This document shows, in pieces, positions 1-64,000 of a stretch of 64,000 bases of DNA. The notes under the pieces are model-generated. The model was not told the DNA's origin, did no database searches, and saw only the letters and a program-made list of their open reading frames with translations. The position numbers and the translations under genes are program-made. Origin of the DNA: Geodermatophilus tzadiensis (GTDB taxonomy: Bacteria > Actinomycetota > Actinomycetes > Mycobacteriales > Geodermatophilaceae). Positions within the stretch are counted from its first letter, which is position 1, and each line of letters begins with the position of its first letter. The stretch spans positions 1 through 64,000 of the forward strand of contig NZ_PVTG01000010.1 of NCBI RefSeq assembly GCF_003002915.1, in the 5' to 3' direction.

Positions 1-259
1 GGCACGGCCGACAGATCTCAGCCAAGACAGCCAGGCGTCGGTCAGCACTCAGGGTCAGACCGCGCCCGATGGCGCCGCAGACATCCTCACTGTCATCCGG
101 GGGATGCCCGGCAGGGACGATGGCCGGTGGGTGACCGCGGTCCCGCCCCGGCGTCGCTGGAGCGCGTCGCGTCCCCTCGGGATGTAGCCTCCGACGGCGC
201 CCGCATCGTCGTCGTCCGTCGGACGGTGCGCCGCAGCCGCCTGCCGTTCGGGGGATCGG
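1..259. other. Left-edge stretch, no gene recognised
   Basis: Both strands are open in short frames only and none reads like a protein. It lies upstream of the kinase-like gene at 260 and would hold its promoter, but I see no convincing -35/-10 pair. A GGGGGA stretch just before position 260 could serve as a ribosome binding site. Confidence 0.4.
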
Positions 260-1396
260 ATGCCACATCGTCGGAACCGCGCTGCCGAGGTCACCGTCAC
301 CGACCACGACGTCCACGGTGTCCTCCGCGTGAGGCTGCGTGGCGCGCCGGGACACATCAGGGAGGCGGTCGCCCGGGAGCTCGGGTCAGCGGATCCCGCG
401 CCCTCCGGCGAGCCGGACATCACGGTGACCTTCACCGACGAGCTCCCGCCCGAGGGTCCCCTGCGCCTGCTCGGTCTGCGTCAGGCTGCCTTCGACGACG
501 CGCACTTCTACCTCTTGGACGGAGCAGGACACCGGGCGAGGCTGGACCTCTCCCGGCTCGGTGACCATTTCGAGGTGGTGTGCGAGCGCGGCATCAGTCA
601 CATCCCGCTCCTGATCCCGATCGTGGGGCTCCGCCTGCTCCTCAAGGACCACGTCCTGCTCCACGCGGCCTCCTTCGTCCACCGTGGGACCGGCGTCCTG
701 GTGACCGGCTGGCAGAAGGGAGGCAAGACGGAGACGATGCTGCCCTTCATGGCGGCTGGAGCCGATTTCGTCGCGGATGAGTGGACGATCGTCGGGGGGC
801 ACGAGCCAACCCTCTCCGGGGTCTCGGGCGTCGCACGTCTCTGGGACTGGCACCTCCGCCAGTTCCCTCAGTACTGGCCTCTCATCCGACCGCGGGCGCG
901 GGCGCGGCTCCGCCTCTGGCGGTTGTACCGACGCCTCTACGGGCTCGTCCCCGGCCTCGACCGTCTGCCCGGCCGTCCGGGTCGACGCCTCCGTCGACTC
1001 AGCATGGACGGGGGGGCCGACTGGCAGGGGGTGGACCAGATTTATCCGCCGGCACTGTTCGGTGACCGGGTCCGGCGCAGGAACGTCCCGGTGGACCGGG
1101 TCTTCCTGCCGGTCGTGGGTCAGGACGACAGCATCAAGGTCATCCCCCTGGCAGGTGAGGAGGTCGCCAGGCGGATGGTCAGCTCACTGGCCTTCGAGCG
1201 CGCGGCCCTGACGACGGCCTACCTGCAGTTCCGGTTCGCCTTCCCCGACCGCACCAGCTCGCTGATCGACACTGCGCGCGAGCGAGAGGAGCGAGTGCTC
1301 GAGCGGACCCTCGCCGACGTTCCGGCGTTCGAACTCAGGCACCCGTACCCGGTCGCTCTGCGAGACCTGTACGAGGCCGCTGCACCGTACTGCTGA
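260..1396 (+). CDS. HPr kinase-like P-loop protein
   Basis: A 378-residue protein resembling HPr serine kinase/phosphorylase (HprK)-like proteins that occur in polysaccharide loci without a PTS. A glycine-rich P-loop, GWQKGGKT, lies at residues 150-157 after an LLHAAS strand near 132-137, and FVADEW at about 170-175 is a Walker B-like acidic strand. The N-terminal 110 residues look like a regulatory or recognition domain; the C-terminal half is Arg-rich and has no recognised domain. I chose the ATG at 260, which has GGGGGA four bases upstream. Its 3' end overlaps the convergent kinase-like gene by 62 bp. The substrate is unknown: family members may phosphorylate a protein or a small molecule. 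The HprK resemblance is judged by eye around the P-loop only. Confidence 0.7.
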   Translation: MPHRRNRAAEVTVTDHDVHGVLRVRLRGAPGHIREAVARELGSADPAPSGEPDITVTFTDELPPEGPLRLLGLRQAAFDDAHFYLLDGAGHRARLDLSRLGDHFEVVCERGISHIPLLIPIVGLRLLLKDHVLLHAASFVHRGTGVLVTGWQKGGKTETMLPFMAAGADFVADEWTIVGGHEPTLSGVSGVARLWDWHLRQFPQYWPLIRPRARARLRLWRLYRRLYGLVPGLDRLPGRPGRRLRRLSMDGGADWQGVDQIYPPALFGDRVRRRNVPVDRVFLPVVGQDDSIKVIPLAGEEVARRMVSSLAFERAALTTAYLQFRFAFPDRTSSLIDTAREREERVLERTLADVPAFELRHPYPVALRDLYEAAAPYC

Positions 1397-2051
1397 GCCG
1401 TCCGTCCCCAGCTGCCTCTGTGCCCGCGGACCTCCACCGAGGCCACGCGGGCCTCCGCCCGGATCCGCCGGGTCGTCGTGTCCCGTGCCCCGCCCGAGGA
1501 TGGCCTGCGGGCCAGTGCTCATGGATGACCTGGAGCGCCTGGCGGCGAACGGTCTGCGCGTCCGCCCGGGCGTCGACGGTGGCGTGCGCTGGGAACTCCC
1601 CCAGCATGGTCCGGTAGGACCGCCGGAGCCCGTCCAGGACCTCGACCGAGTGCTCACCCTTGCGCGCGAAGAGCACCTCGGGTGGGGCGTCGAGGAGGAT
1701 CACCAGGTCGGGAGTCGGCGCCAACAGGCGGACGGCGAGCGCGTTGAGACGGCCGTTCACGCCGGCGGTGCGGAGCCGGACCTCGTGGGGGGTCCTGTCG
1801 AGGACCACGAGGTGGCCGAGCCCGCGATACCAGCGGGCGGCCATCCCGATCCGGACGACCCGCAGCAGTCGTCGCACTCGCGGTCCTCCGCGGACCCCAT
1901 CGAGCCAGGTGCGACGCTCTCTCCGCTGCCAGAGCCCGCTGTACACGTAGCGGACCGGGACCGGCAGGGCGCCGACGAGGCTCCTCGCCAGCGTCGTCTT
2001 ACCGGCGCCGTCGGGGCCGAGGAGGGCGATGCACATGCCCCTCCGGACCAT
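1335..2051 (-). CDS. Thymidylate kinase-like P-loop NTPase
   Basis: A 238-residue protein of the thymidylate kinase fold. The P-loop GPDGAGKT is at residues 12-19, a DR pair at 85-86 matches the DRT/DRY substrate-binding motif, and LLDAPPEV...RKGEH at about 119-134 resembles the LID region of dTMP kinase-like enzymes. The start is the GTG-less ATG at 2051, preceded by a strong GGAGGT site with 7-nt spacing; longer readings upstream lack such a site. Such genes are frequent in actinobacterial capsule loci, where the acceptor is usually unproven and need not be dTMP. The last about 20 residues overlap the end of the convergent HprK-like gene. Family membership is fairly sure; substrate is not. 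Confidence 0.75.
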   Translation of the reverse strand: MVRRGMCIALLGPDGAGKTTLARSLVGALPVPVRYVYSGLWQRRERRTWLDGVRGGPRVRRLLRVVRIGMAARWYRGLGHLVVLDRTPHEVRLRTAGVNGRLNALAVRLLAPTPDLVILLDAPPEVLFARKGEHSVEVLDGLRRSYRTMLGEFPAHATVDARADAQTVRRQALQVIHEHWPAGHPRAGHGTRRPGGSGRRPAWPRWRSAGTEAAGDGRLSSTVQRPRTGLAERPGTGA

Positions 2052-2385
2052 GTGCTCACCTCCACCCAGTGGCTCTCGGGTCGGGTCACCGTACACGGCG
2101 CAGCGCGGAGAGAGCCCGGGCGGAGTCCCGTGCCGCACTCGGAGCCGCCGCGGACGATCTCCACCCGGGTCCCCGGCGCCTCGTGGCAGTCGACGGCCGG
2201 CCCCGGGCTGCCCGCAGCAGGCCGTGGGAGAACGGGTTGACGTCGCCTCCCGGCTGCGGCCACTCTGCCGGAGCCAGCAATCCGGGCACGGCGTCGGTCA
2301 GACGCTCCGCGCCCGCGGACGAGCAGGGGACGCGACATGGCTGCCACGGCGACGATCTCGGCGTCGGTCCACGGGTGACCCGTCC
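2052..2385. other. Divergent intergenic region
   Basis: This 334-bp stretch separates the minus-strand kinase-like gene from the plus-strand methyltransferase. Frames on both strands stay open only because of the high GC content and none resembles a protein. It presumably carries back-to-back promoters, but I see no clear consensus hexamers. Confidence 0.4.
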
Positions 2386-3675
2386 ATGAGCGCCACGGTC
2401 ACCGGCCCCTCCGATCTGGCCGGGGTGCTCGACCTGGCCGCCCGCGGCGGGGGCTCTTGTCGGCTGTGCGGACGGCAACTCACCGACGTCTTCGTCGATC
2501 TCGGCATGTCACCGCCGTGCGAGAGCTACATCCCGGCTGAGCGGCTGGAGTCGCCGGAGGTCTTCTATCCCCTCCGGGTGTGGATCTGCGCTGACTGTTT
2601 GCTGGTCCAGCTGCCTGCACACCTACCGGCGGAGGAGATCTTCTCCGACTACGCCTACTTCTCCTCGTACTCGACCTCCTGGGTCGAGCACGCCCGGGTG
2701 TTCACCGAGCACGCCGCCGAGCGAGTCGGGCTGACGGCAGACAGCCTGGTCGTCGAGGTCGCCAGCAATGACGGCTATCTGCTGCAGCACCTCGTCGGCC
2801 GCGGCATCCCGGTGCTGGGCATCGAACCGGCGGCCAACATCGCCGCCGTCGCGGTCGAGCGCGGCATCCCCACACACGTGGCCTTCCTGGGGGAAGAGGA
2901 GGGACGGCGGGTGCGCGCCGAGCACGGCCCTGCCGACCTGGTCGTGGCGAACAACGTGTTCGCCCACGTTCCCGACGTCCGCGACTTCAGCCTGGGGCTC
3001 GCCGCCCTGCTCGCCGACGACGGGTGGCTGAGCATCGAGGTGCCGCACCTCATGCGGCTGATCGAGTTCGCCCAGTACGACACGATCTACCACGAGCACT
3101 TCCAGTACTACAGCCTGCTGACCGCCCAGCGGGTACTCGCCACGGCCGGCTTGGCCGTCGTCGACGTGGAGGAACTGGCCTCTCACGGGGGCTCGCTGCG
3201 CCTCTGGGCGCGCCACGAGCGGACCGCGGATGGACGGGTCTCGAACGCCGTCCGCGGCGTGCTGGCCGAGGAGGAGGGACGCGGTCTGCACAGCCTGGCG
3301 GGCCACCGCGGCTTCGCCGACTCGGTCGCCCGCATCAAGCGGGACCTCCTCGGTTTCCTGCTCTCGGCGGCCGAGCAGGGCAAGCGGGTCGCCGGTTACG
3401 GCGCGCCCGGCAAGGGCAACACGCTGCTCAACCACTGCGGTATCCGTTCGGACCTGGTGCGCTACACCGTGGACCGCAACCCGTTCAAGCAAGGCATGTA
3501 CCTGCCCGGCACACACATACCGATCCTGCCCCCCGAGGCCATCGCCGAGGACCGGCCGGACTACGTGCTCCTGCTGCCGTGGAACCTCCGCGCCGAGATC
3601 ACGCAACAGTTGGCCTACGTCCGCGAGTGGGGCGGCCGCATCGTCGTCCCCATTCCTCGACTCGACATCGACTGA
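2386..3675 (+). CDS. NDP-sugar C-methyltransferase (TylCIII/NovU type)
   Basis: A 429-residue SAM-dependent methyltransferase of the family that adds a methyl to a ring carbon of NDP-4-keto-deoxysugars. It has the full three-part layout: an N-terminal zinc-binding domain with CRLC at 25-28 and CADC at 68-71, a central Rossmann domain with EVASNDGYLLQ at 124-134, and a C-terminal domain with GYGAPGKGNTLL near 340. The catalytic Tyr-His-Glu-His cluster is intact (YHEH, 235-238). The ATG at 2386 was chosen because it leaves a short leader before the zinc domain. It is followed after 16 nt by the Cys-rich unknown gene, so the two probably form one transcript. It predicts a branched-chain sugar in the glycan. 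Confidence 0.88.
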   Translation: MSATVTGPSDLAGVLDLAARGGGSCRLCGRQLTDVFVDLGMSPPCESYIPAERLESPEVFYPLRVWICADCLLVQLPAHLPAEEIFSDYAYFSSYSTSWVEHARVFTEHAAERVGLTADSLVVEVASNDGYLLQHLVGRGIPVLGIEPAANIAAVAVERGIPTHVAFLGEEEGRRVRAEHGPADLVVANNVFAHVPDVRDFSLGLAALLADDGWLSIEVPHLMRLIEFAQYDTIYHEHFQYYSLLTAQRVLATAGLAVVDVEELASHGGSLRLWARHERTADGRVSNAVRGVLAEEEGRGLHSLAGHRGFADSVARIKRDLLGFLLSAAEQGKRVAGYGAPGKGNTLLNHCGIRSDLVRYTVDRNPFKQGMYLPGTHIPILPPEAIAEDRPDYVLLLPWNLRAEITQQLAYVREWGGRIVVPIPRLDID

Positions 3676-3691
3676 CCTCAGGAGCCACTGC

Positions 3692-4741
3692 GTGGACGCT
3701 CTCCGCACGCCCAAGCCCCGCCTCCTGCGCGCCGGGGATGTCGTCGAGGTCCGCTCCGAGGAGGAGATCCTGGCCACCCTGGGGCCCGACGCGACCGTCG
3801 ACGGCCTGCCCTTCATGCCGGAGATGCTGCAGCAGTGCGGCTCCCGGGTGACGGTGGACAGCCGAGCGGACACGACCTGCTTCTACGGGGCCCTGCGTGA
3901 CATGGACGCAGCGGTCCACCTGACCGGGATCCGCTGTGACGGGTCGGCACACGGCGGATGCCAGGCCGGCTGTCTCATATACTGGAAGGAGGAGTGGCTC
4001 CGCCCGGTGGAGCCGACCCCCGAGCATCCGCAGGCGTCCCAGCCGTTGCTGCTCGCCCAGCCTCTCCACCGCGACGGCTGCACGCGGGACGACGTCTCCC
4101 GCGCGGTGCACCCTCCGGAGAGCTCCGGTGGTGAGGAGCTCTGGTCCTGCCAGGCGACCCAGGTCCGTGCCGCCACCAGACCCATCCGCACCTGGGACCT
4201 GCGGCACTACGTCCGAGACGTGCGCCGGGGCAATCTCCGGCCGGGAACGGTGCTCCGGAGGATCCTGCCGTCTCTCCTGTTCACCTACCAGGGTCTGAGC
4301 CGGCGGCGTCTCCCACGGTGGCTGCGGGTGGCGAAGGGCGCGGACATCCCCTTCATCCACGGCACATCGAGGCAGACGCCGTCCGTCGACCTGGGCCTCC
4401 AGCCGGGTGATCGGGTCCGGGTGCGGAGCCGTAGGGAGATCCGGGCGACCAACGACCGCAAGGCCCGCAACCGCGGGCTCGCGTTCGACGTGGAGATGAC
4501 GCCCTACTGCGGCAAGAGCATGCGCGTCCAGCGGTTGGTGCAGCAGATCATCGACGAGTGGACCGGGCGGATGCTGCACCTGCCGGGTCGTTGCGTCGTC
4601 CTCGAGGGTGGCGTCTGCCAGGCGCTGTACCACGGCCTGTGCCAGCGCAAGACCGAGTCCTACTGGCGCGAGGTCTGGCTCGAGCGTGAGACACCCGCAG
4701 CCGCACAGGGGCCGGTGTCGAGGGCCGCAGCCCAGACCTGA
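3692..4741 (+). CDS. Duplicated Cys-rich conserved protein, function unknown
   Basis: A 349-residue protein of unknown function built from two related halves. Half one runs from GDVVEVRSEEEI, through an F..EM....CG segment, to a CDG..HGGC...C..YWKEEWL block. Half two repeats GDRVRVRSRREI, F..EM....CG and a C....GVC......C....YWREVWL block. The repeated Cys and His suggest metal binding, and no signal peptide or membrane span is seen, so it is probably cytoplasmic. Start GTG at 3692 has AGGAG with 8-nt spacing. It lies 16 nt downstream of the C-methyltransferase, which suggests a linked role in making or modifying the same sugar. I remember similar single-unit proteins as conserved but uncharacterised; no enzyme activity can be assigned. 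Confidence 0.8.
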   Translation: MDALRTPKPRLLRAGDVVEVRSEEEILATLGPDATVDGLPFMPEMLQQCGSRVTVDSRADTTCFYGALRDMDAAVHLTGIRCDGSAHGGCQAGCLIYWKEEWLRPVEPTPEHPQASQPLLLAQPLHRDGCTRDDVSRAVHPPESSGGEELWSCQATQVRAATRPIRTWDLRHYVRDVRRGNLRPGTVLRRILPSLLFTYQGLSRRRLPRWLRVAKGADIPFIHGTSRQTPSVDLGLQPGDRVRVRSRREIRATNDRKARNRGLAFDVEMTPYCGKSMRVQRLVQQIIDEWTGRMLHLPGRCVVLEGGVCQALYHGLCQRKTESYWREVWLERETPAAAQGPVSRAAAQT

Positions 4742-4778
4742 ACGGGTCGGGTTCCAACGTGCTCCTCCGACGACGAGC

Positions 4779-5876
4779 TCATCCTGTGCGGGCAGGCAGG
4801 AGGGCCTCCACCGACAGCCAACGGGCACCGGAGCGCTCCACCTCCGGGAGCCCCGAACGCACCTCGTCCAGCAGATCGGGCAGGAACAGGAGCACCTCGT
4901 CAGGGCGGGTCGCCACGAGCTCGGCCGGCCCGATCACGGGCATCCCCACTCCGGGGATCACTCGGCCCTGCTTGGCAGGCGATGCATCGGCCACCGCCGG
5001 GAGCAGGTCCGGGCCGATGCCGGCGGCCACCAGCAACGGGACCGCCCGTGACGCCGCGCCGTATCCGATGACCCGCCGACCGGCGGCCGCTGCCTGCTGC
5101 AGATGGGTCCGCAGCGCCGTGACGCCCGCGGACACCGACTCCGCCAGGACGGTCAACGCCGCCCGTGGGACGTCATCGGGGAGGCTGACCGGTGCTGCGT
5201 CCGGCGGCAGGGCGCCGTCGCGACGCGCCGCCAGCAGACGAGTACCTCCGTAGAGCGGGTGCAGCACCGAGGCCACGACGGTCAGGCCGCACTCGGCCAG
5301 CTGACGGGCGGCCACGGCGGTGGACGGGTAGGCGTGGTGCCCGTGACGGACCGCGTTCCACTGTCCGTGCTCGACCACCGTCTCCAGCGGGGGGAACACC
5401 AGCACCAGCACGCCGTGCGGGGTCAGCGCGTCGGCCCGGCGCCGCAGTCCCGCCCGCTGGTCCTCCTCGTGCATGAGCCCGAAGACGTCGATCACCGCGT
5501 CCACCGGTCCGGCACGATCGTCATCCCGGACGTCCAGGCCCGCGGTGTCGAGCAGGTGCACCCAGCTGCCACCGTGCGGACTGCCGAACTCCCGCGCCGA
5601 TGTCCCGGGCACGAGGAGGCCCCGCTCCAGCGCCCACCCGACGGAGTCCCGAGCGTGCGCGGTCAGCGCGGCCGGCTCCACCGCACGAGGCTCCTGCGGC
5701 ACGGGGGAGCGGTCGGGCAGTTGCACGAGTCCGCAGCCGTCGCAGGCCCACAGCCTGAGTGGGTGCACCGGGGCCGGCGGGTCATCCGGCAGCGGGAAGT
5801 CGTCACAGGCCGGCTGCAGCCCGAGGTCGAGCACGGCCTCCCCGTGTGGAGAACCGCACCATCGGCACGACGCCAT
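4779..5876 (-). CDS. Degenerate NovU/TylCIII-like methyltransferase homologue
   Basis: A 365-residue homologue of the C-methyltransferase at 2386. It keeps the N-terminal zinc ligands (CRWC at 4-7 and CDGC at 45-48) and the C-terminal GYGAASRAVPLL segment. The SAM-binding loop reads EFGSPHGGSW (96-105) instead of the usual E.GSNDG, and the catalytic YHEH reads RHGH (177-180), losing the Tyr and Glu. It may bind a sugar nucleotide without methylating it, or act by another chemistry. I used the ATG at 5876; an in-frame GTG at 5885 is also possible because AGGGG precedes it. Its start lies 38 nt from the divergent epimerase gene, a likely shared control region. There is no frameshift, so it is probably expressed. 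Confidence 0.78.
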   Translation of the reverse strand: MASCRWCGSPHGEAVLDLGLQPACDDFPLPDDPPAPVHPLRLWACDGCGLVQLPDRSPVPQEPRAVEPAALTAHARDSVGWALERGLLVPGTSAREFGSPHGGSWVHLLDTAGLDVRDDDRAGPVDAVIDVFGLMHEEDQRAGLRRRADALTPHGVLVLVFPPLETVVEHGQWNAVRHGHHAYPSTAVAARQLAECGLTVVASVLHPLYGGTRLLAARRDGALPPDAAPVSLPDDVPRAALTVLAESVSAGVTALRTHLQQAAAAGRRVIGYGAASRAVPLLVAAGIGPDLLPAVADASPAKQGRVIPGVGMPVIGPAELVATRPDEVLLFLPDLLDEVRSGLPEVERSGARWLSVEALLPARTG

Positions 5877-5914
5877 CGACGTCACCGGCCCCTCTCCCAC
5901 GCCACACTGCACGC

Positions 5915-6478
5915 GTGCTGATCGAGCGCTCGGAGCTTGCCGACGTCGTGTGCTTCCTCCCCGAGACCCGGCACGAGGACGAGCGGGGCTGGTTCGTCCG
6001 CACCCTCGACGTGACAGTGGCGGAGCGTGCCGGCGTGGACGCCCGGACCTTCCTGCAGGACAGCCAGTCGCGGTCGCGTCAGGGCGTACTCCGCGGCATG
6101 CACGGCCGGGCCGGTGCCGGCGAGGCCAAGCTGGTCCGCTGCGCGCGTGGAGCCGTGCTCGACGTCCTCGTCGATGCCCGGCCCTCCGCGCCGAGCTTCG
6201 GGCGCAGCGCGGCCTTCCGGCTGGACGACGAGACGGGACGACACCTCTACGTGCCCCCGGGGTTCCTCCACGGGTTCCAGGTGCTCACTCCGGAGGCCGA
6301 CGTCTGCTACCGCATCGACCGCGAGCACGACCCGGCGGAGGACCTCGCCGTCCGCTACGACGACCCGGACCTGGCGCTCCCCTGGCCGCTGCCGGTGACC
6401 GCCATCTCCGCTCGCGACGCCGCCGCCGGTACCTGGCAGGACCTGGTCCAGCGGTTGGACGGTGCCCCCGGCCACTGA
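5915..6478 (+). CDS. dTDP-4-dehydrorhamnose 3,5-epimerase-like (RmlC family)
   Basis: A 187-residue cupin of the RmlC family, which epimerises NDP-4-keto-6-deoxysugars. His63 in LRGMHGR, Lys72 in EAKLVRC and Tyr132 in VCYRID fall where the RmlC active-site residues sit, and the terminal DDPDLALPWP motif is typical. The second tyrosine pair of the usual Y..T.YY segment is replaced (YRIDREH), so a single-carbon epimerase or altered specificity is plausible. The start is the GTG at 5915; no strong ribosome binding site is present. Its 3' end faces the NAD-dependent epimerase gene 12 bp away. No rmlA, rmlB or rmlD is visible in the window, so it more likely serves the modified-sugar pathway encoded around it than rhamnose synthesis. 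Confidence 0.82.
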   Translation: MLIERSELADVVCFLPETRHEDERGWFVRTLDVTVAERAGVDARTFLQDSQSRSRQGVLRGMHGRAGAGEAKLVRCARGAVLDVLVDARPSAPSFGRSAAFRLDDETGRHLYVPPGFLHGFQVLTPEADVCYRIDREHDPAEDLAVRYDDPDLALPWPLPVTAISARDAAAGTWQDLVQRLDGAPGH

Positions 6479-6489
6479 GGCGACAGCAC

Positions 6490-7512
6490 TCAGCGCCACC
6501 GCATGTCCTCGGTGAGCCGCCCCTGGTGCTGCAGCTGCTTCAGCCACGCCAGCCGGGTGAAGCGCTCGCGCAGCATCGACCGGGTCAGCCCGTACCGGCG
6601 GTAGGCCGTGGCGAGTTCACGAGCGCCCTCCAGCGTCGTCCAGGCCGGCTTGAACGCCGGCACCGCCTCGGCGATGCGGCGGAAGTCGACGCGGTAGGAA
6701 CGCGGGTCGCCGCCGAACTCGCCGGAGATCCGCACCGTGCTGCCGGGAACGGCCTCGGCGACGACCTCGGCGATCTCGGCCACCCGTCGGTTCTCGCTGT
6801 CCATCCCCACGTTGAAGGCCCGGTCGTGGACCGCCTCCCGCGGCGCCTCCAGGCAGGCGAGGAACGCCTCGGCGATGTCGCGGGCGTGGACCAGCGGCCG
6901 CCACGGGGTGCCGTCGGACCTCACCACGATCTCTCCGTCCAGGACGGCGGAGGCGACCAGGTCGTTGAGGACGATGTCGGCGCGCAGCCGCGGCGAGAAG
7001 CCGAAGGCGGTCGCGTTGCGCAGGGACACCGGCTCGAAGTCGTCGTCGGCCAGGTCGTGGAGATCGGCCTCCACGCGCACCTTGCTCTCCGCGTACGGCG
7101 TCACCGGGGCGAGCGGTGCCGTCTCGTCGAGCGGGTCCTCGGTCCCGGAGGCCCCGTAGACGCTGCACGTCGAGGCGTAGAGGAAACGGCGCACGCCGGC
7201 ATCCCGGGCCAGCCGGGCCAGCCGGGTGCTCGCGGCGTGGTTGATGTCGTACGTGACCTCCGGCGCCAGGCTGCCCAACGGGTCGTTGGACAGCGCTGCC
7301 AGGTGACAGACGGCGTCGAAGCCGGTCAGGTCGTCGACGGTGACGTCGCGGAGGTCCCGCCGCACCAGCGGCGGCCGCGTCGGCTCCGGCCCCAGTGTGG
7401 CCTCGATGAACAGGCCGCTGTCCAGCCCCACGACGTCGTGGCCGGCACCCGCCACGACCTCCCCCATCACGGTGCCGAGGTAGCCCTCGCTACCAGTGAT
7501 CAGGACGCGCAC
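6490..7512 (-). CDS. NAD-dependent sugar epimerase/dehydratase (extended SDR)
   Basis: A 340-residue extended short-chain dehydrogenase acting on nucleotide sugars. The NAD-binding GSEGYLG is at residues 7-13, with STCSVYG and the catalytic YAESK further on. A C-terminal sugar-binding region contains a PLVHARDIAEA stretch typical of this family. The GTG at 7512 is preceded by GGAGGT, and it overlaps the end of the PIG-L gene by 13 nt, so the genes at 9015, 8207 and 7512 form one tightly coupled unit in that order. The reaction could be 4,6-dehydration, epimerisation or 4-keto reduction. The sequence alone does not say which. Confidence 0.85.
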   Translation of the reverse strand: MRVLITGSEGYLGTVMGEVVAGAGHDVVGLDSGLFIEATLGPEPTRPPLVRRDLRDVTVDDLTGFDAVCHLAALSNDPLGSLAPEVTYDINHAASTRLARLARDAGVRRFLYASTCSVYGASGTEDPLDETAPLAPVTPYAESKVRVEADLHDLADDDFEPVSLRNATAFGFSPRLRADIVLNDLVASAVLDGEIVVRSDGTPWRPLVHARDIAEAFLACLEAPREAVHDRAFNVGMDSENRRVAEIAEVVAEAVPGSTVRISGEFGGDPRSYRVDFRRIAEAVPAFKPAWTTLEGARELATAYRRYGLTRSMLRERFTRLAWLKQLQHQGRLTEDMRWR

Positions 7513-8207
7513 GGGACCTCCCGGTCGGGGCGGGCCGCGGGAGGCAATCCCACGACGATCTTGTCGCACCAGTAGGCCTCGGCGTACCGCTGGTGACACT
7601 CGACGCCGCGAAGGCGCATGAGACCGAGGAACACCTCTCGGTCGAACCAGTCGCGGTCCCGCTGGGACGGGTAGTGCTCGGCAAGCAACTCGAACTTGCG
7701 CGTGGCGACCTCCGGGGGCACCGGCAGATGCACGGCCGGCCGGCCGAGATCGCCGTCCCACTTCGCGATCTCGTAACCGAGCACCAGGTGGTCACGGAAG
7801 ACCGTCGGCGTGAGCTCGGCGACCAGCCGGTGGTCCTGGTGCAGGTCCTGTCGGCAGGGGCTCAGGACGAGGTCGGCGCCGCCGGCCGCCCGTGCCCGGG
7901 CGCCCGCCTCCTCCATCGCCTCCTTGACCGCGTCCCAGTGGGCCGGCAGCCGGCCGTCGGGCAGGTCGAGCACGGTCACCTCGAGGTCGACTCCTCCGCT
8001 GAACGCCTTGAGCGACGCATGGGCCTCGGCTTCCCGGTCAGGTGTCGAGGACAGCACGAGGACCTGGAGTCGGGCACCGGGGCAGGACGCGGCGAGCTGC
8101 AGGAGGAGGGCACCCGCACCGATCTCGACGTCGTCGCAATGGGCCCCGAGGGCCACCACGACAGGGGGACTGCCGTCCTCTCGGGTGAGCAGTGTCAGGC
8201 CGCCCAC
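7500..8207 (-). CDS. PIG-L/LmbE-family deacetylase
   Basis: A 235-residue zinc-dependent N-deacetylase-like protein. The metal-binding motif AHCDDVE near residues 21-27 corresponds to AHPDDxE with Pro replaced by Cys, and P..QDLHQDH supplies the second His pair. The family removes acetyl groups from N-acetyl sugars or related amides (PIG-L, MshB, BshB). The GTG start at 8207 lies one base after the stop of the nucleotidyltransferase gene (TGAGGTG), indicating translational coupling. In this context it could deacetylate a nucleotide amino-sugar, although PIG-L-like proteins in sugar clusters are also seen without a proven deacetylase role. Confidence 0.85.
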   Translation of the reverse strand: MGGLTLLTREDGSPPVVVALGAHCDDVEIGAGALLLQLAASCPGARLQVLVLSSTPDREAEAHASLKAFSGGVDLEVTVLDLPDGRLPAHWDAVKEAMEEAGARARAAGGADLVLSPCRQDLHQDHRLVAELTPTVFRDHLVLGYEIAKWDGDLGRPAVHLPVPPEVATRKFELLAEHYPSQRDRDWFDREVFLGLMRLRGVECHQRYAEAYWCDKIVVGLPPAARPDREVPCAS

Positions 8208-8208
8208 C

Positions 8209-9015
8209 TCAGGTCGCCGGCACGGGCGCGCGGGTGGAGTCGTTCTCCCACACCATCCACGGACGTTCCCCATGTGAGAAGAGCGTCTCGAGGTTGTTCC
8301 GCTCCTTGATGGTGTCGGTGGGGTGCCAGAAGCCGGTGTAGCGGTAGGAGAGCAGCTGTCCCCGTTCAGCGAGGGCGGTGCAGGCGTCACCTACCAGGTC
8401 GCCTCCCTTGGGGATGTGGTCGAACACGCCCTGCCGCAGCACGAAGAAGCCCCCGTTGACCCACAGGTCCAGGTCGCTGGCGGCGCGGATCTGCCGGATG
8501 TGACCACTGGAGTCGATGTCGACGCAGTGGAAGGAGGGGTCGGGACGGGCCGCGAGGAGGCTCACCGTGGCGTCGCTGTCCCGGAACCGGTCGACCATGA
8601 TCGGAAGGGGGGCGTCGGTGAGGACGTCGGAGTAGTTCGCCAGGAACACGTCGTCGTCGGCTACGAGATGTCGAACCCGACGCAGCCGCTCCCCGATCGC
8701 CGAGTCCACGCCGGTGTCGACGAAGTGGATGGTCCAGTCGGCGATGTCGCTGGAGAGCAGGTCGATCCGCCGGCCGCCTTCCCTGAGCACGAAGTCGTTG
8801 CTGGCGGTCTCGCGGTAGTTGAGGAAGTAGTCCTTGATGTGGTGGGCGCCGTAGCCGAGGCAGAGGATGAACTCGTCGTGGCCGAAGTGGGCGTAGTAGC
8901 GCATCACGTGCCAGATGAGCGGGCGGTGGCCGACCATGATCATGGGCTTCGGGACCTCTGTCGTCCCGTCCCGCATCCGAAGGCCGTACCCGCCGCAGAA
9001 GAGCACGACCTTCAT
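8209..9015 (-). CDS. Sugar-1-phosphate nucleotidyltransferase (RfbF-like)
   Basis: A 268-residue nucleotidyltransferase closest to glucose-1-phosphate cytidylyltransferase. The opening MKVVLFCGGYGLRMR and the following VPKPMI...PLIWHVMRYYAHFG match that family better than RmlA, and the length is close to the usual 257. It would activate glucose-1-phosphate as the first step of the modified-sugar pathway. The ATG at 9015 is the first gene of a three-gene unit with the PIG-L deacetylase and the SDR. A CDP-glucose 4,6-dehydratase (RfbG) is not obvious in the window unless the SDR at 6490-7512 takes that role. Nucleotide preference (CTP against UTP or dTTP) is inferred only. Confidence 0.85.
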   Translation of the reverse strand: MKVVLFCGGYGLRMRDGTTEVPKPMIMVGHRPLIWHVMRYYAHFGHDEFILCLGYGAHHIKDYFLNYRETASNDFVLREGGRRIDLLSSDIADWTIHFVDTGVDSAIGERLRRVRHLVADDDVFLANYSDVLTDAPLPIMVDRFRDSDATVSLLAARPDPSFHCVDIDSSGHIRQIRAASDLDLWVNGGFFVLRQGVFDHIPKGGDLVGDACTALAERGQLLSYRYTGFWHPTDTIKERNNLETLFSHGERPWMVWENDSTRAPVPAT

Positions 9016-9490
9016 GACGACGTCCCCATCGCACTGTTCTCGTACGACGCCGCGCTGTGGGAGTCGCGCGGCCCGGCACGACGATGACCCGGAGGTCGGG
9101 CGCTGGCGACTCGACCGGAGAGGCAGGGTGGGCGTCGGCTGTGCGTGCCCGGGGAAGGACGACTGGCTGTCGCGAGGAGCTCGACCGACCCGAGCGCGCC
9201 TCCGAACTCCGACATGACCACGGCAGAGATCCCTTCGTCCGCACGACGGGCGATCCCCGCACGACCGTTTGTCGTGATGGACGTCGACCGCATGAAGACC
9301 CTGGAGGTACGGGCGGGACTGGTCAACCACTTCGCGGATGGCAGCGCGAAGCTCGGCCACCGTGAGGGGCGGTTTGGTCCTGGTCCGCGGATCCAGCCAC
9401 GCCGGGTGCCGACCGCACTCGACGTCTGGGTGACGGAAGGGGATGCCGCCGGCCGACTACCGGTGCGATCTCGACCTCGGTCGGCGCATC
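9016..9490. other. 475-bp intergenic region upstream of the sugar operon
   Basis: No recognisable gene lies here. A minus-strand frame stays open across most of it, but its composition (Arg, Pro, Ser and Ala rich) is that of random GC-rich sequence. One short minus-strand segment near 9290-9360 (AELRAAIREVVDQ) looks more protein-like and might be a remnant of a lost gene. The region must carry the promoter of the minus-strand nucleotidyltransferase operon. No clear hexamers or hairpin were found. Confidence 0.4.
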
Positions 9491-10801
9491 TCACCTACCG
9501 GTCGAGCACCCGCCGATCCGAGGTCCCCCCGGGACGTCTCTCGGCGGCCGTTCCCGGCGCATAAGGGTCACGGCCTGCCACCAGACGATGGGAACGATGA
9601 CCCACTGGGCGAGGGACAGGCCGAGGGCCGCGCCGGGAGCCCCCCACAGGTCTAACCCGCCCAGACCGAGGACCAGGTAGGCCGGAGCCTGCACCGCGGA
9701 CGCCCAGAAGGCCTCCCGTGCGTACCCGTGGGCCCAGAGCACGACGTGAGCTCCGGATGCGCACGCGAGGGCGACGACTCCGAGCAACGTGGCGGGGAGG
9801 ACGGCCCGGCCGTTGGCCCAGCTGTCCCCGAGCAGTGCCGTCCCGACGCTGTCGGGGAGTGCCAGTACGGTCACGCCCCACGCCAGGTCGGCCACCACCA
9901 GCACGGCGGAGATAGCCATGGCGACTCGGATGGCGCTCCTGCCCCTCAGCCGACGGCGCGAGACCTCCGGGGTGGCGAACGTCGCCATGCTGGTCCCCAG
10001 CAGGGTCAGGGGGCCCAGTACCACCAGTGCCGCTCGGATCGCGCCGACGTCGGACGGCTCACCCAGGACCCCAATGAGGAGGAGGGTGACCTGGTTGGCC
10101 CCGACGAGGCCGAAGGTCGCGGCGTAATAGCCCAGGAGATCACGCTGCCGGGCGAGCCAGAGGAGGCTGGTCCTGAACCGTGGGGGAGCGCCGAACTGCA
10201 GGATGCCCACGAGTGCTGCCATGAGCGCGGCGCCGCCCCACGCGAGCAGCATCGCCGTTGACGAGTCCTGGCCCACGAACAGGGCGGCGGCGATGAAGGC
10301 GAACTGGGCCGCTCCCCAGAGGACGTCGTTGTAGAACGCAGCTGACGGGCGACCCTGTGTGACGAAGACCGCTCTCCACATGTCCTGCAGCAGGAGGCCA
10401 GGGAGCAGGAGACCCATGCACACGAGGGACAGACCCAGCGGCCCACCGATGGACAGGCCGACGATCCCTGCGATGACGCCCGACGCGATCCCGAGCAGCG
10501 TCGCCGCTCCGGTGGCGGAGCAGGCGGCGGAGGAGAACGCACCCGGCCCGACCGAGGTGTAGCGGACGACGAGGGGCTGAGCGATGAGAGCGCGACCAGC
10601 GCCGAAGAGCAGGGTGTACAGAGTGAAGGCGACGGCGAAGTCCCCGAACTCATCAGCCGTGAGGATCCTCGCGACGAGGACGGACAGGGCGAAGTTGGTG
10701 CCGCTCGACACGATCTGGTCCGCGAGGTTCCAGCCCGCCCGTCCCGCCAGGACCCGGGTCTGACGTACCGAAACGCTCGATCGTCCGCCTCGCCTAGTCA
10801 A
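9491..10801 (-). CDS. Polysaccharide flippase-like membrane protein (Wzx/MATE-like), copy 1
   Basis: A 436-residue polytopic membrane protein with roughly a dozen hydrophobic segments spread through its length, and an N-terminal amphipathic stretch (AGWNLADQIVSSGTNF) typical of oligosaccharide flippases. It would move lipid-linked repeat units across the membrane. The only start codon between the upstream stop and the first membrane span is a TTG at 10801, with no clear ribosome binding site, so the true start is uncertain. It follows a GT2 gene on the same strand after 116 bp. It is one of three flippase-like genes in the window. Confidence 0.8.
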   Translation of the reverse strand: MTRRGGRSSVSVRQTRVLAGRAGWNLADQIVSSGTNFALSVLVARILTADEFGDFAVAFTLYTLLFGAGRALIAQPLVVRYTSVGPGAFSSAACSATGAATLLGIASGVIAGIVGLSIGGPLGLSLVCMGLLLPGLLLQDMWRAVFVTQGRPSAAFYNDVLWGAAQFAFIAAALFVGQDSSTAMLLAWGGAALMAALVGILQFGAPPRFRTSLLWLARQRDLLGYYAATFGLVGANQVTLLLIGVLGEPSDVGAIRAALVVLGPLTLLGTSMATFATPEVSRRRLRGRSAIRVAMAISAVLVVADLAWGVTVLALPDSVGTALLGDSWANGRAVLPATLLGVVALACASGAHVVLWAHGYAREAFWASAVQAPAYLVLGLGGLDLWGAPGAALGLSLAQWVIVPIVWWQAVTLMRRERPPRDVPGGPRIGGCSTGR

Positions 10802-10917
10802 GGACGGGCCCGTGCTCTGCCGTCACCAGAGCATCAGTCGAGGAACCGGTTGACAGGGGGCCGCCGAGGGTCTGCGTCGACGGGCCGGGTCCGCGTGCCG
10901 ACGGCGCTCGGTTGCGA

Positions 10918-11868
10918 TCACACCGGCCGTCCGCGGCGACCGTCGGCCACGAGGCGTCCGGCCACGGTGGCTCGGGCGGTGACGAGGCCCACGGCGTGTG
11001 CCCAGTCCTCCCGAGCGCGGTGGACGTGGCCGAGCAGGAGACGCGCCAGAGCCCGGCCGGTGTACCCGAGGCCGAGGGACGTGACGATCGCCGTGGCCGC
11101 CACGGGACGGTGGTGCTTGTGCAGATAGCGCGACATCGAACTGCCGTGGAGCCTGCCCATCTCGAGTGACGGAGCCCCCGAACCCCCGGCCGAGAAGATG
11201 GTCACATCCGTACGCAGACGTTGGTACAGCCCGTGGGCGCGGCTCTGCCGGCCGAAGGCCACGTCGTCGTTGTAGACGTAGAAGTCCTCGTCGAAGCAGC
11301 CGAGGTCGAGAAAGGTCTGACGACGCACCGCCATGACGGATCCGGACACCCAGTCGACGTCCAGCGACTGGCCGACCTCGGGATGGCAGTAGATCCCGAG
11401 TCGGGGAAAGGCCCTGTGCGCTCCCACAGCATGCGCGATCGCGCGCGGCAACGTCGGCTCCCAGCCCCCGACTGCCCACTCGGCTCGCCCTCGGGAGTCG
11501 ACCACGACCCCAGCGCTCGTCGAGCACAGAGGATCGGTCGCCACGTCCTCCACGAGCGTCGTGATGACCTCGATGTCTGGCCGGGTGTCGGGGTTGAGGA
11601 AGACGAGGAACTCTGCCTCTGAGGATCGGGCCGCGAGGTTGGCGGCGCGGCTGTAGCCGATCCCTCCTCCTCTCATGTACCGGCCGTTCGGGCGATCGAG
11701 GACGACCTGGGCGAGGCCGTCGCCGTCATCGAAGTTGTCCACCACGGCCAACGGGATGTCCGCCGGCAGGCCAGCGAGCAGTTCGGTGACCTGCGCACGG
11801 CTGCGGTAGGCGACGATCACGAGTTCGACGTCGAACGGGCAGGTGTGCTGGCTGTGCCCCGCTTGCAT
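10918..11868 (-). CDS. Family 2 glycosyltransferase (rhamnosyltransferase-like)
   Basis: A 316-residue GT-A glycosyltransferase. Near the N-terminus it reads VELVIVAYRSR, followed by a VVDNFDDGD strand and FLNPDTRPD, where NPD stands for the metal-binding DxD of rhamnosyltransferase-like members. Then comes DWVSGSVMAVRR and the acceptor-side CFDEDFYVYNDD, a typical W.sGa...R......GgFDE.fF.y.ED arrangement. It would add one sugar to a lipid-linked intermediate at the inner membrane face. Start ATG at 11868; GAGAGG lies nine bases upstream. It is encoded upstream of the first flippase on the same strand. Confidence 0.85.
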   Translation of the reverse strand: MQAGHSQHTCPFDVELVIVAYRSRAQVTELLAGLPADIPLAVVDNFDDGDGLAQVVLDRPNGRYMRGGGIGYSRAANLAARSSEAEFLVFLNPDTRPDIEVITTLVEDVATDPLCSTSAGVVVDSRGRAEWAVGGWEPTLPRAIAHAVGAHRAFPRLGIYCHPEVGQSLDVDWVSGSVMAVRRQTFLDLGCFDEDFYVYNDDVAFGRQSRAHGLYQRLRTDVTIFSAGGSGAPSLEMGRLHGSSMSRYLHKHHRPVAATAIVTSLGLGYTGRALARLLLGHVHRAREDWAHAVGLVTARATVAGRLVADGRRGRPV

Positions 11869-12012
11869 CGTGTGCCGGCCTCTCCCTCAGCCGCGGACCA
11901 TCGACCGAGCACCATCCACCACCGGGAGTGTGACCACAACCGGCGCACGCCCGTGCGGCGAACGTGACCGCAAGGCGTCGACCACGGCTGTCACGCGTTC
12001 AGTAGGCGCAGG

Positions 12013-12446
12013 ACGGCGCGGGAGCATCCGCATCAGGTTCGCCAGGTCGAGCGCGAGCGGCCAGTTCTCGACACACCGGATGTCCGGCTCCACGGCCTCG
12101 TCCCAGGTCGAGTCCAACCGTCCGCTGACGTGCCGGCGACCCGTGCTGCCGGGCTTCGCGAGGCAGACAGTGCGCTTTCCCACCCGGTGCTGTGGGGGAG
12201 CGGCGGACCCTGCCCGCGCAAACGGACCACCGCACCGATCGTCAGGAGCAGCGGCGAGCACGACACGAGCGACGCGGCGGCGACCTCGTCGGGTATCCCC
12301 TCGTCCACCCGCCGGCGGCTGCGGAACTTCGGCTCCCGGACCTCGACCAGCAGGACGCTCGTCGTCGGGCGGATCTGGAGTCGGTGGGGTGCCATCTCCA
12401 GCAGAACCCATGCCGTGAGGACGTTGCTGCCGGTCCCCGCGAGGTG
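12013..12446 (-). pseudogene. Decayed, internally deleted copy of the adjacent priming glycosyltransferase
   Basis: Two short frames together reproduce parts of the intact transferase at 12606-14141. In one frame (12446 to about 12191), GTGSNVLTAWVLLEMAPHR..., LLVEVREPKF and a hydrophobic stretch correspond to GTGVELLVAPGLMEVAGPR, LVHVEEPHF and the last membrane helix. After a frameshift near 12190, CLAKPGSTG...VSGRLDSTWDEAV, ending VENWPLALDL, matches LLVKPGLTG...VSGRSDLTWEEAV and VENWSLALDL. About 100 residues of the catalytic core between the blocks are missing, so the product cannot be active. A plus-strand reading here means nothing. It lies less than 200 bp downstream of the intact gene, and tandem duplication followed by decay is the simplest explanation. 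Confidence 0.8.
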
Positions 12447-12605
12447 CCAGGACGTCCTCGTGCCTGGAGGCGAGGACGGCCGACGGGTAGCGGTCAGCGG
12501 CCTGCGCGAGGCAGGCTCCCTCTCCATCGACGACGGTGATGTCCCAGTTGGCAGGTCCCCACTCCGTCCTGTCGTGGCCATGTCGTTGTGGACCGGATCG
12601 TGCGA

Positions 12606-14141
12606 TCAGTACGCCCCCTCACCGCGGACGACGGCCCGGAGCGTCTTCCACAGAATCATGAGATCCAACGCCAAGGACCAGTTCTCGACGTAGCGGAGGT
12701 CGAGGCGCACGGCCTCCTCCCAGGTCAGGTCGCTGCGACCGGAGACCTGCCAGAGGCCGGTGAGCCCCGGCTTGACGAGCAGTCGGCGACGGACGGAGTC
12801 GTCGTACCGGGCGACCTCTTCGGGCAGCGGTGGGCGCGGGCCGACGAGGGACATGTGGCCGAGGAGGACGTTGAACAGTTGAGGCAGCTCATCGAGCGAA
12901 TGACGCCGGAGCATCTGTCCGACGCGGGTGACCCGTGGGTCTTTCCGGATCTTGAAGAGCAGCCCGTCGGCGTTCTGGTTCCGAGTCCCCAGTTCCGCCC
13001 GGTGAGCTTCCGCATCGGTGACCATGGTCCGGAACTTCATCATGGTGAAGGGCCGGCCCGCGCGACCGATGCGGGTCTGGCGGAACAGTACCGGCCCCCT
13101 GCTGTCGACCCGGATCGCCACGGCCAGGCCTACGAGGATCGGGAGCGCGAGGAGGACGAGCGCGACTGCACCGATCCAGTCCAGCGATGTCTTGACCACT
13201 CTCTTGGGACCGGTGAAGTGAGGCTCCTCCACGTGCACCAGGGGCAGCCCGATGAACGGACGCATGTGCATGCGTGGACCGGCGACCTCCATGAGGCCTG
13301 GGGCGACGAGCAGTTCCACACCCGTGCCCTCCAGTTGCCAGGACAAGCGACGGAGGTAGGCCGCGGCGGTCTCACTGCTGCTTGTGACGGCTACCGCGTC
13401 GACCTCCCACACCGAGACGGCCTCCCGGACGTGGGCGAGGTCGCCCACCACCTGCACACCTTCGGCGCGCAGCAGCGACGCGTCGTGGGGATGTGGGACG
13501 CAGGCCGCGACGACGGCCATCCCGCAGTGTCGCTCGCGTTGCAACTGGCGGACGAGATCGACCACCGCTCCCTCCCGGCCCACGGCGAGGACCGTCCGCA
13601 TGCACCGCCCGGCAGCCCTGAGCCGGTGCACCCACCGGCGCAGTACGTACCGCCCGACCGCGCTCATCACGACCGTGGTCGGTACGGCGATCACGACCAG
13701 GGCGCGGGACAGCTGCCAGTTCCCCGCGTAGGACGCAAACCCGATGGCGGCCAGACCGGCCAGGCCGGCGTGGAGGACGCTTCTGAACTCCTCGTTGCCC
13801 GTGCCGATCGTCGAGACCTCGTAGCCGCCGCCGAGGGCCACGACCGCCACCCACACCAGGGGGAACACCGCCACCGCGACCTGCGTCGCCGGACCGACGT
13901 CGGTGCCGAACCGGACGAGGTGAGCACCGACCCCGCACACAGCAGCGGCGACCAGGTCGGACGCGACGGCCGCTGTGATGTACCGGGGTACCCAGTGCAG
14001 GGGGCGCCGATCCGGACTGCGAGCACGGAGTGGGCTGGCGCCGGTCGGCACCGGTCCGAGCCGTGTGGTTCGGGCCGGCGCGCCGCGGACCAGGTCGGCG
14101 AGCTCGACCGGCTCGCGGGTCCGGGGGACCTCTAACGCCAC
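12606..14141 (-). CDS. Polyprenyl-phosphate sugar-1-phosphate transferase (priming glycosyltransferase), copy 1
   Basis: A 511-residue exopolysaccharide polyprenyl glycosylphosphotransferase, which starts repeat-unit synthesis by moving a sugar-1-phosphate from an NDP-sugar to undecaprenyl phosphate. The N-terminal third holds several membrane segments, followed by a nucleotide-binding-like domain, one more hydrophobic helix (IGAVALVLLALPILVGLAVA) and the conserved catalytic domain with FTMMKFRTMV, DELPQLFNVL, GHMSLVGPRPP and KPGLTGLWQVSGRS. The start is the GTG at 14141, which has AAGGGG at 7-nt spacing; longer readings begin in low-complexity sequence. A CTGATCAG palindrome lies about 170 bp upstream. 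A decayed partial copy sits just downstream. Confidence 0.9.
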   Translation of the reverse strand: MALEVPRTREPVELADLVRGAPARTTRLGPVPTGASPLRARSPDRRPLHWVPRYITAAVASDLVAAAVCGVGAHLVRFGTDVGPATQVAVAVFPLVWVAVVALGGGYEVSTIGTGNEEFRSVLHAGLAGLAAIGFASYAGNWQLSRALVVIAVPTTVVMSAVGRYVLRRWVHRLRAAGRCMRTVLAVGREGAVVDLVRQLQRERHCGMAVVAACVPHPHDASLLRAEGVQVVGDLAHVREAVSVWEVDAVAVTSSSETAAAYLRRLSWQLEGTGVELLVAPGLMEVAGPRMHMRPFIGLPLVHVEEPHFTGPKRVVKTSLDWIGAVALVLLALPILVGLAVAIRVDSRGPVLFRQTRIGRAGRPFTMMKFRTMVTDAEAHRAELGTRNQNADGLLFKIRKDPRVTRVGQMLRRHSLDELPQLFNVLLGHMSLVGPRPPLPEEVARYDDSVRRRLLVKPGLTGLWQVSGRSDLTWEEAVRLDLRYVENWSLALDLMILWKTLRAVVRGEGAY

Positions 14142-14682
14142 TGCACAGCCCCTTCCTGTCACTGCTGACAGGCACGGGGCAGCGCCTGGAGACGCTCCCC
14201 CACTGCGTCCCACGCCGGACCCTGGACACTTGCGTGTCGATGTCCTCGTGTGAGGACGTCAAGCAACCAGAAGCCGTAACCGAGCGCAACCCCCTCGAGC
14301 GCCATCACGCCTGATCAGGACGTAAGTCCCTTGTCGGCACGTGAGCCATCGGTGACAGAAGGTGAGGGGCGTCGACGAGCGATCGAGTGGCTGCCGCTCC
14401 TCTCCGGCACTCGAGGTCCTCGTCGGGGGTCGGCACGGGAGCGCCGCCTGGCCCCTAGTAGCGCACGACCCGGTCACCGCTTGATGACGTCCGCCTGAGC
14501 GGCGCCTGACAGCGGTTCCCGGTGCCGGCGACGACGGCGTCGAGCGACTCCTCGACGCGGCCCTCGGCGGTGTGGTGGGGCTTCGCGCGGGTCCGCGGGC
14601 GCAGCACCGAGTGGTGAACCAACCGGCGCATCCCCGCGCGGGCGGTGGTGTGTCGCACGTCCGAGGCGCGCGGCGCCTCGGT
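14142..14682. other. Intergenic region with a small palindrome
   Basis: This 540-bp region separates the priming transferase from the decayed phosphatase gene and contains no gene that I can support. It holds a 10-bp palindrome, CCTGATCAGG (14310-14319), and a short GTCCTC-gtgt-GAGGAC hairpin at about 14240-14255. Both lie upstream of the minus-strand priming transferase and may be control sites. The rest up to 14682 is the diverged tail of the phosphatase frame. Confidence 0.4.
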
Positions 14683-16312
14683 CGGGTCGAAGCCAGTCCT
14701 GGCTGTGCAGGCGGACGGCAACCAGTGCGACGTCGTCGGGGCGGTGGTCGACCATGCGCTCGACGAGGTGTCGCACAGCTCCGGCAGCGGGCGCGCGGCC
14801 AGGTCGTGCAGCACCCGGGTGAGGCGGGCCTGCCCCCGTCAAGGTGAAGTCGCGCCGCTCGACGACGCTCTCGGTGTAGAGCAGCACGGGCGAGCTCTGC
14901 TCGAGCACGGTGACCCGCTCCCGCCGAGGCGGACCAGGGGCGACGCCCAGCAGCCCGTCGTGGTGCCCGTCGTCGAGGACAGTCATGGCGCCGGCAGGGG
15001 AGAGGGCGACCGGGGGCGGGTGCCCGGCGTTGGACCACCGCAGCCGGGTGGTGCCGGCCGCGATCTCGGCGGGGGTCTGCTCGAGGCGGGCGGCGGCCGT
15101 CACCAGGGTCGAGAGCCGCAGCAGCGCTATCGACCGGTCGAGGTCACGCAGGACGTCGGCCGGCCCGGCGCCGGTGCCGGTGCCAATCCCCCGCAGCAGG
15201 CTGCGCAGCTGGCCCATCGTCGCCGCGGCCGCGGTATCTTGACCGGCGACGTCGCCGATGACCAGCGTGGTCGCGCCGTCGGAGGAGAAGAAGGCGTCGT
15301 ATCAGTCGCCGCCACCTGATGCCGCCTCGGCGGCGGGCAGCGACCGGACGACTATCTCGGCGTGGTCAGGCTCGGGCGGCGCGGTGAGCATGAAGCGCTG
15401 CAGCTCCAGGGCCAGCCGGCGCCGCGTCCCGTATAGGCGAGCGTCGTCCAGCGCCGTGCCGAGGCAGTCGGCGACGCCGCGCAGCGTCGCCACCTCGTGG
15501 CCGGTCGGGACCCGCCCGTCCGCGTAGAGGAGGAAGGTCAGCCCTACCGTGCGGTCCCAGCCGGGCGGGGGCAGGGCCAGCGCGGTGCTGGGCTCCAGCG
15601 CGTTCAGCAGTGGCCGCGGCTCGCCGGACGGCGCCGTGCCTAGGGCGGTGACCTCGAGGAGGTAGACCGACAACCCGTCGGCCGCCGGCCAGGCGCGGAT
15701 CTCGTACCAGCCGTCCAGCGGTGCGGGACGTACGCCTCGAAGGGGACTGGCTCGCCGGTCTCGAGGGCCCGCCGGTAGGCAGCTCGAACGTCGACCCGAT
15801 GGCGACCGGCAACCTCTCCCCGAGCAGCTCGTCCCGGCGCCTCCCGAGATGCGCTCTGCCTCGGGGTTGACCTGGGCAGAGCGCCAGTCGCGGGTGAGCG
15901 GGTAGGAACTAGCGGGCATCGCCTCGAGGACGTGGACCACGCCGAGCTGCTCGGTCACGTCGGAGGCGGGGTCGAGCAGGCGGGTAGCTGCGCCGGAGGC
16001 GTCGCTCAGCACCCGGCCGCAGGCGGAGATCCACCGGATGGCGCCGGTGGGGAGCACCCGGCACAGGGTGTCGAATCCACCGCGGGTTTCCATGGCGCGC
16101 TGGACAGCGGCCGCGACGGCGTTCCGGTCGTGGGGGTGCACACCCGACCGGTGACGGTCCCGACATCGTGTCCGGACGGGCGGGTCGTCGCCGAAGATCG
16201 CGGCCAGGCGCTCGTCGCGGTCGAGCACCCCGCTGACGAGGTCCCAGTCGAACATACCGATGCCGGTGGCCTCCATCGTGAGCTCGGCGCGCAGTGTTCT
16301 CGACAGCTCGTC
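14683..16312 (-). pseudogene. Decayed PAS/GAF-SpoIIE (PP2C-type) phosphatase gene
   Basis: The residues read as a PAS domain (EATGIGMFDWDL... near 16276), a second PAS (from HVLEAMPASSYPL), a shortened GAF end (LGTALDDARLYGTRRRLALE) and a SpoIIE phosphatase. The usual GGDWYDAF is interrupted: its Trp codon has become TGA (15302-15304), followed in the same frame by YDAFFSSDGATTLVIGDVAG. The second PAS is shifted through all three frames between about 15843 and 15725 (RRDELLGERLPVAIGS, then YRRALETGEPVPFEAYVP). Near 14830 and 14772 there are two more compensating shifts. Such regulators control sigma-factor or stress pathways in Geodermatophilaceae. Several independent lesions make a real pseudogene more likely than read errors. 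Confidence 0.8.
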
Positions 16313-16537
16313 CCCTGTTGCCCGGCCTGCCGCGGATCCGCGTCGAGCGGGTCGCGCGCCGCGAGGTCCCCCGCTGCGCCTTTCCGTTCCTCCGGCCGGA
16401 CCGGTCCCGTCCCGCCGACTGGAGACGCGACCACTCCTTGTGTTCACCCACGCGTCTGTTGACCGGCAACGCACCGACCTGGTGTCACAAGTGCGGAACT
16501 CTCCGTGGCTTTCAGTCGTGACGTGGAGGACAGTGTG

Positions 16538-16777
16538 GTGCAGCACGGGGGCCGGGCGACGGCTGGAGGACTCGTGCTGTGGTGGATCTGGCTGCTCCTC
16601 ATGTGGAGCGCCCTCGCGCTCGTCCTGGGTGTCGTGCTGGGGGGAGTCATCCGGACGGCGGACCGGCGCGAGGTCGGTGCCAACCGGGGAGCCGACGAGC
16701 AGCCGCGGGGTGTGCGCCTGCCGACGCCCCGACTGCAGGGACAGGTCGGCGGTCAATCCGTCGGTCGAAGACGGTGA
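16538..16777 (+). CDS. Small single-pass membrane protein
   Basis: A 79-residue protein with one strong transmembrane helix (LWWIWLLLMWSALALVLGVV) followed by VIRTADRRE and a hydrophilic tail. The same N-terminal arrangement, a W.WI helix then IR.ADER, opens the membrane protein at 42791-43648, so the two share a module. Start GTG at 16538 has GGAGG eight bases upstream; GTG codons at 16535 and 16574 are alternatives. It is divergent from the decayed phosphatase gene. No function is known. Confidence 0.6.
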   Translation: MQHGGRATAGGLVLWWIWLLLMWSALALVLGVVLGGVIRTADRREVGANRGADEQPRGVRLPTPRLQGQVGGQSVGRRR

Positions 16778-16792
16778 CGCAGCCCCGGAGGT

Positions 16793-17116
16793 CTCATCGA
16801 GCCGGCCGCCGCAGGTGAGCCGTAGGTTCTCGTAGGGGTCCCCGATCGGCTTGTCGTAGTAGAGCTCATCGCAGGCGAGCATGTCGCCGTCCCGGCAGTC
16901 GGCGGCGAGGCTGGCGTACTGCGGGTCGTGGTCGCGGTCCCCGGCTGCGGGTGGCTCCGTCGGCGCGCCGGTGCCGCTTCACCCGGCGCCGGGCGACCCG
17001 CCGGTGACGAGGACGGACCCGCCGGTCAGGGCCAGGGTGACCGTCGCGACCACCGCTAGGGCGGCGATCGGCGCCAGCGCGGCGACGAGGGATCCCGTTG
17101 GCACGGTCGTGGGGCC
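16793..17116 (-). pseudogene. Membrane-anchored Cys protein gene broken by an in-frame TGA
   Basis: Reading the minus strand from about 17116 gives a transmembrane stretch (SLVAALAPIAALAVVATVTL) and a linker ending SPGAG. An in-frame TGA (16979-16981) comes next, and the same frame continues SGTGAPTEPPAAGDRDHDPQ, ASLAADCRDGDMLACDELYY, IGDPYE and TCGGRLDE. The last blocks match a common actinobacterial extracellular domain in which a helix-anchored DC.DGDM.ACD.LY...P.GS.YE...TC.GR unit is exported. After GGRLDE the similarity ends, suggesting a further lesion. Its 5' end overlaps that of the plus-strand gene at 17098, so at least one of the two has lost its normal start region. Confidence 0.65.
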
Positions 17117-17568
17117 GGGCGGCGGCCGCCCGGCCTGCGCCCACGGTATCCCCGGAGGGGCAGGCGCTGGCCGACCTGCAGGCCCTGCGCGACGAGTCCC
17201 TGGCGCGGGTGGACCTCGACGGCCGCTGGGTCGCGCAGGTGGCGAGCAAGGACGTCGGGATCACCGACCCCCTGCAGACGGCCGCCAACGGCACCCACCA
17301 GTTCTTCGCCGCCGACATCCTGGCGGAGAGCCGTGCGGCGTTGTCGGCGGTGGAGGACCCCGCGAATCTCTATGTGCTGTCGAGCACCGACTTCGGCACG
17401 ACCTCGACCGCTCCCGACGGCGGCCCGTACTGGGTGACGCTCGTCGACGGCGGCTTCACCGGCGAGAGCGCCGTCGACGCATGGTGCGCCGGCGTTTACC
17501 CGCAGCTGAGCGCCGAGCAGCTGGCCAACACCTGCGTCGGGCGGCCCCTCACCCCACCGCACGCCTGA
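17098..17568 (+). CDS. Uncharacterised extracellular-type domain protein, probably 5'-truncated
   Basis: A 156-residue protein. From residue about 18 (SPEGQALADLQALRDESL) to the end it reads as a soluble domain with ASKDVGITDPLQTAANG, LSSTDFGTTSTA, YWVTLVDGGF and a C-terminal CVGRPLTPPHA. I know similar domains from Geodermatophilaceae, where they follow a membrane anchor; none precedes it here. The only nearby start is the TTG at 17098 with no ribosome binding site, in a stretch that encodes the membrane helix of the opposite-strand pseudogene. Loss of the signal or anchor region is therefore likely, and expression is doubtful. Function is unknown. Confidence 0.55.
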   Translation: MARSWGRAAAARPAPTVSPEGQALADLQALRDESLARVDLDGRWVAQVASKDVGITDPLQTAANGTHQFFAADILAESRAALSAVEDPANLYVLSSTDFGTTSTAPDGGPYWVTLVDGGFTGESAVDAWCAGVYPQLSAEQLANTCVGRPLTPPHA

Positions 17569-17698
17569 GGTCTGCGCGTCGCCCGTGGCAGGAGATCTGG
17601 AGCGCGTCGACACGTACGGGGCAGCCCCACCATGTGATCCAGCGTGCTGCCATGACGGTCAGTACCGTCAGGTCCTCCCCGGTGAAGGGCGCGCACTC

Positions 17699-18592
17699 AT
17701 GCACATCGCCTACATCATCTCGGCGTACCGATCACCTCACCAGCTGCTGCGGCTGATCTCCCGCATCCAAGGCCGGGAGACCACGGTCCTGGTGCACGTG
17801 GACAAGAAGTCGGGTGACGAGATCATGAACCCGATCGCCTCGGCGCTCAGCGGGACGCCCAACGTCCACCTCCTCGAGCGTCACGTCTGTCATTGGGGGG
17901 ACTTCGGGCACGTGGCGGCCTCACTCAAGGGCATCCGTTTCATCGTGGAACGGAGGGTGAAGTGTGACCGAGTGGTCCTCCTGACAGGTCAGGACTATCC
18001 GATCAAGAGCAACGCCGCCATCAGGGACTTCTTCGCAGCGCACTCGGACCGCGAGTTCATCGAACACTTTCCCCTCCCGCGCGCGGATTGGTACCGCGGT
18101 GGTATGCCACGGCTCGAACACTGGCACCTCTGGCTGGGTGGTCGTCACATCGAGCTGCCCAAGGACGAAGCTCACCCGGGTCACGAGGGGCCTGTACAGC
18201 TGTTGGTGAACAAGGTCCTTCCCCGGCGCCGACCTGTTCCGGGCGATCGACGACCCTACGGAGGTGGGGGGTACTGGTCCTTGACGAGGGCAGCCGTCGA
18301 GTACCTGCACCAGGTCCTCCAGGAGGAGCCGGCATACACGCGGTTCTTCAGGCGCGTCTACATCCCGGACGAGATCTTCTTCCAGACCCTTCTTCTCAAT
18401 GCTCCACTGCAGGATCGGGTCGTCAACGACGATCTGCGGTACACGGTGTGGCGCGACGGCGCGCAGAGCCCGGCCGTGCTGGCTGTCGACGACCTCGACG
18501 ACTTGGCCACCTCGCATGGTCTGTTCGCGCGGAAGTTCGACACCGGAGTGGACGCACGAGTGCTCGACCTCATCGACGACGCACTGCTGTGA
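17699..18592 (+). CDS. Core-2/I-branching-type glycosyltransferase (GT14)
   Basis: A 297-residue protein of the beta-1,6-N-acetylglucosaminyltransferase family (GT14). The opening HIAYIISAYRSPHQL and TVLVHVDKKSG strands, the HWGDFGHVAASLKGI segment and LLTGQDYPIKS are hallmarks of bacterial members. It would add a branching or peripheral sugar in the cytoplasm. The ATG at 17699 was chosen because it begins the first core strand; GAAGG lies about ten bases upstream. It is followed after 125 bp by the ABC exporter genes on the same strand and may supply the glycan they export. Confidence 0.85.
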   Translation: MHIAYIISAYRSPHQLLRLISRIQGRETTVLVHVDKKSGDEIMNPIASALSGTPNVHLLERHVCHWGDFGHVAASLKGIRFIVERRVKCDRVVLLTGQDYPIKSNAAIRDFFAAHSDREFIEHFPLPRADWYRGGMPRLEHWHLWLGGRHIELPKDEAHPGHEGPVQLLVNKVLPRRRPVPGDRRPYGGGGYWSLTRAAVEYLHQVLQEEPAYTRFFRRVYIPDEIFFQTLLLNAPLQDRVVNDDLRYTVWRDGAQSPAVLAVDDLDDLATSHGLFARKFDTGVDARVLDLIDDALL

Positions 18593-18716
18593 CCGGGCGT
18601 CACGAGTTCGGATGAGGTCGTAAGAGGGAGGGCACAACAGGCTGAGCCGGGTCCTCGTCACACCCGTCCAGGGGGCGGTCGCGGGGCAACAGAGGTGCGT
18701 TCGCGACTGACGCCGC

Positions 18717-19565
18717 ATGATGGCGCCCGTGCGTCTGGACGGGGACTCGGTGAGGTGGACGGAGAACACGCCGCGGGGCGTCGCGCGAGACGACCCGTGG
18801 ACCGCCCTGTGGCGGGCCCGGGAGCTGATCGGGTACTTCGCGTTGAGGGACCTGCGGTTGCGGTACCGGCAGGCGGTCCTCGGCGTCGTCTGGGTCCTGG
18901 CCCAGCCGATCGCGAGCGTCGCGGTGTTCACCGTCGTGTTCAGCCGGTTGGCAGGCGTGTCCAGCGAGGGGATCCCGTATCCGCTGTTCGCGCTGGTCGG
19001 GATGGTCACCTGGACGTATTTCTCCAGCACCGTGGTGTCGGCCAGCACGGTCCTCGCCTCCAACGTGAACCTCGTGACCAAGGTCTACTTCCCGCGGATC
19101 GCGGCGCCGGCGTCCTCCCTCCTGCCGCCGGCCGTGGACCTCGGGGTGTCGCTGCTGCTCGTGGGCGTACTCGCCGCCTACTACGGCGTGTCCCCAGGTG
19201 TGCAGCTGCTAGCCGCCCCCGCGTGGCTGCTGCTGCTGGTCCTGACGGCGACGGGGGTGGCGTTGTGGGTCTCCGCGCTCAACGTCCGGTACCGGGACGT
19301 CCAGCACGCGATCGCCCCGTTGCTGCAGCTCTGGCTGTTCGCCAGCCCCGTGGCCTACGGGGCAAGCCAGTTCTCCGGGTGGCAGGAGTGGGTGTACGCC
19401 CTCAACCCCATGGCCGGCCCCATCGAGCTGGGACGTTTCGCGTTGACCGGCACACCCTGGCCGGGATGGCCCCTCGCGGTCTCGGTCGCCTCCACCGCGG
19501 TCCTGCTGGCCAGTGGTGCCCAGTACTTCAGCCGGGCTCAACGCTCCTTCGCGGACGTGATCTGA
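18717..19565 (+). CDS. Polysaccharide ABC exporter permease (Wzm-like)
   Basis: A 282-residue ABC-2-type permease for O-antigen, teichoic acid or capsule-like glycans. It has an N-terminal amphipathic helix with RDLRLRYRQAVLGVVW, the characteristic interface motif of Wzm/TagG proteins, followed by six hydrophobic segments; FASPVAYG precedes the fifth. It forms the membrane channel with the ATPase encoded one base downstream (stop 19565, GTG 19567). Two adjacent ATG codons lie at 18717 and 18720; either could be used. The pair gives this locus an export route separate from its Wzx flippases. Confidence 0.9.
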   Translation: MMAPVRLDGDSVRWTENTPRGVARDDPWTALWRARELIGYFALRDLRLRYRQAVLGVVWVLAQPIASVAVFTVVFSRLAGVSSEGIPYPLFALVGMVTWTYFSSTVVSASTVLASNVNLVTKVYFPRIAAPASSLLPPAVDLGVSLLLVGVLAAYYGVSPGVQLLAAPAWLLLLVLTATGVALWVSALNVRYRDVQHAIAPLLQLWLFASPVAYGASQFSGWQEWVYALNPMAGPIELGRFALTGTPWPGWPLAVSVASTAVLLASGAQYFSRAQRSFADVI

Positions 19566-19566
19566 C

Positions 19567-20766
19567 GTGGACCGGATCCAGTTCGAGGACGTCAGCAAGC
19601 GGTACGTCCTCGGTGACCGGGCGAACGCACGGGAGGCCCTGGTCGCCGCGGCCAAGCGCGCAGTCAGACCGCGCAGGGCGCCCGCGCCCAAGGAGGTCTG
19701 GTCCCTCCGGGACGTCAGCTTCGCGGTGGCCGATGGTGAGACGCTCGGCATCCTCGGCCGCAACGGCGCGGGCAAGAGCACGGTGCTCAAGGTGCTGGCG
19801 GGCATCACCTCCCCCACCGCGGGTGTGTCGAGGACCCGGGGAAGGGTGGCGGCACTGCTCGAGGTCGGCACCGGCTTCCACCAGGAGCTGACCGGCCGCG
19901 AGAACGTCTACCTCAACGGCGCCATCCTCGGGATGTCGCGCCGGGATATCGGCCGGGCCTTCGACGCCATCGTCGATTTCTCTGGTGTTGAGCGCTTCCT
20001 CGACACCCCCGTCAAGCGCTACTCCAGTGGCATGTATCTGCGGCTGGCGTTCGCGGTGGCGGCGCACCTCGACCCGGACGTGCTGGTTGTGGATGAGGTG
20101 CTGGCCGTCGGGGATGCCGAGTTCCAGCGCAAGTGCCTGGGCCGGATGGAGGAGGCGGGCAGCGAGGGGCGCACGATCGTCTTCGTGAGTCACGACCTGG
20201 ACGCGCTCACCTCCCTGTGTCGGCGCTCCCTGTGGCTGGACGCCGGCCAGGTCCGGGCGTCGGGGGACACCCGGGAGCTCGTCCGCGACTACCTCGCATC
20301 CGGTGGTGTCGCGCAGCGCGACTCCGGGCCCCTGGCCAGCGGCGGGCCGATCACCCTGCACGGCGTCGGGGTCTACTCGGCGGTGAGCCGCGCGCAAGCG
20401 GCGCTCGTGCGCGACGAGCCCGTCCGCATCGAGGTCGACTTCTCCGCAGAGGAGGACGTGGCCGGTCTGGACCTCGCGGTCTTCGTGACTACGGCCTCAG
20501 GAGTGCGGGTCCTCGACCAGGCGCTCAGCGATGGTGGTCCCCCCCGCATCTCCGCGGGGCGCTGGTGCGTGACGCTGGAGGTTCCGCCGATCCTGAACGT
20601 CGGGGAGTTCACGGTGGGCGTGTGGTTCGGCACCGCGCACACCGACCTCCTGGACGAGCCAGTGACCGCCTCGTTCACCTTGTTCGGCAGCGACCGCGGC
20701 AGACCCGGGCGGATCCTCGTGCAGGACCTGCCGATGTCCCTGTCGCGCGCCGACGGCAGTAGGTGA
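19567..20766 (+). CDS. Polysaccharide ABC exporter ATPase (Wzt-like) with C-terminal glycan-binding domain
   Basis: A 399-residue ATPase. Walker A GRNGAGKST lies near residues 67-75, the signature is YSSGMYLRLAF, and Walker B is VLVVDEVLAVGD followed by a switch His in FVSHD. Beyond residue about 240 there is an extra 150-residue domain of the Wzt C-terminal type, which in characterised systems recognises the modified non-reducing end of the chain and so couples chain termination to export. It begins with GTG one base after the permease stop. The C-terminal domain suggests export of a capped polymer. Confidence 0.9.
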   Translation: MDRIQFEDVSKRYVLGDRANAREALVAAAKRAVRPRRAPAPKEVWSLRDVSFAVADGETLGILGRNGAGKSTVLKVLAGITSPTAGVSRTRGRVAALLEVGTGFHQELTGRENVYLNGAILGMSRRDIGRAFDAIVDFSGVERFLDTPVKRYSSGMYLRLAFAVAAHLDPDVLVVDEVLAVGDAEFQRKCLGRMEEAGSEGRTIVFVSHDLDALTSLCRRSLWLDAGQVRASGDTRELVRDYLASGGVAQRDSGPLASGGPITLHGVGVYSAVSRAQAALVRDEPVRIEVDFSAEEDVAGLDLAVFVTTASGVRVLDQALSDGGPPRISAGRWCVTLEVPPILNVGEFTVGVWFGTAHTDLLDEPVTASFTLFGSDRGRPGRILVQDLPMSLSRADGSR

Positions 20767-20781
20767 CGGGCGGCGATCCGG

Positions 20782-21927
20782 ATGCGGGGGAGCCGGCCGG
20801 TCGCAGTCCTCTTCGCCGGGCTGCTCCTGGTGACGCTGTCGGTCACCGGCGGTGACACCGGTGCCCGTCGCTGGACTCCCATGGACTTCGGGGCCGCAGG
20901 CGACGGGAGGACGGACGACACATCGGCCCTTCAGCGGGCGTTGGATGCGTTGCGCCCCGGTGACACCCTCGTGCTGCCGGAGGGGCGGACCTTCCTCCAC
21001 TCGGACGTCCTGACGATCCGGGTGCCGACGACCCGCCTGGCTGGCGGTGGCTCGCTGGTCGCCGTGGAGGAGGCGCGATCGGCGGTCGTGGTCGATGCGG
21101 ACGACGTCATCGTCGACGGCGTCACCCTGGAGATGCGCAGCACGAGCCGCCGGTGGGACGCCTTCGAGCAGATGAAGCTCCGGGTGGCGGGGCACAGCGG
21201 TGTCGTCGTCCGCCGCGTGACGATCGACGGGTCTGCGGCGGCCGGCATCTACGTCGGGACGGGTGCGTCGGGCTTCAGGGTGGAGGACGTCCGCGTCCGG
21301 GACACACGCGCCGACGGCTTGCACGTCACCGGCGGAGCGCACGACGGGGTTGTGCAGGGAGTGGTGGCGTCAGAAACCGGGGACGACGGTGTCGCGGTCG
21401 TCTCCTACCTGGGTGACGGCGTCCCCGTGCGGCGGGTGCGGATTGAGGACGTGACGGTCCGGGACAACACCTGGGGCCGTGGTGTCAGCGTGGTCGGAGG
21501 CGAGGACATCACCGTCGTGGACGGGTTGGTCGAACGGAGTAGTGCGGCCGGCCTGTACGTCGCATCCGAGGGAGCGCCGTACGACACGTTCGCGCCTCGC
21601 CGTGTCGACGTCTCGGGGTTCCGGGTGGTGGCCGGCAACACCGATCCCTCCGTCGGCCACGGTGCCGTTCTGGTCTACGGCGGCCGCCCCGACCGACCAC
21701 CTAGTGACGTCGCCATCTCAGGCCTCATGGTGCGAGCGACCCGCGACGGCGCCCCTTGGGAGGTCGGCGTCGTCGCGGAACCCGGGGCGTCGGTGCGGGA
21801 TGTCACCTTCACCGACGTGACAGTCGCAGGGCCTGGCCCGGCATTCGTGGCCGCCGGCGTCGATCCGGACTGCTGCCCCCGGATCGGGTGGGTGGTCGAC
21901 GGCTCGGCTGTCCCGGACGCCCCCTGA
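20782..21927 (+). CDS. Secreted right-handed beta-helix protein
   Basis: A 381-residue exported protein. A signal peptide (VAVLFAGLLLVTLSVTGG) is followed by MDFGAAGDGRTDDTSALQRA, the opening signature of pectate-lyase/GH28/GH55-type parallel beta-helix proteins. Many short V.I.GV.I..S...GI.V turns then run to about residue 340, as expected of beta-helix coils. Such proteins cleave, epimerise or bind acidic polysaccharides. It begins 15 bp after the exporter ATPase gene, so it is very likely co-transcribed with the export machinery and may process the same glycan outside the cell. The catalytic class cannot be assigned: Asp is plentiful but no family-specific triad was recognised. Confidence 0.75.
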   Translation: MRGSRPVAVLFAGLLLVTLSVTGGDTGARRWTPMDFGAAGDGRTDDTSALQRALDALRPGDTLVLPEGRTFLHSDVLTIRVPTTRLAGGGSLVAVEEARSAVVVDADDVIVDGVTLEMRSTSRRWDAFEQMKLRVAGHSGVVVRRVTIDGSAAAGIYVGTGASGFRVEDVRVRDTRADGLHVTGGAHDGVVQGVVASETGDDGVAVVSYLGDGVPVRRVRIEDVTVRDNTWGRGVSVVGGEDITVVDGLVERSSAAGLYVASEGAPYDTFAPRRVDVSGFRVVAGNTDPSVGHGAVLVYGGRPDRPPSDVAISGLMVRATRDGAPWEVGVVAEPGASVRDVTFTDVTVAGPGPAFVAAGVDPDCCPRIGWVVDGSAVPDAP

Positions 21928-22113
21928 CGTCGCCGCGACGTAGCAGTTCGGCGGTCCGTCGGGCGGGAAACCGGAGCGTCGGAACGTACAGCGGTCCTCC
22001 GCTCGGCACGCCGGTCCGCGTCCCCCTGCTGCATGATGGCTGGACGCCCGAGCACCGGTCCCCGCGGGACGAGCGGCCGGTCGCGCGGCGCCACCGACGA
22101 ATAGGGGGATCAC

Positions 22114-23184
22114 GTGGACGTCCCGGACCGAGCCGCCGCAGCGGCGTCGAGGGCCTACGTGACCGTCCTGAGCTCCGACGACTATCTGCCTGGATCGGTC
22201 ATCCTGCACGACTCACTCGTGCGTGTCGGATCCCGGTACCCGCTGTATGTCCTGGTCGGCAGGGCGGTGAGTCCCTCCGTGACGGCAGCGCTCGGGTCTG
22301 CGGGCATCGACTGTCTGCCCCTCCCCGCGAGCGCAGGACTCCCCGAGGACGTCCGGACCGTCAACGCCCGCAACGACCGAGACCACTGGACGAGGACGCT
22401 GGAGAAGCTTTCCGTCTTCTCCCTGGCGCAGTTCGCCAAGGTCGTCTACGTCGACAGCGACATGCTGGTCGTGAAGAACATCGACCACCTGTTCGAGCGG
22501 CCGCACATGTCCGCGGTCGCGGCAGGAGTGCGGGTCCCCGGGAACGAGGACTGGGTGACCCTGAACTCGGGGCTGATGGTGATCGAGCCGGACCCGGAGG
22601 CCTACGCCCGGCTCCCCGAGTTGATCCCGGCCACGGCACACCGGAGGCTGGTGGTTGAGGGAGCCCTGGGCCTGGGCGACCAGGACGTCATCACCGAGGC
22701 CCATCCGGAGTGGAGGCACACCCGGGAGCTCCGGTTGCCCGACGGATACAACATGTTCACGGACTACCTGGACCTCCACATCCGGCAGCTCGGCGTCTCA
22801 TGGTCCGGCGCCGAGGGGGTCCACGTGCTCCACTTCGTCGGCCACCAGAAGCCGTGGATGGTCAGCACAGCGCGGAGGCTCCGGTGGTGCGCGTGGGCAC
22901 TGTCCCGGCACCGCTGGTACGAGTGCCTGGTGGTGGCGATGTACAGCTCCCGCCTGGCCCAGGTCCGGCACAGGTACCGGCACACCGGGCTGGGTGCACT
23001 GCTCGGGTCGCGCACGCACGCGCGAGGACACCTCTGGGCCTCGGTGCTGGCGCGCCGGCGGACAACCGACGACGGGTCACGGCCCGTCCGCGGTCCGGTC
23101 TCCCCGGTGTCGCCGTCGCCCCGCCGGATGGGCGGCGGCACGCCGGTACGCCGCGTCGTACGACGCAGCCATGGCCGCCACTGA
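22114..23184 (+). CDS. Family 8 glycosyltransferase (glycogenin/galactinol synthase-like)
   Basis: A 356-residue GT8 enzyme, a retaining glycosyltransferase. AYVTVLSSDDYLPGS opens the nucleotide-binding fold, VYVDSDMLVVKNID contains the metal-binding DxD, FNSGLM-type TLNSGLMVIEP follows, and HVLHFVGHQKPW is the family's C-terminal metal-ligand motif. Start GTG at 22114 with AGGGGG five bases upstream. The last about 36 codons overlap the convergent GT4 gene by 108 bp; this Arg/Pro-rich tail (from RRTTDDGSRP) lies outside the fold and may have arisen by loss of an earlier stop. Confidence 0.85.
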   Translation: MDVPDRAAAAASRAYVTVLSSDDYLPGSVILHDSLVRVGSRYPLYVLVGRAVSPSVTAALGSAGIDCLPLPASAGLPEDVRTVNARNDRDHWTRTLEKLSVFSLAQFAKVVYVDSDMLVVKNIDHLFERPHMSAVAAGVRVPGNEDWVTLNSGLMVIEPDPEAYARLPELIPATAHRRLVVEGALGLGDQDVITEAHPEWRHTRELRLPDGYNMFTDYLDLHIRQLGVSWSGAEGVHVLHFVGHQKPWMVSTARRLRWCAWALSRHRWYECLVVAMYSSRLAQVRHRYRHTGLGALLGSRTHARGHLWASVLARRRTTDDGSRPVRGPVSPVSPSPRRMGGGTPVRRVVRRSHGRH

Positions 23185-24201
23185 GAACGACCGGCGCGCC
23201 CTGACCCGTGCGTCGCGGCCGAGGCGCTCGCGAACGGCCGGATCGATCAACCGCCGGCACGCCGCGGCCAGTTGCGTGGCGTCCTCGGGATCGACGACGA
23301 AGCCGGTCCGACCGTCCTGTACGACGTGTCCCATGTCGCCGACATCCGTGGCGATCACGGGCCGGCCAGAGTGCATGGCCTCAAGCACGGCCAACGGCAT
23401 GGCCTCCCATCGTGAGGGCTGGACGAGGGCGTGGACGGAGCCCAATACCACGCACGGGGAGTCGACCGGACCGAGGAAGCGGACGCGTCCGACGACCCCG
23501 ACCTCGGCAGCCAGGTCCTCTAGCGCGGCTCGCTGGCTGCCGTCCCCGGCGATGACGAGGTCCGCATCCGGGACGTCGGTCAGGGCCCTCAACAAGACGT
23601 CGAGGCCCTTTTGTCGCTCGAGGCGCCCAAGCGTCCCCAGGACCAGCCGCGACCCGAGGGGACCGCCTCCCCCACAGCCAGGATCGGGGACGCCGTTCGG
23701 GATGATCTGCACGCTCCCGGCGCGCAGCCCCCCGTACCGCTCCACGTCCCGGGCGGCCGTCCTGCCTACGGCGATGCGCGCCGCGCTGCACCGGGTGAGG
23801 AGCCGCTGGACCGCCCGGCCACGCCAGGTCAGGCCGGGAGTGGGGAGGTGGTCGACGAGGACGACCGGCAGCCGGAGCGACAGCGCCGCGACCGCGGCGC
23901 GGCGGCAGCTGGGAAACGCGATCAGGTTGAGGTGTACCACGTCCGGCGCCAACCGCCGGAGGGCCCGCCGGAAGGCCCCGGTGCTGTCGTCCACCACCGC
24001 GGTCCGCAGCGCCGGGGTCGCGTCGGCCAGCCGGGCGAGGACCGCCGGCGACGTCCCGAGCACGGTGACGTCACGGTCGGTGGGCAGCGCGGTCAACAGG
24101 TTGGTGAGGAAGCGCTCGGCTCCACCGACCTCCTGTGCATCGGTGACGACGCAGAGCCGGTATGCCGCCCGTAGAATTGGGGCATCGCCGTGACCAGGCA
24201 C
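23077..24201 (-). CDS. Family 4 glycosyltransferase
   Basis: A 374-residue GT-B retaining glycosyltransferase. The N-terminal domain has a glycine-rich VGGAERFLTNLL acceptor loop. The C-terminal donor domain carries LGRLERQKGLDVLL and the sugar-nucleotide-binding E-x7-E region (PSRWEAMPLAVLEAM). The only start upstream of the first strand is the GTG at 24201, 22 bp from the divergent methyltransferase start, so the two promoters must overlap the coding regions or transcripts must be nearly leaderless. Its 3' end overlaps the GT8 gene by 108 bp. Confidence 0.88.
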   Translation of the reverse strand: MPGHGDAPILRAAYRLCVVTDAQEVGGAERFLTNLLTALPTDRDVTVLGTSPAVLARLADATPALRTAVVDDSTGAFRRALRRLAPDVVHLNLIAFPSCRRAAVAALSLRLPVVLVDHLPTPGLTWRGRAVQRLLTRCSAARIAVGRTAARDVERYGGLRAGSVQIIPNGVPDPGCGGGGPLGSRLVLGTLGRLERQKGLDVLLRALTDVPDADLVIAGDGSQRAALEDLAAEVGVVGRVRFLGPVDSPCVVLGSVHALVQPSRWEAMPLAVLEAMHSGRPVIATDVGDMGHVVQDGRTGFVVDPEDATQLAAACRRLIDPAVRERLGRDARVRARRSFSVAAMAASYDAAYRRAAAHPAGRRRHRGDRTADGP

Positions 24202-24223
24202 GTCGCAAGGTTAGTGTGCCGCC

Positions 24224-25006
24224 ATGGCACCCACCGCTGCGTTGCGCAACCTCCGTCGGCGCGCGACCGGAGTGGTCGCGTCCCGGTCCGCGCTGGCCCG
24301 CCGTCTGTCGTTCCGGCTGCGTTGGAGCAGCACCCGCCGGACCGACCCGCTCTCCGAGTGGGGTTTCGAGCGCGGTACCGCGGTTGACCGCCACCTCATC
24401 GACGAATTCCTTCGCGAGCACCGCGGCCTCGTCCACGGCCGGGTCCTGGAGGTGAAGGAGGACCTGTACTCGTCCGATCTGGGAGCAGCGAGCGTGGAGG
24501 TCCTGGACATAGACCCGAACAATCCGCTGGCCACCATCGTGGGAGATCTCTGCGACCCGGACACGCTCCCCGAGCAGGACTTTGACGCTGCCGTCGTGAC
24601 ACAGACGCTGCAGCTGGTGCCGGATCCCGTGGCTGCGGTCGCCCACCTGGTGCGTGCGTTGCGTCCAGGGACCGCCGCGCTCGTGACGGTCCCGTCCGTC
24701 AGCCGGCTCGCCGGGGAGTACGACAGGTGGCGGTGGACGGCCCTCGGTTTCCAGGACCTAGTCGCCAAGGCAGGGGCGGAGGCCGATGTGCGGGCGCGTG
24801 GCAACTTGCTGGCCTGCCGCGCGTTCCTGATGGGCGCGGCGGTGGAGGACCTCCCGGCAGGAGTGCTCGACGAGGACGACCCCGACTACCCACTGCTCGT
24901 CACGGCTGTCGTCCGGCGGCCGGCCACCCGCCGATCGGTGAGTCCGAAGAGCGACACGCCAGGAAGTGTGGTTCTCGGCGTCGAGGATGGCAGCACAGGC
25001 CAGTGA
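24224..25006 (+). CDS. Class I SAM-dependent methyltransferase
   Basis: A 260-residue methyltransferase of the UbiE/Methyltransf_11-like type. A GRVLEVKEDLYSSDL segment takes the place of the usual E.GCG.G, VEVLDIDPNN gives the acidic loop binding the ribose, and DFDAAVVTQTLQLV is motif II/III. Proteins of this sort in polysaccharide loci often methylate a sugar hydroxyl; they start with a long basic leader, as here (LRNLRRRATGVV). Start ATG at 24224; no clear ribosome binding site. It is the lone plus-strand gene between two minus-strand glycosyltransferases. Confidence 0.75.
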   Translation: MAPTAALRNLRRRATGVVASRSALARRLSFRLRWSSTRRTDPLSEWGFERGTAVDRHLIDEFLREHRGLVHGRVLEVKEDLYSSDLGAASVEVLDIDPNNPLATIVGDLCDPDTLPEQDFDAAVVTQTLQLVPDPVAAVAHLVRALRPGTAALVTVPSVSRLAGEYDRWRWTALGFQDLVAKAGAEADVRARGNLLACRAFLMGAAVEDLPAGVLDEDDPDYPLLVTAVVRRPATRRSVSPKSDTPGSVVLGVEDGSTGQ

Positions 25007-25048
25007 ACGGCGGTTGACATCTCCGGGTGAGGACGGGATCCCCGACCA

Positions 25049-26281
25049 TCACCTGGAGCCTCCTCGGGTGACCATCTCCCCGAGGGCGGCGGCTGCATAC
25101 TGCCAACGCACGAAGCTACTGCGCTTCAGCGCCTCCGACTCCAGTCGGCGACGCTCTTCGCCGTCACCGATGAACCGGCCGATAGCTGCGGCGATATCCG
25201 TGACTGACGCGTCTCCCGGCACGCTGATCCCTCCGCCGCCGCGCAGGTTGTCGGGAATGCCACCCACAGCAGTGGCGAGGACGGGGATGCCGCACCTGAT
25301 GAACTCCAGGACTGCGATCCCGGACATCTCCGCCACCGACAAGAGGCAGCCGAGGTCCATCCGTGAGAGAGCCGCGATGAAGGCGTCGGGCTCCGCGCTC
25401 TTGCTGATGAACCCGACGGCTTCGACCCCGTCCATCGCGGCGATGTCCGCGGGGCAGCGACCTACGACGAGGAGTCGAACCGGCACGCCTTGACGCCGCA
25501 ATGCACTGATAGCCGACGCGAGCTTCGGAAGACCCTTGCGCTCTGGGTAGACGCCGATGAAACCGACGACGCATTCTCCGGTGTCCTCACGAGTGGCGCG
25601 AGCCTCGAGGACCCGTTCAGCCATCTCGTCGGTCATGTTGGCACCGGGGAGCACGAGGTTCACTCGTTCAGGAGCGACGCCGTAGTGGGACGTCAGCGTG
25701 TTCGCTGCCTGTGTGCTCATCACCGCTATCCCGTCGGCTCGTTGGTAGCCGTCGCGCTCGAGTGAGAACACCCTTTCGGCGCTCGACGGGTCGACGCCTG
25801 CGACGTCGAAGTCCTTGTAGCCCTCCAAGTAGTCGTGCAGGGTGGCGTCGAGATAGAAGTACATGCCGATCCCGTTTGACTCGCGCTGTCGCAGGAACCG
25901 GTCGGAGAAGAACTGGAAGTTGCTGATGACGTCCGTGCCCGCCAGTGACGGGAGGTAGCGGCGCCACAGATGCGCACTGAATGCCTCGGAGAACTTGAAC
26001 CCGCCGATGGCCTCGTGGCGCAGCAGCCGCTGCGCCTTCCACAGTGCTCCCTTGAGCTGGAGTACCCGGTCCGGCTTTTCCGTGGCGTACAGCGTGAACG
26101 CTCCATCGAGTGAGCCGTTCTCGATTCCGGCCTCCGCCAGATAAGCGCTCGATCCACTGAAGGACGCCCGTACCGATCCGCCGTAGCCGGTGGCGATCAG
26201 GCGCGGCCGACGCTCAACGGGGAACCCGTCCGTTCGCAGAAACACGTCGGGCAGGCCGCTGATGGCGCGGGGATTGAGCAC
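25049..26281 (-). CDS. Family 4 glycosyltransferase
   Basis: A 410-residue GT-B glycosyltransferase with an unusual N-terminal domain (a long YFYLDATLHDYLEGY segment and FFSDRFLRQ) and a standard donor domain: FIGVYPERKGLPKLA, LLVVGRCP, and MSGIAVLEFIRCGIPVLA replacing the E-x7-E region. Start GTG at 26281 has GGAGGT at 6-nt spacing. Its codon use looks less GC-biased than that of genes beyond 43 kb, consistent with separate acquisition of this block. It stands downstream of the GT2 and flippase genes on the same strand after 232 bp. Confidence 0.85.
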   Translation of the reverse strand: MLNPRAISGLPDVFLRTDGFPVERRPRLIATGYGGSVRASFSGSSAYLAEAGIENGSLDGAFTLYATEKPDRVLQLKGALWKAQRLLRHEAIGGFKFSEAFSAHLWRRYLPSLAGTDVISNFQFFSDRFLRQRESNGIGMYFYLDATLHDYLEGYKDFDVAGVDPSSAERVFSLERDGYQRADGIAVMSTQAANTLTSHYGVAPERVNLVLPGANMTDEMAERVLEARATREDTGECVVGFIGVYPERKGLPKLASAISALRRQGVPVRLLVVGRCPADIAAMDGVEAVGFISKSAEPDAFIAALSRMDLGCLLSVAEMSGIAVLEFIRCGIPVLATAVGGIPDNLRGGGGISVPGDASVTDIAAAIGRFIGDGEERRRLESEALKRSSFVRWQYAAAALGEMVTRGGSR

Positions 26282-26513
26282 GTCGCTACCTCCAGGTCTC
26301 AGTTGTCCGGTGCAGGCAGTGCCCCGCGGTCGTCATCATCAAGCCCTACGCCTACTCGCCGTGTGGTCGACGGTCTGTGGGGCCGGGTAGTCACGCGCAC
26401 CGGTTCTCGTGTGGCGATGCTGCTGCAGCGGAACGAGGAGACTGCTGTACGGAGAGTGGCGGAGGATCTGATCTGCCTCGCCCAGAGGGCGGCTGACTCG
26501 CACTGGCGGCGCC

Positions 26514-27452
26514 TCAAGCCGAGGATCCCGGAGACCCCCTCCCGCCGTCGGCATCGTGCGCCGGCGTCACCGATCGCGCCGCTGGCAGCCACGTCCGTTC
26601 GCGTGTGGGGAGAGTGCGGCCCGTCAACCCCTCGACCCGGCCCAGGGAGCGTGCGAGAGCCAGTCGCACCGCGAACGCAGGCGATCGGTCGATCTGGCCC
26701 AGCCTGAGCCAGGGCGCGGCCAGGATTCGAGCCCTAATCCAGAACGGGTAGGGATGCGTTCGATACACGTACCCGGTTCCTCGTGCATAGCCGCGGTGTT
26801 TGGCAACCAGTGAGGATGGATCCAAGTCGCGGCGTTCGCCCTCGCCGATGACGGCGATGTCCGGACGGCTAAGCACGACGCCGCCCTGTTCGATGATCCG
26901 CAGGAGCAGGTCAGTGCCCTCTCCGGACTGCCACGGAGTGGAGCACCCGGTGCCGAGGGCCTCGTTAAACCCGCCGACGTCGTCGAGGGTCTCACGGCGG
27001 AGGAACATCGCTGGCTCGATCGCTCGCCAGACGGTCAGTCGGTCGAGCGCGCCGTTGTCTGGGAGGGTAAAGCGGGGCTGACCGCGCTCGACGAGCGAAC
27101 AAGCGAGGCCTGCGATGCCGGGATCACTACGGAAGGCAACAGCGACCTGCTCGAGACAGGTCCGGGGGTACGTGCTGTCGTCATTCGGGAACCCCATGAC
27201 ATCGACCGAGGGGCCGATGGCGTTGATCGCGTCGTTGCGCCCCCTGCTCGCACCCCCCGCACTCTCGACGATGTGGACGTCGAACGGCAGCCCAGAGGTG
27301 GACAATGCTAGATCACGACCGCTCTGATTGGCCACCGCAACGGTCTCGGGGAGCAGAGTCGAGTGCGCCACTGACTCGAGCAGTCGACGGAGGGCAGGGC
27401 GCCCCACGGTGGTGATCGCCAGTCCGATACGAGGACGAGGGGGTGTGGTCAT
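26514..27452 (-). CDS. Family 2 glycosyltransferase
   Basis: A 312-residue GT-A glycosyltransferase. It opens with IGLAITTVGRPALRRLLESV; GGASRGRNDAI is the conserved loop before the donor site, FPNDDSTYPR carries an NDD variant of DxD, and GGFNEALGTG with W.SGEGTDLLLR forms the acceptor-side catalytic region. Start ATG at 27452, 6 nt after the stop of the flippase gene, so translation is likely coupled. It probably transfers a sugar in assembly of the repeat unit moved by the second flippase. Confidence 0.85.
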   Translation of the reverse strand: MTTPPRPRIGLAITTVGRPALRRLLESVAHSTLLPETVAVANQSGRDLALSTSGLPFDVHIVESAGGASRGRNDAINAIGPSVDVMGFPNDDSTYPRTCLEQVAVAFRSDPGIAGLACSLVERGQPRFTLPDNGALDRLTVWRAIEPAMFLRRETLDDVGGFNEALGTGCSTPWQSGEGTDLLLRIIEQGGVVLSRPDIAVIGEGERRDLDPSSLVAKHRGYARGTGYVYRTHPYPFWIRARILAAPWLRLGQIDRSPAFAVRLALARSLGRVEGLTGRTLPTRERTWLPAARSVTPAHDADGGRGSPGSSA

Positions 27453-27458
27453 GGGGTG

Positions 27459-28580
27459 TCACGTCTTCTTCCGCAGTAGGAGGAAGTACATCACCGACAG
27501 CAGGACCTCAGCTCCAGCAAGGCCCCCGAGGGCTCCGCGAAGGCCGAACAGCACGCTGCCGATAAGCAGGAACAGCAGTGAGACGCTCGCGGCCACGACA
27601 TCGAGCAGTCCGGAGCGACGCGGGGAGACCAGTGTCACGAGGAGGACCCCCCCGATGGAACTCACCGCGAGGGCGCACCGCTGGATCGTGACGATGAGCA
27701 GGACCTCCCGGAGCAGCGGTTCTGCGGGACCGACGAGGAGGCGGAGCCACGCGTCCGGCACCAGAGCCAGGACGAGCCCGTTGAGGACGGCCACCACCGA
27801 GAGCGCGGCGGTGAACCGGACATACGTCGCGCGAGGCCTGTCGGTCCCTCGAGCGAGGAGGTTCTGCGTCGCTATCCCGATCAGCAGATTGGTCCCCCCG
27901 AACGCCAGTTCGCCAGCCCGGTAGACGCTGGCGGACTCGAAGCCGGCGGTCGCGGTGATGACGACGGGGATCGCTTGGACCAACAGCACCCCCGCTGCGA
28001 CGCCGAGGACGTAGGGCAGCCAGGACGGGCGGCGGTCGCGCACCCAGACCCACGCGCCCTTCGCGCTCAGCCCCCGCCGCCCCAGGAGGATCGACACGCC
28101 AACCACGAGGAGTGTGACGAACGGGGACAGCACCACCGCCTGCGAGTGAAGGGTGAGCGCAGCGGTCACAACTCCGAGCGCCTGCACCGCGTATGCCGCG
28201 CTGAGCAGCCCGCCCGCGCGACGACTCCCCCCTGTGAACACGTCCCGCCAGAACGTGCTCTCCACGATCATAACCGCCGGTACGCCGATGGCTGCGCTGA
28301 GCAGTGTCAGGCGGACGAGCCCCTCACTGGCGAGCGCCGCCACGAGGAGGCCCGTACTTGCGAGGACGCTTCCGATGACCGCGGCTGACTGGGCCTGGGA
28401 GGCCTCGAGTACTGGCGCACCACGAGCAGCCAGGTTGGCGAGGGGCTTGCCCACGAGCGCAGGAGCGAGAGCGAGCGACGCGGAGGAGATCACCGTCGCC
28501 ACCGAGAACGCGCCGAGGGAGCTGGCGTCGACGCGTTGCGCCACCAGGGCGAACACGACGATCGAGGTGAGGCGGGACAC
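27459..28580 (-). CDS. Polysaccharide flippase-like membrane protein, copy 2
   Basis: At least 373 residues with about 10-12 hydrophobic segments and QVVSRLTSIVVFALVAQRVD at the N-terminus, as in Wzx-type flippases. The first ATG/GTG/TTG in frame is the GTG at 28580, but the frame continues upstream with LTRFGRALDRAWLALPQV, which belongs to the normal N-terminus of such proteins. A CTG at 28652, preceded by GGGAGG at 5-nt spacing and overlapping the TGA of a 21-codon upstream reading frame, may be the true start (397 residues). It is the first gene of a unit with the GT2 at 26514-27452 and is divergent from the Wzz-like gene. Confidence 0.78.
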   Translation of the reverse strand: MSRLTSIVVFALVAQRVDASSLGAFSVATVISSASLALAPALVGKPLANLAARGAPVLEASQAQSAAVIGSVLASTGLLVAALASEGLVRLTLLSAAIGVPAVMIVESTFWRDVFTGGSRRAGGLLSAAYAVQALGVVTAALTLHSQAVVLSPFVTLLVVGVSILLGRRGLSAKGAWVWVRDRRPSWLPYVLGVAAGVLLVQAIPVVITATAGFESASVYRAGELAFGGTNLLIGIATQNLLARGTDRPRATYVRFTAALSVVAVLNGLVLALVPDAWLRLLVGPAEPLLREVLLIVTIQRCALAVSSIGGVLLVTLVSPRRSGLLDVVAASVSLLFLLIGSVLFGLRGALGGLAGAEVLLSVMYFLLLRKKT

Positions 28581-29093
28581 GACCTGCGGCAGTGCGAGCC
28601 ACGCACGATCCAGGGCGCGCCCGAAGCGCGTCAGCGGCGTCGACGAGCTCAGGTCTTCCTCCCTGGCCCGAGCCGGTCGCCACGATCCGGGCAGTCGGAG
28701 ACGGTATCGGTCATCCTGATCAGCTCACTCACGACGGCACACGAGACGACGGCGCCCGCGACATGCAACGCCATGCGGCATTCGCGGAAGAGGATTGCAG
28801 CGACACTCTGCCGCCACTCGACTTCTGTGAGCAACAGATGCGGGAAAGGCAAAGCGGGGAAGGTGCGGACTCCGTCACGTGAGCGGGTGGTCGAATGAAC
28901 GCGGCGGTGCATGGAGCGTCCTGCACGATCGGTGACACGCTCGTCCGCACCTCCTCGGTCTCTTCCCGAGCCTTTCGCACAGTCGCCCGTCTGACTCCAG
29001 AGGAGGAGCTCGGGAGGCTCCGCGCAGGCTGGCACCTTACGCTGCAGAACGGTCGCATTCGCGATGACCAACGGACTCCGAGGGAGAAGGCGC
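28581..29093. promoter_or_regulatory. Divergent control region between flippase and Wzz-like genes
   Basis: This 513-bp stretch contains no supported large gene. On the minus strand an ATG at 28713 opens a 21-codon frame (MTDTVSDC... to RKT) whose TGA at 28649-28651 overlaps a CTG by 4 nt (CTGA), immediately before the flippase. The palindrome CTGATCAG (28716-28723) abuts this ATG. The plus-strand side must carry the promoter of the Wzz-Wzy-GT4 operon. No convincing hexamers were identified. Confidence 0.4.
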
Positions 29094-29945
29094 GTGACGG
29101 TACACCCCGGACCCGAGTCGCCGGGAGCGCTGGCCACCGACACATCCGAGGTCTCGGGTGATTCCACGGTCGTGGAACCGGCAGGCGAGCCTCGGCGCGG
29201 CCGAGCAGCCGGGGGCGGAGTGGCGCGGAGGTCTCGCAGTCAGCGCCGTGGGCTCGCATTGGCCGCGATCGGGGCGATCCTCGGTGGTCTGGTCGGCCTC
29301 GTCGTGTCCCTCAGCGATCCAGAGACACCCACAGCGGTGACCCGGCTGTCGTTCGTCCAGGATCCCGTTCTCCCCGGTGAGCAGCCCAGCACCAGCACTG
29401 ATGCGAGGGACCGCTTCATCCAGACACAAATCCTGATCCTGACTGGTCCTGACATCCACGACACGGTGGCCGATGCGCTGGGACTCGGGGACGAGTTCAC
29501 ACTTACGGCTCAGCAGGTCGGGGCCACCGACGTCGTCGAGTTGCAGGTCCAGTCCGACACGGAGATATCGGCTCGCGACGCCTCGACAGCCGTCATCGAA
29601 CAGTACGACCAGCAGCGGAGCGCCTCCGTGACCGCTCGAGTCGACGCGCTGCTCGCAGGGATCGAGGCGGAGATCGCGGATCTCCAGGGCGCACTGAACG
29701 CGGAAGGTGACAGCGCCCTCGCCACCGCCACCGGGACCGAGTACTCGAGGCTCCTGGCCTCCCGCAGCCAACTCGTCCTCCTGCGCTCAGGGGACCAGGA
29801 GTTCACGCAGGTTGTGGGAGCACCACGAGCGTCGGCCGTGGGCGGTGCGGGCACCGTCGTCCAGGCCACCCTGATCGGGCTCCTGCTGGGTGCTGTCGTG
29901 GGCATCGCCTTGGCCCTAATCCTGCAGAGGGTCCGAACCGAGTGA
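29094..29945 (+). CDS. Chain-length regulator-like protein (Wzz/polysaccharide co-polymerase)
   Basis: A 283-residue protein with the topology of a polysaccharide co-polymerase: a basic N-terminal tail, a first membrane helix at about 53-73 (GLALAAIGAILGGLVGLVVS), an extracytoplasmic region with a coiled-coil-like stretch (SVTARVDALLAGIEAEIADL), and a second helix near the C-terminus (IGLLLGAVVGIALALIL). No tyrosine-kinase domain is attached. Start GTG at 29094 follows GAGAAGG; an ATG at 29064 lacks a binding site. The stop overlaps the next start by 4 nt (GTGA), so it is coupled to the Wzy-like gene. It would set polymer length. Confidence 0.8.
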   Translation: MTVHPGPESPGALATDTSEVSGDSTVVEPAGEPRRGRAAGGGVARRSRSQRRGLALAAIGAILGGLVGLVVSLSDPETPTAVTRLSFVQDPVLPGEQPSTSTDARDRFIQTQILILTGPDIHDTVADALGLGDEFTLTAQQVGATDVVELQVQSDTEISARDASTAVIEQYDQQRSASVTARVDALLAGIEAEIADLQGALNAEGDSALATATGTEYSRLLASRSQLVLLRSGDQEFTQVVGAPRASAVGGAGTVVQATLIGLLLGAVVGIALALILQRVRTE

Positions 29946-31267
29946 CGACGGGCGCGGCGCAGCGCACTCCCCCGCAGTCCCGATGGAGCGCGCTGTCGAC
30001 CGGTGTGTGGTGGTTGTCGCCGGCCGGGGCGGCCTCCCTGACCGTGCCCGTCACGCTCCTGATCGCGTGGCAGCTCGACGACTCCTACTTCCGCCAGTCG
30101 TGGGGGACGGCGAAGTCGCTCACGCACGAGACCCTGCTGCTGTTCGGCGCGGGGGCCCTGCTGTTCGCCATCGGCGGCATGCTGCCGCTCCTCCTCAGCG
30201 GGGGCCTCGGACGCCACGCGGCGTCCCCCGCCGCCGCGGTCGACACCGGCTTCCTCCACCGGTGCTGCGCGGTGCTGTACCGGCTGACGGTCACCGGCTA
30301 CGTCGTACTCGCCGCCGTGGGGTTCTCCCGGGGGGCCCGACCCGCGGATCTGATCGACGCGCTGACGTCCCAGGACACCTTCGACTCGACTCTCCGGACA
30401 CAGTTCACCCCCATCGCCGGGATCACCACGCTGACCCAGCTCGGCATCGCCTACGTGGTCGTGGCCGTCACGCTCCTGACCCGCGGTCCGGACCGCTACG
30501 TCGCCCAGCGGCTGGTGGTGGTCTTCGTGCTCGCGCTGATGCGGGCCTTCTTCCTGACCGAGCGGCTGGCGATCCTCGAGCTCGCTATCCCGGCCGTTGG
30601 AATCCTGGCGATGCATGCGGCCCGCGGCGGAGGGCTCCGGCGCCGGCTGACCTCGGCCGCGCCGTTCATCCTGGTGCCCGGGGCGATCGCCGTCTTCGGC
30701 GTCTTCGAGTACTCCCGGAGCTGGGTCTTCTACTCACAGACGCGCGGCGGGTCGTTCTTCCAGTTCGTCATCGACCGGCTGGCCGGCTACTACGCCACGG
30801 CCTACAACAACGGCCAGATCGCCTTGACCTACGGGCTGGGTAAGGACGTACGGCTGCCCTACGGCAGCATCGAGGCCTTCTGGACTGCGCCGGGGATCTC
30901 ACAGTTGGACCTCTACGGGCGGCTGACTGGGCACTACGAGCCCGACGACTACTCCTACCTCCTGCAGCAGTACGGCAACCCGGAGTTCAACAGCCCGGGC
31001 GGGTTGTCGGTGCCCTTCGTCGACTACGGGACGGCGGGCGGGCTGGTGTTCTTCCTGCTCGTGGGCATGGCGCTCGGGATCGTCTACCTCCGCTGGAGGG
31101 ACGGCGAGTTCTGGGCCTCGCTCATCTACCCGGTGGCCCTGACCGGTCTCCTGGAGTTGCCCCGGTACCTGTACTGGGGACAGGGCCGGGTCCTGCCGGC
31201 GTTCGTGGCACTGGTCGTCATCGCATGGTTGACCCGGCGATCCACGACCACGACGGGGGCGACGTGA
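29942..31267 (+). CDS. O-antigen polymerase-like membrane protein (Wzy-like)
   Basis: A 441-residue polytopic membrane protein with about ten hydrophobic helices and a large extracytoplasmic loop in its second half (YNNGQIALTYGLGKDVRLPY up to PFVDYGTAGG), as in Wzy polymerases. A cytoplasmic ALMRAFFLTERLAILEL segment with conserved Arg/Glu is similar to oligosaccharide repeat-unit polymerases. It begins with GTG overlapping the Wzz-like stop and ends with GTGA overlapping the following GT4 gene. Sequence similarity within this class is always weak, so the assignment rests on topology and position between Wzz and a glycosyltransferase. Confidence 0.72.
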   Translation: MTTGAAQRTPPQSRWSALSTGVWWLSPAGAASLTVPVTLLIAWQLDDSYFRQSWGTAKSLTHETLLLFGAGALLFAIGGMLPLLLSGGLGRHAASPAAAVDTGFLHRCCAVLYRLTVTGYVVLAAVGFSRGARPADLIDALTSQDTFDSTLRTQFTPIAGITTLTQLGIAYVVVAVTLLTRGPDRYVAQRLVVVFVLALMRAFFLTERLAILELAIPAVGILAMHAARGGGLRRRLTSAAPFILVPGAIAVFGVFEYSRSWVFYSQTRGGSFFQFVIDRLAGYYATAYNNGQIALTYGLGKDVRLPYGSIEAFWTAPGISQLDLYGRLTGHYEPDDYSYLLQQYGNPEFNSPGGLSVPFVDYGTAGGLVFFLLVGMALGIVYLRWRDGEFWASLIYPVALTGLLELPRYLYWGQGRVLPAFVALVVIAWLTRRSTTTTGAT

Positions 31268-32361
31268 GACCACTCTCCTGGCTGATGCTGGCCACGCAGG
31301 TGCCGGCGTCCGGCTCCGGTGGCGGCATCGTCCGCTACACCGTCGAGCTGGCCCGCGCGCTGCGCGCGAGGACCGACGTCGAGCTGTCCGTGCTCGCCAC
31401 GGCCTCGGCGCGGGCCTTCTTCACCGAGCTGCTCGGCTCTGGTGACCGGGTGCTCACCGTGCCCAACTTCCCGGTCCCGGTCCGCACGGCACTCGAGCGC
31501 ACCGGGCTCGCGCAGCTGCCCGCCTGGCGCCGGTTCGACGTCGTACACGGGACCAAGCACGTCCTCCCGCGCTGGGGGAGCGCCACGGGCGTCCTCACCG
31601 TCCACGACATGCTGCCGTTCCAGCGCCCGCGCGACTTCGGGCTCCTCAAGCGCACGCTCCTGACCCGGCCCTACCTCGCCTCGATCCGCCAGGCGGATGC
31701 CCTGCTGTGCGTCAGCCGCGCCACGCAACGGACCGTGGAGCGGCTCGTGCCGGCAACAGCGGGCAGGACCGTCGCCGTCCCCCTAGCCATGTCCACTGGC
31801 CTGCGGACCGCCGAGCGCGAGCCGGTCACGTCGCTGGTCGACCGCGAGTTCGCCCTCATCGTGGGTGACACCTCGCCGCGGAAGAACCTCGGCCTCGTCG
31901 TCGACCTATGGCCCCGCGTGGTGGCGGAGCGCCCCGATGCGACCCTGGCGGTCGTCGGGCCGCCCAGCTGGGGGCCGTCGGAGCTGGGGACGAACGGCTC
32001 CGAAAGCCTCGCCAGTGGCGCCATGCAACTCCTCGGACACCTCAGCGACGCGCAGCTGCGCTGGTGCTACGAGAACGCCACGGTCGTGCTGTGCCCGAGT
32101 AAGCTCGAGGGGTTCGGACTGCCGGCCATCGAGGCACGGTCCTTCGGCGCGCCGTTGATCACGTCCCTGGACCCCGCGCTGGTCGAGGTGAGCGGCGACT
32201 CCGCCGTGCACCTGCCCAACGACGACGCCGATGCCTGGAAATCCGCCATCACCGCCGCACTGGGCGCCGGCCGCATACCCGGGACGGCCGTGCCGGTGCG
32301 AGGCTGGGACGAGGTGGCCGCGGAGACCGTGGCCGCGGTCCGCGCGGTCCTCGCCCGGTAG
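31264..32361 (+). CDS. Family 4 glycosyltransferase
   Basis: A 365-residue GT-B glycosyltransferase similar to mannosyl- and rhamnosyltransferases. A glycine-rich GSGGGIVRYTVELA loop lies near the N-terminus, VVHGTKHVLPRW and LTVHDMLPF follow, and the donor domain has VGDTSPRKNL and the E-x7-E sequence SKLEGFGLPAIEA. The GTG start at 31264 overlaps the stop of the Wzy-like gene by 4 nt. It is the last gene of the Wzz-Wzy-GT4 operon and converges on the GT2-GT4 fusion gene with 27 bp between stops. Confidence 0.9.
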   Translation: MRPLSWLMLATQVPASGSGGGIVRYTVELARALRARTDVELSVLATASARAFFTELLGSGDRVLTVPNFPVPVRTALERTGLAQLPAWRRFDVVHGTKHVLPRWGSATGVLTVHDMLPFQRPRDFGLLKRTLLTRPYLASIRQADALLCVSRATQRTVERLVPATAGRTVAVPLAMSTGLRTAEREPVTSLVDREFALIVGDTSPRKNLGLVVDLWPRVVAERPDATLAVVGPPSWGPSELGTNGSESLASGAMQLLGHLSDAQLRWCYENATVVLCPSKLEGFGLPAIEARSFGAPLITSLDPALVEVSGDSAVHLPNDDADAWKSAITAALGAGRIPGTAVPVRGWDEVAAETVAAVRAVLAR

Positions 32362-32388
32362 GCCTGACGAGCCCAGACGTGGTCCGGG

Positions 32389-34608
32389 TCACTCCAATCC
32401 AGTCAACACGCGTTCTGCGAGTCCCCTGACCGTCTGAACCACCTCCGCCGGTGCATAGCACGTCTCGAAGAGGCGGCGACCCGCTGCGGCGAGCCGGCGG
32501 CCCTCAGCCGGATCCGCTGCCAAGCGGGCACAAGCGGCGGCGAGCTGCTCGGGGTCGTTCGCGACCAGCAGGTGCACGCCGTCCACGACGTCCAGTCCCT
32601 CGCACCCGAGCGAGGTGCTGACGACCGGAACGCCAAGGGCGAAGGCCTCAAGGATCTTCACCCGCGTGCCACCCCCGAACCGGACGGGGACGACCGCGGC
32701 CGTGGCGGCCAAGAGTTCGGGGGTGACGTCGGCGACGTCACCGACCACGTCGACCCCCGGCAGGCCCTCGACCTCGCCGAGGAGGTCCTGGCCGCCGCGG
32801 CCGACCAGCCTCACCCGCGCCGAGGGCACCCGCTCCCGCAAACGGGGCAGCACCCGCGTGGCCATGTGCACGGCCGCATCCACGTTCGGCGGATACCAAA
32901 AGGTGCCCACCAGGACGAACGTCGGGACCACAGGCGGCGTCCACGTCGCACCGGACGGGAGGGGACCGGCGTACGTGTTGGGTACGACCGCCACCGGACC
33001 GCTACCGAGGCGCTGACGGTCCAGATCACTGCAGACCACCACTGCGTCGGCCCGCCGCAGGACCCGTCGTTCGAGCCGCCGCCACAACGGGAGTTCGACA
33101 CGGCGCTGCAGGCGGATCCGGGGGCGGACCGTCGAGCCGTCCGGTGGGAGGTCGAGGAAGCCGGTGATCTTGGGCGACTCGACGTCGTCCATGTCGACGA
33201 TGGTCCGCCTTCGCCGCACGGTCCTGGACAGGCTGACCGCGTGGTCGGTCGCCCCGAACCACACGAGGTCGTAGGACGACTGCTGCAGGTCCCGGACCGC
33301 GGTACGCGCCAGATCCCACCGGCGCACCGCGATCTGCCATGGCACCCGTCGGACCAGGAGGACCAGGGCGGCCACGGCTCGCGGCCGTGGACCCGCGTCC
33401 ACCTGCGCGCACCGATGGGCCCGGACACCAGGGGGCAGCGGGCGCTCCACCGGGGGCCCGGCGAAGAGCACCAGGACGTCGAGGTCGACATCGGGGAGGG
33501 CGGCAAGTGCTTGCAGCGCGGTGGCTGACCGGGTCCGCTTGCCGCCGTCGGTGGGCCACGGCCGGTCAGGGAGTGTCACGAGGACGCGTCGCCGACGGCG
33601 GGGGAGGCGCACCCCACCCGGGCCCTCCCACCACGTCGCCGTCCGGCGGCGCTGGGCCGTCCGTACGACGGCGGGGAGGACGAAGGTCCCCAGCGCCAGC
33701 AGTCGGGACCGCGTGGGCTGTGCCCCGTCCCCGGCAACGGCCAGCGCAAGCCGGCGGACCGGCGCGCCCGGACGTCCGAGCGCCTGTTTCAGGCGGTAGC
33801 GGGCGGCGATCCGCTCCTGTTCGGCAGCAGTGGACGCCGCAACCCCGGCCTCTTCGGTCGTGAGGTCGAGCCGGGTGAGCGTCTGCCTGAGCAGGGCCGC
33901 GATCGACGCGCTCATGGCCGCTCTGTCCGAGCTGAGGCTCGACTCGTGGATGCGGTAGTGGGCGAGTGGGCGCTCAACGCACCCGATGCGCGAACCGGCA
34001 TTGACCATGCGGATCCACAGGTCCCAGTCAGTCGCGTGTGCGATCGACTGGTCGAATCCGCCGGCGGCCAGGAACGCCTCCCGACGGATCACCACGTTGC
34101 CGAAGACGAAGTTGCGCTCCAGGATCGCGCGGCGCTGCTCCTCGTCGGCGAACGGATAGTGCTCGCCGTACCAGGTGCCCAGTTCCACCCCGTCGTGGAC
34201 GAGCACCGCGTCGCTGGTCGCGACGTCGAGACCGGGTTCACGCAGGAGCAGGTCGCGAATAGCGGCCATCCGTCCCGGCAACATCTCGTCGTCGGCGTCG
34301 AGGAGGGCAACCCATTCGCTCGTGGTCGCACTCACCGCCGTGTTCTTGGCGGCTGCCTCCCCGCGATTGTGTTCGTGCCGGACGATGCGGACTGCGTCAC
34401 CAAATCGGGCGAGTACCTCAGAGCTCCCGTCGGTCGAACCGTCGTCGCAGACAACGATCTCCGCAGGTGGAGGGTCCTGTCCGAGAGCCGACCGGACGGC
34501 ATCTGCGACGTAGGCTGCGGCATTGTGGCAGGCGATGGCGACCGAGTAGTGGAAGTCCTGAACGGATCCGTCCTGCGACGAGGCCTCCAGGACGCCGCAT
34601 CGATCCAC
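32389..34608 (-). CDS. Bifunctional GT2-GT4 glycosyltransferase
   Basis: A 739-residue fusion of two glycosyltransferases. Residues about 20-250 form a GT2 domain: YSVAIACHNAAAYV, VVCDDGSTDGS, ALLDADDEM with DAD as the metal site, and GGFDQ...ATDWDLWIR. After a linker, residues about 345-735 form a GT4-like domain with VLVTLPDRPWPTDGGKRTRS at its start, VDMDDVESPK, LVGTFWYPPNVD and FGGGTRVKILEAFALGVPVV near its donor site. Start GTG at 34608, without a strong ribosome site. Two linked sugars could be added in succession by one polypeptide. It lies 41 bp from the divergent deacetylase gene. Confidence 0.85.
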   Translation of the reverse strand: MDRCGVLEASSQDGSVQDFHYSVAIACHNAAAYVADAVRSALGQDPPPAEIVVCDDGSTDGSSEVLARFGDAVRIVRHEHNRGEAAAKNTAVSATTSEWVALLDADDEMLPGRMAAIRDLLLREPGLDVATSDAVLVHDGVELGTWYGEHYPFADEEQRRAILERNFVFGNVVIRREAFLAAGGFDQSIAHATDWDLWIRMVNAGSRIGCVERPLAHYRIHESSLSSDRAAMSASIAALLRQTLTRLDLTTEEAGVAASTAAEQERIAARYRLKQALGRPGAPVRRLALAVAGDGAQPTRSRLLALGTFVLPAVVRTAQRRRTATWWEGPGGVRLPRRRRRVLVTLPDRPWPTDGGKRTRSATALQALAALPDVDLDVLVLFAGPPVERPLPPGVRAHRCAQVDAGPRPRAVAALVLLVRRVPWQIAVRRWDLARTAVRDLQQSSYDLVWFGATDHAVSLSRTVRRRRTIVDMDDVESPKITGFLDLPPDGSTVRPRIRLQRRVELPLWRRLERRVLRRADAVVVCSDLDRQRLGSGPVAVVPNTYAGPLPSGATWTPPVVPTFVLVGTFWYPPNVDAAVHMATRVLPRLRERVPSARVRLVGRGGQDLLGEVEGLPGVDVVGDVADVTPELLAATAAVVPVRFGGGTRVKILEAFALGVPVVSTSLGCEGLDVVDGVHLLVANDPEQLAAACARLAADPAEGRRLAAAGRRLFETCYAPAEVVQTVRGLAERVLTGLE

Positions 34609-34649
34609 GCCGAGATGCTAACCACGACGATTCTGTCCGGCGCAGCAGC

Positions 34650-35639
34650 ATGAGGGTCGTTCCCCCCTTTCGGGACGTCTGGTCGCGGCGCCCTGTCTGG
34701 CCCCGACGGTTCCGTCCCCGCGGCCGGGACGTCGTCCTGCTCTACCACCGCGTCTCCGACGACCCGTCTCCCGATCCCGGCGGCATGGTGGTCCCCACAG
34801 CCCTCTTCCGGCATCACATGACGGCGATCCGGGAGTGGTTCGACCTCGTGCCGGCAAGAGACGTACCGCACCGACGTGACGCCCCCGCCGTCGCCGTCAC
34901 CCTCGACGACGGGTACCTCGACAACCTGCAAAACGCAGCGCCGGTTCTGCGCGAACTCGGGATCCCTGCGACCTTCTTCGTCGTGGCGGACGCGATCAAC
35001 GGGGCCGGGGGCCCGAGCTCCGGTCCCGAGTACTGGTGGGACCGCCTCGAGCACCTGCTCCTCGAGCCGGGCCCGGGGCCGTCTCGGCAGGAGGTGCGCG
35101 TGGGCTCGCACCGGCTGTTCCTCGACGTCGGTCGCCCCGAGGCCCGCGCCCGGTCCTACGCCCTGCTCACCGGGGTGCTGCACCGTCGACCGCCCGAGGA
35201 CGTCGAACGGGTCGTGCGAGCTCTCGAGGACGTGTGGCCGCGCGCCGGGTCGTGTGACCGACACCGCCGGATGTCGGCGGACCAGGTGCGTGACCTGGCG
35301 CGGGACCCGCTCTTCGACATCGGCTCCCACACCTGCTCGCACGCCGCACTGGCGACCCTCTCCCGCACGCGCAGTCGGGCCGAGCTCGAACGGAGCCGGG
35401 ACGACCTGCAGCACCTGCTGGGGGAACGTCCGGCACTGCTGGCCTACCCGTACGGCGCGCCGGGAACGGTCGCGCGCCGCAACGCCCGCCAAGCCCGCGG
35501 GGCCGGCTACGACCTCGCCTTCGTCAACGTCGCCGGTCCCGTCGAGGGTGCCGACCCGCACGCACTCCCGCGCATCACAGTCGGGCGCTGGAGCGTGGAC
35601 CACCTGCGCCGCGCCGTCACCGCCTGGCGGCCCCGGTGA
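34650..35639 (+). CDS. Polysaccharide deacetylase (NodB-homology, CE4)
   Basis: A 329-residue CE4-type deacetylase. VTLDDGYLDN corresponds to TFDDG with its metal-binding Asp pair, IGSHTCSHA gives the H-x3-H metal ligands, and LAYPYGAPGT is motif 3. An insertion of about 110 residues with YWWDRLEHLL separates motifs 1 and 2, as in several capsule-associated members. There is no signal peptide, so it would act on a cytoplasmic or inner-leaflet intermediate, although similar proteins are sometimes exported without classical signals. Start ATG at 34650. It overlaps the next GT2 gene by 4 nt. Confidence 0.85.
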   Translation: MRVVPPFRDVWSRRPVWPRRFRPRGRDVVLLYHRVSDDPSPDPGGMVVPTALFRHHMTAIREWFDLVPARDVPHRRDAPAVAVTLDDGYLDNLQNAAPVLRELGIPATFFVVADAINGAGGPSSGPEYWWDRLEHLLLEPGPGPSRQEVRVGSHRLFLDVGRPEARARSYALLTGVLHRRPPEDVERVVRALEDVWPRAGSCDRHRRMSADQVRDLARDPLFDIGSHTCSHAALATLSRTRSRAELERSRDDLQHLLGERPALLAYPYGAPGTVARRNARQARGAGYDLAFVNVAGPVEGADPHALPRITVGRWSVDHLRRAVTAWRPR

Positions 35640-36604
35640 ACGGGGACTGGCCGGTGCTGGCCCCCGAGGGCCCCTGGGTCGAGCCACCCCGTCCCGTGAC
35701 GGTCGGCATCGTGGTCACCGCGCACAACGTCGCCTCCTTCCTCCCTGCTGCCCTGGCCTCGGTCCTCGCCCAGACCCGGCTCCCGGACGAGGTCGTCGTC
35801 TGTGACGACGCCTCGGAGGACGACGTGGTGGCCGCCGTCGCGCCGTTCGCCGACCGCGTCCGGCTCGTGCGGCGCGCGGTCCGCGGCGGGGAGGGCGCGG
35901 CGAAGAACACGGCCATGGCGGCGCTCACCTCCGACCTCGCCGTCATCCTCGACGGCGACGACGAGATGGCCCCGCAGCGCGTCGAGGCCCTGGCGTGGCT
36001 GGCCGAGCGCCGTCCCGACCTCCACCTCATGACGACGACGTGGGAGGACTTCGGCCCCGGCGCCACAGAGGTGGAGTCGGAGTGGTCGCTCGACCGCCAC
36101 TTCCCGGTCGAGGACCAGCGGTCGGAGATCCTGCGGTGGAACTTCCTCCCCGCGCCGGCCATCCGGCGCCTGCCCTTCCTCGAGGCCGGGGGCTTCGACG
36201 AGACCCTCCGCTATGGCCCCGACTGGGAGTGCTACGTCCGGATGTTCCTTCACGGGGCGGCCGCCGGACTCATCCCCCTGCCGCTCTACCGATATCGGCG
36301 CTGGAGCGGCCAACAGACGGCGGACACCGAGCGGGTGCTCGCCGGGCGAGAGCGGGTCGCCGAGCTGATCGCCGCGAACCCGGAGCTCGGCGAGCATGAC
36401 CACGAGGTTGCCGCCGGAACCCTGGCCGACGCGGCGTTCGCGCACTGGGCGTGGCGCATGCGGCACCGCCAGGCCGTGTCCGCCGAGGCGCGCCGGCTGT
36501 TGCGGCATGGCTCGCTGAGTCCGCGACGCCGGACCGTGCTCCACCTCGCCGCCCGCTGGCCCGGACTGGTCACCCGGCTCCTTATCCGCCAGGCCGGCAG
36601 CTGA
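35636..36604 (+). CDS. Family 2 glycosyltransferase
   Basis: A 322-residue GT-A glycosyltransferase. VGIVVTAHNVASFLPAAL, VVCDDASEDD and VILDGDDEMA carry the nucleotide- and metal-binding sites, and GGFDETLRYGPDWECYVR is the acceptor and catalytic region. It is similar in layout to the GT2 half of the fusion protein at 32389-34608 (AAKNTA in both), suggesting duplication. GTG start at 35636 overlaps the deacetylase stop (GTGA), so the two are translationally coupled. Confidence 0.88.
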   Translation: MNGDWPVLAPEGPWVEPPRPVTVGIVVTAHNVASFLPAALASVLAQTRLPDEVVVCDDASEDDVVAAVAPFADRVRLVRRAVRGGEGAAKNTAMAALTSDLAVILDGDDEMAPQRVEALAWLAERRPDLHLMTTTWEDFGPGATEVESEWSLDRHFPVEDQRSEILRWNFLPAPAIRRLPFLEAGGFDETLRYGPDWECYVRMFLHGAAAGLIPLPLYRYRRWSGQQTADTERVLAGRERVAELIAANPELGEHDHEVAAGTLADAAFAHWAWRMRHRQAVSAEARRLLRHGSLSPRRRTVLHLAARWPGLVTRLLIRQAGS

Positions 36605-36663
36605 CGGTGCTCGACACCCCACCCGCGTCGGGTGCCCGACGCCCGTCCACACCTCGGAGCGCC

Positions 36664-37782
36664 GTGCGAGTCCTCCACGTGACCCAGCCAACAGTCGCCG
36701 GCGTCCCCGTCGTCGTGCGTGATCTGGTCACCAACCAGCATGCCTGCGGCTGGGACGTCGCCGTCGCGGCACCCGCGGACGGCGACCTGCCCGGCTGGCT
36801 CTCGGAGCTCGGAGTGCCGCACCTGCCGTGGCAGGCCTCGCGGGATCCGGGGAGGACCGTCCCGGACGAGGTCCGGCGCTTGCGCCGGCTGATCGACGAG
36901 GTGGACCCGGACCTGGTCCACCTGCACAGCGCGAAGGCAGGACTGGCCGGTCGGCTCGCCCTCCGCGGGCGACGGCCCACCGTCTTCCAGCCGCACGCCT
37001 GGTCCTTCGAGGCGGTGACGGGGCCGGTGGCCCGCGTGGCGCGGGGATGGGAGCGCTTCGCCTCCCGGTGGACCCACCTCGTCGTGTGTGTCAGCGAGGA
37101 CGAGCGACGACGCGGCGAGGAGGTCGGCGTCCGTGCCCGCACCCTCGTGCTGCCCAACGGCATCGACCTCGGCCGCTACCGAGTGGCGGACGGCGCCGAG
37201 CGGGGCACCACCCGGCGCGACCTAGGCCTGGAGGACCGGCCCACGGTCGTGTGCATCGGACGTCTCGCCCGGCAGAAGGGGCAGGACGTGCTCCTCGACG
37301 CGCTACCGGCGCTGCGCACGAGGGTGCCCGATGCCCAACTCGTACTGGTGGGTGACGGTCCGGACGCGGATGCCCTGCGCGCCCGCGCTGCCCCCGGCGT
37401 CGTGTTCACCGGCAGCCGGTCCGACGTCCGCCCGTGGCTGACTGCCGCCGACGTCGTCGCGCTGCCCAGCCGGTGGGAGGCGGGCTTGTCCCTGGTCGCC
37501 ATGGAGGCGATGGCCCTCGGCCGGCCGGTGGTGTCGGCGGACGTGGCAGGAGCACGCAACGGGTTGGCCGGAGCGGGCGCAGTGGTCCCGCGGGAGGACG
37601 CGGCTGCCTTGGCGAACGCGCTGGCGGCACGCCTGGAGGACCCCAGCCTCGCCGAGCATGAGGGACGAGCCGGACGGCTCACTGTGGAGTCCTCGCACGA
37701 CCTTGTGGTCACGAGCCGCCGGATGAGGCACGCGTACGAGACGGTCCTCGCGGACAGCTCACCCGACCGCAGCGGTCGATGA
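36664..37782 (+). CDS. Family 4 glycosyltransferase
   Basis: A 372-residue GT-B glycosyltransferase. RVLHVTQPTVAGVPVVV opens the acceptor domain; the donor domain has VCIGRLARQKGQDVLL, LVLVGDGPD and SRWEAGLSLVAMEAMALG with the E-x7-E pattern. I selected the GTG at 36664, which has GGAG four bases upstream and begins the first core strand; a GTG at 36607, two bases after the preceding stop, would add 19 residues. It is the third gene of a deacetylase-GT2-GT4 unit. Confidence 0.88.
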   Translation: MRVLHVTQPTVAGVPVVVRDLVTNQHACGWDVAVAAPADGDLPGWLSELGVPHLPWQASRDPGRTVPDEVRRLRRLIDEVDPDLVHLHSAKAGLAGRLALRGRRPTVFQPHAWSFEAVTGPVARVARGWERFASRWTHLVVCVSEDERRRGEEVGVRARTLVLPNGIDLGRYRVADGAERGTTRRDLGLEDRPTVVCIGRLARQKGQDVLLDALPALRTRVPDAQLVLVGDGPDADALRARAAPGVVFTGSRSDVRPWLTAADVVALPSRWEAGLSLVAMEAMALGRPVVSADVAGARNGLAGAGAVVPREDAAALANALAARLEDPSLAEHEGRAGRLTVESSHDLVVTSRRMRHAYETVLADSSPDRSGR

Positions 37783-38097
37783 TGGCGCCTTCAGCTAGGG
37801 GCGTCGCGCAGCGCCTCTCAGGACGAGTCCCGGGTGGTGCTCGTTCGACCTCAATCGGCGGGTCGCGGCCTGGCGCACGGCCTGGGCTGCGGCGACAGGG
37901 CGTCCCCCCATGGTTCGAGCGAGCGACTTCTGGGGCGATTCCGCATGCCCAGTGGCAGTTCGTGAGTACCCGACCGCAAGGCGTGGCGTTTGTCCTGAAT
38001 CAGGTGGAAATGGTCGAGCGAATGGCGATCGTGAAAAGGTCATGTCACGATCCTGCTCGTTGTGCCCAGAGCCGGGCACGACGGTGGAGGACTGACT
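37783..38097. promoter_or_regulatory. Leader region of second priming transferase with operator-like dyad
   Basis: No gene is seen in these 315 bp. A dyad, GATCGTGA-N10-TCACGATC (38027-38052), with perfect 8-bp arms lies 46 bp before the start codon of the priming transferase. The odd palindrome CCTGAATCAGG (37994-38004) lies just upstream. Spacing and symmetry suit a dimeric repressor, but no regulator gene is adjacent. A GGAGG ribosome site ends the region seven bases before the GTG at 38098. Confidence 0.45.
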
Positions 38098-39585
38098 GTG
38101 GCCGACAGCAACGGGGGCAGCGCCACGTCGAGGACGACCGTACGGGGGCTCAGAGGCGTCCGCGTGCAGTTGACCGAGACTGGTGGCGCCGTGCGCCCTG
38201 ATCACCTCAAGCCTGCGGAGCGGGCGGTTCGGGAACGTCTGCGACCCTTGTGGCTCCGTCGTGGTGTGGGGCCCTACCTGGTCCTCGGTGACGTCACGGC
38301 CTTCGCCATCGCGACGGCGATCACGCTGCCGGGCTCGGCGCTGGTACACGGGCTTGCCCTGGCGTTCCTCCTGCTGGTGTTCTGGCGCGCCGGGCTCTAC
38401 CGGTCGCGGCTGACCCTCTCCCTGCTGGATGACCTGCCCTACGTTCTCGCAGCAGTGATCGTGGCCTGGTTCTTCAAGGTGGCGCTCTTCTCCGTGCTGC
38501 CGGGTGTGGACGCCCCGGCCCGCCAGGTCGTCCACACCGTCGTGCTGCTTGTGGCCGTCCTGCTGCTCCGCCTGGTGGCCTACCGCATCGTGCACACCGC
38601 GCGGTGCCGCGGCCTGGTCCGCCACCGAACCCTGATCGTGGGCGCCGGCCCGGTGGGCGTGCGCGTCGCCGCCACCCTGCTCGAACGCCACGACTACGGA
38701 CTCGACCCAATCGGCTTCCTCGACACCGAGTGGCCTGGCGGGTCGGGCCCTCTGCTCCCTATCCCGCTGCTGGGCCGCTACCACCGGCTCGGGCAGGCGA
38801 TCCAGGAACTCGGGGTGCGCGACGTCGTCGTCGCCTACGGCGGGGTCGACGACGACGAGCTCGTCGACATCCTGCGCACCTGTGACCGGCTCGACGTCGA
38901 CGTCTTTGTCGTGCCGCGTCTGTTCGAGCTGCACGACGCCAACCGCTACACCGACGAGATCTGGGGGATCCCGCTCGTCCGCCGTCGCCGCTCGGTCTAC
39001 CGCAGCCCCTGGTGGCGGGTGAAGCGGTTGGTCGACGTCATGGTGTCCGCGCTCGCGCTCCTGCTGCTTACGCCGGTGCTGGCCGTCTGCGCGCTCGCCG
39101 TCCGGCTCGAGGGTGGGCCCGGGATCATTTTCCGGCAGGAACGGGTCGGGCTGGACGGACGGCCGTTCCAGGTCCTCAAGTTCCGCTCGCTCAAGCCGGT
39201 GGACGACACGGAGTCCCAGACGAACTGGAACATCAAGCACGACGACCGCCTCGGGCCGGTGGGCCGGTTCCTCAGGGCCACCTCGCTCGACGAGCTGCCG
39301 CAGCTGTGGAACATCGTGCGCGGCGACATGAGTCTCGTGGGACCGCGCCCCGAGCGACCGCACTTCGTCGACCAGTTCTCCGCGCACATCCCCCGCTACA
39401 CCGCCCGCCACCGGGTGCCCGCGGGGCTCACCGGCTGGGCGCAGGCCCACGGGCTGCGCGGCGACACCTCGATCGAGGACCGCGCGCGCTTCGACAACTA
39501 CTACATCGAGAACTGGTCGCCGTGGCTCGACGTCAAGATCGTCCTCAAGACGGTCGGTCAGGTGGTCCGGCGCCAGGGTGGCTGA
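38098..39585 (+). CDS. Polyprenyl-phosphate sugar-1-phosphate transferase (priming glycosyltransferase), copy 2
   Basis: A 495-residue WbaP/WcaJ-type transferase. About four N-terminal membrane helices (from PYLVLGDVTAFAIATAI) are followed by a nucleotide-binding domain, TLIVGAGPVGVRVAATLLE, a re-entrant helix (LVDVMVSALALLLLTPVLAV) and the catalytic domain with VLKFRSLKP, DELPQLWNIVRGDMSLVGPR and GLTGWAQAHGLRG. Start GTG at 38098 has GGAGG at 7-nt spacing. Unlike copy 1 it keeps an intact GAGPVG dinucleotide-binding loop. An operator-like dyad precedes it. Having two distinct priming enzymes suggests two glycans or two starter sugars. Confidence 0.9.
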   Translation: MADSNGGSATSRTTVRGLRGVRVQLTETGGAVRPDHLKPAERAVRERLRPLWLRRGVGPYLVLGDVTAFAIATAITLPGSALVHGLALAFLLLVFWRAGLYRSRLTLSLLDDLPYVLAAVIVAWFFKVALFSVLPGVDAPARQVVHTVVLLVAVLLLRLVAYRIVHTARCRGLVRHRTLIVGAGPVGVRVAATLLERHDYGLDPIGFLDTEWPGGSGPLLPIPLLGRYHRLGQAIQELGVRDVVVAYGGVDDDELVDILRTCDRLDVDVFVVPRLFELHDANRYTDEIWGIPLVRRRRSVYRSPWWRVKRLVDVMVSALALLLLTPVLAVCALAVRLEGGPGIIFRQERVGLDGRPFQVLKFRSLKPVDDTESQTNWNIKHDDRLGPVGRFLRATSLDELPQLWNIVRGDMSLVGPRPERPHFVDQFSAHIPRYTARHRVPAGLTGWAQAHGLRGDTSIEDRARFDNYYIENWSPWLDVKIVLKTVGQVVRRQGG

Positions 39586-39594
39586 CGGCGCCGA

Positions 39595-39729
39595 CTACCG
39601 GAAGCTGCGGCGTCGGTGCACCGACCCAGCCGGGGCGAGCAAGCACACGGCTGCTGCTGTGAGCAGGGGACCGTGCTCGGTGACGGCCACGTGCAGCGCC
39701 AGCCACGTCGACCCCAGGAGGAATGCCAC
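39595..39729 (-). CDS. Small hydrophobic protein
   Basis: A 44-residue frame too short for most gene callers. It reads as a hydrophobic peptide with two potential short membrane segments (FLLGSTWLALHVAV and LLTAAAVCLLAPAG) and a basic C-terminus (HRRRSFR). The GTG at 39729 has GGAGG eight bases upstream, an excellent ribosome site. It follows the LCP gene on the minus strand after about 75 bp and converges on the priming transferase. Function is unknown; it may be a chance reading in GC-rich DNA. Confidence 0.4.
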   Translation of the reverse strand: MAFLLGSTWLALHVAVTEHGPLLTAAAVCLLAPAGSVHRRRSFR

Positions 39730-39804
39730 GACCGCATCCTCCGGCCCGACGGACCCACGGGACCCCGGACGCGTGAGGTGTCCGTGACACGAGGGGACGG
39801 CGGG

Positions 39805-40890
39805 TCAGCGGGGCACGTCGGGCAGCGCCTCGGCGCTGAACTCGTCCGCGTTCTGCGACAACGTGTCGTTCTGCAGGTAGGCCCACATGCGCTCGCCAGC
39901 CACGTCGTCGAGGTAGACGACGCTGGCTGGGCCCTCACTCCCCGTGCCCAGCACCGGCGCGGTGAAGGAGTCGAGGGCATCGGGACGCAGGTCGCGCATC
40001 GAGTACGCCAGCCCGAGCAGGTCGGTGTTGCCCAACGACTCGTCGACGGCGACCGCGCTCGTCACCGTGAGCAGCGCGGCGTCGAGCCGGCCAGGGTCGG
40101 TGAAGGTGTTCGTGCTGAGAAGCTGGCTGAACACCGCCTCCATGAACTGCTGCTGGCGGCGCACCCGGTCGAAGTCGCCGCCGGGCAGCCCGTAGCGCTG
40201 CCCCAGGTACCAGCGCGCCTGATCGCCGTCGAGGTGGTTGACCCCGGCCGGGAAGGTGTATGGCCCGTTGCTGGTGGTCTCGGCGACGACGACGTCGACC
40301 CCGCCCAGGTCGTCGGTGACCTGGATGATCCCCTCGAAGTCGATGGCGACGTAGTGGTCGATGCGCACCTGGGTCAGCTGCTCGACGGTCTGCACGAGGA
40401 GCGCGGGCCCGCCGAAGGCGTACGCGGCGTTGATCTTGTCCATCCCGTGGCCCGGGACGTCGACCCACGAGTCCCGGGGGATCGACACCAGCTGCGCGTG
40501 CCGACGGTCGCCCGAGAGCCGGGCGATCATGACGGCGTCCGATCGGCCGCCCTCGGCGACGCCCGCCTCCGCCGTCTCCCGGGTGTCGGTGCCCACCAGG
40601 AGGAAGGTGACCGGCTCGGCGCCGGCCTCCGTGGCCGGCGCCGCCGGCGCGGGGCGGGCGTCCTCGTCGAGGCCGGCGAACACGTCGGTGACCCGGTCGA
40701 TGTTGCCCGCGTAGCGGTCGGTCAGGTACCAGAGCCCACCGCTCATTAGCACCACCAGCACGGTGAGCAGGACGCCGAGGGCGATCAGGAAGCGCCGCAG
40801 TCCCCGGCGACGGCGGCGCGGTGGCACCGTGGGCGAGCCGTCCTCGTCGAGGACGGCTGTCGACCCGTCGCGTGCCTCGTCGTCGCTCAC
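39805..40890 (-). CDS. LytR-CpsA-Psr (LCP) family glycopolymer ligase
   Basis: A 361-residue LCP protein, which transfers lipid-linked glycopolymers onto peptidoglycan. A cytoplasmic Arg-rich tail and one membrane helix at about 33-53 (FLIALGVLLTVLVVLMSGGL) precede the LCP domain: FLLVGTDTRE, a GGRSDAVMIA strand with Arg and Asp of the active site, VSIPRDSWV and DKINAAYAFGG. There is no C-terminal LytR_C domain. Start GTG at 40890; longer readings upstream look non-coding. It would attach one of the glycans made here to the wall. It is divergent from the small zinc-ribbon-like gene and the UDP-glucose dehydrogenase. Confidence 0.9.
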   Translation of the reverse strand: MSDDEARDGSTAVLDEDGSPTVPPRRRRRGLRRFLIALGVLLTVLVVLMSGGLWYLTDRYAGNIDRVTDVFAGLDEDARPAPAAPATEAGAEPVTFLLVGTDTRETAEAGVAEGGRSDAVMIARLSGDRRHAQLVSIPRDSWVDVPGHGMDKINAAYAFGGPALLVQTVEQLTQVRIDHYVAIDFEGIIQVTDDLGGVDVVVAETTSNGPYTFPAGVNHLDGDQARWYLGQRYGLPGGDFDRVRRQQQFMEAVFSQLLSTNTFTDPGRLDAALLTVTSAVAVDESLGNTDLLGLAYSMRDLRPDALDSFTAPVLGTGSEGPASVVYLDDVAGERMWAYLQNDTLSQNADEFSAEALPDVPR

Positions 40891-41020
40891 CCGGACCCCT
40901 GTCGTCAGTCGGCGCCCGGAGGCTAGACGGCTGGAGTGGTCCGGCAGACCCCCTGGCCACCCTGACGGGTGAGACGGAGAGGGCCGCAGTCGGTTCCGGC
41001 GGACCGGTCGGTCGTGCACG

Positions 41021-41203
41021 ATGGAGATCGTGTCGAGTGGCGAGCGGTCCAGTGCAGGTCGTCCGGGTGAGTGGCGCCCGGATCCCAGCGCCGCCGAGCC
41101 GCGCCGCTGCAGGTGGCACCGGTTCCGCTGGGTCGGGGAGGACGCCTTCAGCGGCGCGAGTCTCTACGCCTGCCGGTGCGGCGCCGTCCGCCCCGGACCC
41201 TGA
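41021..41203 (+). CDS. Small zinc-ribbon-like protein
   Basis: A 60-residue protein whose C-terminal half, RRCRWHRFRWVGEDAFSGAS, then YACRCGAVRPG, contains C-x2-H and C-x-C arrangements resembling short zinc-ribbon proteins common in this group of actinobacteria. The N-terminal part is non-descript. The ATG at 41021 has no clear ribosome site, so the start is uncertain. It lies between the divergent LCP and UDP-glucose dehydrogenase genes. No function is known. Confidence 0.5.
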   Translation: MEIVSSGERSSAGRPGEWRPDPSAAEPRRCRWHRFRWVGEDAFSGASLYACRCGAVRPGP

Positions 41204-41305
41204 CCGACGCCCCCCGCCGTCCCCCTGATCGGGTCCTCCCCAGGCGAGACACCGCCACCCGTGGTGCACTTCGGAGTCGAAGTGTCCGGACGGAGGGAGA
41301 CGGCG

Positions 41306-42625
41306 GTGCGCATCTCGGTCATCGGTTGCGGCTACCTCGGAGCCGTCCACGCCGCCTCCATGGCCGAACTCGGGCACCAGGTGGTCGGCGTGGACGTCGA
41401 CCGGCGCAAGGTCACCGCGCTCTGCGAGGGGCGGGCCCCTTTCTACGAGCCGGACTTCCCCGAACTGTTGCGCCACTCGTTGGGGTCGGGCCGCCTCTCC
41501 TTCAGCACGGAGGTCGCGGACGCCGCCGAAGCGGACGTGCACTTCCTGTGCGTCGGCACCCCGCAGAAGCACGGCGAGTACGCCGCGGACCTGCACTTCG
41601 TCCAGGCCGCCGCCGAGTCGCTGCTGGAGGTCCTGCGCCCCGGCCAGCTGGTGGTGGGCAAGTCCACCGTGCCGGTGGGGACCGCTGCCGAGCTGGCCGC
41701 GATGTTCGCGGAGAAGGTGCCCGGGGCGCTGCTCGCGTGGAACCCGGAGTTCCTGCGCGAGGGCTTCGCCGTCCGCGACACCCTCCACCCCGACCGGCTC
41801 GTCTACGGACTACCCGCCGGCGAGGACGGCGCCGCCGTGGAGCGGATGCTCGACGAGGTCTACGCCCCGATCGTCGAACGCGGGACGCCGAAGGTGACCA
41901 CCGACTACGCCACCGCCGAGATGGTCAAGACGGCCGCCAACAGCTTCCTCGCCACGAAGATCAGCTTCATCAACGCGATGGCCGAGCTGTGCGAGGCCAC
42001 CGGCGCCGACGTCAAGCAGCTGGCGGACGCCATCGGCTACGACGACCGGATCGGGCGCAAGTTCCTCAACGCCGGCCTCGGCTTCGGCGGCGGCTGCCTG
42101 CCCAAGGACATCCGCGCCTTCATGGCCCGTGCCGGCGAGCTGGGCGCCGACCAGGCGCTGACGTTCCTGCGTGAGGTGGACAACATCAACATGCGCCGGC
42201 GCATCCGAATGGTGGAGCTGGCCCGCGAGGTGCTCGACGGGTCGCTGCTCGGCAAGCGGGTGGCCGTCCTGGGCGCGGCGTTCAAGCCCGACAGTGACGA
42301 CATCCGGGACTCACCGGCGCTCAACGTCGCCGCGCAGCTGCAGCTGCAGGGCGCCGTCGTCCGGGTGACCGATCCGGCCGCGGTCGAGAACAGCCGCCGT
42401 GAGTGGCCTCATCTCGACTACGCGGACACTCCCGAGGAGGCCGCCGACCGCGCCGACGCCGTCCTGGTGCTCACCGAGTGGCGGCAGTACCGGGAGATCG
42501 ACCCGGTCGCGTTCGGCGACGTGGTCGCGAGCAAGCGGGTGCTCGACGGGCGCAACGCCCTCGACCGCGAGGCCTGGACCGCGGCCGGCTGGACCTACCG
42601 CGCGCTGGGCCGCCGCGCCGGCTGA
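41306..42625 (+). CDS. ugd: UDP-glucose 6-dehydrogenase
   Basis: A 439-residue enzyme that oxidises UDP-glucose twice to UDP-glucuronate, using NAD. The Rossmann start ISVIGCGYLGAVHA, the VGTPQ loop, NPEFLREGFAV, the Lys-containing EMVKTAANSFLATKISF segment and the catalytic Cys in GFGGGCLPKD are all present, and FKPDSDDIRDSPAL marks the C-terminal domain. Start GTG at 41306 has GGAGGGA six bases upstream. It provides an acidic sugar for the polysaccharides of the locus. The family could in principle act on other UDP-hexoses, but the length and motifs fit UDP-glucose. Confidence 0.95.
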   Translation: MRISVIGCGYLGAVHAASMAELGHQVVGVDVDRRKVTALCEGRAPFYEPDFPELLRHSLGSGRLSFSTEVADAAEADVHFLCVGTPQKHGEYAADLHFVQAAAESLLEVLRPGQLVVGKSTVPVGTAAELAAMFAEKVPGALLAWNPEFLREGFAVRDTLHPDRLVYGLPAGEDGAAVERMLDEVYAPIVERGTPKVTTDYATAEMVKTAANSFLATKISFINAMAELCEATGADVKQLADAIGYDDRIGRKFLNAGLGFGGGCLPKDIRAFMARAGELGADQALTFLREVDNINMRRRIRMVELAREVLDGSLLGKRVAVLGAAFKPDSDDIRDSPALNVAAQLQLQGAVVRVTDPAAVENSRREWPHLDYADTPEEAADRADAVLVLTEWRQYREIDPVAFGDVVASKRVLDGRNALDREAWTAAGWTYRALGRRAG

Positions 42626-42790
42626 GGCCGCCCTCCACCTCGGGTGACCGCGCACGGAGATCTGGTGCCGGAGTTCGTCTGCGCATGTCGACCACCACCT
42701 CACCCATCCGGCTGGTCCCGCCCGTCCCACGTGACCCGGTGGTGTGACCGGGCGGTCACGTCCGGGCCCGGACCTGCCGAGATCGCACGT

Positions 42791-43648
42791 GTGTGGACGT
42801 GGATCGTCGGCGGGCTCGCCGCGTGGGGAATCGTCGCCGTCGTCTTCGGCGTCGTGGTCGGCCGGAGCATCCGCCTGGCCGACGAGCGCTCGCCGGGTAC
42901 CGGCGCCGACCGGGCGCTGACGGTCGCGGCGTTGGACCGGCCGGCGACCCGGGTCCGCCCCCCGCGCCGGCGGGTGCCGATGCCGCCGGTGGCCGTGGGC
43001 CTGGCGCTGCTTGCCGTCGCGGTCGAGGCCGTGGGCTACGCCACCCGGCTGACCGGCACCAGCGGTCCGACAGCCCGACTGCTGTCCATGGACGCCCCGG
43101 GCTCACTGCCCCGCACCTACGTCGCCGTCCTGTTCGCCGCGGCGGCGCTGGCCGCGGTCGCGGGGGCCGCGCGCAACCCCGGACGGCGCACCTGGTGGCT
43201 GGCCGTCGCGGCGGTCACCGCCGGCATCGCCGTGGTCAAGATGGGCGGCACCGTGCACGTCGCCGGGATGCAGGTGCTCGCGGAGCTGTTCTCCCCGACC
43301 GGCGCGGTGGTGGTCAGCGTGCTGCTCGCCCTGGCGGTCCTCGCCGTGCTGGCGTTCGTCAGCCGCGCCGAGCGCCGTGACCGGCGCCGTGTGCTGAGCA
43401 CCCTCGGCCTCTACGCCGTCGCCGCGGTCGGCCTCTCGACGGTGTCGGCCGTCGTCGACGGCCGCTGGACGGCGATGGCGACCTTCGTCGAGGAGTCGGG
43501 CGAGGCGCTCGCGGGCGTGGCCGTGCTCGTGGCCGTCCTGGTCGGTGTCGCGCCGCGCCTGGTGCTGCCGTCCTCCTGGCTGCGCCGCTCCGACGACAGC
43601 CTCTCGCTCGAGGCGCCGGCTGTGGGAGTGCGGACCGCGCAGGACTGA
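42791..43648 (+). CDS. Multi-pass membrane protein of unknown function
   Basis: A 285-residue protein with about seven hydrophobic helices. The first (WTWIVGGLAAWGIVAVVFGV) is followed by GRSIRLADER, the same module as in the 79-residue protein at 16538. After a basic linker come helices near 60-78, 105-125, 138-155, 165-190, 200-220 and 235-255, with a KMGGTVHVAGMQVLAEL loop. No known domain is recognised. Start GTG at 42791; ribosome site weak. It follows the UDP-glucose dehydrogenase by 165 bp on the same strand and may or may not share its transcript. Confidence 0.7.
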   Translation: MWTWIVGGLAAWGIVAVVFGVVVGRSIRLADERSPGTGADRALTVAALDRPATRVRPPRRRVPMPPVAVGLALLAVAVEAVGYATRLTGTSGPTARLLSMDAPGSLPRTYVAVLFAAAALAAVAGAARNPGRRTWWLAVAAVTAGIAVVKMGGTVHVAGMQVLAELFSPTGAVVVSVLLALAVLAVLAFVSRAERRDRRRVLSTLGLYAVAAVGLSTVSAVVDGRWTAMATFVEESGEALAGVAVLVAVLVGVAPRLVLPSSWLRRSDDSLSLEAPAVGVRTAQD

Positions 43649-43673
43649 GTTCCGCCGCCGTCCACAGCACGGG

Positions 43674-43701
43674 TTGCCCAGGCCTCCTCCAGCCGTATCA
43701 T
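43674..43701 (+). promoter_or_regulatory. Possible sigma-70-type promoter
   Basis: TTGCCC (43674-43679) and TATCAT (43696-43701) are separated by 16 bp and lie about 50 bp before the small Cys/His gene at 43753. The match to the housekeeping consensus is good for such GC-rich sequence but is judged by eye only. Confidence 0.4.
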
Positions 43702-43752
43702 CCGCGCTCAGCAGGACGCCGCCATGGAGGGGGGCGCCGGAAAGGGCTCGCG

Positions 43753-43992
43753 GTGCACGCTCCGGGCGAGGAACGACTGCCCAGTCCAGACGACCTGCTC
43801 CCTGACGACTCACGGCCCGAGACGCGGCCCCGCCTGCGTGCCGTCGAGGAGCCGCCCCCACCGGCGGGACCGTCGTGCACCTGCGGTCATGGACGGACGG
43901 CGCACGAGCACCACCGCCGCGGCCGGGACTGTGCGCTCTGTCACTGCGTCGCCTTCCGTCGCCACCGGTGGTTCCGCCGCACGCAGGTCTGA
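43753..43992 (+). CDS. Small Cys/His protein (CGHG family), copy 1
   Basis: A 79-residue soluble protein. A Pro- and acid-rich N-terminal half leads to CTCGHGRTAHEHHRRGRDCA and LCHC, a C-x-CGHG-x2-AH-x-H-x-RRG-x-DC-x2-C-x-C pattern that suggests one bound zinc. The protein at 47005-47223 has the same pattern. Start GTG at 43753 has AAGGG six bases upstream. I recall proteins of this kind as frequent, uncharacterised and typical of Geodermatophilaceae and relatives. Confidence 0.7.
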   Translation: MHAPGEERLPSPDDLLPDDSRPETRPRLRAVEEPPPPAGPSCTCGHGRTAHEHHRRGRDCALCHCVAFRRHRWFRRTQV

Positions 43993-44222
43993 ACGCCCTC
44001 GTCCGCGCGATCCGGGGAGCCTCCTCGTCTCCTGAAATCGCTTTCGGGACGACAGGGGGCCGTTACGTAGCGTGAGACCTGGCTGGTGGGTCGCGCGCCC
44101 TTCGCCGTATCCGGTGGACGTCGCACGCTCCTCCGGGGAAGGTCGCTCGGGGACGTGCGCGGGCTGGTGCCCGTGCCCCCGCCACATCGCGACCGGCGCG
44201 CTGTGGCCACGAGGAGGGCAGC

Positions 44223-45710
44223 GTGCTGGCGAACGGACACTCCGCGGGAGCGCTCAGCTCCGCCGCGGTGCCCGTCGCGGCCGGCTTCCCCACCCGCGGC
44301 CCCGTGCTCCGCCGTGTCCTCGTCCTCCTCCTGTTCCTGGTCGGCGCCTGGGTGGTCCTCGGGGTGCTGGCCGGTCCGGCCCGTGCCCACGACGCGGGGA
44401 CCGCCGCCGGGCCCGTCTCCCGTGGCGCCGACGCGGACGCCCGGTGGTGGGAGGACCACGGCGAGGCGGAGCTCCCCGAAGCCGAGCCCGTCGAGGAGCC
44501 GGTCGAGGAGCTGCCCGCGAGCGAGCCCGCGCCGTCCGAGGACGCGGCTCCGGCCGAGCCGGCCACGCTGCCCGAGCCGGTCGAACCGGTCGAGCCCCCG
44601 GCGGTCCCGGCTCCCGTTCCGCCCACGGCGCCCAGCACGCCCGCCCCCGCGACGCCTGCGCCGGTCACGCCCACCCCGGCCAAGCCCGTCCCGGGCGCGC
44701 CGGCCACGACCGTCCCGGCCAAGCCCGCTCCGGCCACGACCGTCCCGGCGTCGCCGGCCAAGCCCGCGACGGGCACCACGGGCGTGCCCGCCACGCCGGT
44801 CAAGCCCGCGACGGGCACCACGACCACCGGCACGACGCACACGGGCACCACGACCACGGGCGCGGCGACGACCGGTACGACGCACACGGGCACCACGACC
44901 ACGGGCGCTGCGACGACCGGCACGGCGACCGCCGGCACCACGACCACCGGCACCACGACCACCGGCACCACGACCACCGGCACCACGACCACCGGCACCA
45001 CGACCACCGGCACCACGACCACCGGCACCACGACCACCGGCACCACGACCACCGGCACCACGACCACCGGCACCACGACCACCGGCACCACGACGGTCCA
45101 CCCGGCCGTGCCGGTCGCCCAGACGGTCGTGGAGGACCAGGTGGCGAGCGGGGTCACCACGCACGAGGCCCCGGTCACCCCCGCCGTGGACGCGACCCCT
45201 GTTGCGGAGCACGGGGTCCCGCACCCTCCCGCCGCACCCCCGGTGTGTGACGACGCCGCGGCCACCGTGCCGCCGCACGCGCCGGAGACGGTCGTCGCGC
45301 CCGACGACGACGGGACCTCGACCCGGGTCGAGCCCCCGGCGGAGACGCACGCCGCGGCGAGGGAGCGGAGCACGCCCCCCAGCAGCAGCGCGACCGCCGG
45401 TGCCCCGGTGCTCGAGTTCGTCGCGAGCCCTCCGCCCGTGTCCCCGGACTCTCCTCCGGCGCCCGCGCAGCCGCCCATGCCGACCCCGATGCCGCCGCCG
45501 GCCGTCCCGGCGCCGACGGGGTCGTGCGCCACGGGCGCCGCGGGCAGCTCCGCCGCGGGCAGCGGCCAGTACGGCGGGGGAGCGCAGGACCACGCCGTCC
45601 TCGGCGCGCGGGTCCCGGCTCTGTCCTTGTCGGACCCCGACCTCCCGCACGGCACCGACGTCGACCCGGTGACCCACCGCGCCGACGAGCCCGGCTCGCC
45701 TCCCGACTGA
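44223..45710 (+). CDS. Exported Thr/Pro-rich repeat protein (TTTTG repeats)
   Basis: A 495-residue protein with an N-terminal hydrophobic segment (VLVLLLFLVGAWVVLGVLAG) ending in GPARA, a probable signal peptide. It continues with an acidic Glu/Pro region, Ala/Pro/Thr repeats (PAKPA...), and a block of TTTTG pentapeptides from about 44815, perfect from 44934 to 45083. The rest is Pro/Ala-rich with no recognisable fold and no wall-sorting signal. Thr-rich repeats of this kind often carry O-mannosylation in actinobacteria. Start GTG at 44223 follows GAGGAGGG. It is a likely surface or wall-spanning protein. Confidence 0.7.
   Translation: MLANGHSAGALSSAAVPVAAGFPTRGPVLRRVLVLLLFLVGAWVVLGVLAGPARAHDAGTAAGPVSRGADADARWWEDHGEAELPEAEPVEEPVEELPASEPAPSEDAAPAEPATLPEPVEPVEPPAVPAPVPPTAPSTPAPATPAPVTPTPAKPVPGAPATTVPAKPAPATTVPASPAKPATGTTGVPATPVKPATGTTTTGTTHTGTTTTGAATTGTTHTGTTTTGAATTGTATAGTTTTGTTTTGTTTTGTTTTGTTTTGTTTTGTTTTGTTTTGTTTTGTTTTGTTTVHPAVPVAQTVVEDQVASGVTTHEAPVTPAVDATPVAEHGVPHPPAAPPVCDDAAATVPPHAPETVVAPDDDGTSTRVEPPAETHAAARERSTPPSSSATAGAPVLEFVASPPPVSPDSPPAPAQPPMPTPMPPPAVPAPTGSCATGAAGSSAAGSGQYGGGAQDHAVLGARVPALSLSDPDLPHGTDVDPVTHRADEPGSPPD
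44934..45083 (+). repeat. Ten perfect 15-bp tandem repeats
   Basis: The unit GGCACCACGACCACC is repeated ten times without a mismatch, followed by a partial eleventh copy. In the reading frame of the surrounding gene it encodes the pentapeptide TTTTG. Related but imperfect units extend upstream to about 44815. The array may expand or contract by slippage. Confidence 0.9.
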
Positions 45711-45902
45711 GGCGCACGCGGCAGGCCTCCCGACCTGCCGCTCCCGCGGTCGAGCCCCGGCACGCGCCGGCACCGCACCCCCGCCCGCCTCCTCGGAGCG
45801 CCGTGCGCAGCACCCCTCGGACCCCTCGTGGTCCCCGGTGCTCCCGGACGAGGACGCGGCCCCAGTCCCCAGTGACAGCGCACGAGGAACGAGAGCTGAG
45901 AC

Positions 45903-46772
45903 ATGACCCAGACCCAGAGCCACCCGGACGTCCGCATCCCGACGCAGGCCCGCATCCACCACGTCCCCGTCCGCACCGCCGCGCCGCGGGTGAGCGTCGT
46001 CATCCCGACCTACAACGAGGCGCGGAACCTGCCGCACGTCTTCTCCCGCCTCCCCGAGGGCCTACACGAGGTGATCGTCGTCGACGGGCACAGCATCGAC
46101 GACACCATCGAGGTCGCCCGGGCACTCCGGCCCGACGTCCGGATCGTCCGGCAGACCCGCCGCGGCAAGGGCAACGCGATGGCCTGCGGCTTCGCGGCCG
46201 TCACCGGCGACGTCGTCGTCATGCTCGACGCCGACGGCTCGGCCGACGGGCAGGAGATCGAGCGCTTCGTCGCCGCGCTCACCGCCGGCGCGGACTTCGC
46301 CAAGGGCACGCGCTTCGCCAGCGACGGCGGGAGCTCGGACATCACCCGGACGCGGGCGTGGGGCAACCGGTGGCTGAACCGGATCGCCAACCTCCTGTTC
46401 GGCACCCGCTACACCGACCTCTGCTACGGCTACAACGCGTTCTGGACGCACTGCCTGTCGTCCCTCGACCTCGACCCGGGCACGGAGCGGGGCGACGTCA
46501 AGCTGTGGGGCGACGGCTTCGAGATCGAGACGATCATCAACACCCGCATGGCCAAGGCGGGGATGCAGATCACCGAGGTGCCCAGCTACGAGCACCCGCG
46601 GCTGCACGGGACCAGCAACCTCAACACCTGGCGGGACGGGTTCCGGGTGCTCGGTGCGCTGGCCGTCGAGCGGTGCAACCGCAAGGGCCGCCGGGTGGCG
46701 GTGGCGCCCATCGCCCTGCCGGCGCCGCACGTGCGCGACACGGCGCCGCGCGGAGCCGAGAAGACGGCGTGA
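45903..46772 (+). CDS. Family 2 glycosyltransferase (dolichol-phosphate-mannose synthase-like)
   Basis: A 289-residue GT-A glycosyltransferase. VSVVIPTYNEARNLPHVF, VIVVDGHSIDDT, the basic QTRRGKGNAM segment and VMLDADGSAD (the DxD site) match polyprenyl-phosphate sugar transferases. It has no C-terminal membrane helices. WGDGFEIETIINTRMAKAG and a C-terminal TSNLNTWRDGFRVL follow the pattern of cytoplasmic processive or single-transfer enzymes. Start ATG at 45903. It is followed by a strong hairpin at 46828-46865, so it probably ends a transcript. Confidence 0.85.
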   Translation: MTQTQSHPDVRIPTQARIHHVPVRTAAPRVSVVIPTYNEARNLPHVFSRLPEGLHEVIVVDGHSIDDTIEVARALRPDVRIVRQTRRGKGNAMACGFAAVTGDVVVMLDADGSADGQEIERFVAALTAGADFAKGTRFASDGGSSDITRTRAWGNRWLNRIANLLFGTRYTDLCYGYNAFWTHCLSSLDLDPGTERGDVKLWGDGFEIETIINTRMAKAGMQITEVPSYEHPRLHGTSNLNTWRDGFRVLGALAVERCNRKGRRVAVAPIALPAPHVRDTAPRGAEKTA

Positions 46773-46827
46773 CCTCGGCCCCCGGCGACGGCGCCGGGGG
46801 CGCACTGCCCTCCCGCGGTCGGCCGAG

Positions 46828-46865
46828 GTCCCGACGGCCCCGGTTCCTGCAGGGGCCGTCGGGAC
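46828..46865 (+). terminator. Perfect inverted repeat, probable terminator
   Basis: GTCCCGACGGCCCC (46828-46841) and its exact complement (46852-46865) are separated by a 10-nt loop. There is no U-tract, as often in high-GC actinobacteria. It lies 55 bp after the stop of the GT2 gene. Confidence 0.65.
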
Positions 46866-47004
46866 GATGACCACCGTGACGAGTGGGACCGCTGCGTCGC
46901 CTGCTTACCCCAAACGGTGAGTAACTGGGCGACAGCGAAGCGGAGCCGTAGGCTTCCGTCGGTGCACGGCCCACCCGGGGCCTCGCAGCCCCAGGAGGTC
47001 GACC

Positions 47005-47223
47005 ATGGAGCCTGCTCGCCGAGCCGAGTTCACCGGGAACACGGCGCTCGCCCGGCCGGAGGTCCGGCTGGCACCCGCCCCGAGCGCGGGCGTGGCGACC
47101 TGCAGCGACTGCGGCCACGGCCGGCAGGCGCACCAGCACTACCGCCGCGGCACCGACTGCGCGATGTGCGACTGCGACCGCTACCGCCGCTCGCTGCTCG
47201 CCCGGCTCCTCGGCACCCGCTGA
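47005..47223 (+). CDS. Small Cys/His protein (CGHG family), copy 2
   Basis: A 72-residue protein sharing the pattern of the gene at 43753: CSDCGHGRQAHQHYRRGTDC, then AMCDC. Two Cys and one His more than a minimal zinc site are conserved in both. The N-terminal 35 residues are variable. Start ATG at 47005 has AGGAGGT five bases upstream, an excellent site; TAGGCT at 46949-46954 could be a -10 element. It is isolated between the terminator and the convergent synthetase gene. Confidence 0.72.
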   Translation: MEPARRAEFTGNTALARPEVRLAPAPSAGVATCSDCGHGRQAHQHYRRGTDCAMCDCDRYRRSLLARLLGTR

Positions 47224-47305
47224 GCCCCGCCCGGCGGACGGCGGCCTGACCGTCGCTGCCGGGACCGCTCCCGCGAGCCGGGCGCCGTCAGCGAGCCGGG
47301 TGCCG

Positions 47306-50272
47306 TCAGCGCGTCGATGCCCTCAGCGCGGCGTCCATGCGCGCCGCCAGCTCGGGGGTGTGCTCCCCGCTGAGCAGGACGTGGTGGGAGCCGGGGATCG
47401 AGACGACCCGGAGGTCCGGCGCGACCCGGCGCCACACGTAGAGCAGGTTGGCGATCACCGGCACCCGGAACCGGGCGCGGAAGTAGGTGACCGGCCCGGC
47501 GTGGGGCCGCAGCCGGTAGGCGTTGAACACCCGGTAGGCGGCCGTGAAGGTCTGCCGCTCCTCGTCCACCGGCGTCACGGCGCGGCCGAAGCGCCGGCGC
47601 AGGACCGCGAGCACCGAGTCCTCGACCATGCCGGGCACCAGGAGCGCGATCCACCACGCCACGGTCCGCAGCGCGCGGGAGACCCGGGACAGGTGGTCGA
47701 AGGGCGGCTCGGTGTCGAGCAGGCCGAGGAAGGTGACCGTCCGGCCGGCCGCGGTGAGCTGCCGGGCCATCTCGTAGGCGACCAGGCCCCCGAAGGAGTA
47801 CCCCGCCAGCCGGACGTCCCCCTCGGGGAGCGTCTCCTGCACGCCGGCCACCAGCGGGGTGGCGATGTCCTCGATGGTGATGCCCTCGGTCGCGGCGATC
47901 CGGGGGTCGGACGTCAGGCCGTAGACCGGTGCCGAGGTCTCCAGCGCGTCCACCAGGGTGCGGTAGATGTCGACGTCCCCGAGGTAGCCGTGCACCAGGA
48001 ACAGCGGGGTCTCGGCCGGGTCCCCGCGGCGCAGCACCTCGCACGGGGTGTCGGCCGTGGCCCCGGTGGTGACGGCCCGGGTCACCCCGCGCACGGACGG
48101 GTCGGCCAGGAAGTCCTCCAGCAGCAGCGGGCGGTCCAGCTCCAGCCGCAGTCGCCGCATCAGCGTCATCGCCTGGCGCGAGGTGCCGCCGGCGTCGGTG
48201 AAGTGGGCGTCGTCGGCCACCGGCCCGCCGAGCACCTCGGCGAAGACCCGCGCCACCGCGGCGTGGGTGTCGCCGTCCTCGGCCGGCACGGTCGCGGTCG
48301 CCGCGGCCTCCTGCGCACGCCGGGCCGCCGCGCCGATCGACTCCAGCGACCCGGGGTTCTTCAGCGCCGACAGGTTGCGGACCGGCTGGCCCGAGAGCAC
48401 GGCCCGCGCCGCGCTCTCGGAGCGCTTGCCGTTGTGGGTCAGCGGGATCTCGTCGACCGCCAGGACCACCGACGGCACGTGCGCGGGTGACCCCTCCCGG
48501 CGCAGCCTGGCCCGGATCTCCCGGCTCAGCTCGTCGTCGAGCTCCGTGCCGCGCTGCAGCACGACCAGCAGCACCATGCGGCTGCTCCCCGGGGCGGCCG
48601 GGTCCTCGGTCTCGACGGCGACGGCGTCGGCGACGCCGGGCACCGCGCGGACGATCCGGTAGACCTCCGAGGGGCCGATGCGGATCCCGTTGACGTTGAG
48701 GACGCCGTCGGACCGACCGTGCAGCCGCGAGGAGCCGTCGGCGGCGATCTCGATGCGGTCGCCGTGGGTCCACGTGCCGGGGTGCTGCGTGAAGTAGGCG
48801 GCCCGGAAGCGCTCCCCGTCGGGGTCCCGCAGGAAGCGGACCGGCCGCGACGGGAAGGGGTTGCGGCAGACCAGCTCGCCGACCTCGTCGAGGACCGGTC
48901 GCTCGTCGTCGTCCAGCGCGGCCACGTCCAGCCCCAGGCTGAGCGACTGGCAGCGGCCCGGGCGCACCGGGACCTCGGGGTGGCCGAGCACGAAGCAGCC
49001 GACGATGTCCGTGCCGCCCGAGATGGACTGCAGCGGCACCGGGCCCACGTGCTCGGCGAGCCAGGCGAACTGCCAGTCGTGCAGGACGGCGCCGGTGGAC
49101 AGCACCGCACGGATGGCGCTGACGTCGACGTCGGCCCGCGGGACGTAGCCCTCGTCCTGGCACAGCTGCAGGTAGGCGGGGCTGGTGCCCAACACGGTCA
49201 CCCCGTGCCGCGCCGCCAGGCGCCAGAGCGTCTCCGGACCGGTGACCGGGCCGTCGTAGAGGACGACGTGCGCGCCGACGGACAGGGCCGACAGCTGCCA
49301 GTTCCACATCATCCACGCGGTGGTGGTGTGGAAGTACAGGACGTCGGTCGGCCGGAGGTCGACGTGGAGCCGGTGCTCCTTGACGTGCTCGAGGAGCGAG
49401 CCCCCGATCCCGTGCACCATCGCCTTCGGCGGTCCGGTGGTCCCGGAGGAGAAGAGGACCCAGAGCGGGTCGTCGAAGGCCACGCGCGGCCAGTCCGGCC
49501 CGGGGTCGTCGGCCGGCACCGCCGCCACCAGGTCGGCCAGGCGGGTGACGGGCAGCCCGGTGAGCTCGGGCAGCGGCCCGTCGTCGAGCAGGACCACCCG
49601 GCGGGTCGCCGGCAGCCCCGACACGACCTCCCGCAGCACCTCGTCGGCGGGCCGGTCCCCGCCGCCGAGACCCGAGCGGTCGACCAGCACGGTGGTGGCG
49701 TCGACCTGGCCGAACCGCCCGAGCAGGCTGCTGACCCCCATGTCGGGCGTGGCGGTCGACAGCGCCGCCCCGAGACCGGCAACGGCGAGTCCGGCGACGA
49801 CGACCCGGGCGTTGTTGGCGGAGATCGCGACCACCGTGTCCCCGGCGCTCACGCCGGCGTCGGCCAGGGCACGCGAGGTCCGGCGGGCCGCCGTCCGCAG
49901 CTCCGACCGCGAGAACCGCTCGACCGAGCCGTCCCCGTGCACGGAGGTGAGCGCCGGCGACGCGTCGTCGACGCCGGGCAGCGGGCGCAGGAGGTTCTCG
50001 GCGTAGTTGAGCCGCACGTCCGGGAAGAAGCGGGCGGTCCACACGTCGTCCGACGTGCTCACCGTGTCCGCGGACCCCTCCCACGCCAGGTCCGCCCAGT
50101 CGAGGAAGGTGCGCCAGAAGTCCCGGTAGGAGTCCACCGACCACGCGTGCAGCGCCGTGGCGGTGGGGAGCGGGCGGCCGGCGACGGACTCGCAGCGCAG
50201 CCTGAGGTCCGCGACCTGGTGCACCCGCGCCGGCGCGCGCACCTCGTCCGGTGCGGTGCCGAGCTCCGTCAT
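47306..50272 (-). CDS. Tridomain adenylation-carrier-thioesterase (A-T-TE) protein, acetoacetyl-CoA synthetase-like
   Basis: A 988-residue single-module synthetase. Residues 1-620 form an ANL-superfamily adenylating domain of the acetoacetyl-CoA synthetase subgroup (FPDVRLNYAENLL at 83-95), with SSGTTGPPKAMVHG at 275-288, SISGGTDIVGCF at 416-427, THGDRIE at 502-508, GRSDGVLNVNGIRIGPSE at 519-536 and Lys616 in HNGKR. A carrier domain follows with GGTS and pantetheine Ser698. A thioesterase ends the chain: GYSFGG (Ser826), Asp853, His963 or 964. The start ATG at 50272 has AGGAGG six bases upstream. It is divergent from a second A-T-TE gene. It would activate a carboxylic acid such as a beta-keto or short acyl acid, hold it on the carrier and release it; product unknown. 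Confidence 0.85.
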   Translation of the reverse strand: MTELGTAPDEVRAPARVHQVADLRLRCESVAGRPLPTATALHAWSVDSYRDFWRTFLDWADLAWEGSADTVSTSDDVWTARFFPDVRLNYAENLLRPLPGVDDASPALTSVHGDGSVERFSRSELRTAARRTSRALADAGVSAGDTVVAISANNARVVVAGLAVAGLGAALSTATPDMGVSSLLGRFGQVDATTVLVDRSGLGGGDRPADEVLREVVSGLPATRRVVLLDDGPLPELTGLPVTRLADLVAAVPADDPGPDWPRVAFDDPLWVLFSSGTTGPPKAMVHGIGGSLLEHVKEHRLHVDLRPTDVLYFHTTTAWMMWNWQLSALSVGAHVVLYDGPVTGPETLWRLAARHGVTVLGTSPAYLQLCQDEGYVPRADVDVSAIRAVLSTGAVLHDWQFAWLAEHVGPVPLQSISGGTDIVGCFVLGHPEVPVRPGRCQSLSLGLDVAALDDDERPVLDEVGELVCRNPFPSRPVRFLRDPDGERFRAAYFTQHPGTWTHGDRIEIAADGSSRLHGRSDGVLNVNGIRIGPSEVYRIVRAVPGVADAVAVETEDPAAPGSSRMVLLVVLQRGTELDDELSREIRARLRREGSPAHVPSVVLAVDEIPLTHNGKRSESAARAVLSGQPVRNLSALKNPGSLESIGAAARRAQEAAATATVPAEDGDTHAAVARVFAEVLGGPVADDAHFTDAGGTSRQAMTLMRRLRLELDRPLLLEDFLADPSVRGVTRAVTTGATADTPCEVLRRGDPAETPLFLVHGYLGDVDIYRTLVDALETSAPVYGLTSDPRIAATEGITIEDIATPLVAGVQETLPEGDVRLAGYSFGGLVAYEMARQLTAAGRTVTFLGLLDTEPPFDHLSRVSRALRTVAWWIALLVPGMVEDSVLAVLRRRFGRAVTPVDEERQTFTAAYRVFNAYRLRPHAGPVTYFRARFRVPVIANLLYVWRRVAPDLRVVSIPGSHHVLLSGEHTPELAARMDAALRASTR

Positions 50273-50757
50273 CTCCTACCTCCTGGCATCAGGGCCACCG
50301 GGCCGAGCGCGTCCCGGTCCGGCGGGAGGTCAACGGGCAGCCGGCGGATCCCGGTTCCCCAGGTACCCGACACGGCCTCCGCCGCGACGTCCCACCGGGG
50401 GGCGGCGAGGTCGACTCCGCGCACGGCGACGGGCGCGGCTCCGGAGGCGACGTCAGGGCGGGCGGTTCTCCCGCGGACCATCCGAATGACCATCACGCTC
50501 CGTGTGCGGGTTCGTCGACCCAGCGTAGTGGACGTCAAGCTAGTCGCTGGTCCGACCACTGCCAAGGCCGCTCTGAGCCGAGCATGGGCGCTCGACGGGC
50601 CCGGGTGCCCGTGCGCGGTCGTGCACTCACCCCGACGGATGACCCGCCGCTGCCGGGCCGGGTGGGGACGGCGACCACGATCGGAGGACCGAGGTGGGTC
50701 CCGCCGGTACCGGGCCGTTACCGTCGTCGGGTCCAGCCCGCAGGAGGAACGGTGTCC
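50273..50757. promoter_or_regulatory. Divergent control region between two A-T-TE genes
   Basis: This 485-bp region lies between head-to-head synthetase genes and contains no gene I can support; open frames in it are low-complexity Arg/Pro/Ala. It should carry both promoters. A TTGACG-like hexamer is present on the minus strand at 50533-50538 without a convincing -10 partner. Confidence 0.4.
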
Positions 50758-53376
50758 ATGTCTGCCCCCGCGTCCGGTCCACCCGTCGCCGGCCCCGCCC
50801 GCCGCGCGGGTGCCGTCGCGTCCGTCTTCGAGGCCGTGGTGGCCCAGCGGGGCGGTGCGACCGCGGTGAGCGGACCGGACTCGTGCCTGAGCTTCGAGGA
50901 GCTCGGCGCGCGGGCACGGGCAGCCGCCGGCCGGATCGCCGCCCTCGTGCCGCCGGAGGCCGCACCCGGTGCGCCGGTGGCCGTCCTGGCGACCCCCGCC
51001 CCGGAGCTGGTCGTCGCCGTCTTCGGCGTGGTGCTCACCGGCCGGCCGCTGGTCGTCCTCGACCCGCAGCTGCCGACCGGGCGCCTCCAGCAGATCCAGG
51101 AGATGGCCGGAGCCGCGATCGCCGTGGTCGAGGGCCGGCTCGCGGCGCGCGCCGAGGAGGTCGGGACCTTCCCGGTCGTGACCGACCTCGACGCCCTCGT
51201 CGCCCCGCCGGGCCCGGAGGACGTCGCCCCGGCCGACGGGTCCGGGGAGCCCCCGGCGGCGCCCGGGCCGGACAGCCCGGCGACCATCGTCTTCACCTCC
51301 GGGTCCACCGGCCGGCCGAAGGGGGTCGTCCACGGCCAGGCGTTCGTCGTGGCGGAGGCCGCCATCACCGCCCGGTACATGGACCTGACGGCGGAGGACC
51401 GGGTCGGCCTCGTCCTGCCGCCGTCCTTCGCCCTCGGGGAGCACGCCCTCTTCGGCGCCCTCCTGAACGGGGTGGGCCTGCACGTCTACGACCCCCGGGA
51501 CCGTGGCATGCGGGGCCTGCCCGCCTTCCTGCGGGAGCAGGGGGTGACGGTCCTGACGATGACCCCGTCGCTGCTGCGCGCCCTGACCGGTGTGCTGTCG
51601 CCGGGTCAGCGGCTGGACGACCTGCGGCTGGTGGCCACCGCCGGCGAGGCGCTGCAGGGACGTGACGTGCGGGCGGCCCGGGACCGCCTCGGGGAGGTCA
51701 CGATCATGAACCACCTGGGCTCCTCCGAGACCGGGCAGCTGTCGTTCGCGCCCCTCCTGCCCGCCGACCCGGTGGGCGACGGCCCGGTCCCCGCCGGGTA
51801 CGTGGCGGAGGAGAAGGAGATCCAGGTCCTCGGGGAGGACGGTCGCGCGGTCCCGCCCGGCGAGGTCGGCACGCTGCACGTCCTGGGCACCCACCTGGCG
51901 AGCTACCTGACCGGGAGCGCGGACGGCCCGTTCGGTCGCGCGGAGGACGGCCGGGCGACCTTCCGCACGGGTGACCGGGGCCGCTACGACGAGCACGGTG
52001 TGCTGCACCAGCTGGGCCGCACCGACGACGCGGTGAAGGTCAACGGCTACCTCGTCGAGCCCTCCGAGGTCGAGACGGCCCTGCGCGGCCTGACCGGCGT
52101 CGCGGACGCGGCCGTCGTCGCGGTGCGGCACGACACCGGCACCGGCCTCGTCGGCTACGTCGCACCGAGCAGCGACCAGCGCACCCCCTCGCCAGCGCAG
52201 TTGCGCCGCGAGCTGGTCGCGCTGCTGCCGAGCTGGATGGTCCCCGCCGAGCTGGTGCTGCTCGACGAGCTGCCGCGCAACGAGCGGGGCAAGGTCGACC
52301 GCGGGGCGCTGCCCCCGCCCGTCCGGCCCGAGCCCGAGCCGCCCCAGGGGCACTGGGAGCAGGTCGTGGCCGGGCTGTTCGAGTCCGTCCTGCACCGCTC
52401 CGGTGTCGGCCGGGACGAGACCTTCACCTCCCTGGGCGGGGACTCCCTCAGCGTCGAGGAGATGCTCACCCGTCTCGGGGAGGAGCACGGTGTCGTGCTG
52501 ACCTCCGGGGACGTGGCGGAGAACGCGACGGTGCGCCAGCTCGCCGCGGTCGTGGCGCGGTCCCGGGCGGGCGACGCCGGCGGCGCGCGGGTCCGGTCCG
52601 GGCGCCGGCGCGCCAGCGTGGTCGCCCTGCGGCAGTCCGGGTCCCGCCTCCCCGTGCTGTGCTTCGCCGGGGCCGGGGCCGGGGGCCAGGCGTTCCTCCC
52701 CCTGGCCGAGGTGCTGGGTGACGACCAGCCCGTGTACGCCTTCCAGCCGCACGGGTTCGAGGAGTGGGGCCTGCCGGACTACTCCATCGGCATGGCGGCG
52801 CGCCGGCACCTGCGCCGGTTGCGGGCGATCCAGCCGCACGGGCCGTACCGGCTGGTGGGCCACTCCATGGGCGGGCTCGTCGCCCTGCAGGTCGCCCGGC
52901 GCCTGGCCGCCGCCGGCGAGCGGGTGGACTCGGTGACGCTCGTCGACACCGTCCTGCCCCAGCGGCTGGTCGAGCGGGCCTGGCCCGCCGAGGCGACCGC
53001 GGCCGGGGAGCGCCCGACCGTGGCCCCCCTGCCCGGCGACGACAAGTACGGTCCGCCGACGACGAGGCGCGAGCTGTGGCGGCGGCGGGTCCTGGCGCTC
53101 GCGACCGCGGTGCTGCCCCCGGGCGGGGCGCGCATGGAGGGCATGCTCGAGCTCGGGGTGCGGGTGTCGCTCCTGCACCACCCGCAGCCGTGGGACGGCC
53201 GCGTGGACGTCTACGTCAGCCACCTCAACGAGGCCAGCCTCGTCGTGTGGGAGCAGCTGCTGGTCGGGGACGTCCGGATGACCACCCTGCCCGGTGAGCA
53301 CAACTCCCTGCTGCGGACGCCGTACGTGGAGCAGATCGCGCGCGGCCTCGCCACCGACGGCGACACGGCTCCCTGA
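50758..53376 (+). CDS. Tridomain adenylation-carrier-thioesterase (A-T-TE) NRPS-like protein
   Basis: An 872-residue NRPS-like enzyme without a condensation domain. The adenylation domain shows TIVFTSGSTGRPKG (176-189), NHLGSSETG (318-326), RTGDRGR (403-409) and Lys512 in NERGKVD. The usual FD.S position reads FALG (224-227), so the Asp that binds an alpha-amino group is absent and an amino acid is unlikely as substrate. A carrier domain has LGGDSL with Ser563. A thioesterase has GHSMGG (Ser703), Asp730 and a GEH His near 846. Start ATG at 50758; AGGAGG lies ten bases upstream and a GTG at 50752 is an alternative. Fungal atromentin-type and bacterial RalA-type synthetases have this same three-domain layout. 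Confidence 0.87.
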   Translation: MSAPASGPPVAGPARRAGAVASVFEAVVAQRGGATAVSGPDSCLSFEELGARARAAAGRIAALVPPEAAPGAPVAVLATPAPELVVAVFGVVLTGRPLVVLDPQLPTGRLQQIQEMAGAAIAVVEGRLAARAEEVGTFPVVTDLDALVAPPGPEDVAPADGSGEPPAAPGPDSPATIVFTSGSTGRPKGVVHGQAFVVAEAAITARYMDLTAEDRVGLVLPPSFALGEHALFGALLNGVGLHVYDPRDRGMRGLPAFLREQGVTVLTMTPSLLRALTGVLSPGQRLDDLRLVATAGEALQGRDVRAARDRLGEVTIMNHLGSSETGQLSFAPLLPADPVGDGPVPAGYVAEEKEIQVLGEDGRAVPPGEVGTLHVLGTHLASYLTGSADGPFGRAEDGRATFRTGDRGRYDEHGVLHQLGRTDDAVKVNGYLVEPSEVETALRGLTGVADAAVVAVRHDTGTGLVGYVAPSSDQRTPSPAQLRRELVALLPSWMVPAELVLLDELPRNERGKVDRGALPPPVRPEPEPPQGHWEQVVAGLFESVLHRSGVGRDETFTSLGGDSLSVEEMLTRLGEEHGVVLTSGDVAENATVRQLAAVVARSRAGDAGGARVRSGRRRASVVALRQSGSRLPVLCFAGAGAGGQAFLPLAEVLGDDQPVYAFQPHGFEEWGLPDYSIGMAARRHLRRLRAIQPHGPYRLVGHSMGGLVALQVARRLAAAGERVDSVTLVDTVLPQRLVERAWPAEATAAGERPTVAPLPGDDKYGPPTTRRELWRRRVLALATAVLPPGGARMEGMLELGVRVSLLHHPQPWDGRVDVYVSHLNEASLVVWEQLLVGDVRMTTLPGEHNSLLRTPYVEQIARGLATDGDTAP

Positions 53377-53616
53377 CCGCGGCGCCCGCCCGGGACCGAC
53401 CGGGCGGGTGCCGACCGGCGTCGAGACCTCACCCGCGGTGACGGACGGCCGCAACATGATCGCGCTCACTCGATCGTGGATCTCCAGGTGTGTCACAGTT
53501 TCATCGGGCAACATCTTCGCCGTGATCGGAGCGGATCCGCGGGGGAGCGCCCTCGCCACGACAGCGCGGTCGTCGCCGAGCACGACACCGAACGCTGAGC
53601 ACTGCGGAGGACGCCC

Positions 53617-54618
53617 GTGCTGAACCTGTCATCCAGCCCCGCCGGGAACGCGGTGGTCGCCGTGGCGCACCCGGCGCCGCACCGCCCCGCGGAACCGACG
53701 GTCTCGGTGGTCATCGCCTGCTACACCGAGGCGCGGTGGGCGGGGATCACCGCCGCCGTCCGGTCGGCGCTCGACCAGGACCGGCCACCGCTCGAGGTCG
53801 TCGTCGCCGTCGACCACGCCCCCGCGCTGCTGGACCGGGTCGAGCGGGCGTTCCCCGAGGTCCGCGTCGTCCCCAACACCACCGCACGCGGTGCCTCCGG
53901 CACCCGGAACGCCGGGGCGCGGGCCGCGCGGGGCGACGTCGTCGCCTTCCTGGACGACGACACCCGGGCGGCACGCACCTGGCTGCGCACCCTCGTCCGC
54001 GGCCTGCAGGAGACCCCCGGGGCCGTCGGCGTCGGGGGACGGGTCGAGGCGGACTGGCCCCGCGGTGTCGTGCCCCGCTGGTTCCCCCCGGAGTTCCTCT
54101 GGGTGGTCGGCGCGTCCTACGAGGGGATGCCGACCCGGCGCAGCGAGGTGCGCAACGTGTGGAGCGAGAGCATGGCCGTCTGGCGCGAGGACTTCGCCCG
54201 GGTCGGCGGCTTCCGCGACGGCTTCGGGAAGCTGGGGGCCGCGTCCAGCCCGGAGGACACGGAGTTCTGCATCCGCGCGGCCGCCGTGACCGGGCGGACC
54301 TGGCTCTACGTCCCGGAGGCCCAGATCGTCCACGACGTCCCCGCCGCCCGGGCCGGCTGGAGCTACTTCGTCCGCCGCTGCTACGAGGAGGGTCGGGGCA
54401 AGGCCGCGATGGCCGCCCTGGACCAGGGGAGTGCGCTCGGCGAGGAGCGCGGCCACGTGCTGGGGGCCATCCCGCGCGGGGTGTGGCGCGACCTGCGCCG
54501 TGTCCTCCGCGGGGACGGGTGGGGCCTGGCCCGCGTGGCCACCACCGGGGTGGGCCTGCTGGCCGCCGCCTGGGGGTACGCCGCCGGCCGGACCACCGCG
54601 GCCCGGGCCGGCGCCTGA
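53617..54618 (+). CDS. Family 2 glycosyltransferase
   Basis: A 333-residue GT-A glycosyltransferase with VSVVIACYTEARW, the conserved GASGTRNAGARAA loop, VVAFLDDDTRA (DDD metal site), and VWSESMAVWREDFARVGGFR leading to ASSPEDTEFCIRAA. A C-terminal hydrophobic segment (VATTGVGLLAAAWGYAAG) may anchor it in the membrane. Start GTG at 53617 has GGAGG at six bases. It follows the second A-T-TE gene after 240 bp and ends just before a strong hairpin shared with the convergent GH16 gene. It is similar in layout to the partial GT2 at the right edge. Confidence 0.87.
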   Translation: MLNLSSSPAGNAVVAVAHPAPHRPAEPTVSVVIACYTEARWAGITAAVRSALDQDRPPLEVVVAVDHAPALLDRVERAFPEVRVVPNTTARGASGTRNAGARAARGDVVAFLDDDTRAARTWLRTLVRGLQETPGAVGVGGRVEADWPRGVVPRWFPPEFLWVVGASYEGMPTRRSEVRNVWSESMAVWREDFARVGGFRDGFGKLGAASSPEDTEFCIRAAAVTGRTWLYVPEAQIVHDVPAARAGWSYFVRRCYEEGRGKAAMAALDQGSALGEERGHVLGAIPRGVWRDLRRVLRGDGWGLARVATTGVGLLAAAWGYAAGRTTAARAGA

Positions 54619-54624
54619 CGCGCG

Positions 54625-54664
54625 GGACGCCGGTGACCGGCCCGAGGCCCGGTCACCGGCGTCC
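54625..54664. terminator. Perfect inverted repeat, probable bidirectional terminator
   Basis: GGACGCCGGTGACCGG (54625-54640) and its exact complement (54649-54664) flank an 8-nt loop. It fills the gap between the convergent GT2 and GH16 genes and would end transcription from both sides. Confidence 0.75.
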
Positions 54665-54673
54665 GCGTCCCGC

Positions 54674-55813
54674 TCAGGCCGGTGCGTAGATGGTGACCCA
54701 GTCGACCTGCATGGTCGTCGTCCGCGGGTTGCCCACGCCGCAGCCGAAGGCGCCACCGCCGCCCTGGCAGCCGCCGGGCTGGGTCTGGATCGCCAGGTGC
54801 ATCGCCTCGCTCGGCACGCCCTGGTGCACCGTCGTCGCCCACGGCCGGCCGTCGAGGGTGTAGACGAGGCGGCCGGGGGACCACTCGACGCCCATGGTGT
54901 GCCACTGCGTCAGGTCGACGGCGACCCGCTCGCCGACCATCGCGTTGTTCCCGCCGTAGTGCAGCGTGGCCGTCGTGCCGCTGCGGTTGCCGCCGGCGTC
55001 CTCGGCGAAGTCGATCTCCGGCGGCCAGCTCGGGCCGTCCGGCCAGAGCAGTGCGGCGTACTTGATCTCATCGCCCGCGTCGACGCGGAACCGCATCTCC
55101 CACTTGCCGTAGGTCTGGCCGATCCGGCTGGCCAGCCCGCCGCTGACCCACTGGCCGTTCAGCAGCTCGTTGCGCAGCTGCAGGAACCCGCCGCTCACCG
55201 AGACCTGGGAGGGCGACCAGGTGCCGTACGGGGAGCCGCCGGGCTGGCCGGAGTAGGTGCGCCACTGGGAGCCCAGCGTCGAGCCGTCGAACCCGTCGGT
55301 GAAGACCTGCCGCCACCCGGTGACGTCGCCCGTGGGCGCCGGGACGCCCGCCCCGCCGGTCGTCGTCGCGGACGGCGCCGGTGCCGCCGCCTGCGGGGCC
55401 GGGGTGGGCGACGGGGTCGTGGCCTGCGGCGCGGGGGCGGCGGGCGGCGTGGACGCGGGAACCGGCGGGGGTGCGGGAGCCGGCGTGGTCGGCGGCGGAG
55501 CGGGCTGCGTGGTGGGCGGCGTGGCCGGCGGCGGAACGGCCTGCGGAGCCGTCGCTGCCGGCGGTCCGGACCGCCGCGTCGAGGCGGGGGACTCGTTGCG
55601 CGGCCGGCGCTGCGAGGTCTCGTCGTTCCCCCAGACGCGCCACCACGAGGCGGCCTCGACCACGGAGTCGGTCGCCGTGGCGTCCTCCGGTGCGTCCAGC
55701 GACAGGGCCACGAGGCTGCTGGCGGCCGTGCAGGCGGCCGTCAGGGCGATGAGGCGGATGGCGAGGCGCTTCCTCACGTCTCGGGGTCGGCCGGATGCAC
55801 GGTGTGACGACAT
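54674..55813 (-). CDS. Secreted GH16 beta-glucanase-like protein with Pro-rich linker
   Basis: A 379-residue exported glycoside hydrolase. An N-terminal signal or anchor (AIRLIALTAACTAASSLVAL) is followed by about 110 residues rich in Pro, Thr and Ala (PPPTTPAPAPPPVP), a likely wall-spanning linker. From residue about 160 it forms a GH16 beta-jelly-roll: WRQVFTDGFDGSTLGSQWRT, GKWEMRFRVDAG, then the catalytic E-x-D-x-x-E in PPEIDFAED, and HTMGVEWSPGRLVYTLDG. Such enzymes cleave beta-1,3/1,4-glucans or related glycans, and in EPS loci trim the product. Start ATG at 55813; a GTG at 55777 is possible. It is divergent from a second GH16 gene. Confidence 0.87.
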   Translation of the reverse strand: MSSHRASGRPRDVRKRLAIRLIALTAACTAASSLVALSLDAPEDATATDSVVEAASWWRVWGNDETSQRRPRNESPASTRRSGPPAATAPQAVPPPATPPTTQPAPPPTTPAPAPPPVPASTPPAAPAPQATTPSPTPAPQAAAPAPSATTTGGAGVPAPTGDVTGWRQVFTDGFDGSTLGSQWRTYSGQPGGSPYGTWSPSQVSVSGGFLQLRNELLNGQWVSGGLASRIGQTYGKWEMRFRVDAGDEIKYAALLWPDGPSWPPEIDFAEDAGGNRSGTTATLHYGGNNAMVGERVAVDLTQWHTMGVEWSPGRLVYTLDGRPWATTVHQGVPSEAMHLAIQTQPGGCQGGGGAFGCGVGNPRTTTMQVDWVTIYAPA

Positions 55814-56044
55814 AGCTGGGAGTAAACATGTCGACACGGTGAGCTGTGAAGAGTGGACAGGGTGGTACGGACCACTTCGTCTCTCCCGGGCACCGCGCGC
55901 ACCAGTGGTCACACGCGTCCCTCGGCCGGGCCGGGGAGCACGGGCCGGCCGGGTCGCCCGTCCGGGGGCCGGGTGTCGTCCGATCCTGTCGTGTGCCCCA
56001 CACCACCTGATCCCGCCGGTCCGGCCCCGTATCCTGGGATGATC

Positions 56045-56902
56045 ATGTCGTCGCACGTTCGAGCCGCCGGGTCGCACGCCGAGGTCGGCCCGCCCCGCCG
56101 CGCCCCCCGCCGCCGGGTGGGTGGCTGGCTCGCCGCCACCACCGTGCTGGGCCTCCTCGCGTCCTGCACCACGGGCGGCTCGGAGCCCCCGTCGGCCGGT
56201 TCGGAGGCCCCGCCGACCGGCCTGGACGACGGTGAGCCCCTCCCCTCGACCGCAGCCGAACGCCTCGGCTGGCGGCAGTTCGACGGCGACGAGTTCGACG
56301 ACGGGCAGCTCGACCCCGCCGACTGGCGGCTCTACGGGGGCGCGGGCGCCAACAACATCGGGGTCCGCAGCCCGGACGCGGTCTCGCTGCGGCAGGGCCA
56401 GCTGGTGATCACCGCCTGGCAGCAGTTCTCCGGTGGGCTCGCGTGGCACGGCGAGCCGGCCACCACGTACGGCAGGTGGGAGTTCCGGGCCAGGGTCGAG
56501 GAGGGCACGGGGTACGCGCCGGCCATCCTCCTGTGGCCGGACTCGGACAACTGGCCGATCGACGGCGAGATCGACGTGATGGAGATCGTCGCCGGCGACC
56601 GGGGGATCAACCACACGACCGTCCACTACGGCGCGAACGACATGCGGATCGACAGCACGGTGGACGGCGACTTCACCCAGTGGCACAACTACGCCGTCGA
56701 CTGGCAGCCGGACAGCATCACCGTCTACCTCGACGGTGAGGAGGTCTTCCAGACCACCGAGCCGGCGGCCATCCCGCACGGCCCGATGCACCTGGCCATC
56801 CAGCTCGACGTGGGACCGCAGGGCACGTGGATCCCCGCTCCGGACGAGACCACCCCGGAGACGGTGAGCCTCTACGTGGACTGGGTCCGGATGTACCGCT
56901 GA
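56045..56902 (+). CDS. GH16 glycoside hydrolase, predicted lipoprotein
   Basis: A 285-residue GH16 protein. A lipobox, LLASC, near residues 38-42 predicts lipidation at Cys and attachment to the outer face of the membrane. The catalytic domain follows directly: WRQFDGDEFDDGQLDPADWR, YGRWEFRARVEEG, ILLWPDSDNWPIDGEID and catalytic EIDVMEIV, then WHNYAVDWQPDSITVYLDG. It lacks the Pro-rich linker of its divergent neighbour. TATCCT (56030-56035) lies so close to ATG codons at 56039 and 56045 that the transcript may be nearly leaderless. Its stop is 14 bp before the phosphatase-family gene. Confidence 0.87.
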   Translation: MSSHVRAAGSHAEVGPPRRAPRRRVGGWLAATTVLGLLASCTTGGSEPPSAGSEAPPTGLDDGEPLPSTAAERLGWRQFDGDEFDDGQLDPADWRLYGGAGANNIGVRSPDAVSLRQGQLVITAWQQFSGGLAWHGEPATTYGRWEFRARVEEGTGYAPAILLWPDSDNWPIDGEIDVMEIVAGDRGINHTTVHYGANDMRIDSTVDGDFTQWHNYAVDWQPDSITVYLDGEEVFQTTEPAAIPHGPMHLAIQLDVGPQGTWIPAPDETTPETVSLYVDWVRMYR

Positions 56903-56916
56903 GCGCCGGGGAGGTC

Positions 56917-57930
56917 GTGTCCGGCGGACCGGGTGCGGCCACGGGTCCCCGCGGGCGGCGGCGCGCCCGCTGCGCCGCGGGGCTGCTCGGAGCCCTCGCC
57001 GGACTGACGGCCGGCGTCGGCCTGGCCGCGCACCACCACCTCTCCGGCACCAGCCTCCTGGTCGCGGTGAGCGCCTTCTCCACCCACCTGCTGGCCCTCG
57101 CCCCGGTGTCCGTCGCCCTGCTCGCCGCGGGCCGGCGGTGGACCGGCGCCGCACTGGCCGCCGCCCTGACCGCCGCGGCCGTCGCGGCCGTGGCGCCCAC
57201 CCACGCGGGCGACCCGGTGGACGTCCCCGGCGGGCGGTCGCTGTCGCTGCTGACGGCGAACGTGCGGCTGGGCGAGGTCGACGCCGAGGGCCTCGTGGCC
57301 GCCGTGGAGCGCTCCGGCGCGGACGTCGTGAGCCTGCAGGAGCTCACCCCGCGCCTGCGCCGGCAGCTCCAGGCAGCGGGCCTCGACGAGCTCCTGCCGC
57401 ACAGCCTCGTCGAGGCCGCCCCCGGTGCGGACGGCATCGGGCTGTGGAGCCGCACCCCGCTGACCGACGAGGCCCGTCACGACGAGCTGACCTTCCCCGC
57501 GGTGTCGGCCCGGGTCGTCCTGCCCGACGGGCGGCCGGGCCCCACCGTGCTCGGTGTCCACGTGGCCGGCCCCTGGCCGCAGGCGGCCGACGACTGGGTC
57601 CGGGACATGGCCAAGCTGCCGGCCCTGCTGCAGGGCATCGCCCGGGAGGCCGACGCCGGGGACTCCGCCGTCCTCGTCGGCGGTGACTTCAACGCGACGT
57701 GGGGCAACGCCCAGTTCCGCGACCTGCTGCAGGACGGTTACCGGGACGTGGCCGAGCAGCTCGGCGCGTCCTGGACGGCGACCTTCCCGGCCGGCACGGC
57801 GGTCCCGCCGCTCATCGGCATCGACCACGTCCTGGTGCGCGGCGCCGGTCCGCAGGACCTGCGCACGGTGACCGTCCCGGGCTCCGACCACCGGGGGCTG
57901 CTGGCGACCGTCGGCCTGCCCACGGGCTGA
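56917..57930 (+). CDS. Endonuclease/exonuclease/phosphatase-family membrane protein
   Basis: A 337-residue protein. Three N-terminal hydrophobic segments (CAAGLLGALAGLTAGVGLAA to AALTAAAVAAVAP) are followed by an EEP-fold domain: LSLLTANVRLGEVD (metal-binding Asn), VVSLQELTP (catalytic Glu), LVGGDFNATWGN (DxN), and SDHRGLLATV (terminal DH). Substrates of this superfamily include DNA, phospholipids and inositol phosphates, and membrane-bound actinobacterial members are mostly uncharacterised. Start GTG at 56917 lies 14 bp after the GH16 stop, suggesting one transcript. It converges on the acetyltransferase gene. Confidence 0.82.
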   Translation: MSGGPGAATGPRGRRRARCAAGLLGALAGLTAGVGLAAHHHLSGTSLLVAVSAFSTHLLALAPVSVALLAAGRRWTGAALAAALTAAAVAAVAPTHAGDPVDVPGGRSLSLLTANVRLGEVDAEGLVAAVERSGADVVSLQELTPRLRRQLQAAGLDELLPHSLVEAAPGADGIGLWSRTPLTDEARHDELTFPAVSARVVLPDGRPGPTVLGVHVAGPWPQAADDWVRDMAKLPALLQGIAREADAGDSAVLVGGDFNATWGNAQFRDLLQDGYRDVAEQLGASWTATFPAGTAVPPLIGIDHVLVRGAGPQDLRTVTVPGSDHRGLLATVGLPTG

Positions 57931-57974
57931 CCCGCGCGGCGGCGACGCCGGGCCGGCGGAGCCGGACGCCCCCC

Positions 57975-58040
57975 GGACCTCCGACGGCCCTCGGACCTCC
58001 GACGGCCCTCGGACCTCCGACGCTCCTCAGACCTCCGACG
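57975..58040. repeat. 18-bp tandem repeats at the end of the acyltransferase gene
   Basis: The unit GGACCTCCGACGGCCCTC occurs twice exactly (57975-57992, 57993-58010), then once with changes (58011-58028), then partially to 58040. The last copies lie within the terminal codons of the minus-strand acyltransferase and around its stop (58027-58029). Slippage here could alter its C-terminus. Confidence 0.8.
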
Positions 58041-58584
58041 CGATGGCGGCCCGCCGGTGGCCCGGGTCGTCCACGCGCACCAGCTCCGCGGGGACACCGA
58101 GGACGACGCCCCACTCGGGCACGTCCCGCAGCACCAGCGACAGCGCGCCGACGCGGGCGTGCGAGCCCACGTGCACGGCGCCGACGACGACGCACCCGGC
58201 CCCGAACTCGACGTCGTCCCCGGCGCTGGCGACGCCCTTCTCCGAGCCGTCCCGCCGGACCACGTTGCCGATCGTGACGTGCTGCCGGAGCACGCAGTCG
58301 GCCCCCAGGCGCACACGGGGGTTGAGCACGATGCCGTGCGGGTGGAAGACGCGCAGCCGAGGTCCCACCTCGAGCTCGGGCGGGAGCTCGACGCCCACGA
58401 ACAGCGAGGTGAACAGCGAGTAGCCGAAGGCCAGGGCCCGGCCGGGCAGACCCCAGTGGCGCACCGCCCACTGGGCGGTGCGGAACGCCAGGAGCAGCAG
58501 GCGGGAGTCCGGGTACCCGGCGTTGACCGCCCAGTCCTGGGTCGCCCAGCGGCGGAACCCCGGGCCGGGGACGGCGTCGCTCAC
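58027..58584 (-). CDS. Left-handed beta-helix acyltransferase (serine acetyltransferase-like)
   Basis: A 185-residue hexapeptide-repeat transferase. FHPHGIVLNPRVRLGADCVL and RQHVTIGNV, followed by VEFGAGCVVVGAVHVG, give the repeating [LIV]-G-x4 turns of the beta-helix; an N-terminal helical domain precedes them as in CysE-like O-acetyltransferases of polysaccharide loci. It probably acetylates a sugar hydroxyl using acetyl-CoA. The GTG start at 58584 overlaps the preceding stop by 4 nt (GTGA). It is the last gene of the six-gene operon. Confidence 0.85.
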   Translation of the reverse strand: MSDAVPGPGFRRWATQDWAVNAGYPDSRLLLLAFRTAQWAVRHWGLPGRALAFGYSLFTSLFVGVELPPELEVGPRLRVFHPHGIVLNPRVRLGADCVLRQHVTIGNVVRRDGSEKGVASAGDDVEFGAGCVVVGAVHVGSHARVGALSLVLRDVPEWGVVLGVPAELVRVDDPGHRRAAIASEV

Positions 58585-60422
58585 GGCGCGCCGCCCTCGA
58601 AGCGGACGATCAGCGCGTCGTCGTTCTCGTACTCGGTGGTCCACCCCGGCGCGCCCGCGACGGCCTCCTCGAGCCGCTGGAGGGACCCGTCGGCCACCAG
58701 GCCGTAGTACTCGGAGTACTCGACCATGCTGCGGGTGATGACCAGGTACGGCCGCTCACCCTGGGTCGCCATGAACTCCTCGACCGCGGGCAGCCCGCCC
58801 TCGTCGAGCAGCTCCCCGCCCAGGCCGGCGAACGTGATGAGATCCGGGTCGCCGCCGGAGGACGGCACCCCGAAGGCGTTGTAGTCGGCCGTGAGGCGCC
58901 CGGGCGCGTTCTGGGCCCCGATCACGAGCGTGCTGCGCTGCTCCCCGTTCTCGTAGAGCCACCGCATGGCCGCCACCTCGTCCTCCGAGAAGGTCGACCA
59001 GGCCAGGGTGCCGTGCAGCCCCTGGATGCTGGCGAGCGAGACGGCGACCAGGACCACGGCCAGCGCCGGGGCGAGGACGCGCGCCCACCGGATGCGCAGC
59101 ACCGCCTGGGCGATCAGGAAGGCGGTGAAGGGCAGGGAGAACAGGTAGACGCGGTAGATGGCCTCGCCGCCGTAGCTCTGCCCGAGCAGGATGAGGAAGG
59201 GTGCGAACGCCAGGGCGGCCGGCACCAGCACCCGGCCGGGCGTGCGCCAGGACACCAGCACCGCGAGGGCGCCGGCCAGCCAGATGCCCAGCGCGAGCGC
59301 GGAGGCGACCGTGCTGGTGAACACCTGGCCCGCGGTGCCGGTCGTCGTCGAGACGACGCCGCCGGCGTTCTCCCAGAACCGCAGGCTGTCGAGCAGGCCG
59401 TAGGCGCTGTTGATGAACTCGAAGCGCGGGAGCAGGTAGGCCACGGCGATGACGAGGCAGCCGAGGACCGTCCACCGGGGCCGGACCGTCCCCAGCGCCG
59501 TGAGCAGCACGAAGGCCGCGACGAGCATGTACGGCGACAGCTGGTGGGCGATGGTGACGGTGGCGAAGAGCACGTACAGCAGGGCCAGCGCGGCCCAGCG
59601 GCTCCGCTGCGCCACCGGGGTCACCGGCTCGGCCCCCCGCGCCGTCCACGCCTTGAGCCGCCGCAGCCACGACGGCCCGCGGCGCCACTCCGTCGGGGTC
59701 CGGCGCAGCCAGGCGAGCACGACGAGCACGCAGCCCAGGCTCAGGTGGAAGGCGTACGCCTGCGGCGACAGGTAGGCGGTGCCCACCCACAGCCCCGCGT
59801 GGAAGAGGAAGACCGTCAGGAACGCCACCCGGCGGTCCTCGGACAGGGTCCGGGCGATGGCGAAGACGGGCAGGCAGACCAGCAGGCTGGAGGCGAACGG
59901 GGCCCAGGCCGCCAGCGTCAGCGTGCTCACGCCGGTGAGGTCGCCGAGGGCGGCCACCGCCGTGAACAGGGCCGGCCACTGCTGGTAGATGTCGCGGGGG
60001 TCGGTGACGCCGTTGCCCTCGCGGAACCACTCGACGACGCCGAGGTGCTTGTAGGTCCAGGCGTACTCGGGGTTGGTGTAGAGGATCGGCACGGTCGCGT
60101 CGATGACCGCCACGAGGCCGACCACCCCGGCCACCAGCACCCAGGTGCGCCGCTGGTCGAACAGCTCCAGGACGAACCCGGCGCACAGCAGCGCCAGGCC
60201 GGCGTAGAACAGCGGGCCGACGAGGGCCAGCAGGCCGTAGTCCGACCGCGTCGCGGTGTCGACCTGCGTGAGGCTCCCCGCCCACGAGGCCAGGCCGGCG
60301 AGGACGACGAGGGGCGCCAGTGCCCGGCGGACCAGCGACGCCCGCTCCCGGCGCGGGGTGCCGCCGCTGGCGGAGGCGGGGAGGGCGTCGGGGGTGCCGG
60401 CGTCGGCGAAGGCGCGGGTCAT
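58581..60422 (-). CDS. Large polytopic membrane protein, glycosyltransferase-39/polymerase-like
   Basis: A 613-residue protein with about 12-13 transmembrane helices and a C-terminal extracytoplasmic domain of about 130 residues (from WLYENGEQRSTLVIG to the end). The first loops have TVPILYTNPEYAWTYKHLG and YQQWPALFTAVAALG. The topology suits polyprenyl-phosphate-dependent glycosyltransferases (GT-C fold) or polymerases, but I recognise no diagnostic motif. The ATG at 60422 overlaps the upstream stop by 4 nt (ATGA), and its own stop overlaps the acyltransferase start. Could act as the polymerase of the glycan carried by the third flippase. Confidence 0.7.
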   Translation of the reverse strand: MTRAFADAGTPDALPASASGGTPRRERASLVRRALAPLVVLAGLASWAGSLTQVDTATRSDYGLLALVGPLFYAGLALLCAGFVLELFDQRRTWVLVAGVVGLVAVIDATVPILYTNPEYAWTYKHLGVVEWFREGNGVTDPRDIYQQWPALFTAVAALGDLTGVSTLTLAAWAPFASSLLVCLPVFAIARTLSEDRRVAFLTVFLFHAGLWVGTAYLSPQAYAFHLSLGCVLVVLAWLRRTPTEWRRGPSWLRRLKAWTARGAEPVTPVAQRSRWAALALLYVLFATVTIAHQLSPYMLVAAFVLLTALGTVRPRWTVLGCLVIAVAYLLPRFEFINSAYGLLDSLRFWENAGGVVSTTTGTAGQVFTSTVASALALGIWLAGALAVLVSWRTPGRVLVPAALAFAPFLILLGQSYGGEAIYRVYLFSLPFTAFLIAQAVLRIRWARVLAPALAVVLVAVSLASIQGLHGTLAWSTFSEDEVAAMRWLYENGEQRSTLVIGAQNAPGRLTADYNAFGVPSSGGDPDLITFAGLGGELLDEGGLPAVEEFMATQGERPYLVITRSMVEYSEYYGLVADGSLQRLEEAVAGAPGWTTEYENDDALIVRFEGGAP

Positions 60423-60826
60423 CGGCCGGTCCTCCGCGTCCGCAGGAGCGCGACCGCGCAGGACGCGACGGTGCCGGCCGCGAGGACCAGCAGGAGGGTG
60501 GTCGGTGACCACGCGTTGAGCCACGCCATGACGGCGGAGCCGATGCCCCAGACCGCCAGCGACAGCACGTTGGTCAGCGCCCACGCCGTCGACTGCCGCG
60601 AGGTCGCCACGTGGGCCAGGACGGCCGCTCCCGGACCCGCGCAGACGAAGGCGAGCACCGTCACGAGGCGCACCACCTGCGGGGCGTCGACGGCGACCGC
60701 CAGGGCCGCGGCCACGGCCGTGGCGATGCCGGCCCAGGCGACGAGCGTCCGGGTGAAGGGGCCGGTGCGGTCCCGGATGCGGAGGGACACGTCCGGCGCT
60801 CCGGTGGGTGCACTGGTGGAGCTCAT
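60419..60826 (-). CDS. Small four-helix membrane protein
   Basis: A 135-residue protein with four predicted membrane helices (LVAWAGIATAVAAALAVAV, LVTVLAFVCAGPGAAVLAHV, ALTNVLSLAVWGIGSAVMAW and LLLVLAAGTVASCAVALL). Its ATG at 60826 overlaps the acyltransferase stop, and its TGA overlaps the start of the large membrane protein. No family is recognised; its conserved position suggests a partner of one of the membrane proteins. Confidence 0.7.
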   Translation of the reverse strand: MSSTSAPTGAPDVSLRIRDRTGPFTRTLVAWAGIATAVAAALAVAVDAPQVVRLVTVLAFVCAGPGAAVLAHVATSRQSTAWALTNVLSLAVWGIGSAVMAWLNAWSPTTLLLVLAAGTVASCAVALLRTRRTGR

Positions 60827-61425
60827 GCGGTGACCTCTCTCGCGCGGGTCCTGCTGGGGTCGACCTCGCGGACACGCCGGGCGGGGACGCCGGCGTAGAC
60901 GCCGTGGGGCAGGCAGTCGGCCGCCACGACGGCTCCCGCCGCCACGACCACGTCGTCCCCGATCGTCACACCGGGCAGGACGGTGACCCGGGCCCCGAGC
61001 CACACCCGGTCCCCGATCACCACGGGCAGGCCCCGGGCCTGCGACCGCCACGTCCCGCCCGGACCGCGGTGGTCCGAGGTGATGATCATCGTCTGCATGC
61101 CGACGGCGCAGTCGACGCCGATCTCGACCGGGGCGACGGCCTCGACGAAGCACTGCAGGTTCAGGTAGCTGCGCGCCCCGATCCGGACGTTGCGCGGATC
61201 GCCCTCGAAGCGGCAGGCGGGGCTGACCACGAAGGAGTCGACCGCCATCCCGCCGAGCCGGTAGAGCGTGCGGCGCAGGGCCTTGGGGACGGCGAAGGAG
61301 GCCGCCACCCGGTTGAACCAGAGGTTGCGCCGGAAGACGCGCGCGTCCAGGCGCAGTTCCGCCACCAGCAGCCGGAGGTCGGACCCGCGCAGCAGGCTCC
61401 GGCGGGCGGGGGCCGACGTGGTCAC
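60823..61425 (-). CDS. WcaF/LbH-type acetyltransferase
   Basis: A 200-residue hexapeptide acyltransferase of the galactoside/maltose acetyltransferase type. SYLNLQCFVEAVAPVEIGVD and CAVGMQTMIITSDH, with its catalytic His, lead to VIGDRVWLGARVTVLPGVTI and DDVVVAAGAVVAADCLPHGV, the regular beta-helix and terminal loop. Substrate is likely a sugar in the repeat unit. Start GTG at 61425 overlaps the flippase stop by 4 nt. It is the second O-acyltransferase in the operon, so the polymer may be acetylated at two positions. Confidence 0.87.
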   Translation of the reverse strand: MTTSAPARRSLLRGSDLRLLVAELRLDARVFRRNLWFNRVAASFAVPKALRRTLYRLGGMAVDSFVVSPACRFEGDPRNVRIGARSYLNLQCFVEAVAPVEIGVDCAVGMQTMIITSDHRGPGGTWRSQARGLPVVIGDRVWLGARVTVLPGVTIGDDVVVAAGAVVAADCLPHGVYAGVPARRVREVDPSRTRAREVTA

Positions 61426-62738
61426 GACGCCCCCTCGGGCCGGGCGGGCACCTCGGTCTCGGCCGCCCGCGGCCGGCCGGCGCTGGCCACGAGCTCCCGG
61501 TACAGCCGCCGCCCGATCGGCAGGACGGCGAGCGCCGTGACGACCTCCGCGGCCAGGTACACCAGCGCGAGCCCCTCCACGCCGAAGGAGGGCAGGCCCA
61601 CGGCGGTGACCGCGAGGAACACCACCGCCTTCACCGCCAGGGCCGTCACCAGCGGCCGCAGCCGCTTGCGCGCCACGCTCAGGGCGGTGAAGACCACGAA
61701 CCCGGCGCTGAAGGGGAAGGACAGGGCGATGATGCGCAGCAGCGTCGTCCCCTGGCTCGCGTACTCGGAACCGAGCAGGGCGAGCAGCAGGGGAGCGGCG
61801 AGCACCGACACCGACGTCGCCGCGACGCTCACCAGCGCGGTGAGGCGCATCGACCGCTTGATCAGCCGCCGGAAGGCCCCCGCGTCGCTGGAGTACTCCA
61901 CGACGAAGGCCATGGCGATGCTCCACACCAGCGTCCCGAAGGCGACGCTGATGTACCACGGGACGTAGAAGTAGGCGGCCGCCTCGCTGCCGAGCTCGGC
62001 GGAGACGAGCACGGGCGGCAGCAGCGAGACGCAGCTGGCCAGCGCACTGGCCGCGTAGTCCCCGGCCACGAACCCCTTGATGGAGCTCCAGCCGACGTCG
62101 GCCGACCTCGTGGACGTCGCCACGTGCCGGGGGACCAGCCGGCGGAACACGAAGGCGTTGACCACCAGGACGGCCAGCAGGGTGGGCACCACCAGCGCGG
62201 CGAGCGCACCCCAGCGGCTGGACAGGAGCACCAGCGGGAACAGCAGCGCCACGCGGAGCAGCCCGGCCACCAGGTTCTCCAGGGGCACCCACACGGCGCT
62301 GCCGAGCGCGGTGAGCGCGCCGTCCTGGACCAGGAACAGGGCGTAGCACAGCGTCGCGCCCACGAAGACCAGCGGGACGAACCACTCGTCGCCGAGGATG
62401 GCGCTGCCGAAGCCCAGGGCGACGAAGCCGAGCGTGACCACCAGGCCCATGCCCAGCGCCAGGCCGTAGGCGCGGGCGATGAAGCCGCCGGTCGCGCGGC
62501 CGGCCTGGGGGACGAAGCGGAGCAGCACGCTGACGATGTTGAGCTGGGCCAGCCCCGCCAGGAAGGTGATGGCGGACAGGGCCGACGACGCCTCACCGAC
62601 CGCCGAGGCCGGCAGCACGCGGGCGGCCACGATCCAGAACACGATGCCCAGGACACCGGTGAGGACCGTGGAGGCCATGAGCGCCACGGCGTTGAGCTCC
62701 ATGGCCCGGCGCTTGCGCGGGGCCGCGGTGGCGGTCAC
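61422..62738 (-). CDS. Polysaccharide flippase-like membrane protein, copy 3
   Basis: A 438-residue membrane protein with about 12 helices. The N-terminal ELNAVALMASTVLTGVLGIV and GEASSALSAITFLAGLAQL, and the central PWYISVAFGTLVWSIAMAFV region are typical of Wzx/MurJ-like lipid-linked-oligosaccharide flippases. Start GTG at 62738 overlaps the upstream stop (GTGA). It shares the operon with two acyltransferases and a GT2, so this unit encodes its own translocation step separate from the two flippases further left. Confidence 0.85.
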   Translation of the reverse strand: MTATAAPRKRRAMELNAVALMASTVLTGVLGIVFWIVAARVLPASAVGEASSALSAITFLAGLAQLNIVSVLLRFVPQAGRATGGFIARAYGLALGMGLVVTLGFVALGFGSAILGDEWFVPLVFVGATLCYALFLVQDGALTALGSAVWVPLENLVAGLLRVALLFPLVLLSSRWGALAALVVPTLLAVLVVNAFVFRRLVPRHVATSTRSADVGWSSIKGFVAGDYAASALASCVSLLPPVLVSAELGSEAAAYFYVPWYISVAFGTLVWSIAMAFVVEYSSDAGAFRRLIKRSMRLTALVSVAATSVSVLAAPLLLALLGSEYASQGTTLLRIIALSFPFSAGFVVFTALSVARKRLRPLVTALAVKAVVFLAVTAVGLPSFGVEGLALVYLAAEVVTALAVLPIGRRLYRELVASAGRPRAAETEVPARPEGAS

Positions 62739-64000
62739 GAGGTCTCCTTCGAGCGGGCCGTGAGGTAGGCGCGGGGCCCGGACACCATGCCCCGGAGGCG
62801 CAGCCGGCGGAGCTCCGCCGGGAGGCCCTCGAGCAGGGTGGTCACCCCGGGGTCCCGGGGGCGGAGCCGGCCGCGGACCACCGTGAGCACCGCGTGTGCC
62901 AGGCCGATCAGGTGGCGGGGGTCGCGCGCGACGACGGCCGTCAGCAGCGCGGTGAACCCCGTCCCGTAGCCGGCCATCTGGCGGGCGAGCTCCGCGTCGG
63001 TGCGGCGGTGCGCGTGGCTGGTGATCGCCGTGGGCTCGTACCCGAGCACCCGGCCGGAGGCCAGCATCCGGACGACCATGTCGACGTCCTCGCCGCCGCG
63101 GCTGGGCGTCCCGGTGCCGAGCGCCTCGTCGAAGGGCCCCTGCGCGCGCAGGGCGGCGGCCCGGAAGGCCATGTTCGCGCCCATGAAGGTGCCCAGCTGG
63201 TAGAGCGAGTGCGTGCGGACGGTGCGCAGGGCGCCGTCCACCCGCCGCTGGACCAGGACCCGGTAGCGCGCCGGGTGCCAGGACCACGCGCGGGGGCGCT
63301 CGACGCGGAAGGTCTCGGCGACGAGCACCTTCGCCGCCCCGCCGCTGTGGTGCTCGAACAGCTCCTGCGCCGGGGTCTCCAGCTCGCTGGGGAGCACCAG
63401 GCCGCCGAGGCCGTCGACCCCCGGCTCCGCCGCGAACCGCTCGGCCAGTGCCCGGGTCCAGTGCCGGTCGGCCTCGACGTCGTCGTCGGTGAAGGCGACC
63501 ACGTCGCCCACGGCCTCGGCGACGCCGCGGTTGCGCGCCGCCGAGATCCCGGGGACGGGCTGGCGGAGCAGGCGCACCCGCGGGTCGTCGAGCTCCGGCA
63601 CGCTGCCGGCGGCATCGCCGTCGGAGGTGCCGTCAGGAGTGCCGGGCCGGTTGTCGACGACGAGCACCTCGACCGGCGGGAGCTCCTGGTCCAGCAGCGC
63701 ACGCAGGCAGCGGGAGAGCCCGGCGGGGCGCTCGAGCATGGTCGGGATGACCACGGAGACGCTCGGCAGCGCAGCCCCGGCCGTGACCGGGGCGTCCGCC
63801 GCGGAGGGCTCCACCAGCCGCTGCAGGGCGGCGTCGAGGGTGGCGCGGTCGAGCGCCTCGGGCAGGGGGAGGGGAACCAGCCCCACGGGGCGCGCCCCCC
63901 GCCGCGCGACGACGAGCACGGCTCCGTACCGGGCGGCGTCCGCGTCGTCCAGGAGCGGACCGCCGCCGCCGTCGAGGTCCCGGTGGACGACCCTGGTCGG
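62735..64000 (-). CDS. Family 2 glycosyltransferase, 5' end beyond the window
   Basis: At least 421 residues are visible; the frame stays open to the right edge, so the start lies outside. After about 80 residues of N-terminal extension (LLDDADAARYGAVLVVARRG) comes a GT2 domain with VSVVIPTMLERPAGLSRCLR, VLVVDNRPG, GISAARNRGVAEAVGD and VVAFTDDDVEAD. GPFDEALGTGTPSRGGEDVD is the acceptor-side region. The C-terminus ends with SGPRAYLTARSKETS. It is the first visible gene of the operon with 4-nt overlaps. Its extended N-terminus is shared by cell-wall glycosyltransferases of actinobacteria. Confidence 0.85.
   Translation of the reverse strand, partial: PTRVVHRDLDGGGGPLLDDADAARYGAVLVVARRGARPVGLVPLPLPEALDRATLDAALQRLVEPSAADAPVTAGAALPSVSVVIPTMLERPAGLSRCLRALLDQELPPVEVLVVDNRPGTPDGTSDGDAAGSVPELDDPRVRLLRQPVPGISAARNRGVAEAVGDVVAFTDDDVEADRHWTRALAERFAAEPGVDGLGGLVLPSELETPAQELFEHHSGGAAKVLVAETFRVERPRAWSWHPARYRVLVQRRVDGALRTVRTHSLYQLGTFMGANMAFRAAALRAQGPFDEALGTGTPSRGGEDVDMVVRMLASGRVLGYEPTAITSHAHRRTDAELARQMAGYGTGFTALLTAVVARDPRHLIGLAHAVLTVVRGRLRPRDPGVTTLLEGLPAELRRLRLRGMVSGPRAYLTARSKETS

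Follow-up and report, generated by a model that had tools for sequence, protein, structure and literature searches.

The 64,000-nucleotide stretch of Geodermatophilus tzadiensis DNA analysed here (hereafter the window) encodes two divergent one-module synthetases, P1 and P2, each built of an adenylation (A), a carrier (T) and a thioesterase (TE) domain. Judged from family profiles and a fold match, the adenylation domain of P1 is of the acetoacetyl-CoA-synthetase type, and P1 is not an ordinary acetoacetate-CoA ligase, as it falls into a separate A-T-TE clade. Of the two proteins, P2 is the one tied more closely to glycan genes by its genomic relatives. It is tentatively proposed, with somewhat less than even confidence, that these two unlike carrier enzymes serve a single acyl-decoration task on the cell envelope or an exopolysaccharide.

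Two one-module synthetases in a polysaccharide locus

Pfam and NCBIfam assignments place sugar-phosphate transferases, glycosyltransferases, two GH16 proteins, two hexapeptide acyltransferases, a LytR-CpsA-Psr protein and a flippase-like protein in the locus, the main features of which are as follows.

38266..39585, + strand: sugar-phosphate transferase, chain initiation (PF02397, 221 bits)
45903..46772, + strand: family-2 glycosyltransferase, AglJ-like (Pfam/NCBIfam; NCBIfam score below cut-off)
47306..50272, - strand: P1, 988-aa A-T-TE protein (Pfam, NCBIfam, fold match to 4WD1, clade support 100/99)
50275..50493, - strand: probable Sfp-type PPTase remnant, 73 codons in frame (tblastn and profile, syntenic place)
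50758..53376, + strand: P2, 872-aa A-T-TE protein (Pfam, residues; TIGR01733 below cut-off)
53617..54618, + strand: family-2 glycosyltransferase, AglG-like (Pfam/NCBIfam; NCBIfam score below cut-off)
54674..55777, - strand: GH16 family protein (Pfam PF00722)
56039..56902, + strand: GH16 family protein (Pfam PF00722)
58027..58584, - strand: hexapeptide acyltransferase, serine-acetyltransferase-like (PF00132; NCBIfam matches below cut-offs)
58581..60422, - strand: 613-aa protein kept near P2 in several loci (neighbourhoods), with no match in Pfam or NCBIfam
60823..61425, - strand: second hexapeptide acyltransferase (Pfam PF00132/PF14602)
61422..62738, - strand: flippase-like protein, Wzx-type (PF01943, 25.5 bits, just below the cut-off of 28.2)

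A further gene (41261-42625) reads by eye as a nucleotide-sugar dehydrogenase. P1 and P2 are separated by 485 bp, a spacing that presumes the ATG at 50758 as the start of P2 rather than the longer open reading frame start (50251) used in the initial annotation. The latter had described two head-to-head A-T-TE proteins that lack a condensation domain and retain their catalytic residues, and this description holds up in the Pfam layouts, the divergent coordinates and the residues themselves. In P1 the adenylation domain (aa 110-472) is followed by its C-terminal part (540-616), the carrier (672-733) and the thioesterase (756-981); AMP-binding, AMP-binding_C, PP-binding and Thioesterase exceed their curated Pfam cut-offs (ACAS_N matches only below its cut-off), and Lys616, the carrier Ser698 and the thioesterase triad Ser826, Asp853 and His963 are present. 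P2 consists of an NRPS-like adenylation domain, a carrier (536-598) and a thioesterase starting at residue 632, with the same four Pfam families above curated cut-offs and with Lys512, the carrier Ser563 and the triad Ser703, Asp730 and His848 in place. The Pfam layouts of the two proteins contain no membrane part, an observation that counts against the acyl-decoration reading.

The acetoacetate-type family of P1 and its PPTase

The resemblance of P1 to acetoacetyl-CoA synthetase, already recognised in the initial annotation, is substantiated by two models whose cut-offs are passed, namely NF002937 (acetoacetate--CoA ligase; 647.7 bits, cut-off 639) and TIGR01217 (582.3 bits, cut-off 520.9). 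The structural model of P1 (mean pLDDT 83.1), from which only the fold match was taken, has acetoacetyl-CoA synthetase 4WD1 as its best match, and the 4WD1 pocket signatures WMMWN and SGGTD are retained in P1. Phylogenetically, Actinomycetota and proteobacteria contribute 49 A-T-TE sequences to a clade of its own (support 100/99) apart from seven bona fide synthetases, in a tree that left out three further ligase rows and drew a program warning about a long outgroup branch; in the alignment of the 49 A-T-TE rows with the seven ligases, 116 columns are conserved alike and 13 are conserved differently. Among the matches listed for 112 genomes, scores of at least 1,151 bits are separated by a gap from those of at most 595 bits. 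The search for P1 relatives kept 80 of 151 loci, and the 40 that were checked comprised 23 of the P1 type, one truncated end (L168) and 16 other NRPS proteins (Saprospiraceae, Nostoc, Pedobacter and others), which were dropped; certain contigs occur under two labels (for example L102 = L070, L104 = L254 and L178 = L274). Seven relatives are full-length plasmid copies, two of them filed as acetoacetate--CoA ligase and the rest without a gene name in that table. Proteins passing as acetoacetate-CoA ligases are, within the P1 family, carrier-bearing synthetases, often with a PPTase of their own, and they occur in at least two phyla.

With every locus entered once, a PPTase gene adjoins P1 in 40 of 42 Geodermatophilaceae loci; P1 adjoins mfd in 19 of the 42 and lies among polysaccharide genes in at least seven, and no steady neighbour besides the PPTase and mfd was seen in the loci compared. 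The frequent position beside mfd means that the polysaccharide membership ascribed to P1 from its location is not sustained. Around P1 relatives in two annotated Burkholderiales regions no glycan genes are listed in an incomplete gene table, and the mfd-side, housekeeping loci together with these solitary-looking Burkholderiales copies fit a free small product. Near P1-type genes of Paraburkholderia and Caballeronia the PPTase was found in none of nine loci, a count that may reflect a miss because the profile was built from Geodermatophilus sequences; the same neighbourhood search also took in six more Burkholderiaceae loci.

In the window, no PPTase was recovered next to P1 when all six frames were searched with the profile at E 1e-4. 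The syntenic place, 50275..50493, does give tblastn matches to both the N-terminal and the C-terminal end of the L069 and L070 PPTases, with the catalytic core missing, and is the best window tile for both queries. Compared with the best of 200 shuffles it scores 34.3 versus 30.8 bits for one query and 30.8 versus 35.4 for the other, and its profile score of 10.8 bits ranks first of 2,001 with shuffles and, across 1,763 window tiles, is equalled at one other place. This stretch is probably a PPTase remnant, its position being telling and its score weak. The loss of the gene in the window explains why the steady PPTase neighbour of P1 was invisible in the initial annotation. Only two ACPS-superfamily genes are present in the window's genome, one of them adjoining a P1 paralogue, P1', on contig C6, and since P1's own PPTase is lost, this copy is the likely source of the activity.

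P2, glycan genes and the association with P1

It had been pointed out that P2 lacks the Asp that binds the alpha-amino group of amino acids, and F224-A225-L226-G227 is indeed found at that place. When its substrate code was read by eye against GrsA, no substrate could be named. Models of both adenylation domains had been suggested as a way to read the pockets; that of P1 matches the 4WD1 fold, and that of P2, with four sequences as input, had a poor mean pLDDT of 40.5 and was set aside.

In L069, L070, L077, L084, L104 (L254) and L252, relatives of P2 have glycan genes around them, so that the arrangement of a ligase plus a carrier in a glycan locus, taken here as one mark of carrier-based glycan acylation, is found in these loci as well as in the window. 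The AglG-like glycosyltransferase adjoins P2 in L069, L070, L077 and L104 and lies nearby in L252. On the other hand, the arrangement is absent from L256, L257, L258 and L259, where no recognised glycosyltransferase occurs near the P2 relative in the stretch read; that of L259 has no thioesterase. In L247, a relative from the same order, a flippase and an A-T-TE protein are encoded in a single open frame, the N-terminal flippase part being 32% identical to the flippase-like protein of the window (E 1.7e-36) and the A-T-TE part 38% identical to P2 (E 5e-129). For P2, the polysaccharide setting put forward in the initial annotation therefore stands, and the fusion offers a single protein for testing hand-over to a glycan. 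The L247 fusion has neighbours of two families, 3-dehydroquinate synthase II and DeoC/LacD, which as a pair produce 3-amino-4-hydroxybenzoate. Neither the window's own genome nor any of the 26 Geodermatophilus genomes searched contains PF01959, and the 3 of 61 genomes that do are all outside the family; an aryl acid of the 3-amino-4-hydroxybenzoate type was accordingly rejected for P2, as this route cannot supply its acid here.

Among 112 Geodermatophilaceae genomes, P1 is present in 16 of the 17 that carry P2 versus 19 of the 95 that do not (Fisher one-sided 5.9e-9; genus-stratified one-sided p = 3.5e-6), p-values that ignore phylogeny within genera and follow score thresholds chosen after the scores were seen. 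When only TE-bearing P2 copies are counted, P1 is present in 13 of 14 genomes. The two genes lie within about 31 kb of each other in 7 of 16 co-carrying genomes, and a head-to-head arrangement was observed nowhere but in the window, LHW52908 (L069), TF02-6 (L070) and Modestobacter altitudinis (L104); the P1 proteins of these loci form one clade. The two can be called paired in a wider sense, because their co-occurrence extends well beyond this clade. P2 need not depend on P1, since genome G519 has P2 but lacks P1 and carries just one ACPS-superfamily gene; more distant P2 relatives without a P1-type protein occur in G382, G345, G335, G197 and G431.

Possible roles and relation to known systems

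Under the proposed acyl decoration, P2 would adenylate a carboxylic acid other than an alpha-amino acid and load it onto its own carrier, and its thioesterase would then acylate a lipid-linked saccharide, on a hydroxyl or amine, before the flippase exports it. P1 would use its acetoacetyl-CoA-synthetase-type pocket to adenylate a short beta-keto or 3-hydroxy acid and load its own carrier, its thioesterase releasing or transferring the acid as a second decoration or a precursor, and both carriers would require a PPTase. Should P2 indeed transfer its acid to a glycan, the one-module NRPS-like enzymes, known chiefly for pigments and furanones, would become tied to envelope polysaccharide decoration. 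A broader claim, which we regard as unlikely, is that of carrier-protein polysaccharide acylation, in which an A-T-TE enzyme (flippase-fused in one lineage) acylates a lipid-linked sugar at export, alongside a cross-phylum acetoacetate-type A-T-TE family travelling with its own PPTase.

A serious rival to the glycan reading, albeit a rather unlikely one, is that both enzymes act as self-sufficient condensers in the manner of RalA, EchA and the fungal quinone and furanone synthetases, the thioesterase of each joining two loaded acids by Claisen or Dieckmann chemistry, so that P1 with acetoacetate could give a dehydroacetic-acid-type pyrone and the enzymes would make a pigment or signal and not a glycan part. 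This is consistent with the A-T-TE layout and conserved thioesterase triads of both proteins, with the acetoacetate-type pocket of P1, with the two Burkholderiales relatives, around which the incomplete table lists no tailoring or glycan genes, and with non-reducing A-T-TE enzymes which, in excerpts of two reports, condense two identical keto acids (PMC9047271; PMC10316625). However, the characterised members described in those excerpts use aryl-alpha-keto acids, whereas the adenylation domain of P1 belongs to the acetoacetyl-CoA-synthetase family, and condensation leaves both the recurrence of P2 in glycan loci and the flippase fusion unexplained.

It is improbable that P1 and P2 are functionally unrelated and linked only through the PPTase travelling with P1, with P2 confined to genomes owning that PPTase. 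The P2-bearing genomes G000, G002, G010 and G017 have only two ACPS-superfamily genes each, one of them the PPTase next to a P1, but 7 of 10 P1-less Geodermatophilus genomes have at least two such genes with P2 missing from every one at the chosen threshold, G519 carries P2 with one such gene and no P1, and the nearness of P1 and P2 in seven genomes is left unexplained. Carrier-bound modification of an acid by a partner enzyme followed by hydrolysis, a known A-T-TE tactic for modified building blocks such as the beta-hydroxy amino acids of antibiotics, is still less probable, as the genes scanned at 38-64 kb (41261-42625 and 60419-60826 left out) yielded no tailoring enzyme such as a P450 or halogenase and the PPTase (and mfd) are the only steady P1 neighbours seen.

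In the titles and opening abstract lines of the open-licence literature searched, no acetoacetate-type A-T-TE enzyme, product thereof, or A-T-TE enzyme in a glycan locus is described. The Pseudomonas NRPS 3 and 5 are, in an excerpt of their report, single A-T-TE modules whose role and product are not known; they resemble P1 and P2 by description, and the excerpt states no link to glycans or a PPTase (PMC8719888). Acetoacetyl-CoA synthetase (TIGR01217/NF002937, 4WD1; EC 6.2.1.16) shares the adenylation family and acyl-pocket signatures of P1; it stands alone at about 650 aa and uses free CoA, whereas P1, at 988 aa, adds a carrier and a thioesterase, often has a linked PPTase and has its adenylation domain in a separate clade. 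AtrA, the polyporic acid synthetases, RalA and EchA share the A-T-TE order, the absence of a condensation domain and, as in our reading of P1 and P2, non-amino-acid substrates. With RalA, EchA and the fungal quinone synthetases the likeness noted is one of layout only; the P1 adenylation domain is of the acetoacetyl-CoA-synthetase family, and both proteins differ from an NRPS termination module in having no condensation domain by Pfam. The exosortase-A-associated AMP-forming acyl ligase TIGR03098, which is tied to exopolysaccharide loci, matches the P2 adenylation domain at 183.5 bits, far below its cut-off of 592. In the Vibrio cholerae O1 O-antigen system, acyl activation is carried out by the RfbL ligase and the RfbK carrier; P2 resembles this pair in combining an acyl-activating ligase with a carrier in a polysaccharide locus, and differs in that RfbL and RfbK are separate proteins without a thioesterase, whereas P2 joins all three functions in one chain.

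Two carrier enzymes and the acetoacetate-type domain of P1

The two A-T-TE proteins (adenylation, A; carrier, T; thioesterase, TE) are encoded divergently in the window:

47306-50272, minus strand: P1, 988 aa, adenylation, carrier and thioesterase domains (Pfam)
50758-53376, plus strand: P2, 872 aa, adenylation, carrier and thioesterase domains (Pfam)

Both are complete one-module carrier enzymes: the Pfam scan found no condensation domain in either, and residue inspection showed intact carrier serines and TE triads, in agreement with the initial annotation, which had described two tridomain proteins of this kind with catalytic residues retained. It had also noted that P2 lacks the amino-acid-binding Asp, and Ala225 indeed occupies the position of this residue in amino-acid adenylation domains. 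Likewise, the proposed resemblance of one protein to acetoacetyl-CoA synthetase was borne out for P1, whose A domain scores above both cut-offs for acetoacetate-CoA ligase; among solved structures, acetoacetyl-CoA synthetase 4WD1 is the closest to it in both sequence and fold. The pocket signatures WMMWN and SGGTD are identical in P1 and 4WD1, with STG in place of TTG, and other ligases shown carry slight variants (WIMWN, TGGTD). A Trp of acetyl-CoA synthetase narrows its acyl pocket, and the stretch bearing it is replaced by GGTD throughout the ligases shown. The A domain of P1 is of the acetoacetate type.

In a 57-row A-domain tree, for which the program warned of a long outgroup branch and from which three further ligase rows were left out, 49 A-T-TE rows group in a single clade (100/99), separate from seven bona fide acetoacetyl-CoA synthetases and one acetyl-CoA synthetase. 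This clade comprises Actinomycetota (Geodermatophilaceae, an Amnibacterium MAG, Mangrovihabitans, Pseudonocardia) as well as Cupriavidus, Paraburkholderia, Caballeronia and one deltaproteobacterial and one gammaproteobacterial MAG. Among 112 Geodermatophilaceae genomes, 42 P1-type matches occur in 35 genomes, each at 1,151 bits or more, the next match listed scoring 595 bits or less; 39 of the 42 reach the TE end, which is not in the match for G489, G036 and G511. In G511, the P1 relative is split in two ORFs (738 and 304 aa) and a phosphopantetheinyl transferase (PPTase) gene still adjoins. Two of seven full-length plasmid relatives of P1 are annotated 'acetoacetate--CoA ligase', the other five having no gene name there. 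This label hides the carrier and TE of full-length A-T-TE proteins on plasmids of Cupriavidus necator (L182:11953-15042) and Caballeronia (L183:11884-14952).

A PPTase gene linked to P1

Most relatives of P1 have a PPTase gene (PF01648, 46 bits) nearby, the distance being within 2 kb in 40 of 57 loci. These include 24 of 25 fetched Geodermatophilaceae stretches, 6 of 7 Cupriavidus loci (downstream of P1) and 10 of 15 other named loci; none was found by P1 in the window, nor within 2 kb in the nine Paraburkholderia/Caballeronia loci, nor in 11 ordinary acetoacetate-ligase loci, where flanks extend only about 1.5 kb or less. Fifteen of 15 further Geodermatophilaceae loci, plus L254, also have it, so that with each locus of this family counted once the PPTase gene adjoins P1 in 40/42, the two others being the window and L071, where genome G014 has its second P1. 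Upstream of P1 in the window, a 73-codon stretch looks like a PPTase gene with its core deleted, at a weak score. The genome itself holds two ACPS-superfamily genes, one of which adjoins P1', a paralogue on contig C6, 58% identical to P1, the window being part of contig C10.

Genomic settings and co-occurrence

The proteins had been placed inside a polysaccharide locus, and the surrounding glycan genes do constitute a genuine polysaccharide region. The 38-64 kb interval encodes a flippase-like protein, a LytR-CpsA-Psr protein and an unassigned 613-aa protein, together with a sugar-phosphate transferase, family-2 glycosyltransferases and two each of GH16 proteins and hexapeptide acyltransferases; upstream, another sugar-phosphate transferase is accompanied by an ABC transporter pair and further glycosyltransferases. 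As two sugar-phosphate transferases are present, there may be two polysaccharide loci in the window.

12606-13940: sugar-phosphate transferase
18717-20766: ABC transporter pair, Wzm/Wzt type
38266-39585: sugar-phosphate transferase

Also among the glycan genes is a 495-aa ORF (44223-45710) that gives no Pfam match and contains a long Thr/Gly repeat made of TTTTG units; L069, from a relative, has a Glu/Pro-rich ORF at a similar place. An endonuclease/exonuclease/phosphatase-family gene (56917-57930; weak VanJ likeness, 30 bits where the cut-off is 700) adjoins a GH16 gene, as in L069, L070 and L104.

P2 is tied to glycan genes, as initially suggested: relatives lie among such genes in L069, L070, L077, L084, L104 and L252. 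The L252 locus has P2 in two copies, accompanied by two GH16 genes, several glycosyltransferases and a protein related to the 613-aa one. In L247 (8858-12736), from a genome of the same order, a flippase and a P2-type A-T-TE protein are fused in a single open frame of 1,293 aa (32% identity to the window flippase, 38% to P2). The flippase part is Wzx-type, and the fusion neighbours 3-dehydroquinate synthase II, DeoC/LacD aldolase and FAD oxidoreductase genes, which may represent an aminohydroxybenzoate route. No recognised glycosyltransferase was found in the stretches read of four other P2 loci (L256 to L259). L259_10, L260_10 and L261_8 are P2 relatives of 630-647 aa; that of L259 ends after the carrier, with no TE match, and L261_8 ends shortly after it.

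For P1, the corresponding claim lacked support. P1' is flanked by mfd on one side and by SurA-like, mazG and enolase genes on the other, and mfd adjoins P1 in 19/42 loci (14/26 in one set, 5/15 in another). P1 stands among several polysaccharide genes in at least seven of the 42 (window, L069, L070, L254, L086, L272, L274), the remaining settings being mixed or unassigned. Four loci were seen to have it beside P2, namely the window, L069, L070 and that of Modestobacter altitudinis (L104/L254), and their P1s form one clade (100/100). Since the mfd setting is common and P1-P2 adjacency was seen in this one clade only, a link of P1 to glycans does not follow from its location alone.

With presence thresholds chosen after the scores were seen (P2 at least 770 bits, P1 at least 1,150), P1 is present, among the 112 Geodermatophilaceae genomes, in 16/17 P2 genomes versus 19/95 others (one-sided Fisher 5.9e-9; stratified by genus, one-sided p = 3.5e-6), statistics that ignore shared ancestry within genera. 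Three of these 17 (G024, G506, G507) have only P2 copies stopping before the TE. The proportions are 9/9 versus 7/17 in Geodermatophilus alone, 6/7 versus 2/16 in genus g6, and 16/17 versus 17/79 among 96 genomes at least 90% complete. In 7 of the 16 genomes with both genes, a P1 and a P2 are separated by no more than about 31 kb. The exception, G519 (L252), whose two P2 copies sit in a glycan locus, lacks P1 and has only one ACPS-superfamily gene; five genomes outside Geodermatophilaceae have more distant P2 relatives and no P1-type protein.

Possible function and known systems

P1 would load acetoacetate or a similar short acid and P2 another acid, and the TE of P2 may then acylate a glycan intermediate. 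A serious, somewhat less likely alternative is that the TEs join two acids and release the product, as PMC9047271 and PMC10316625 describe for non-reducing A-T-TE enzymes; for the solitary Burkholderiales copies, such condensation is no worse an explanation than glycan acylation, and perhaps a better one. In the open-licence papers searched, we found no account of an acetoacetate-type A-T-TE family with a PPTase, nor any description of a flippase associated with A-T-TE enzymes. The A-T-TE layout itself is already known. Compared with acetoacetyl-CoA synthetase, P1 has an A domain of the same type but belongs to a separate A-T-TE clade.
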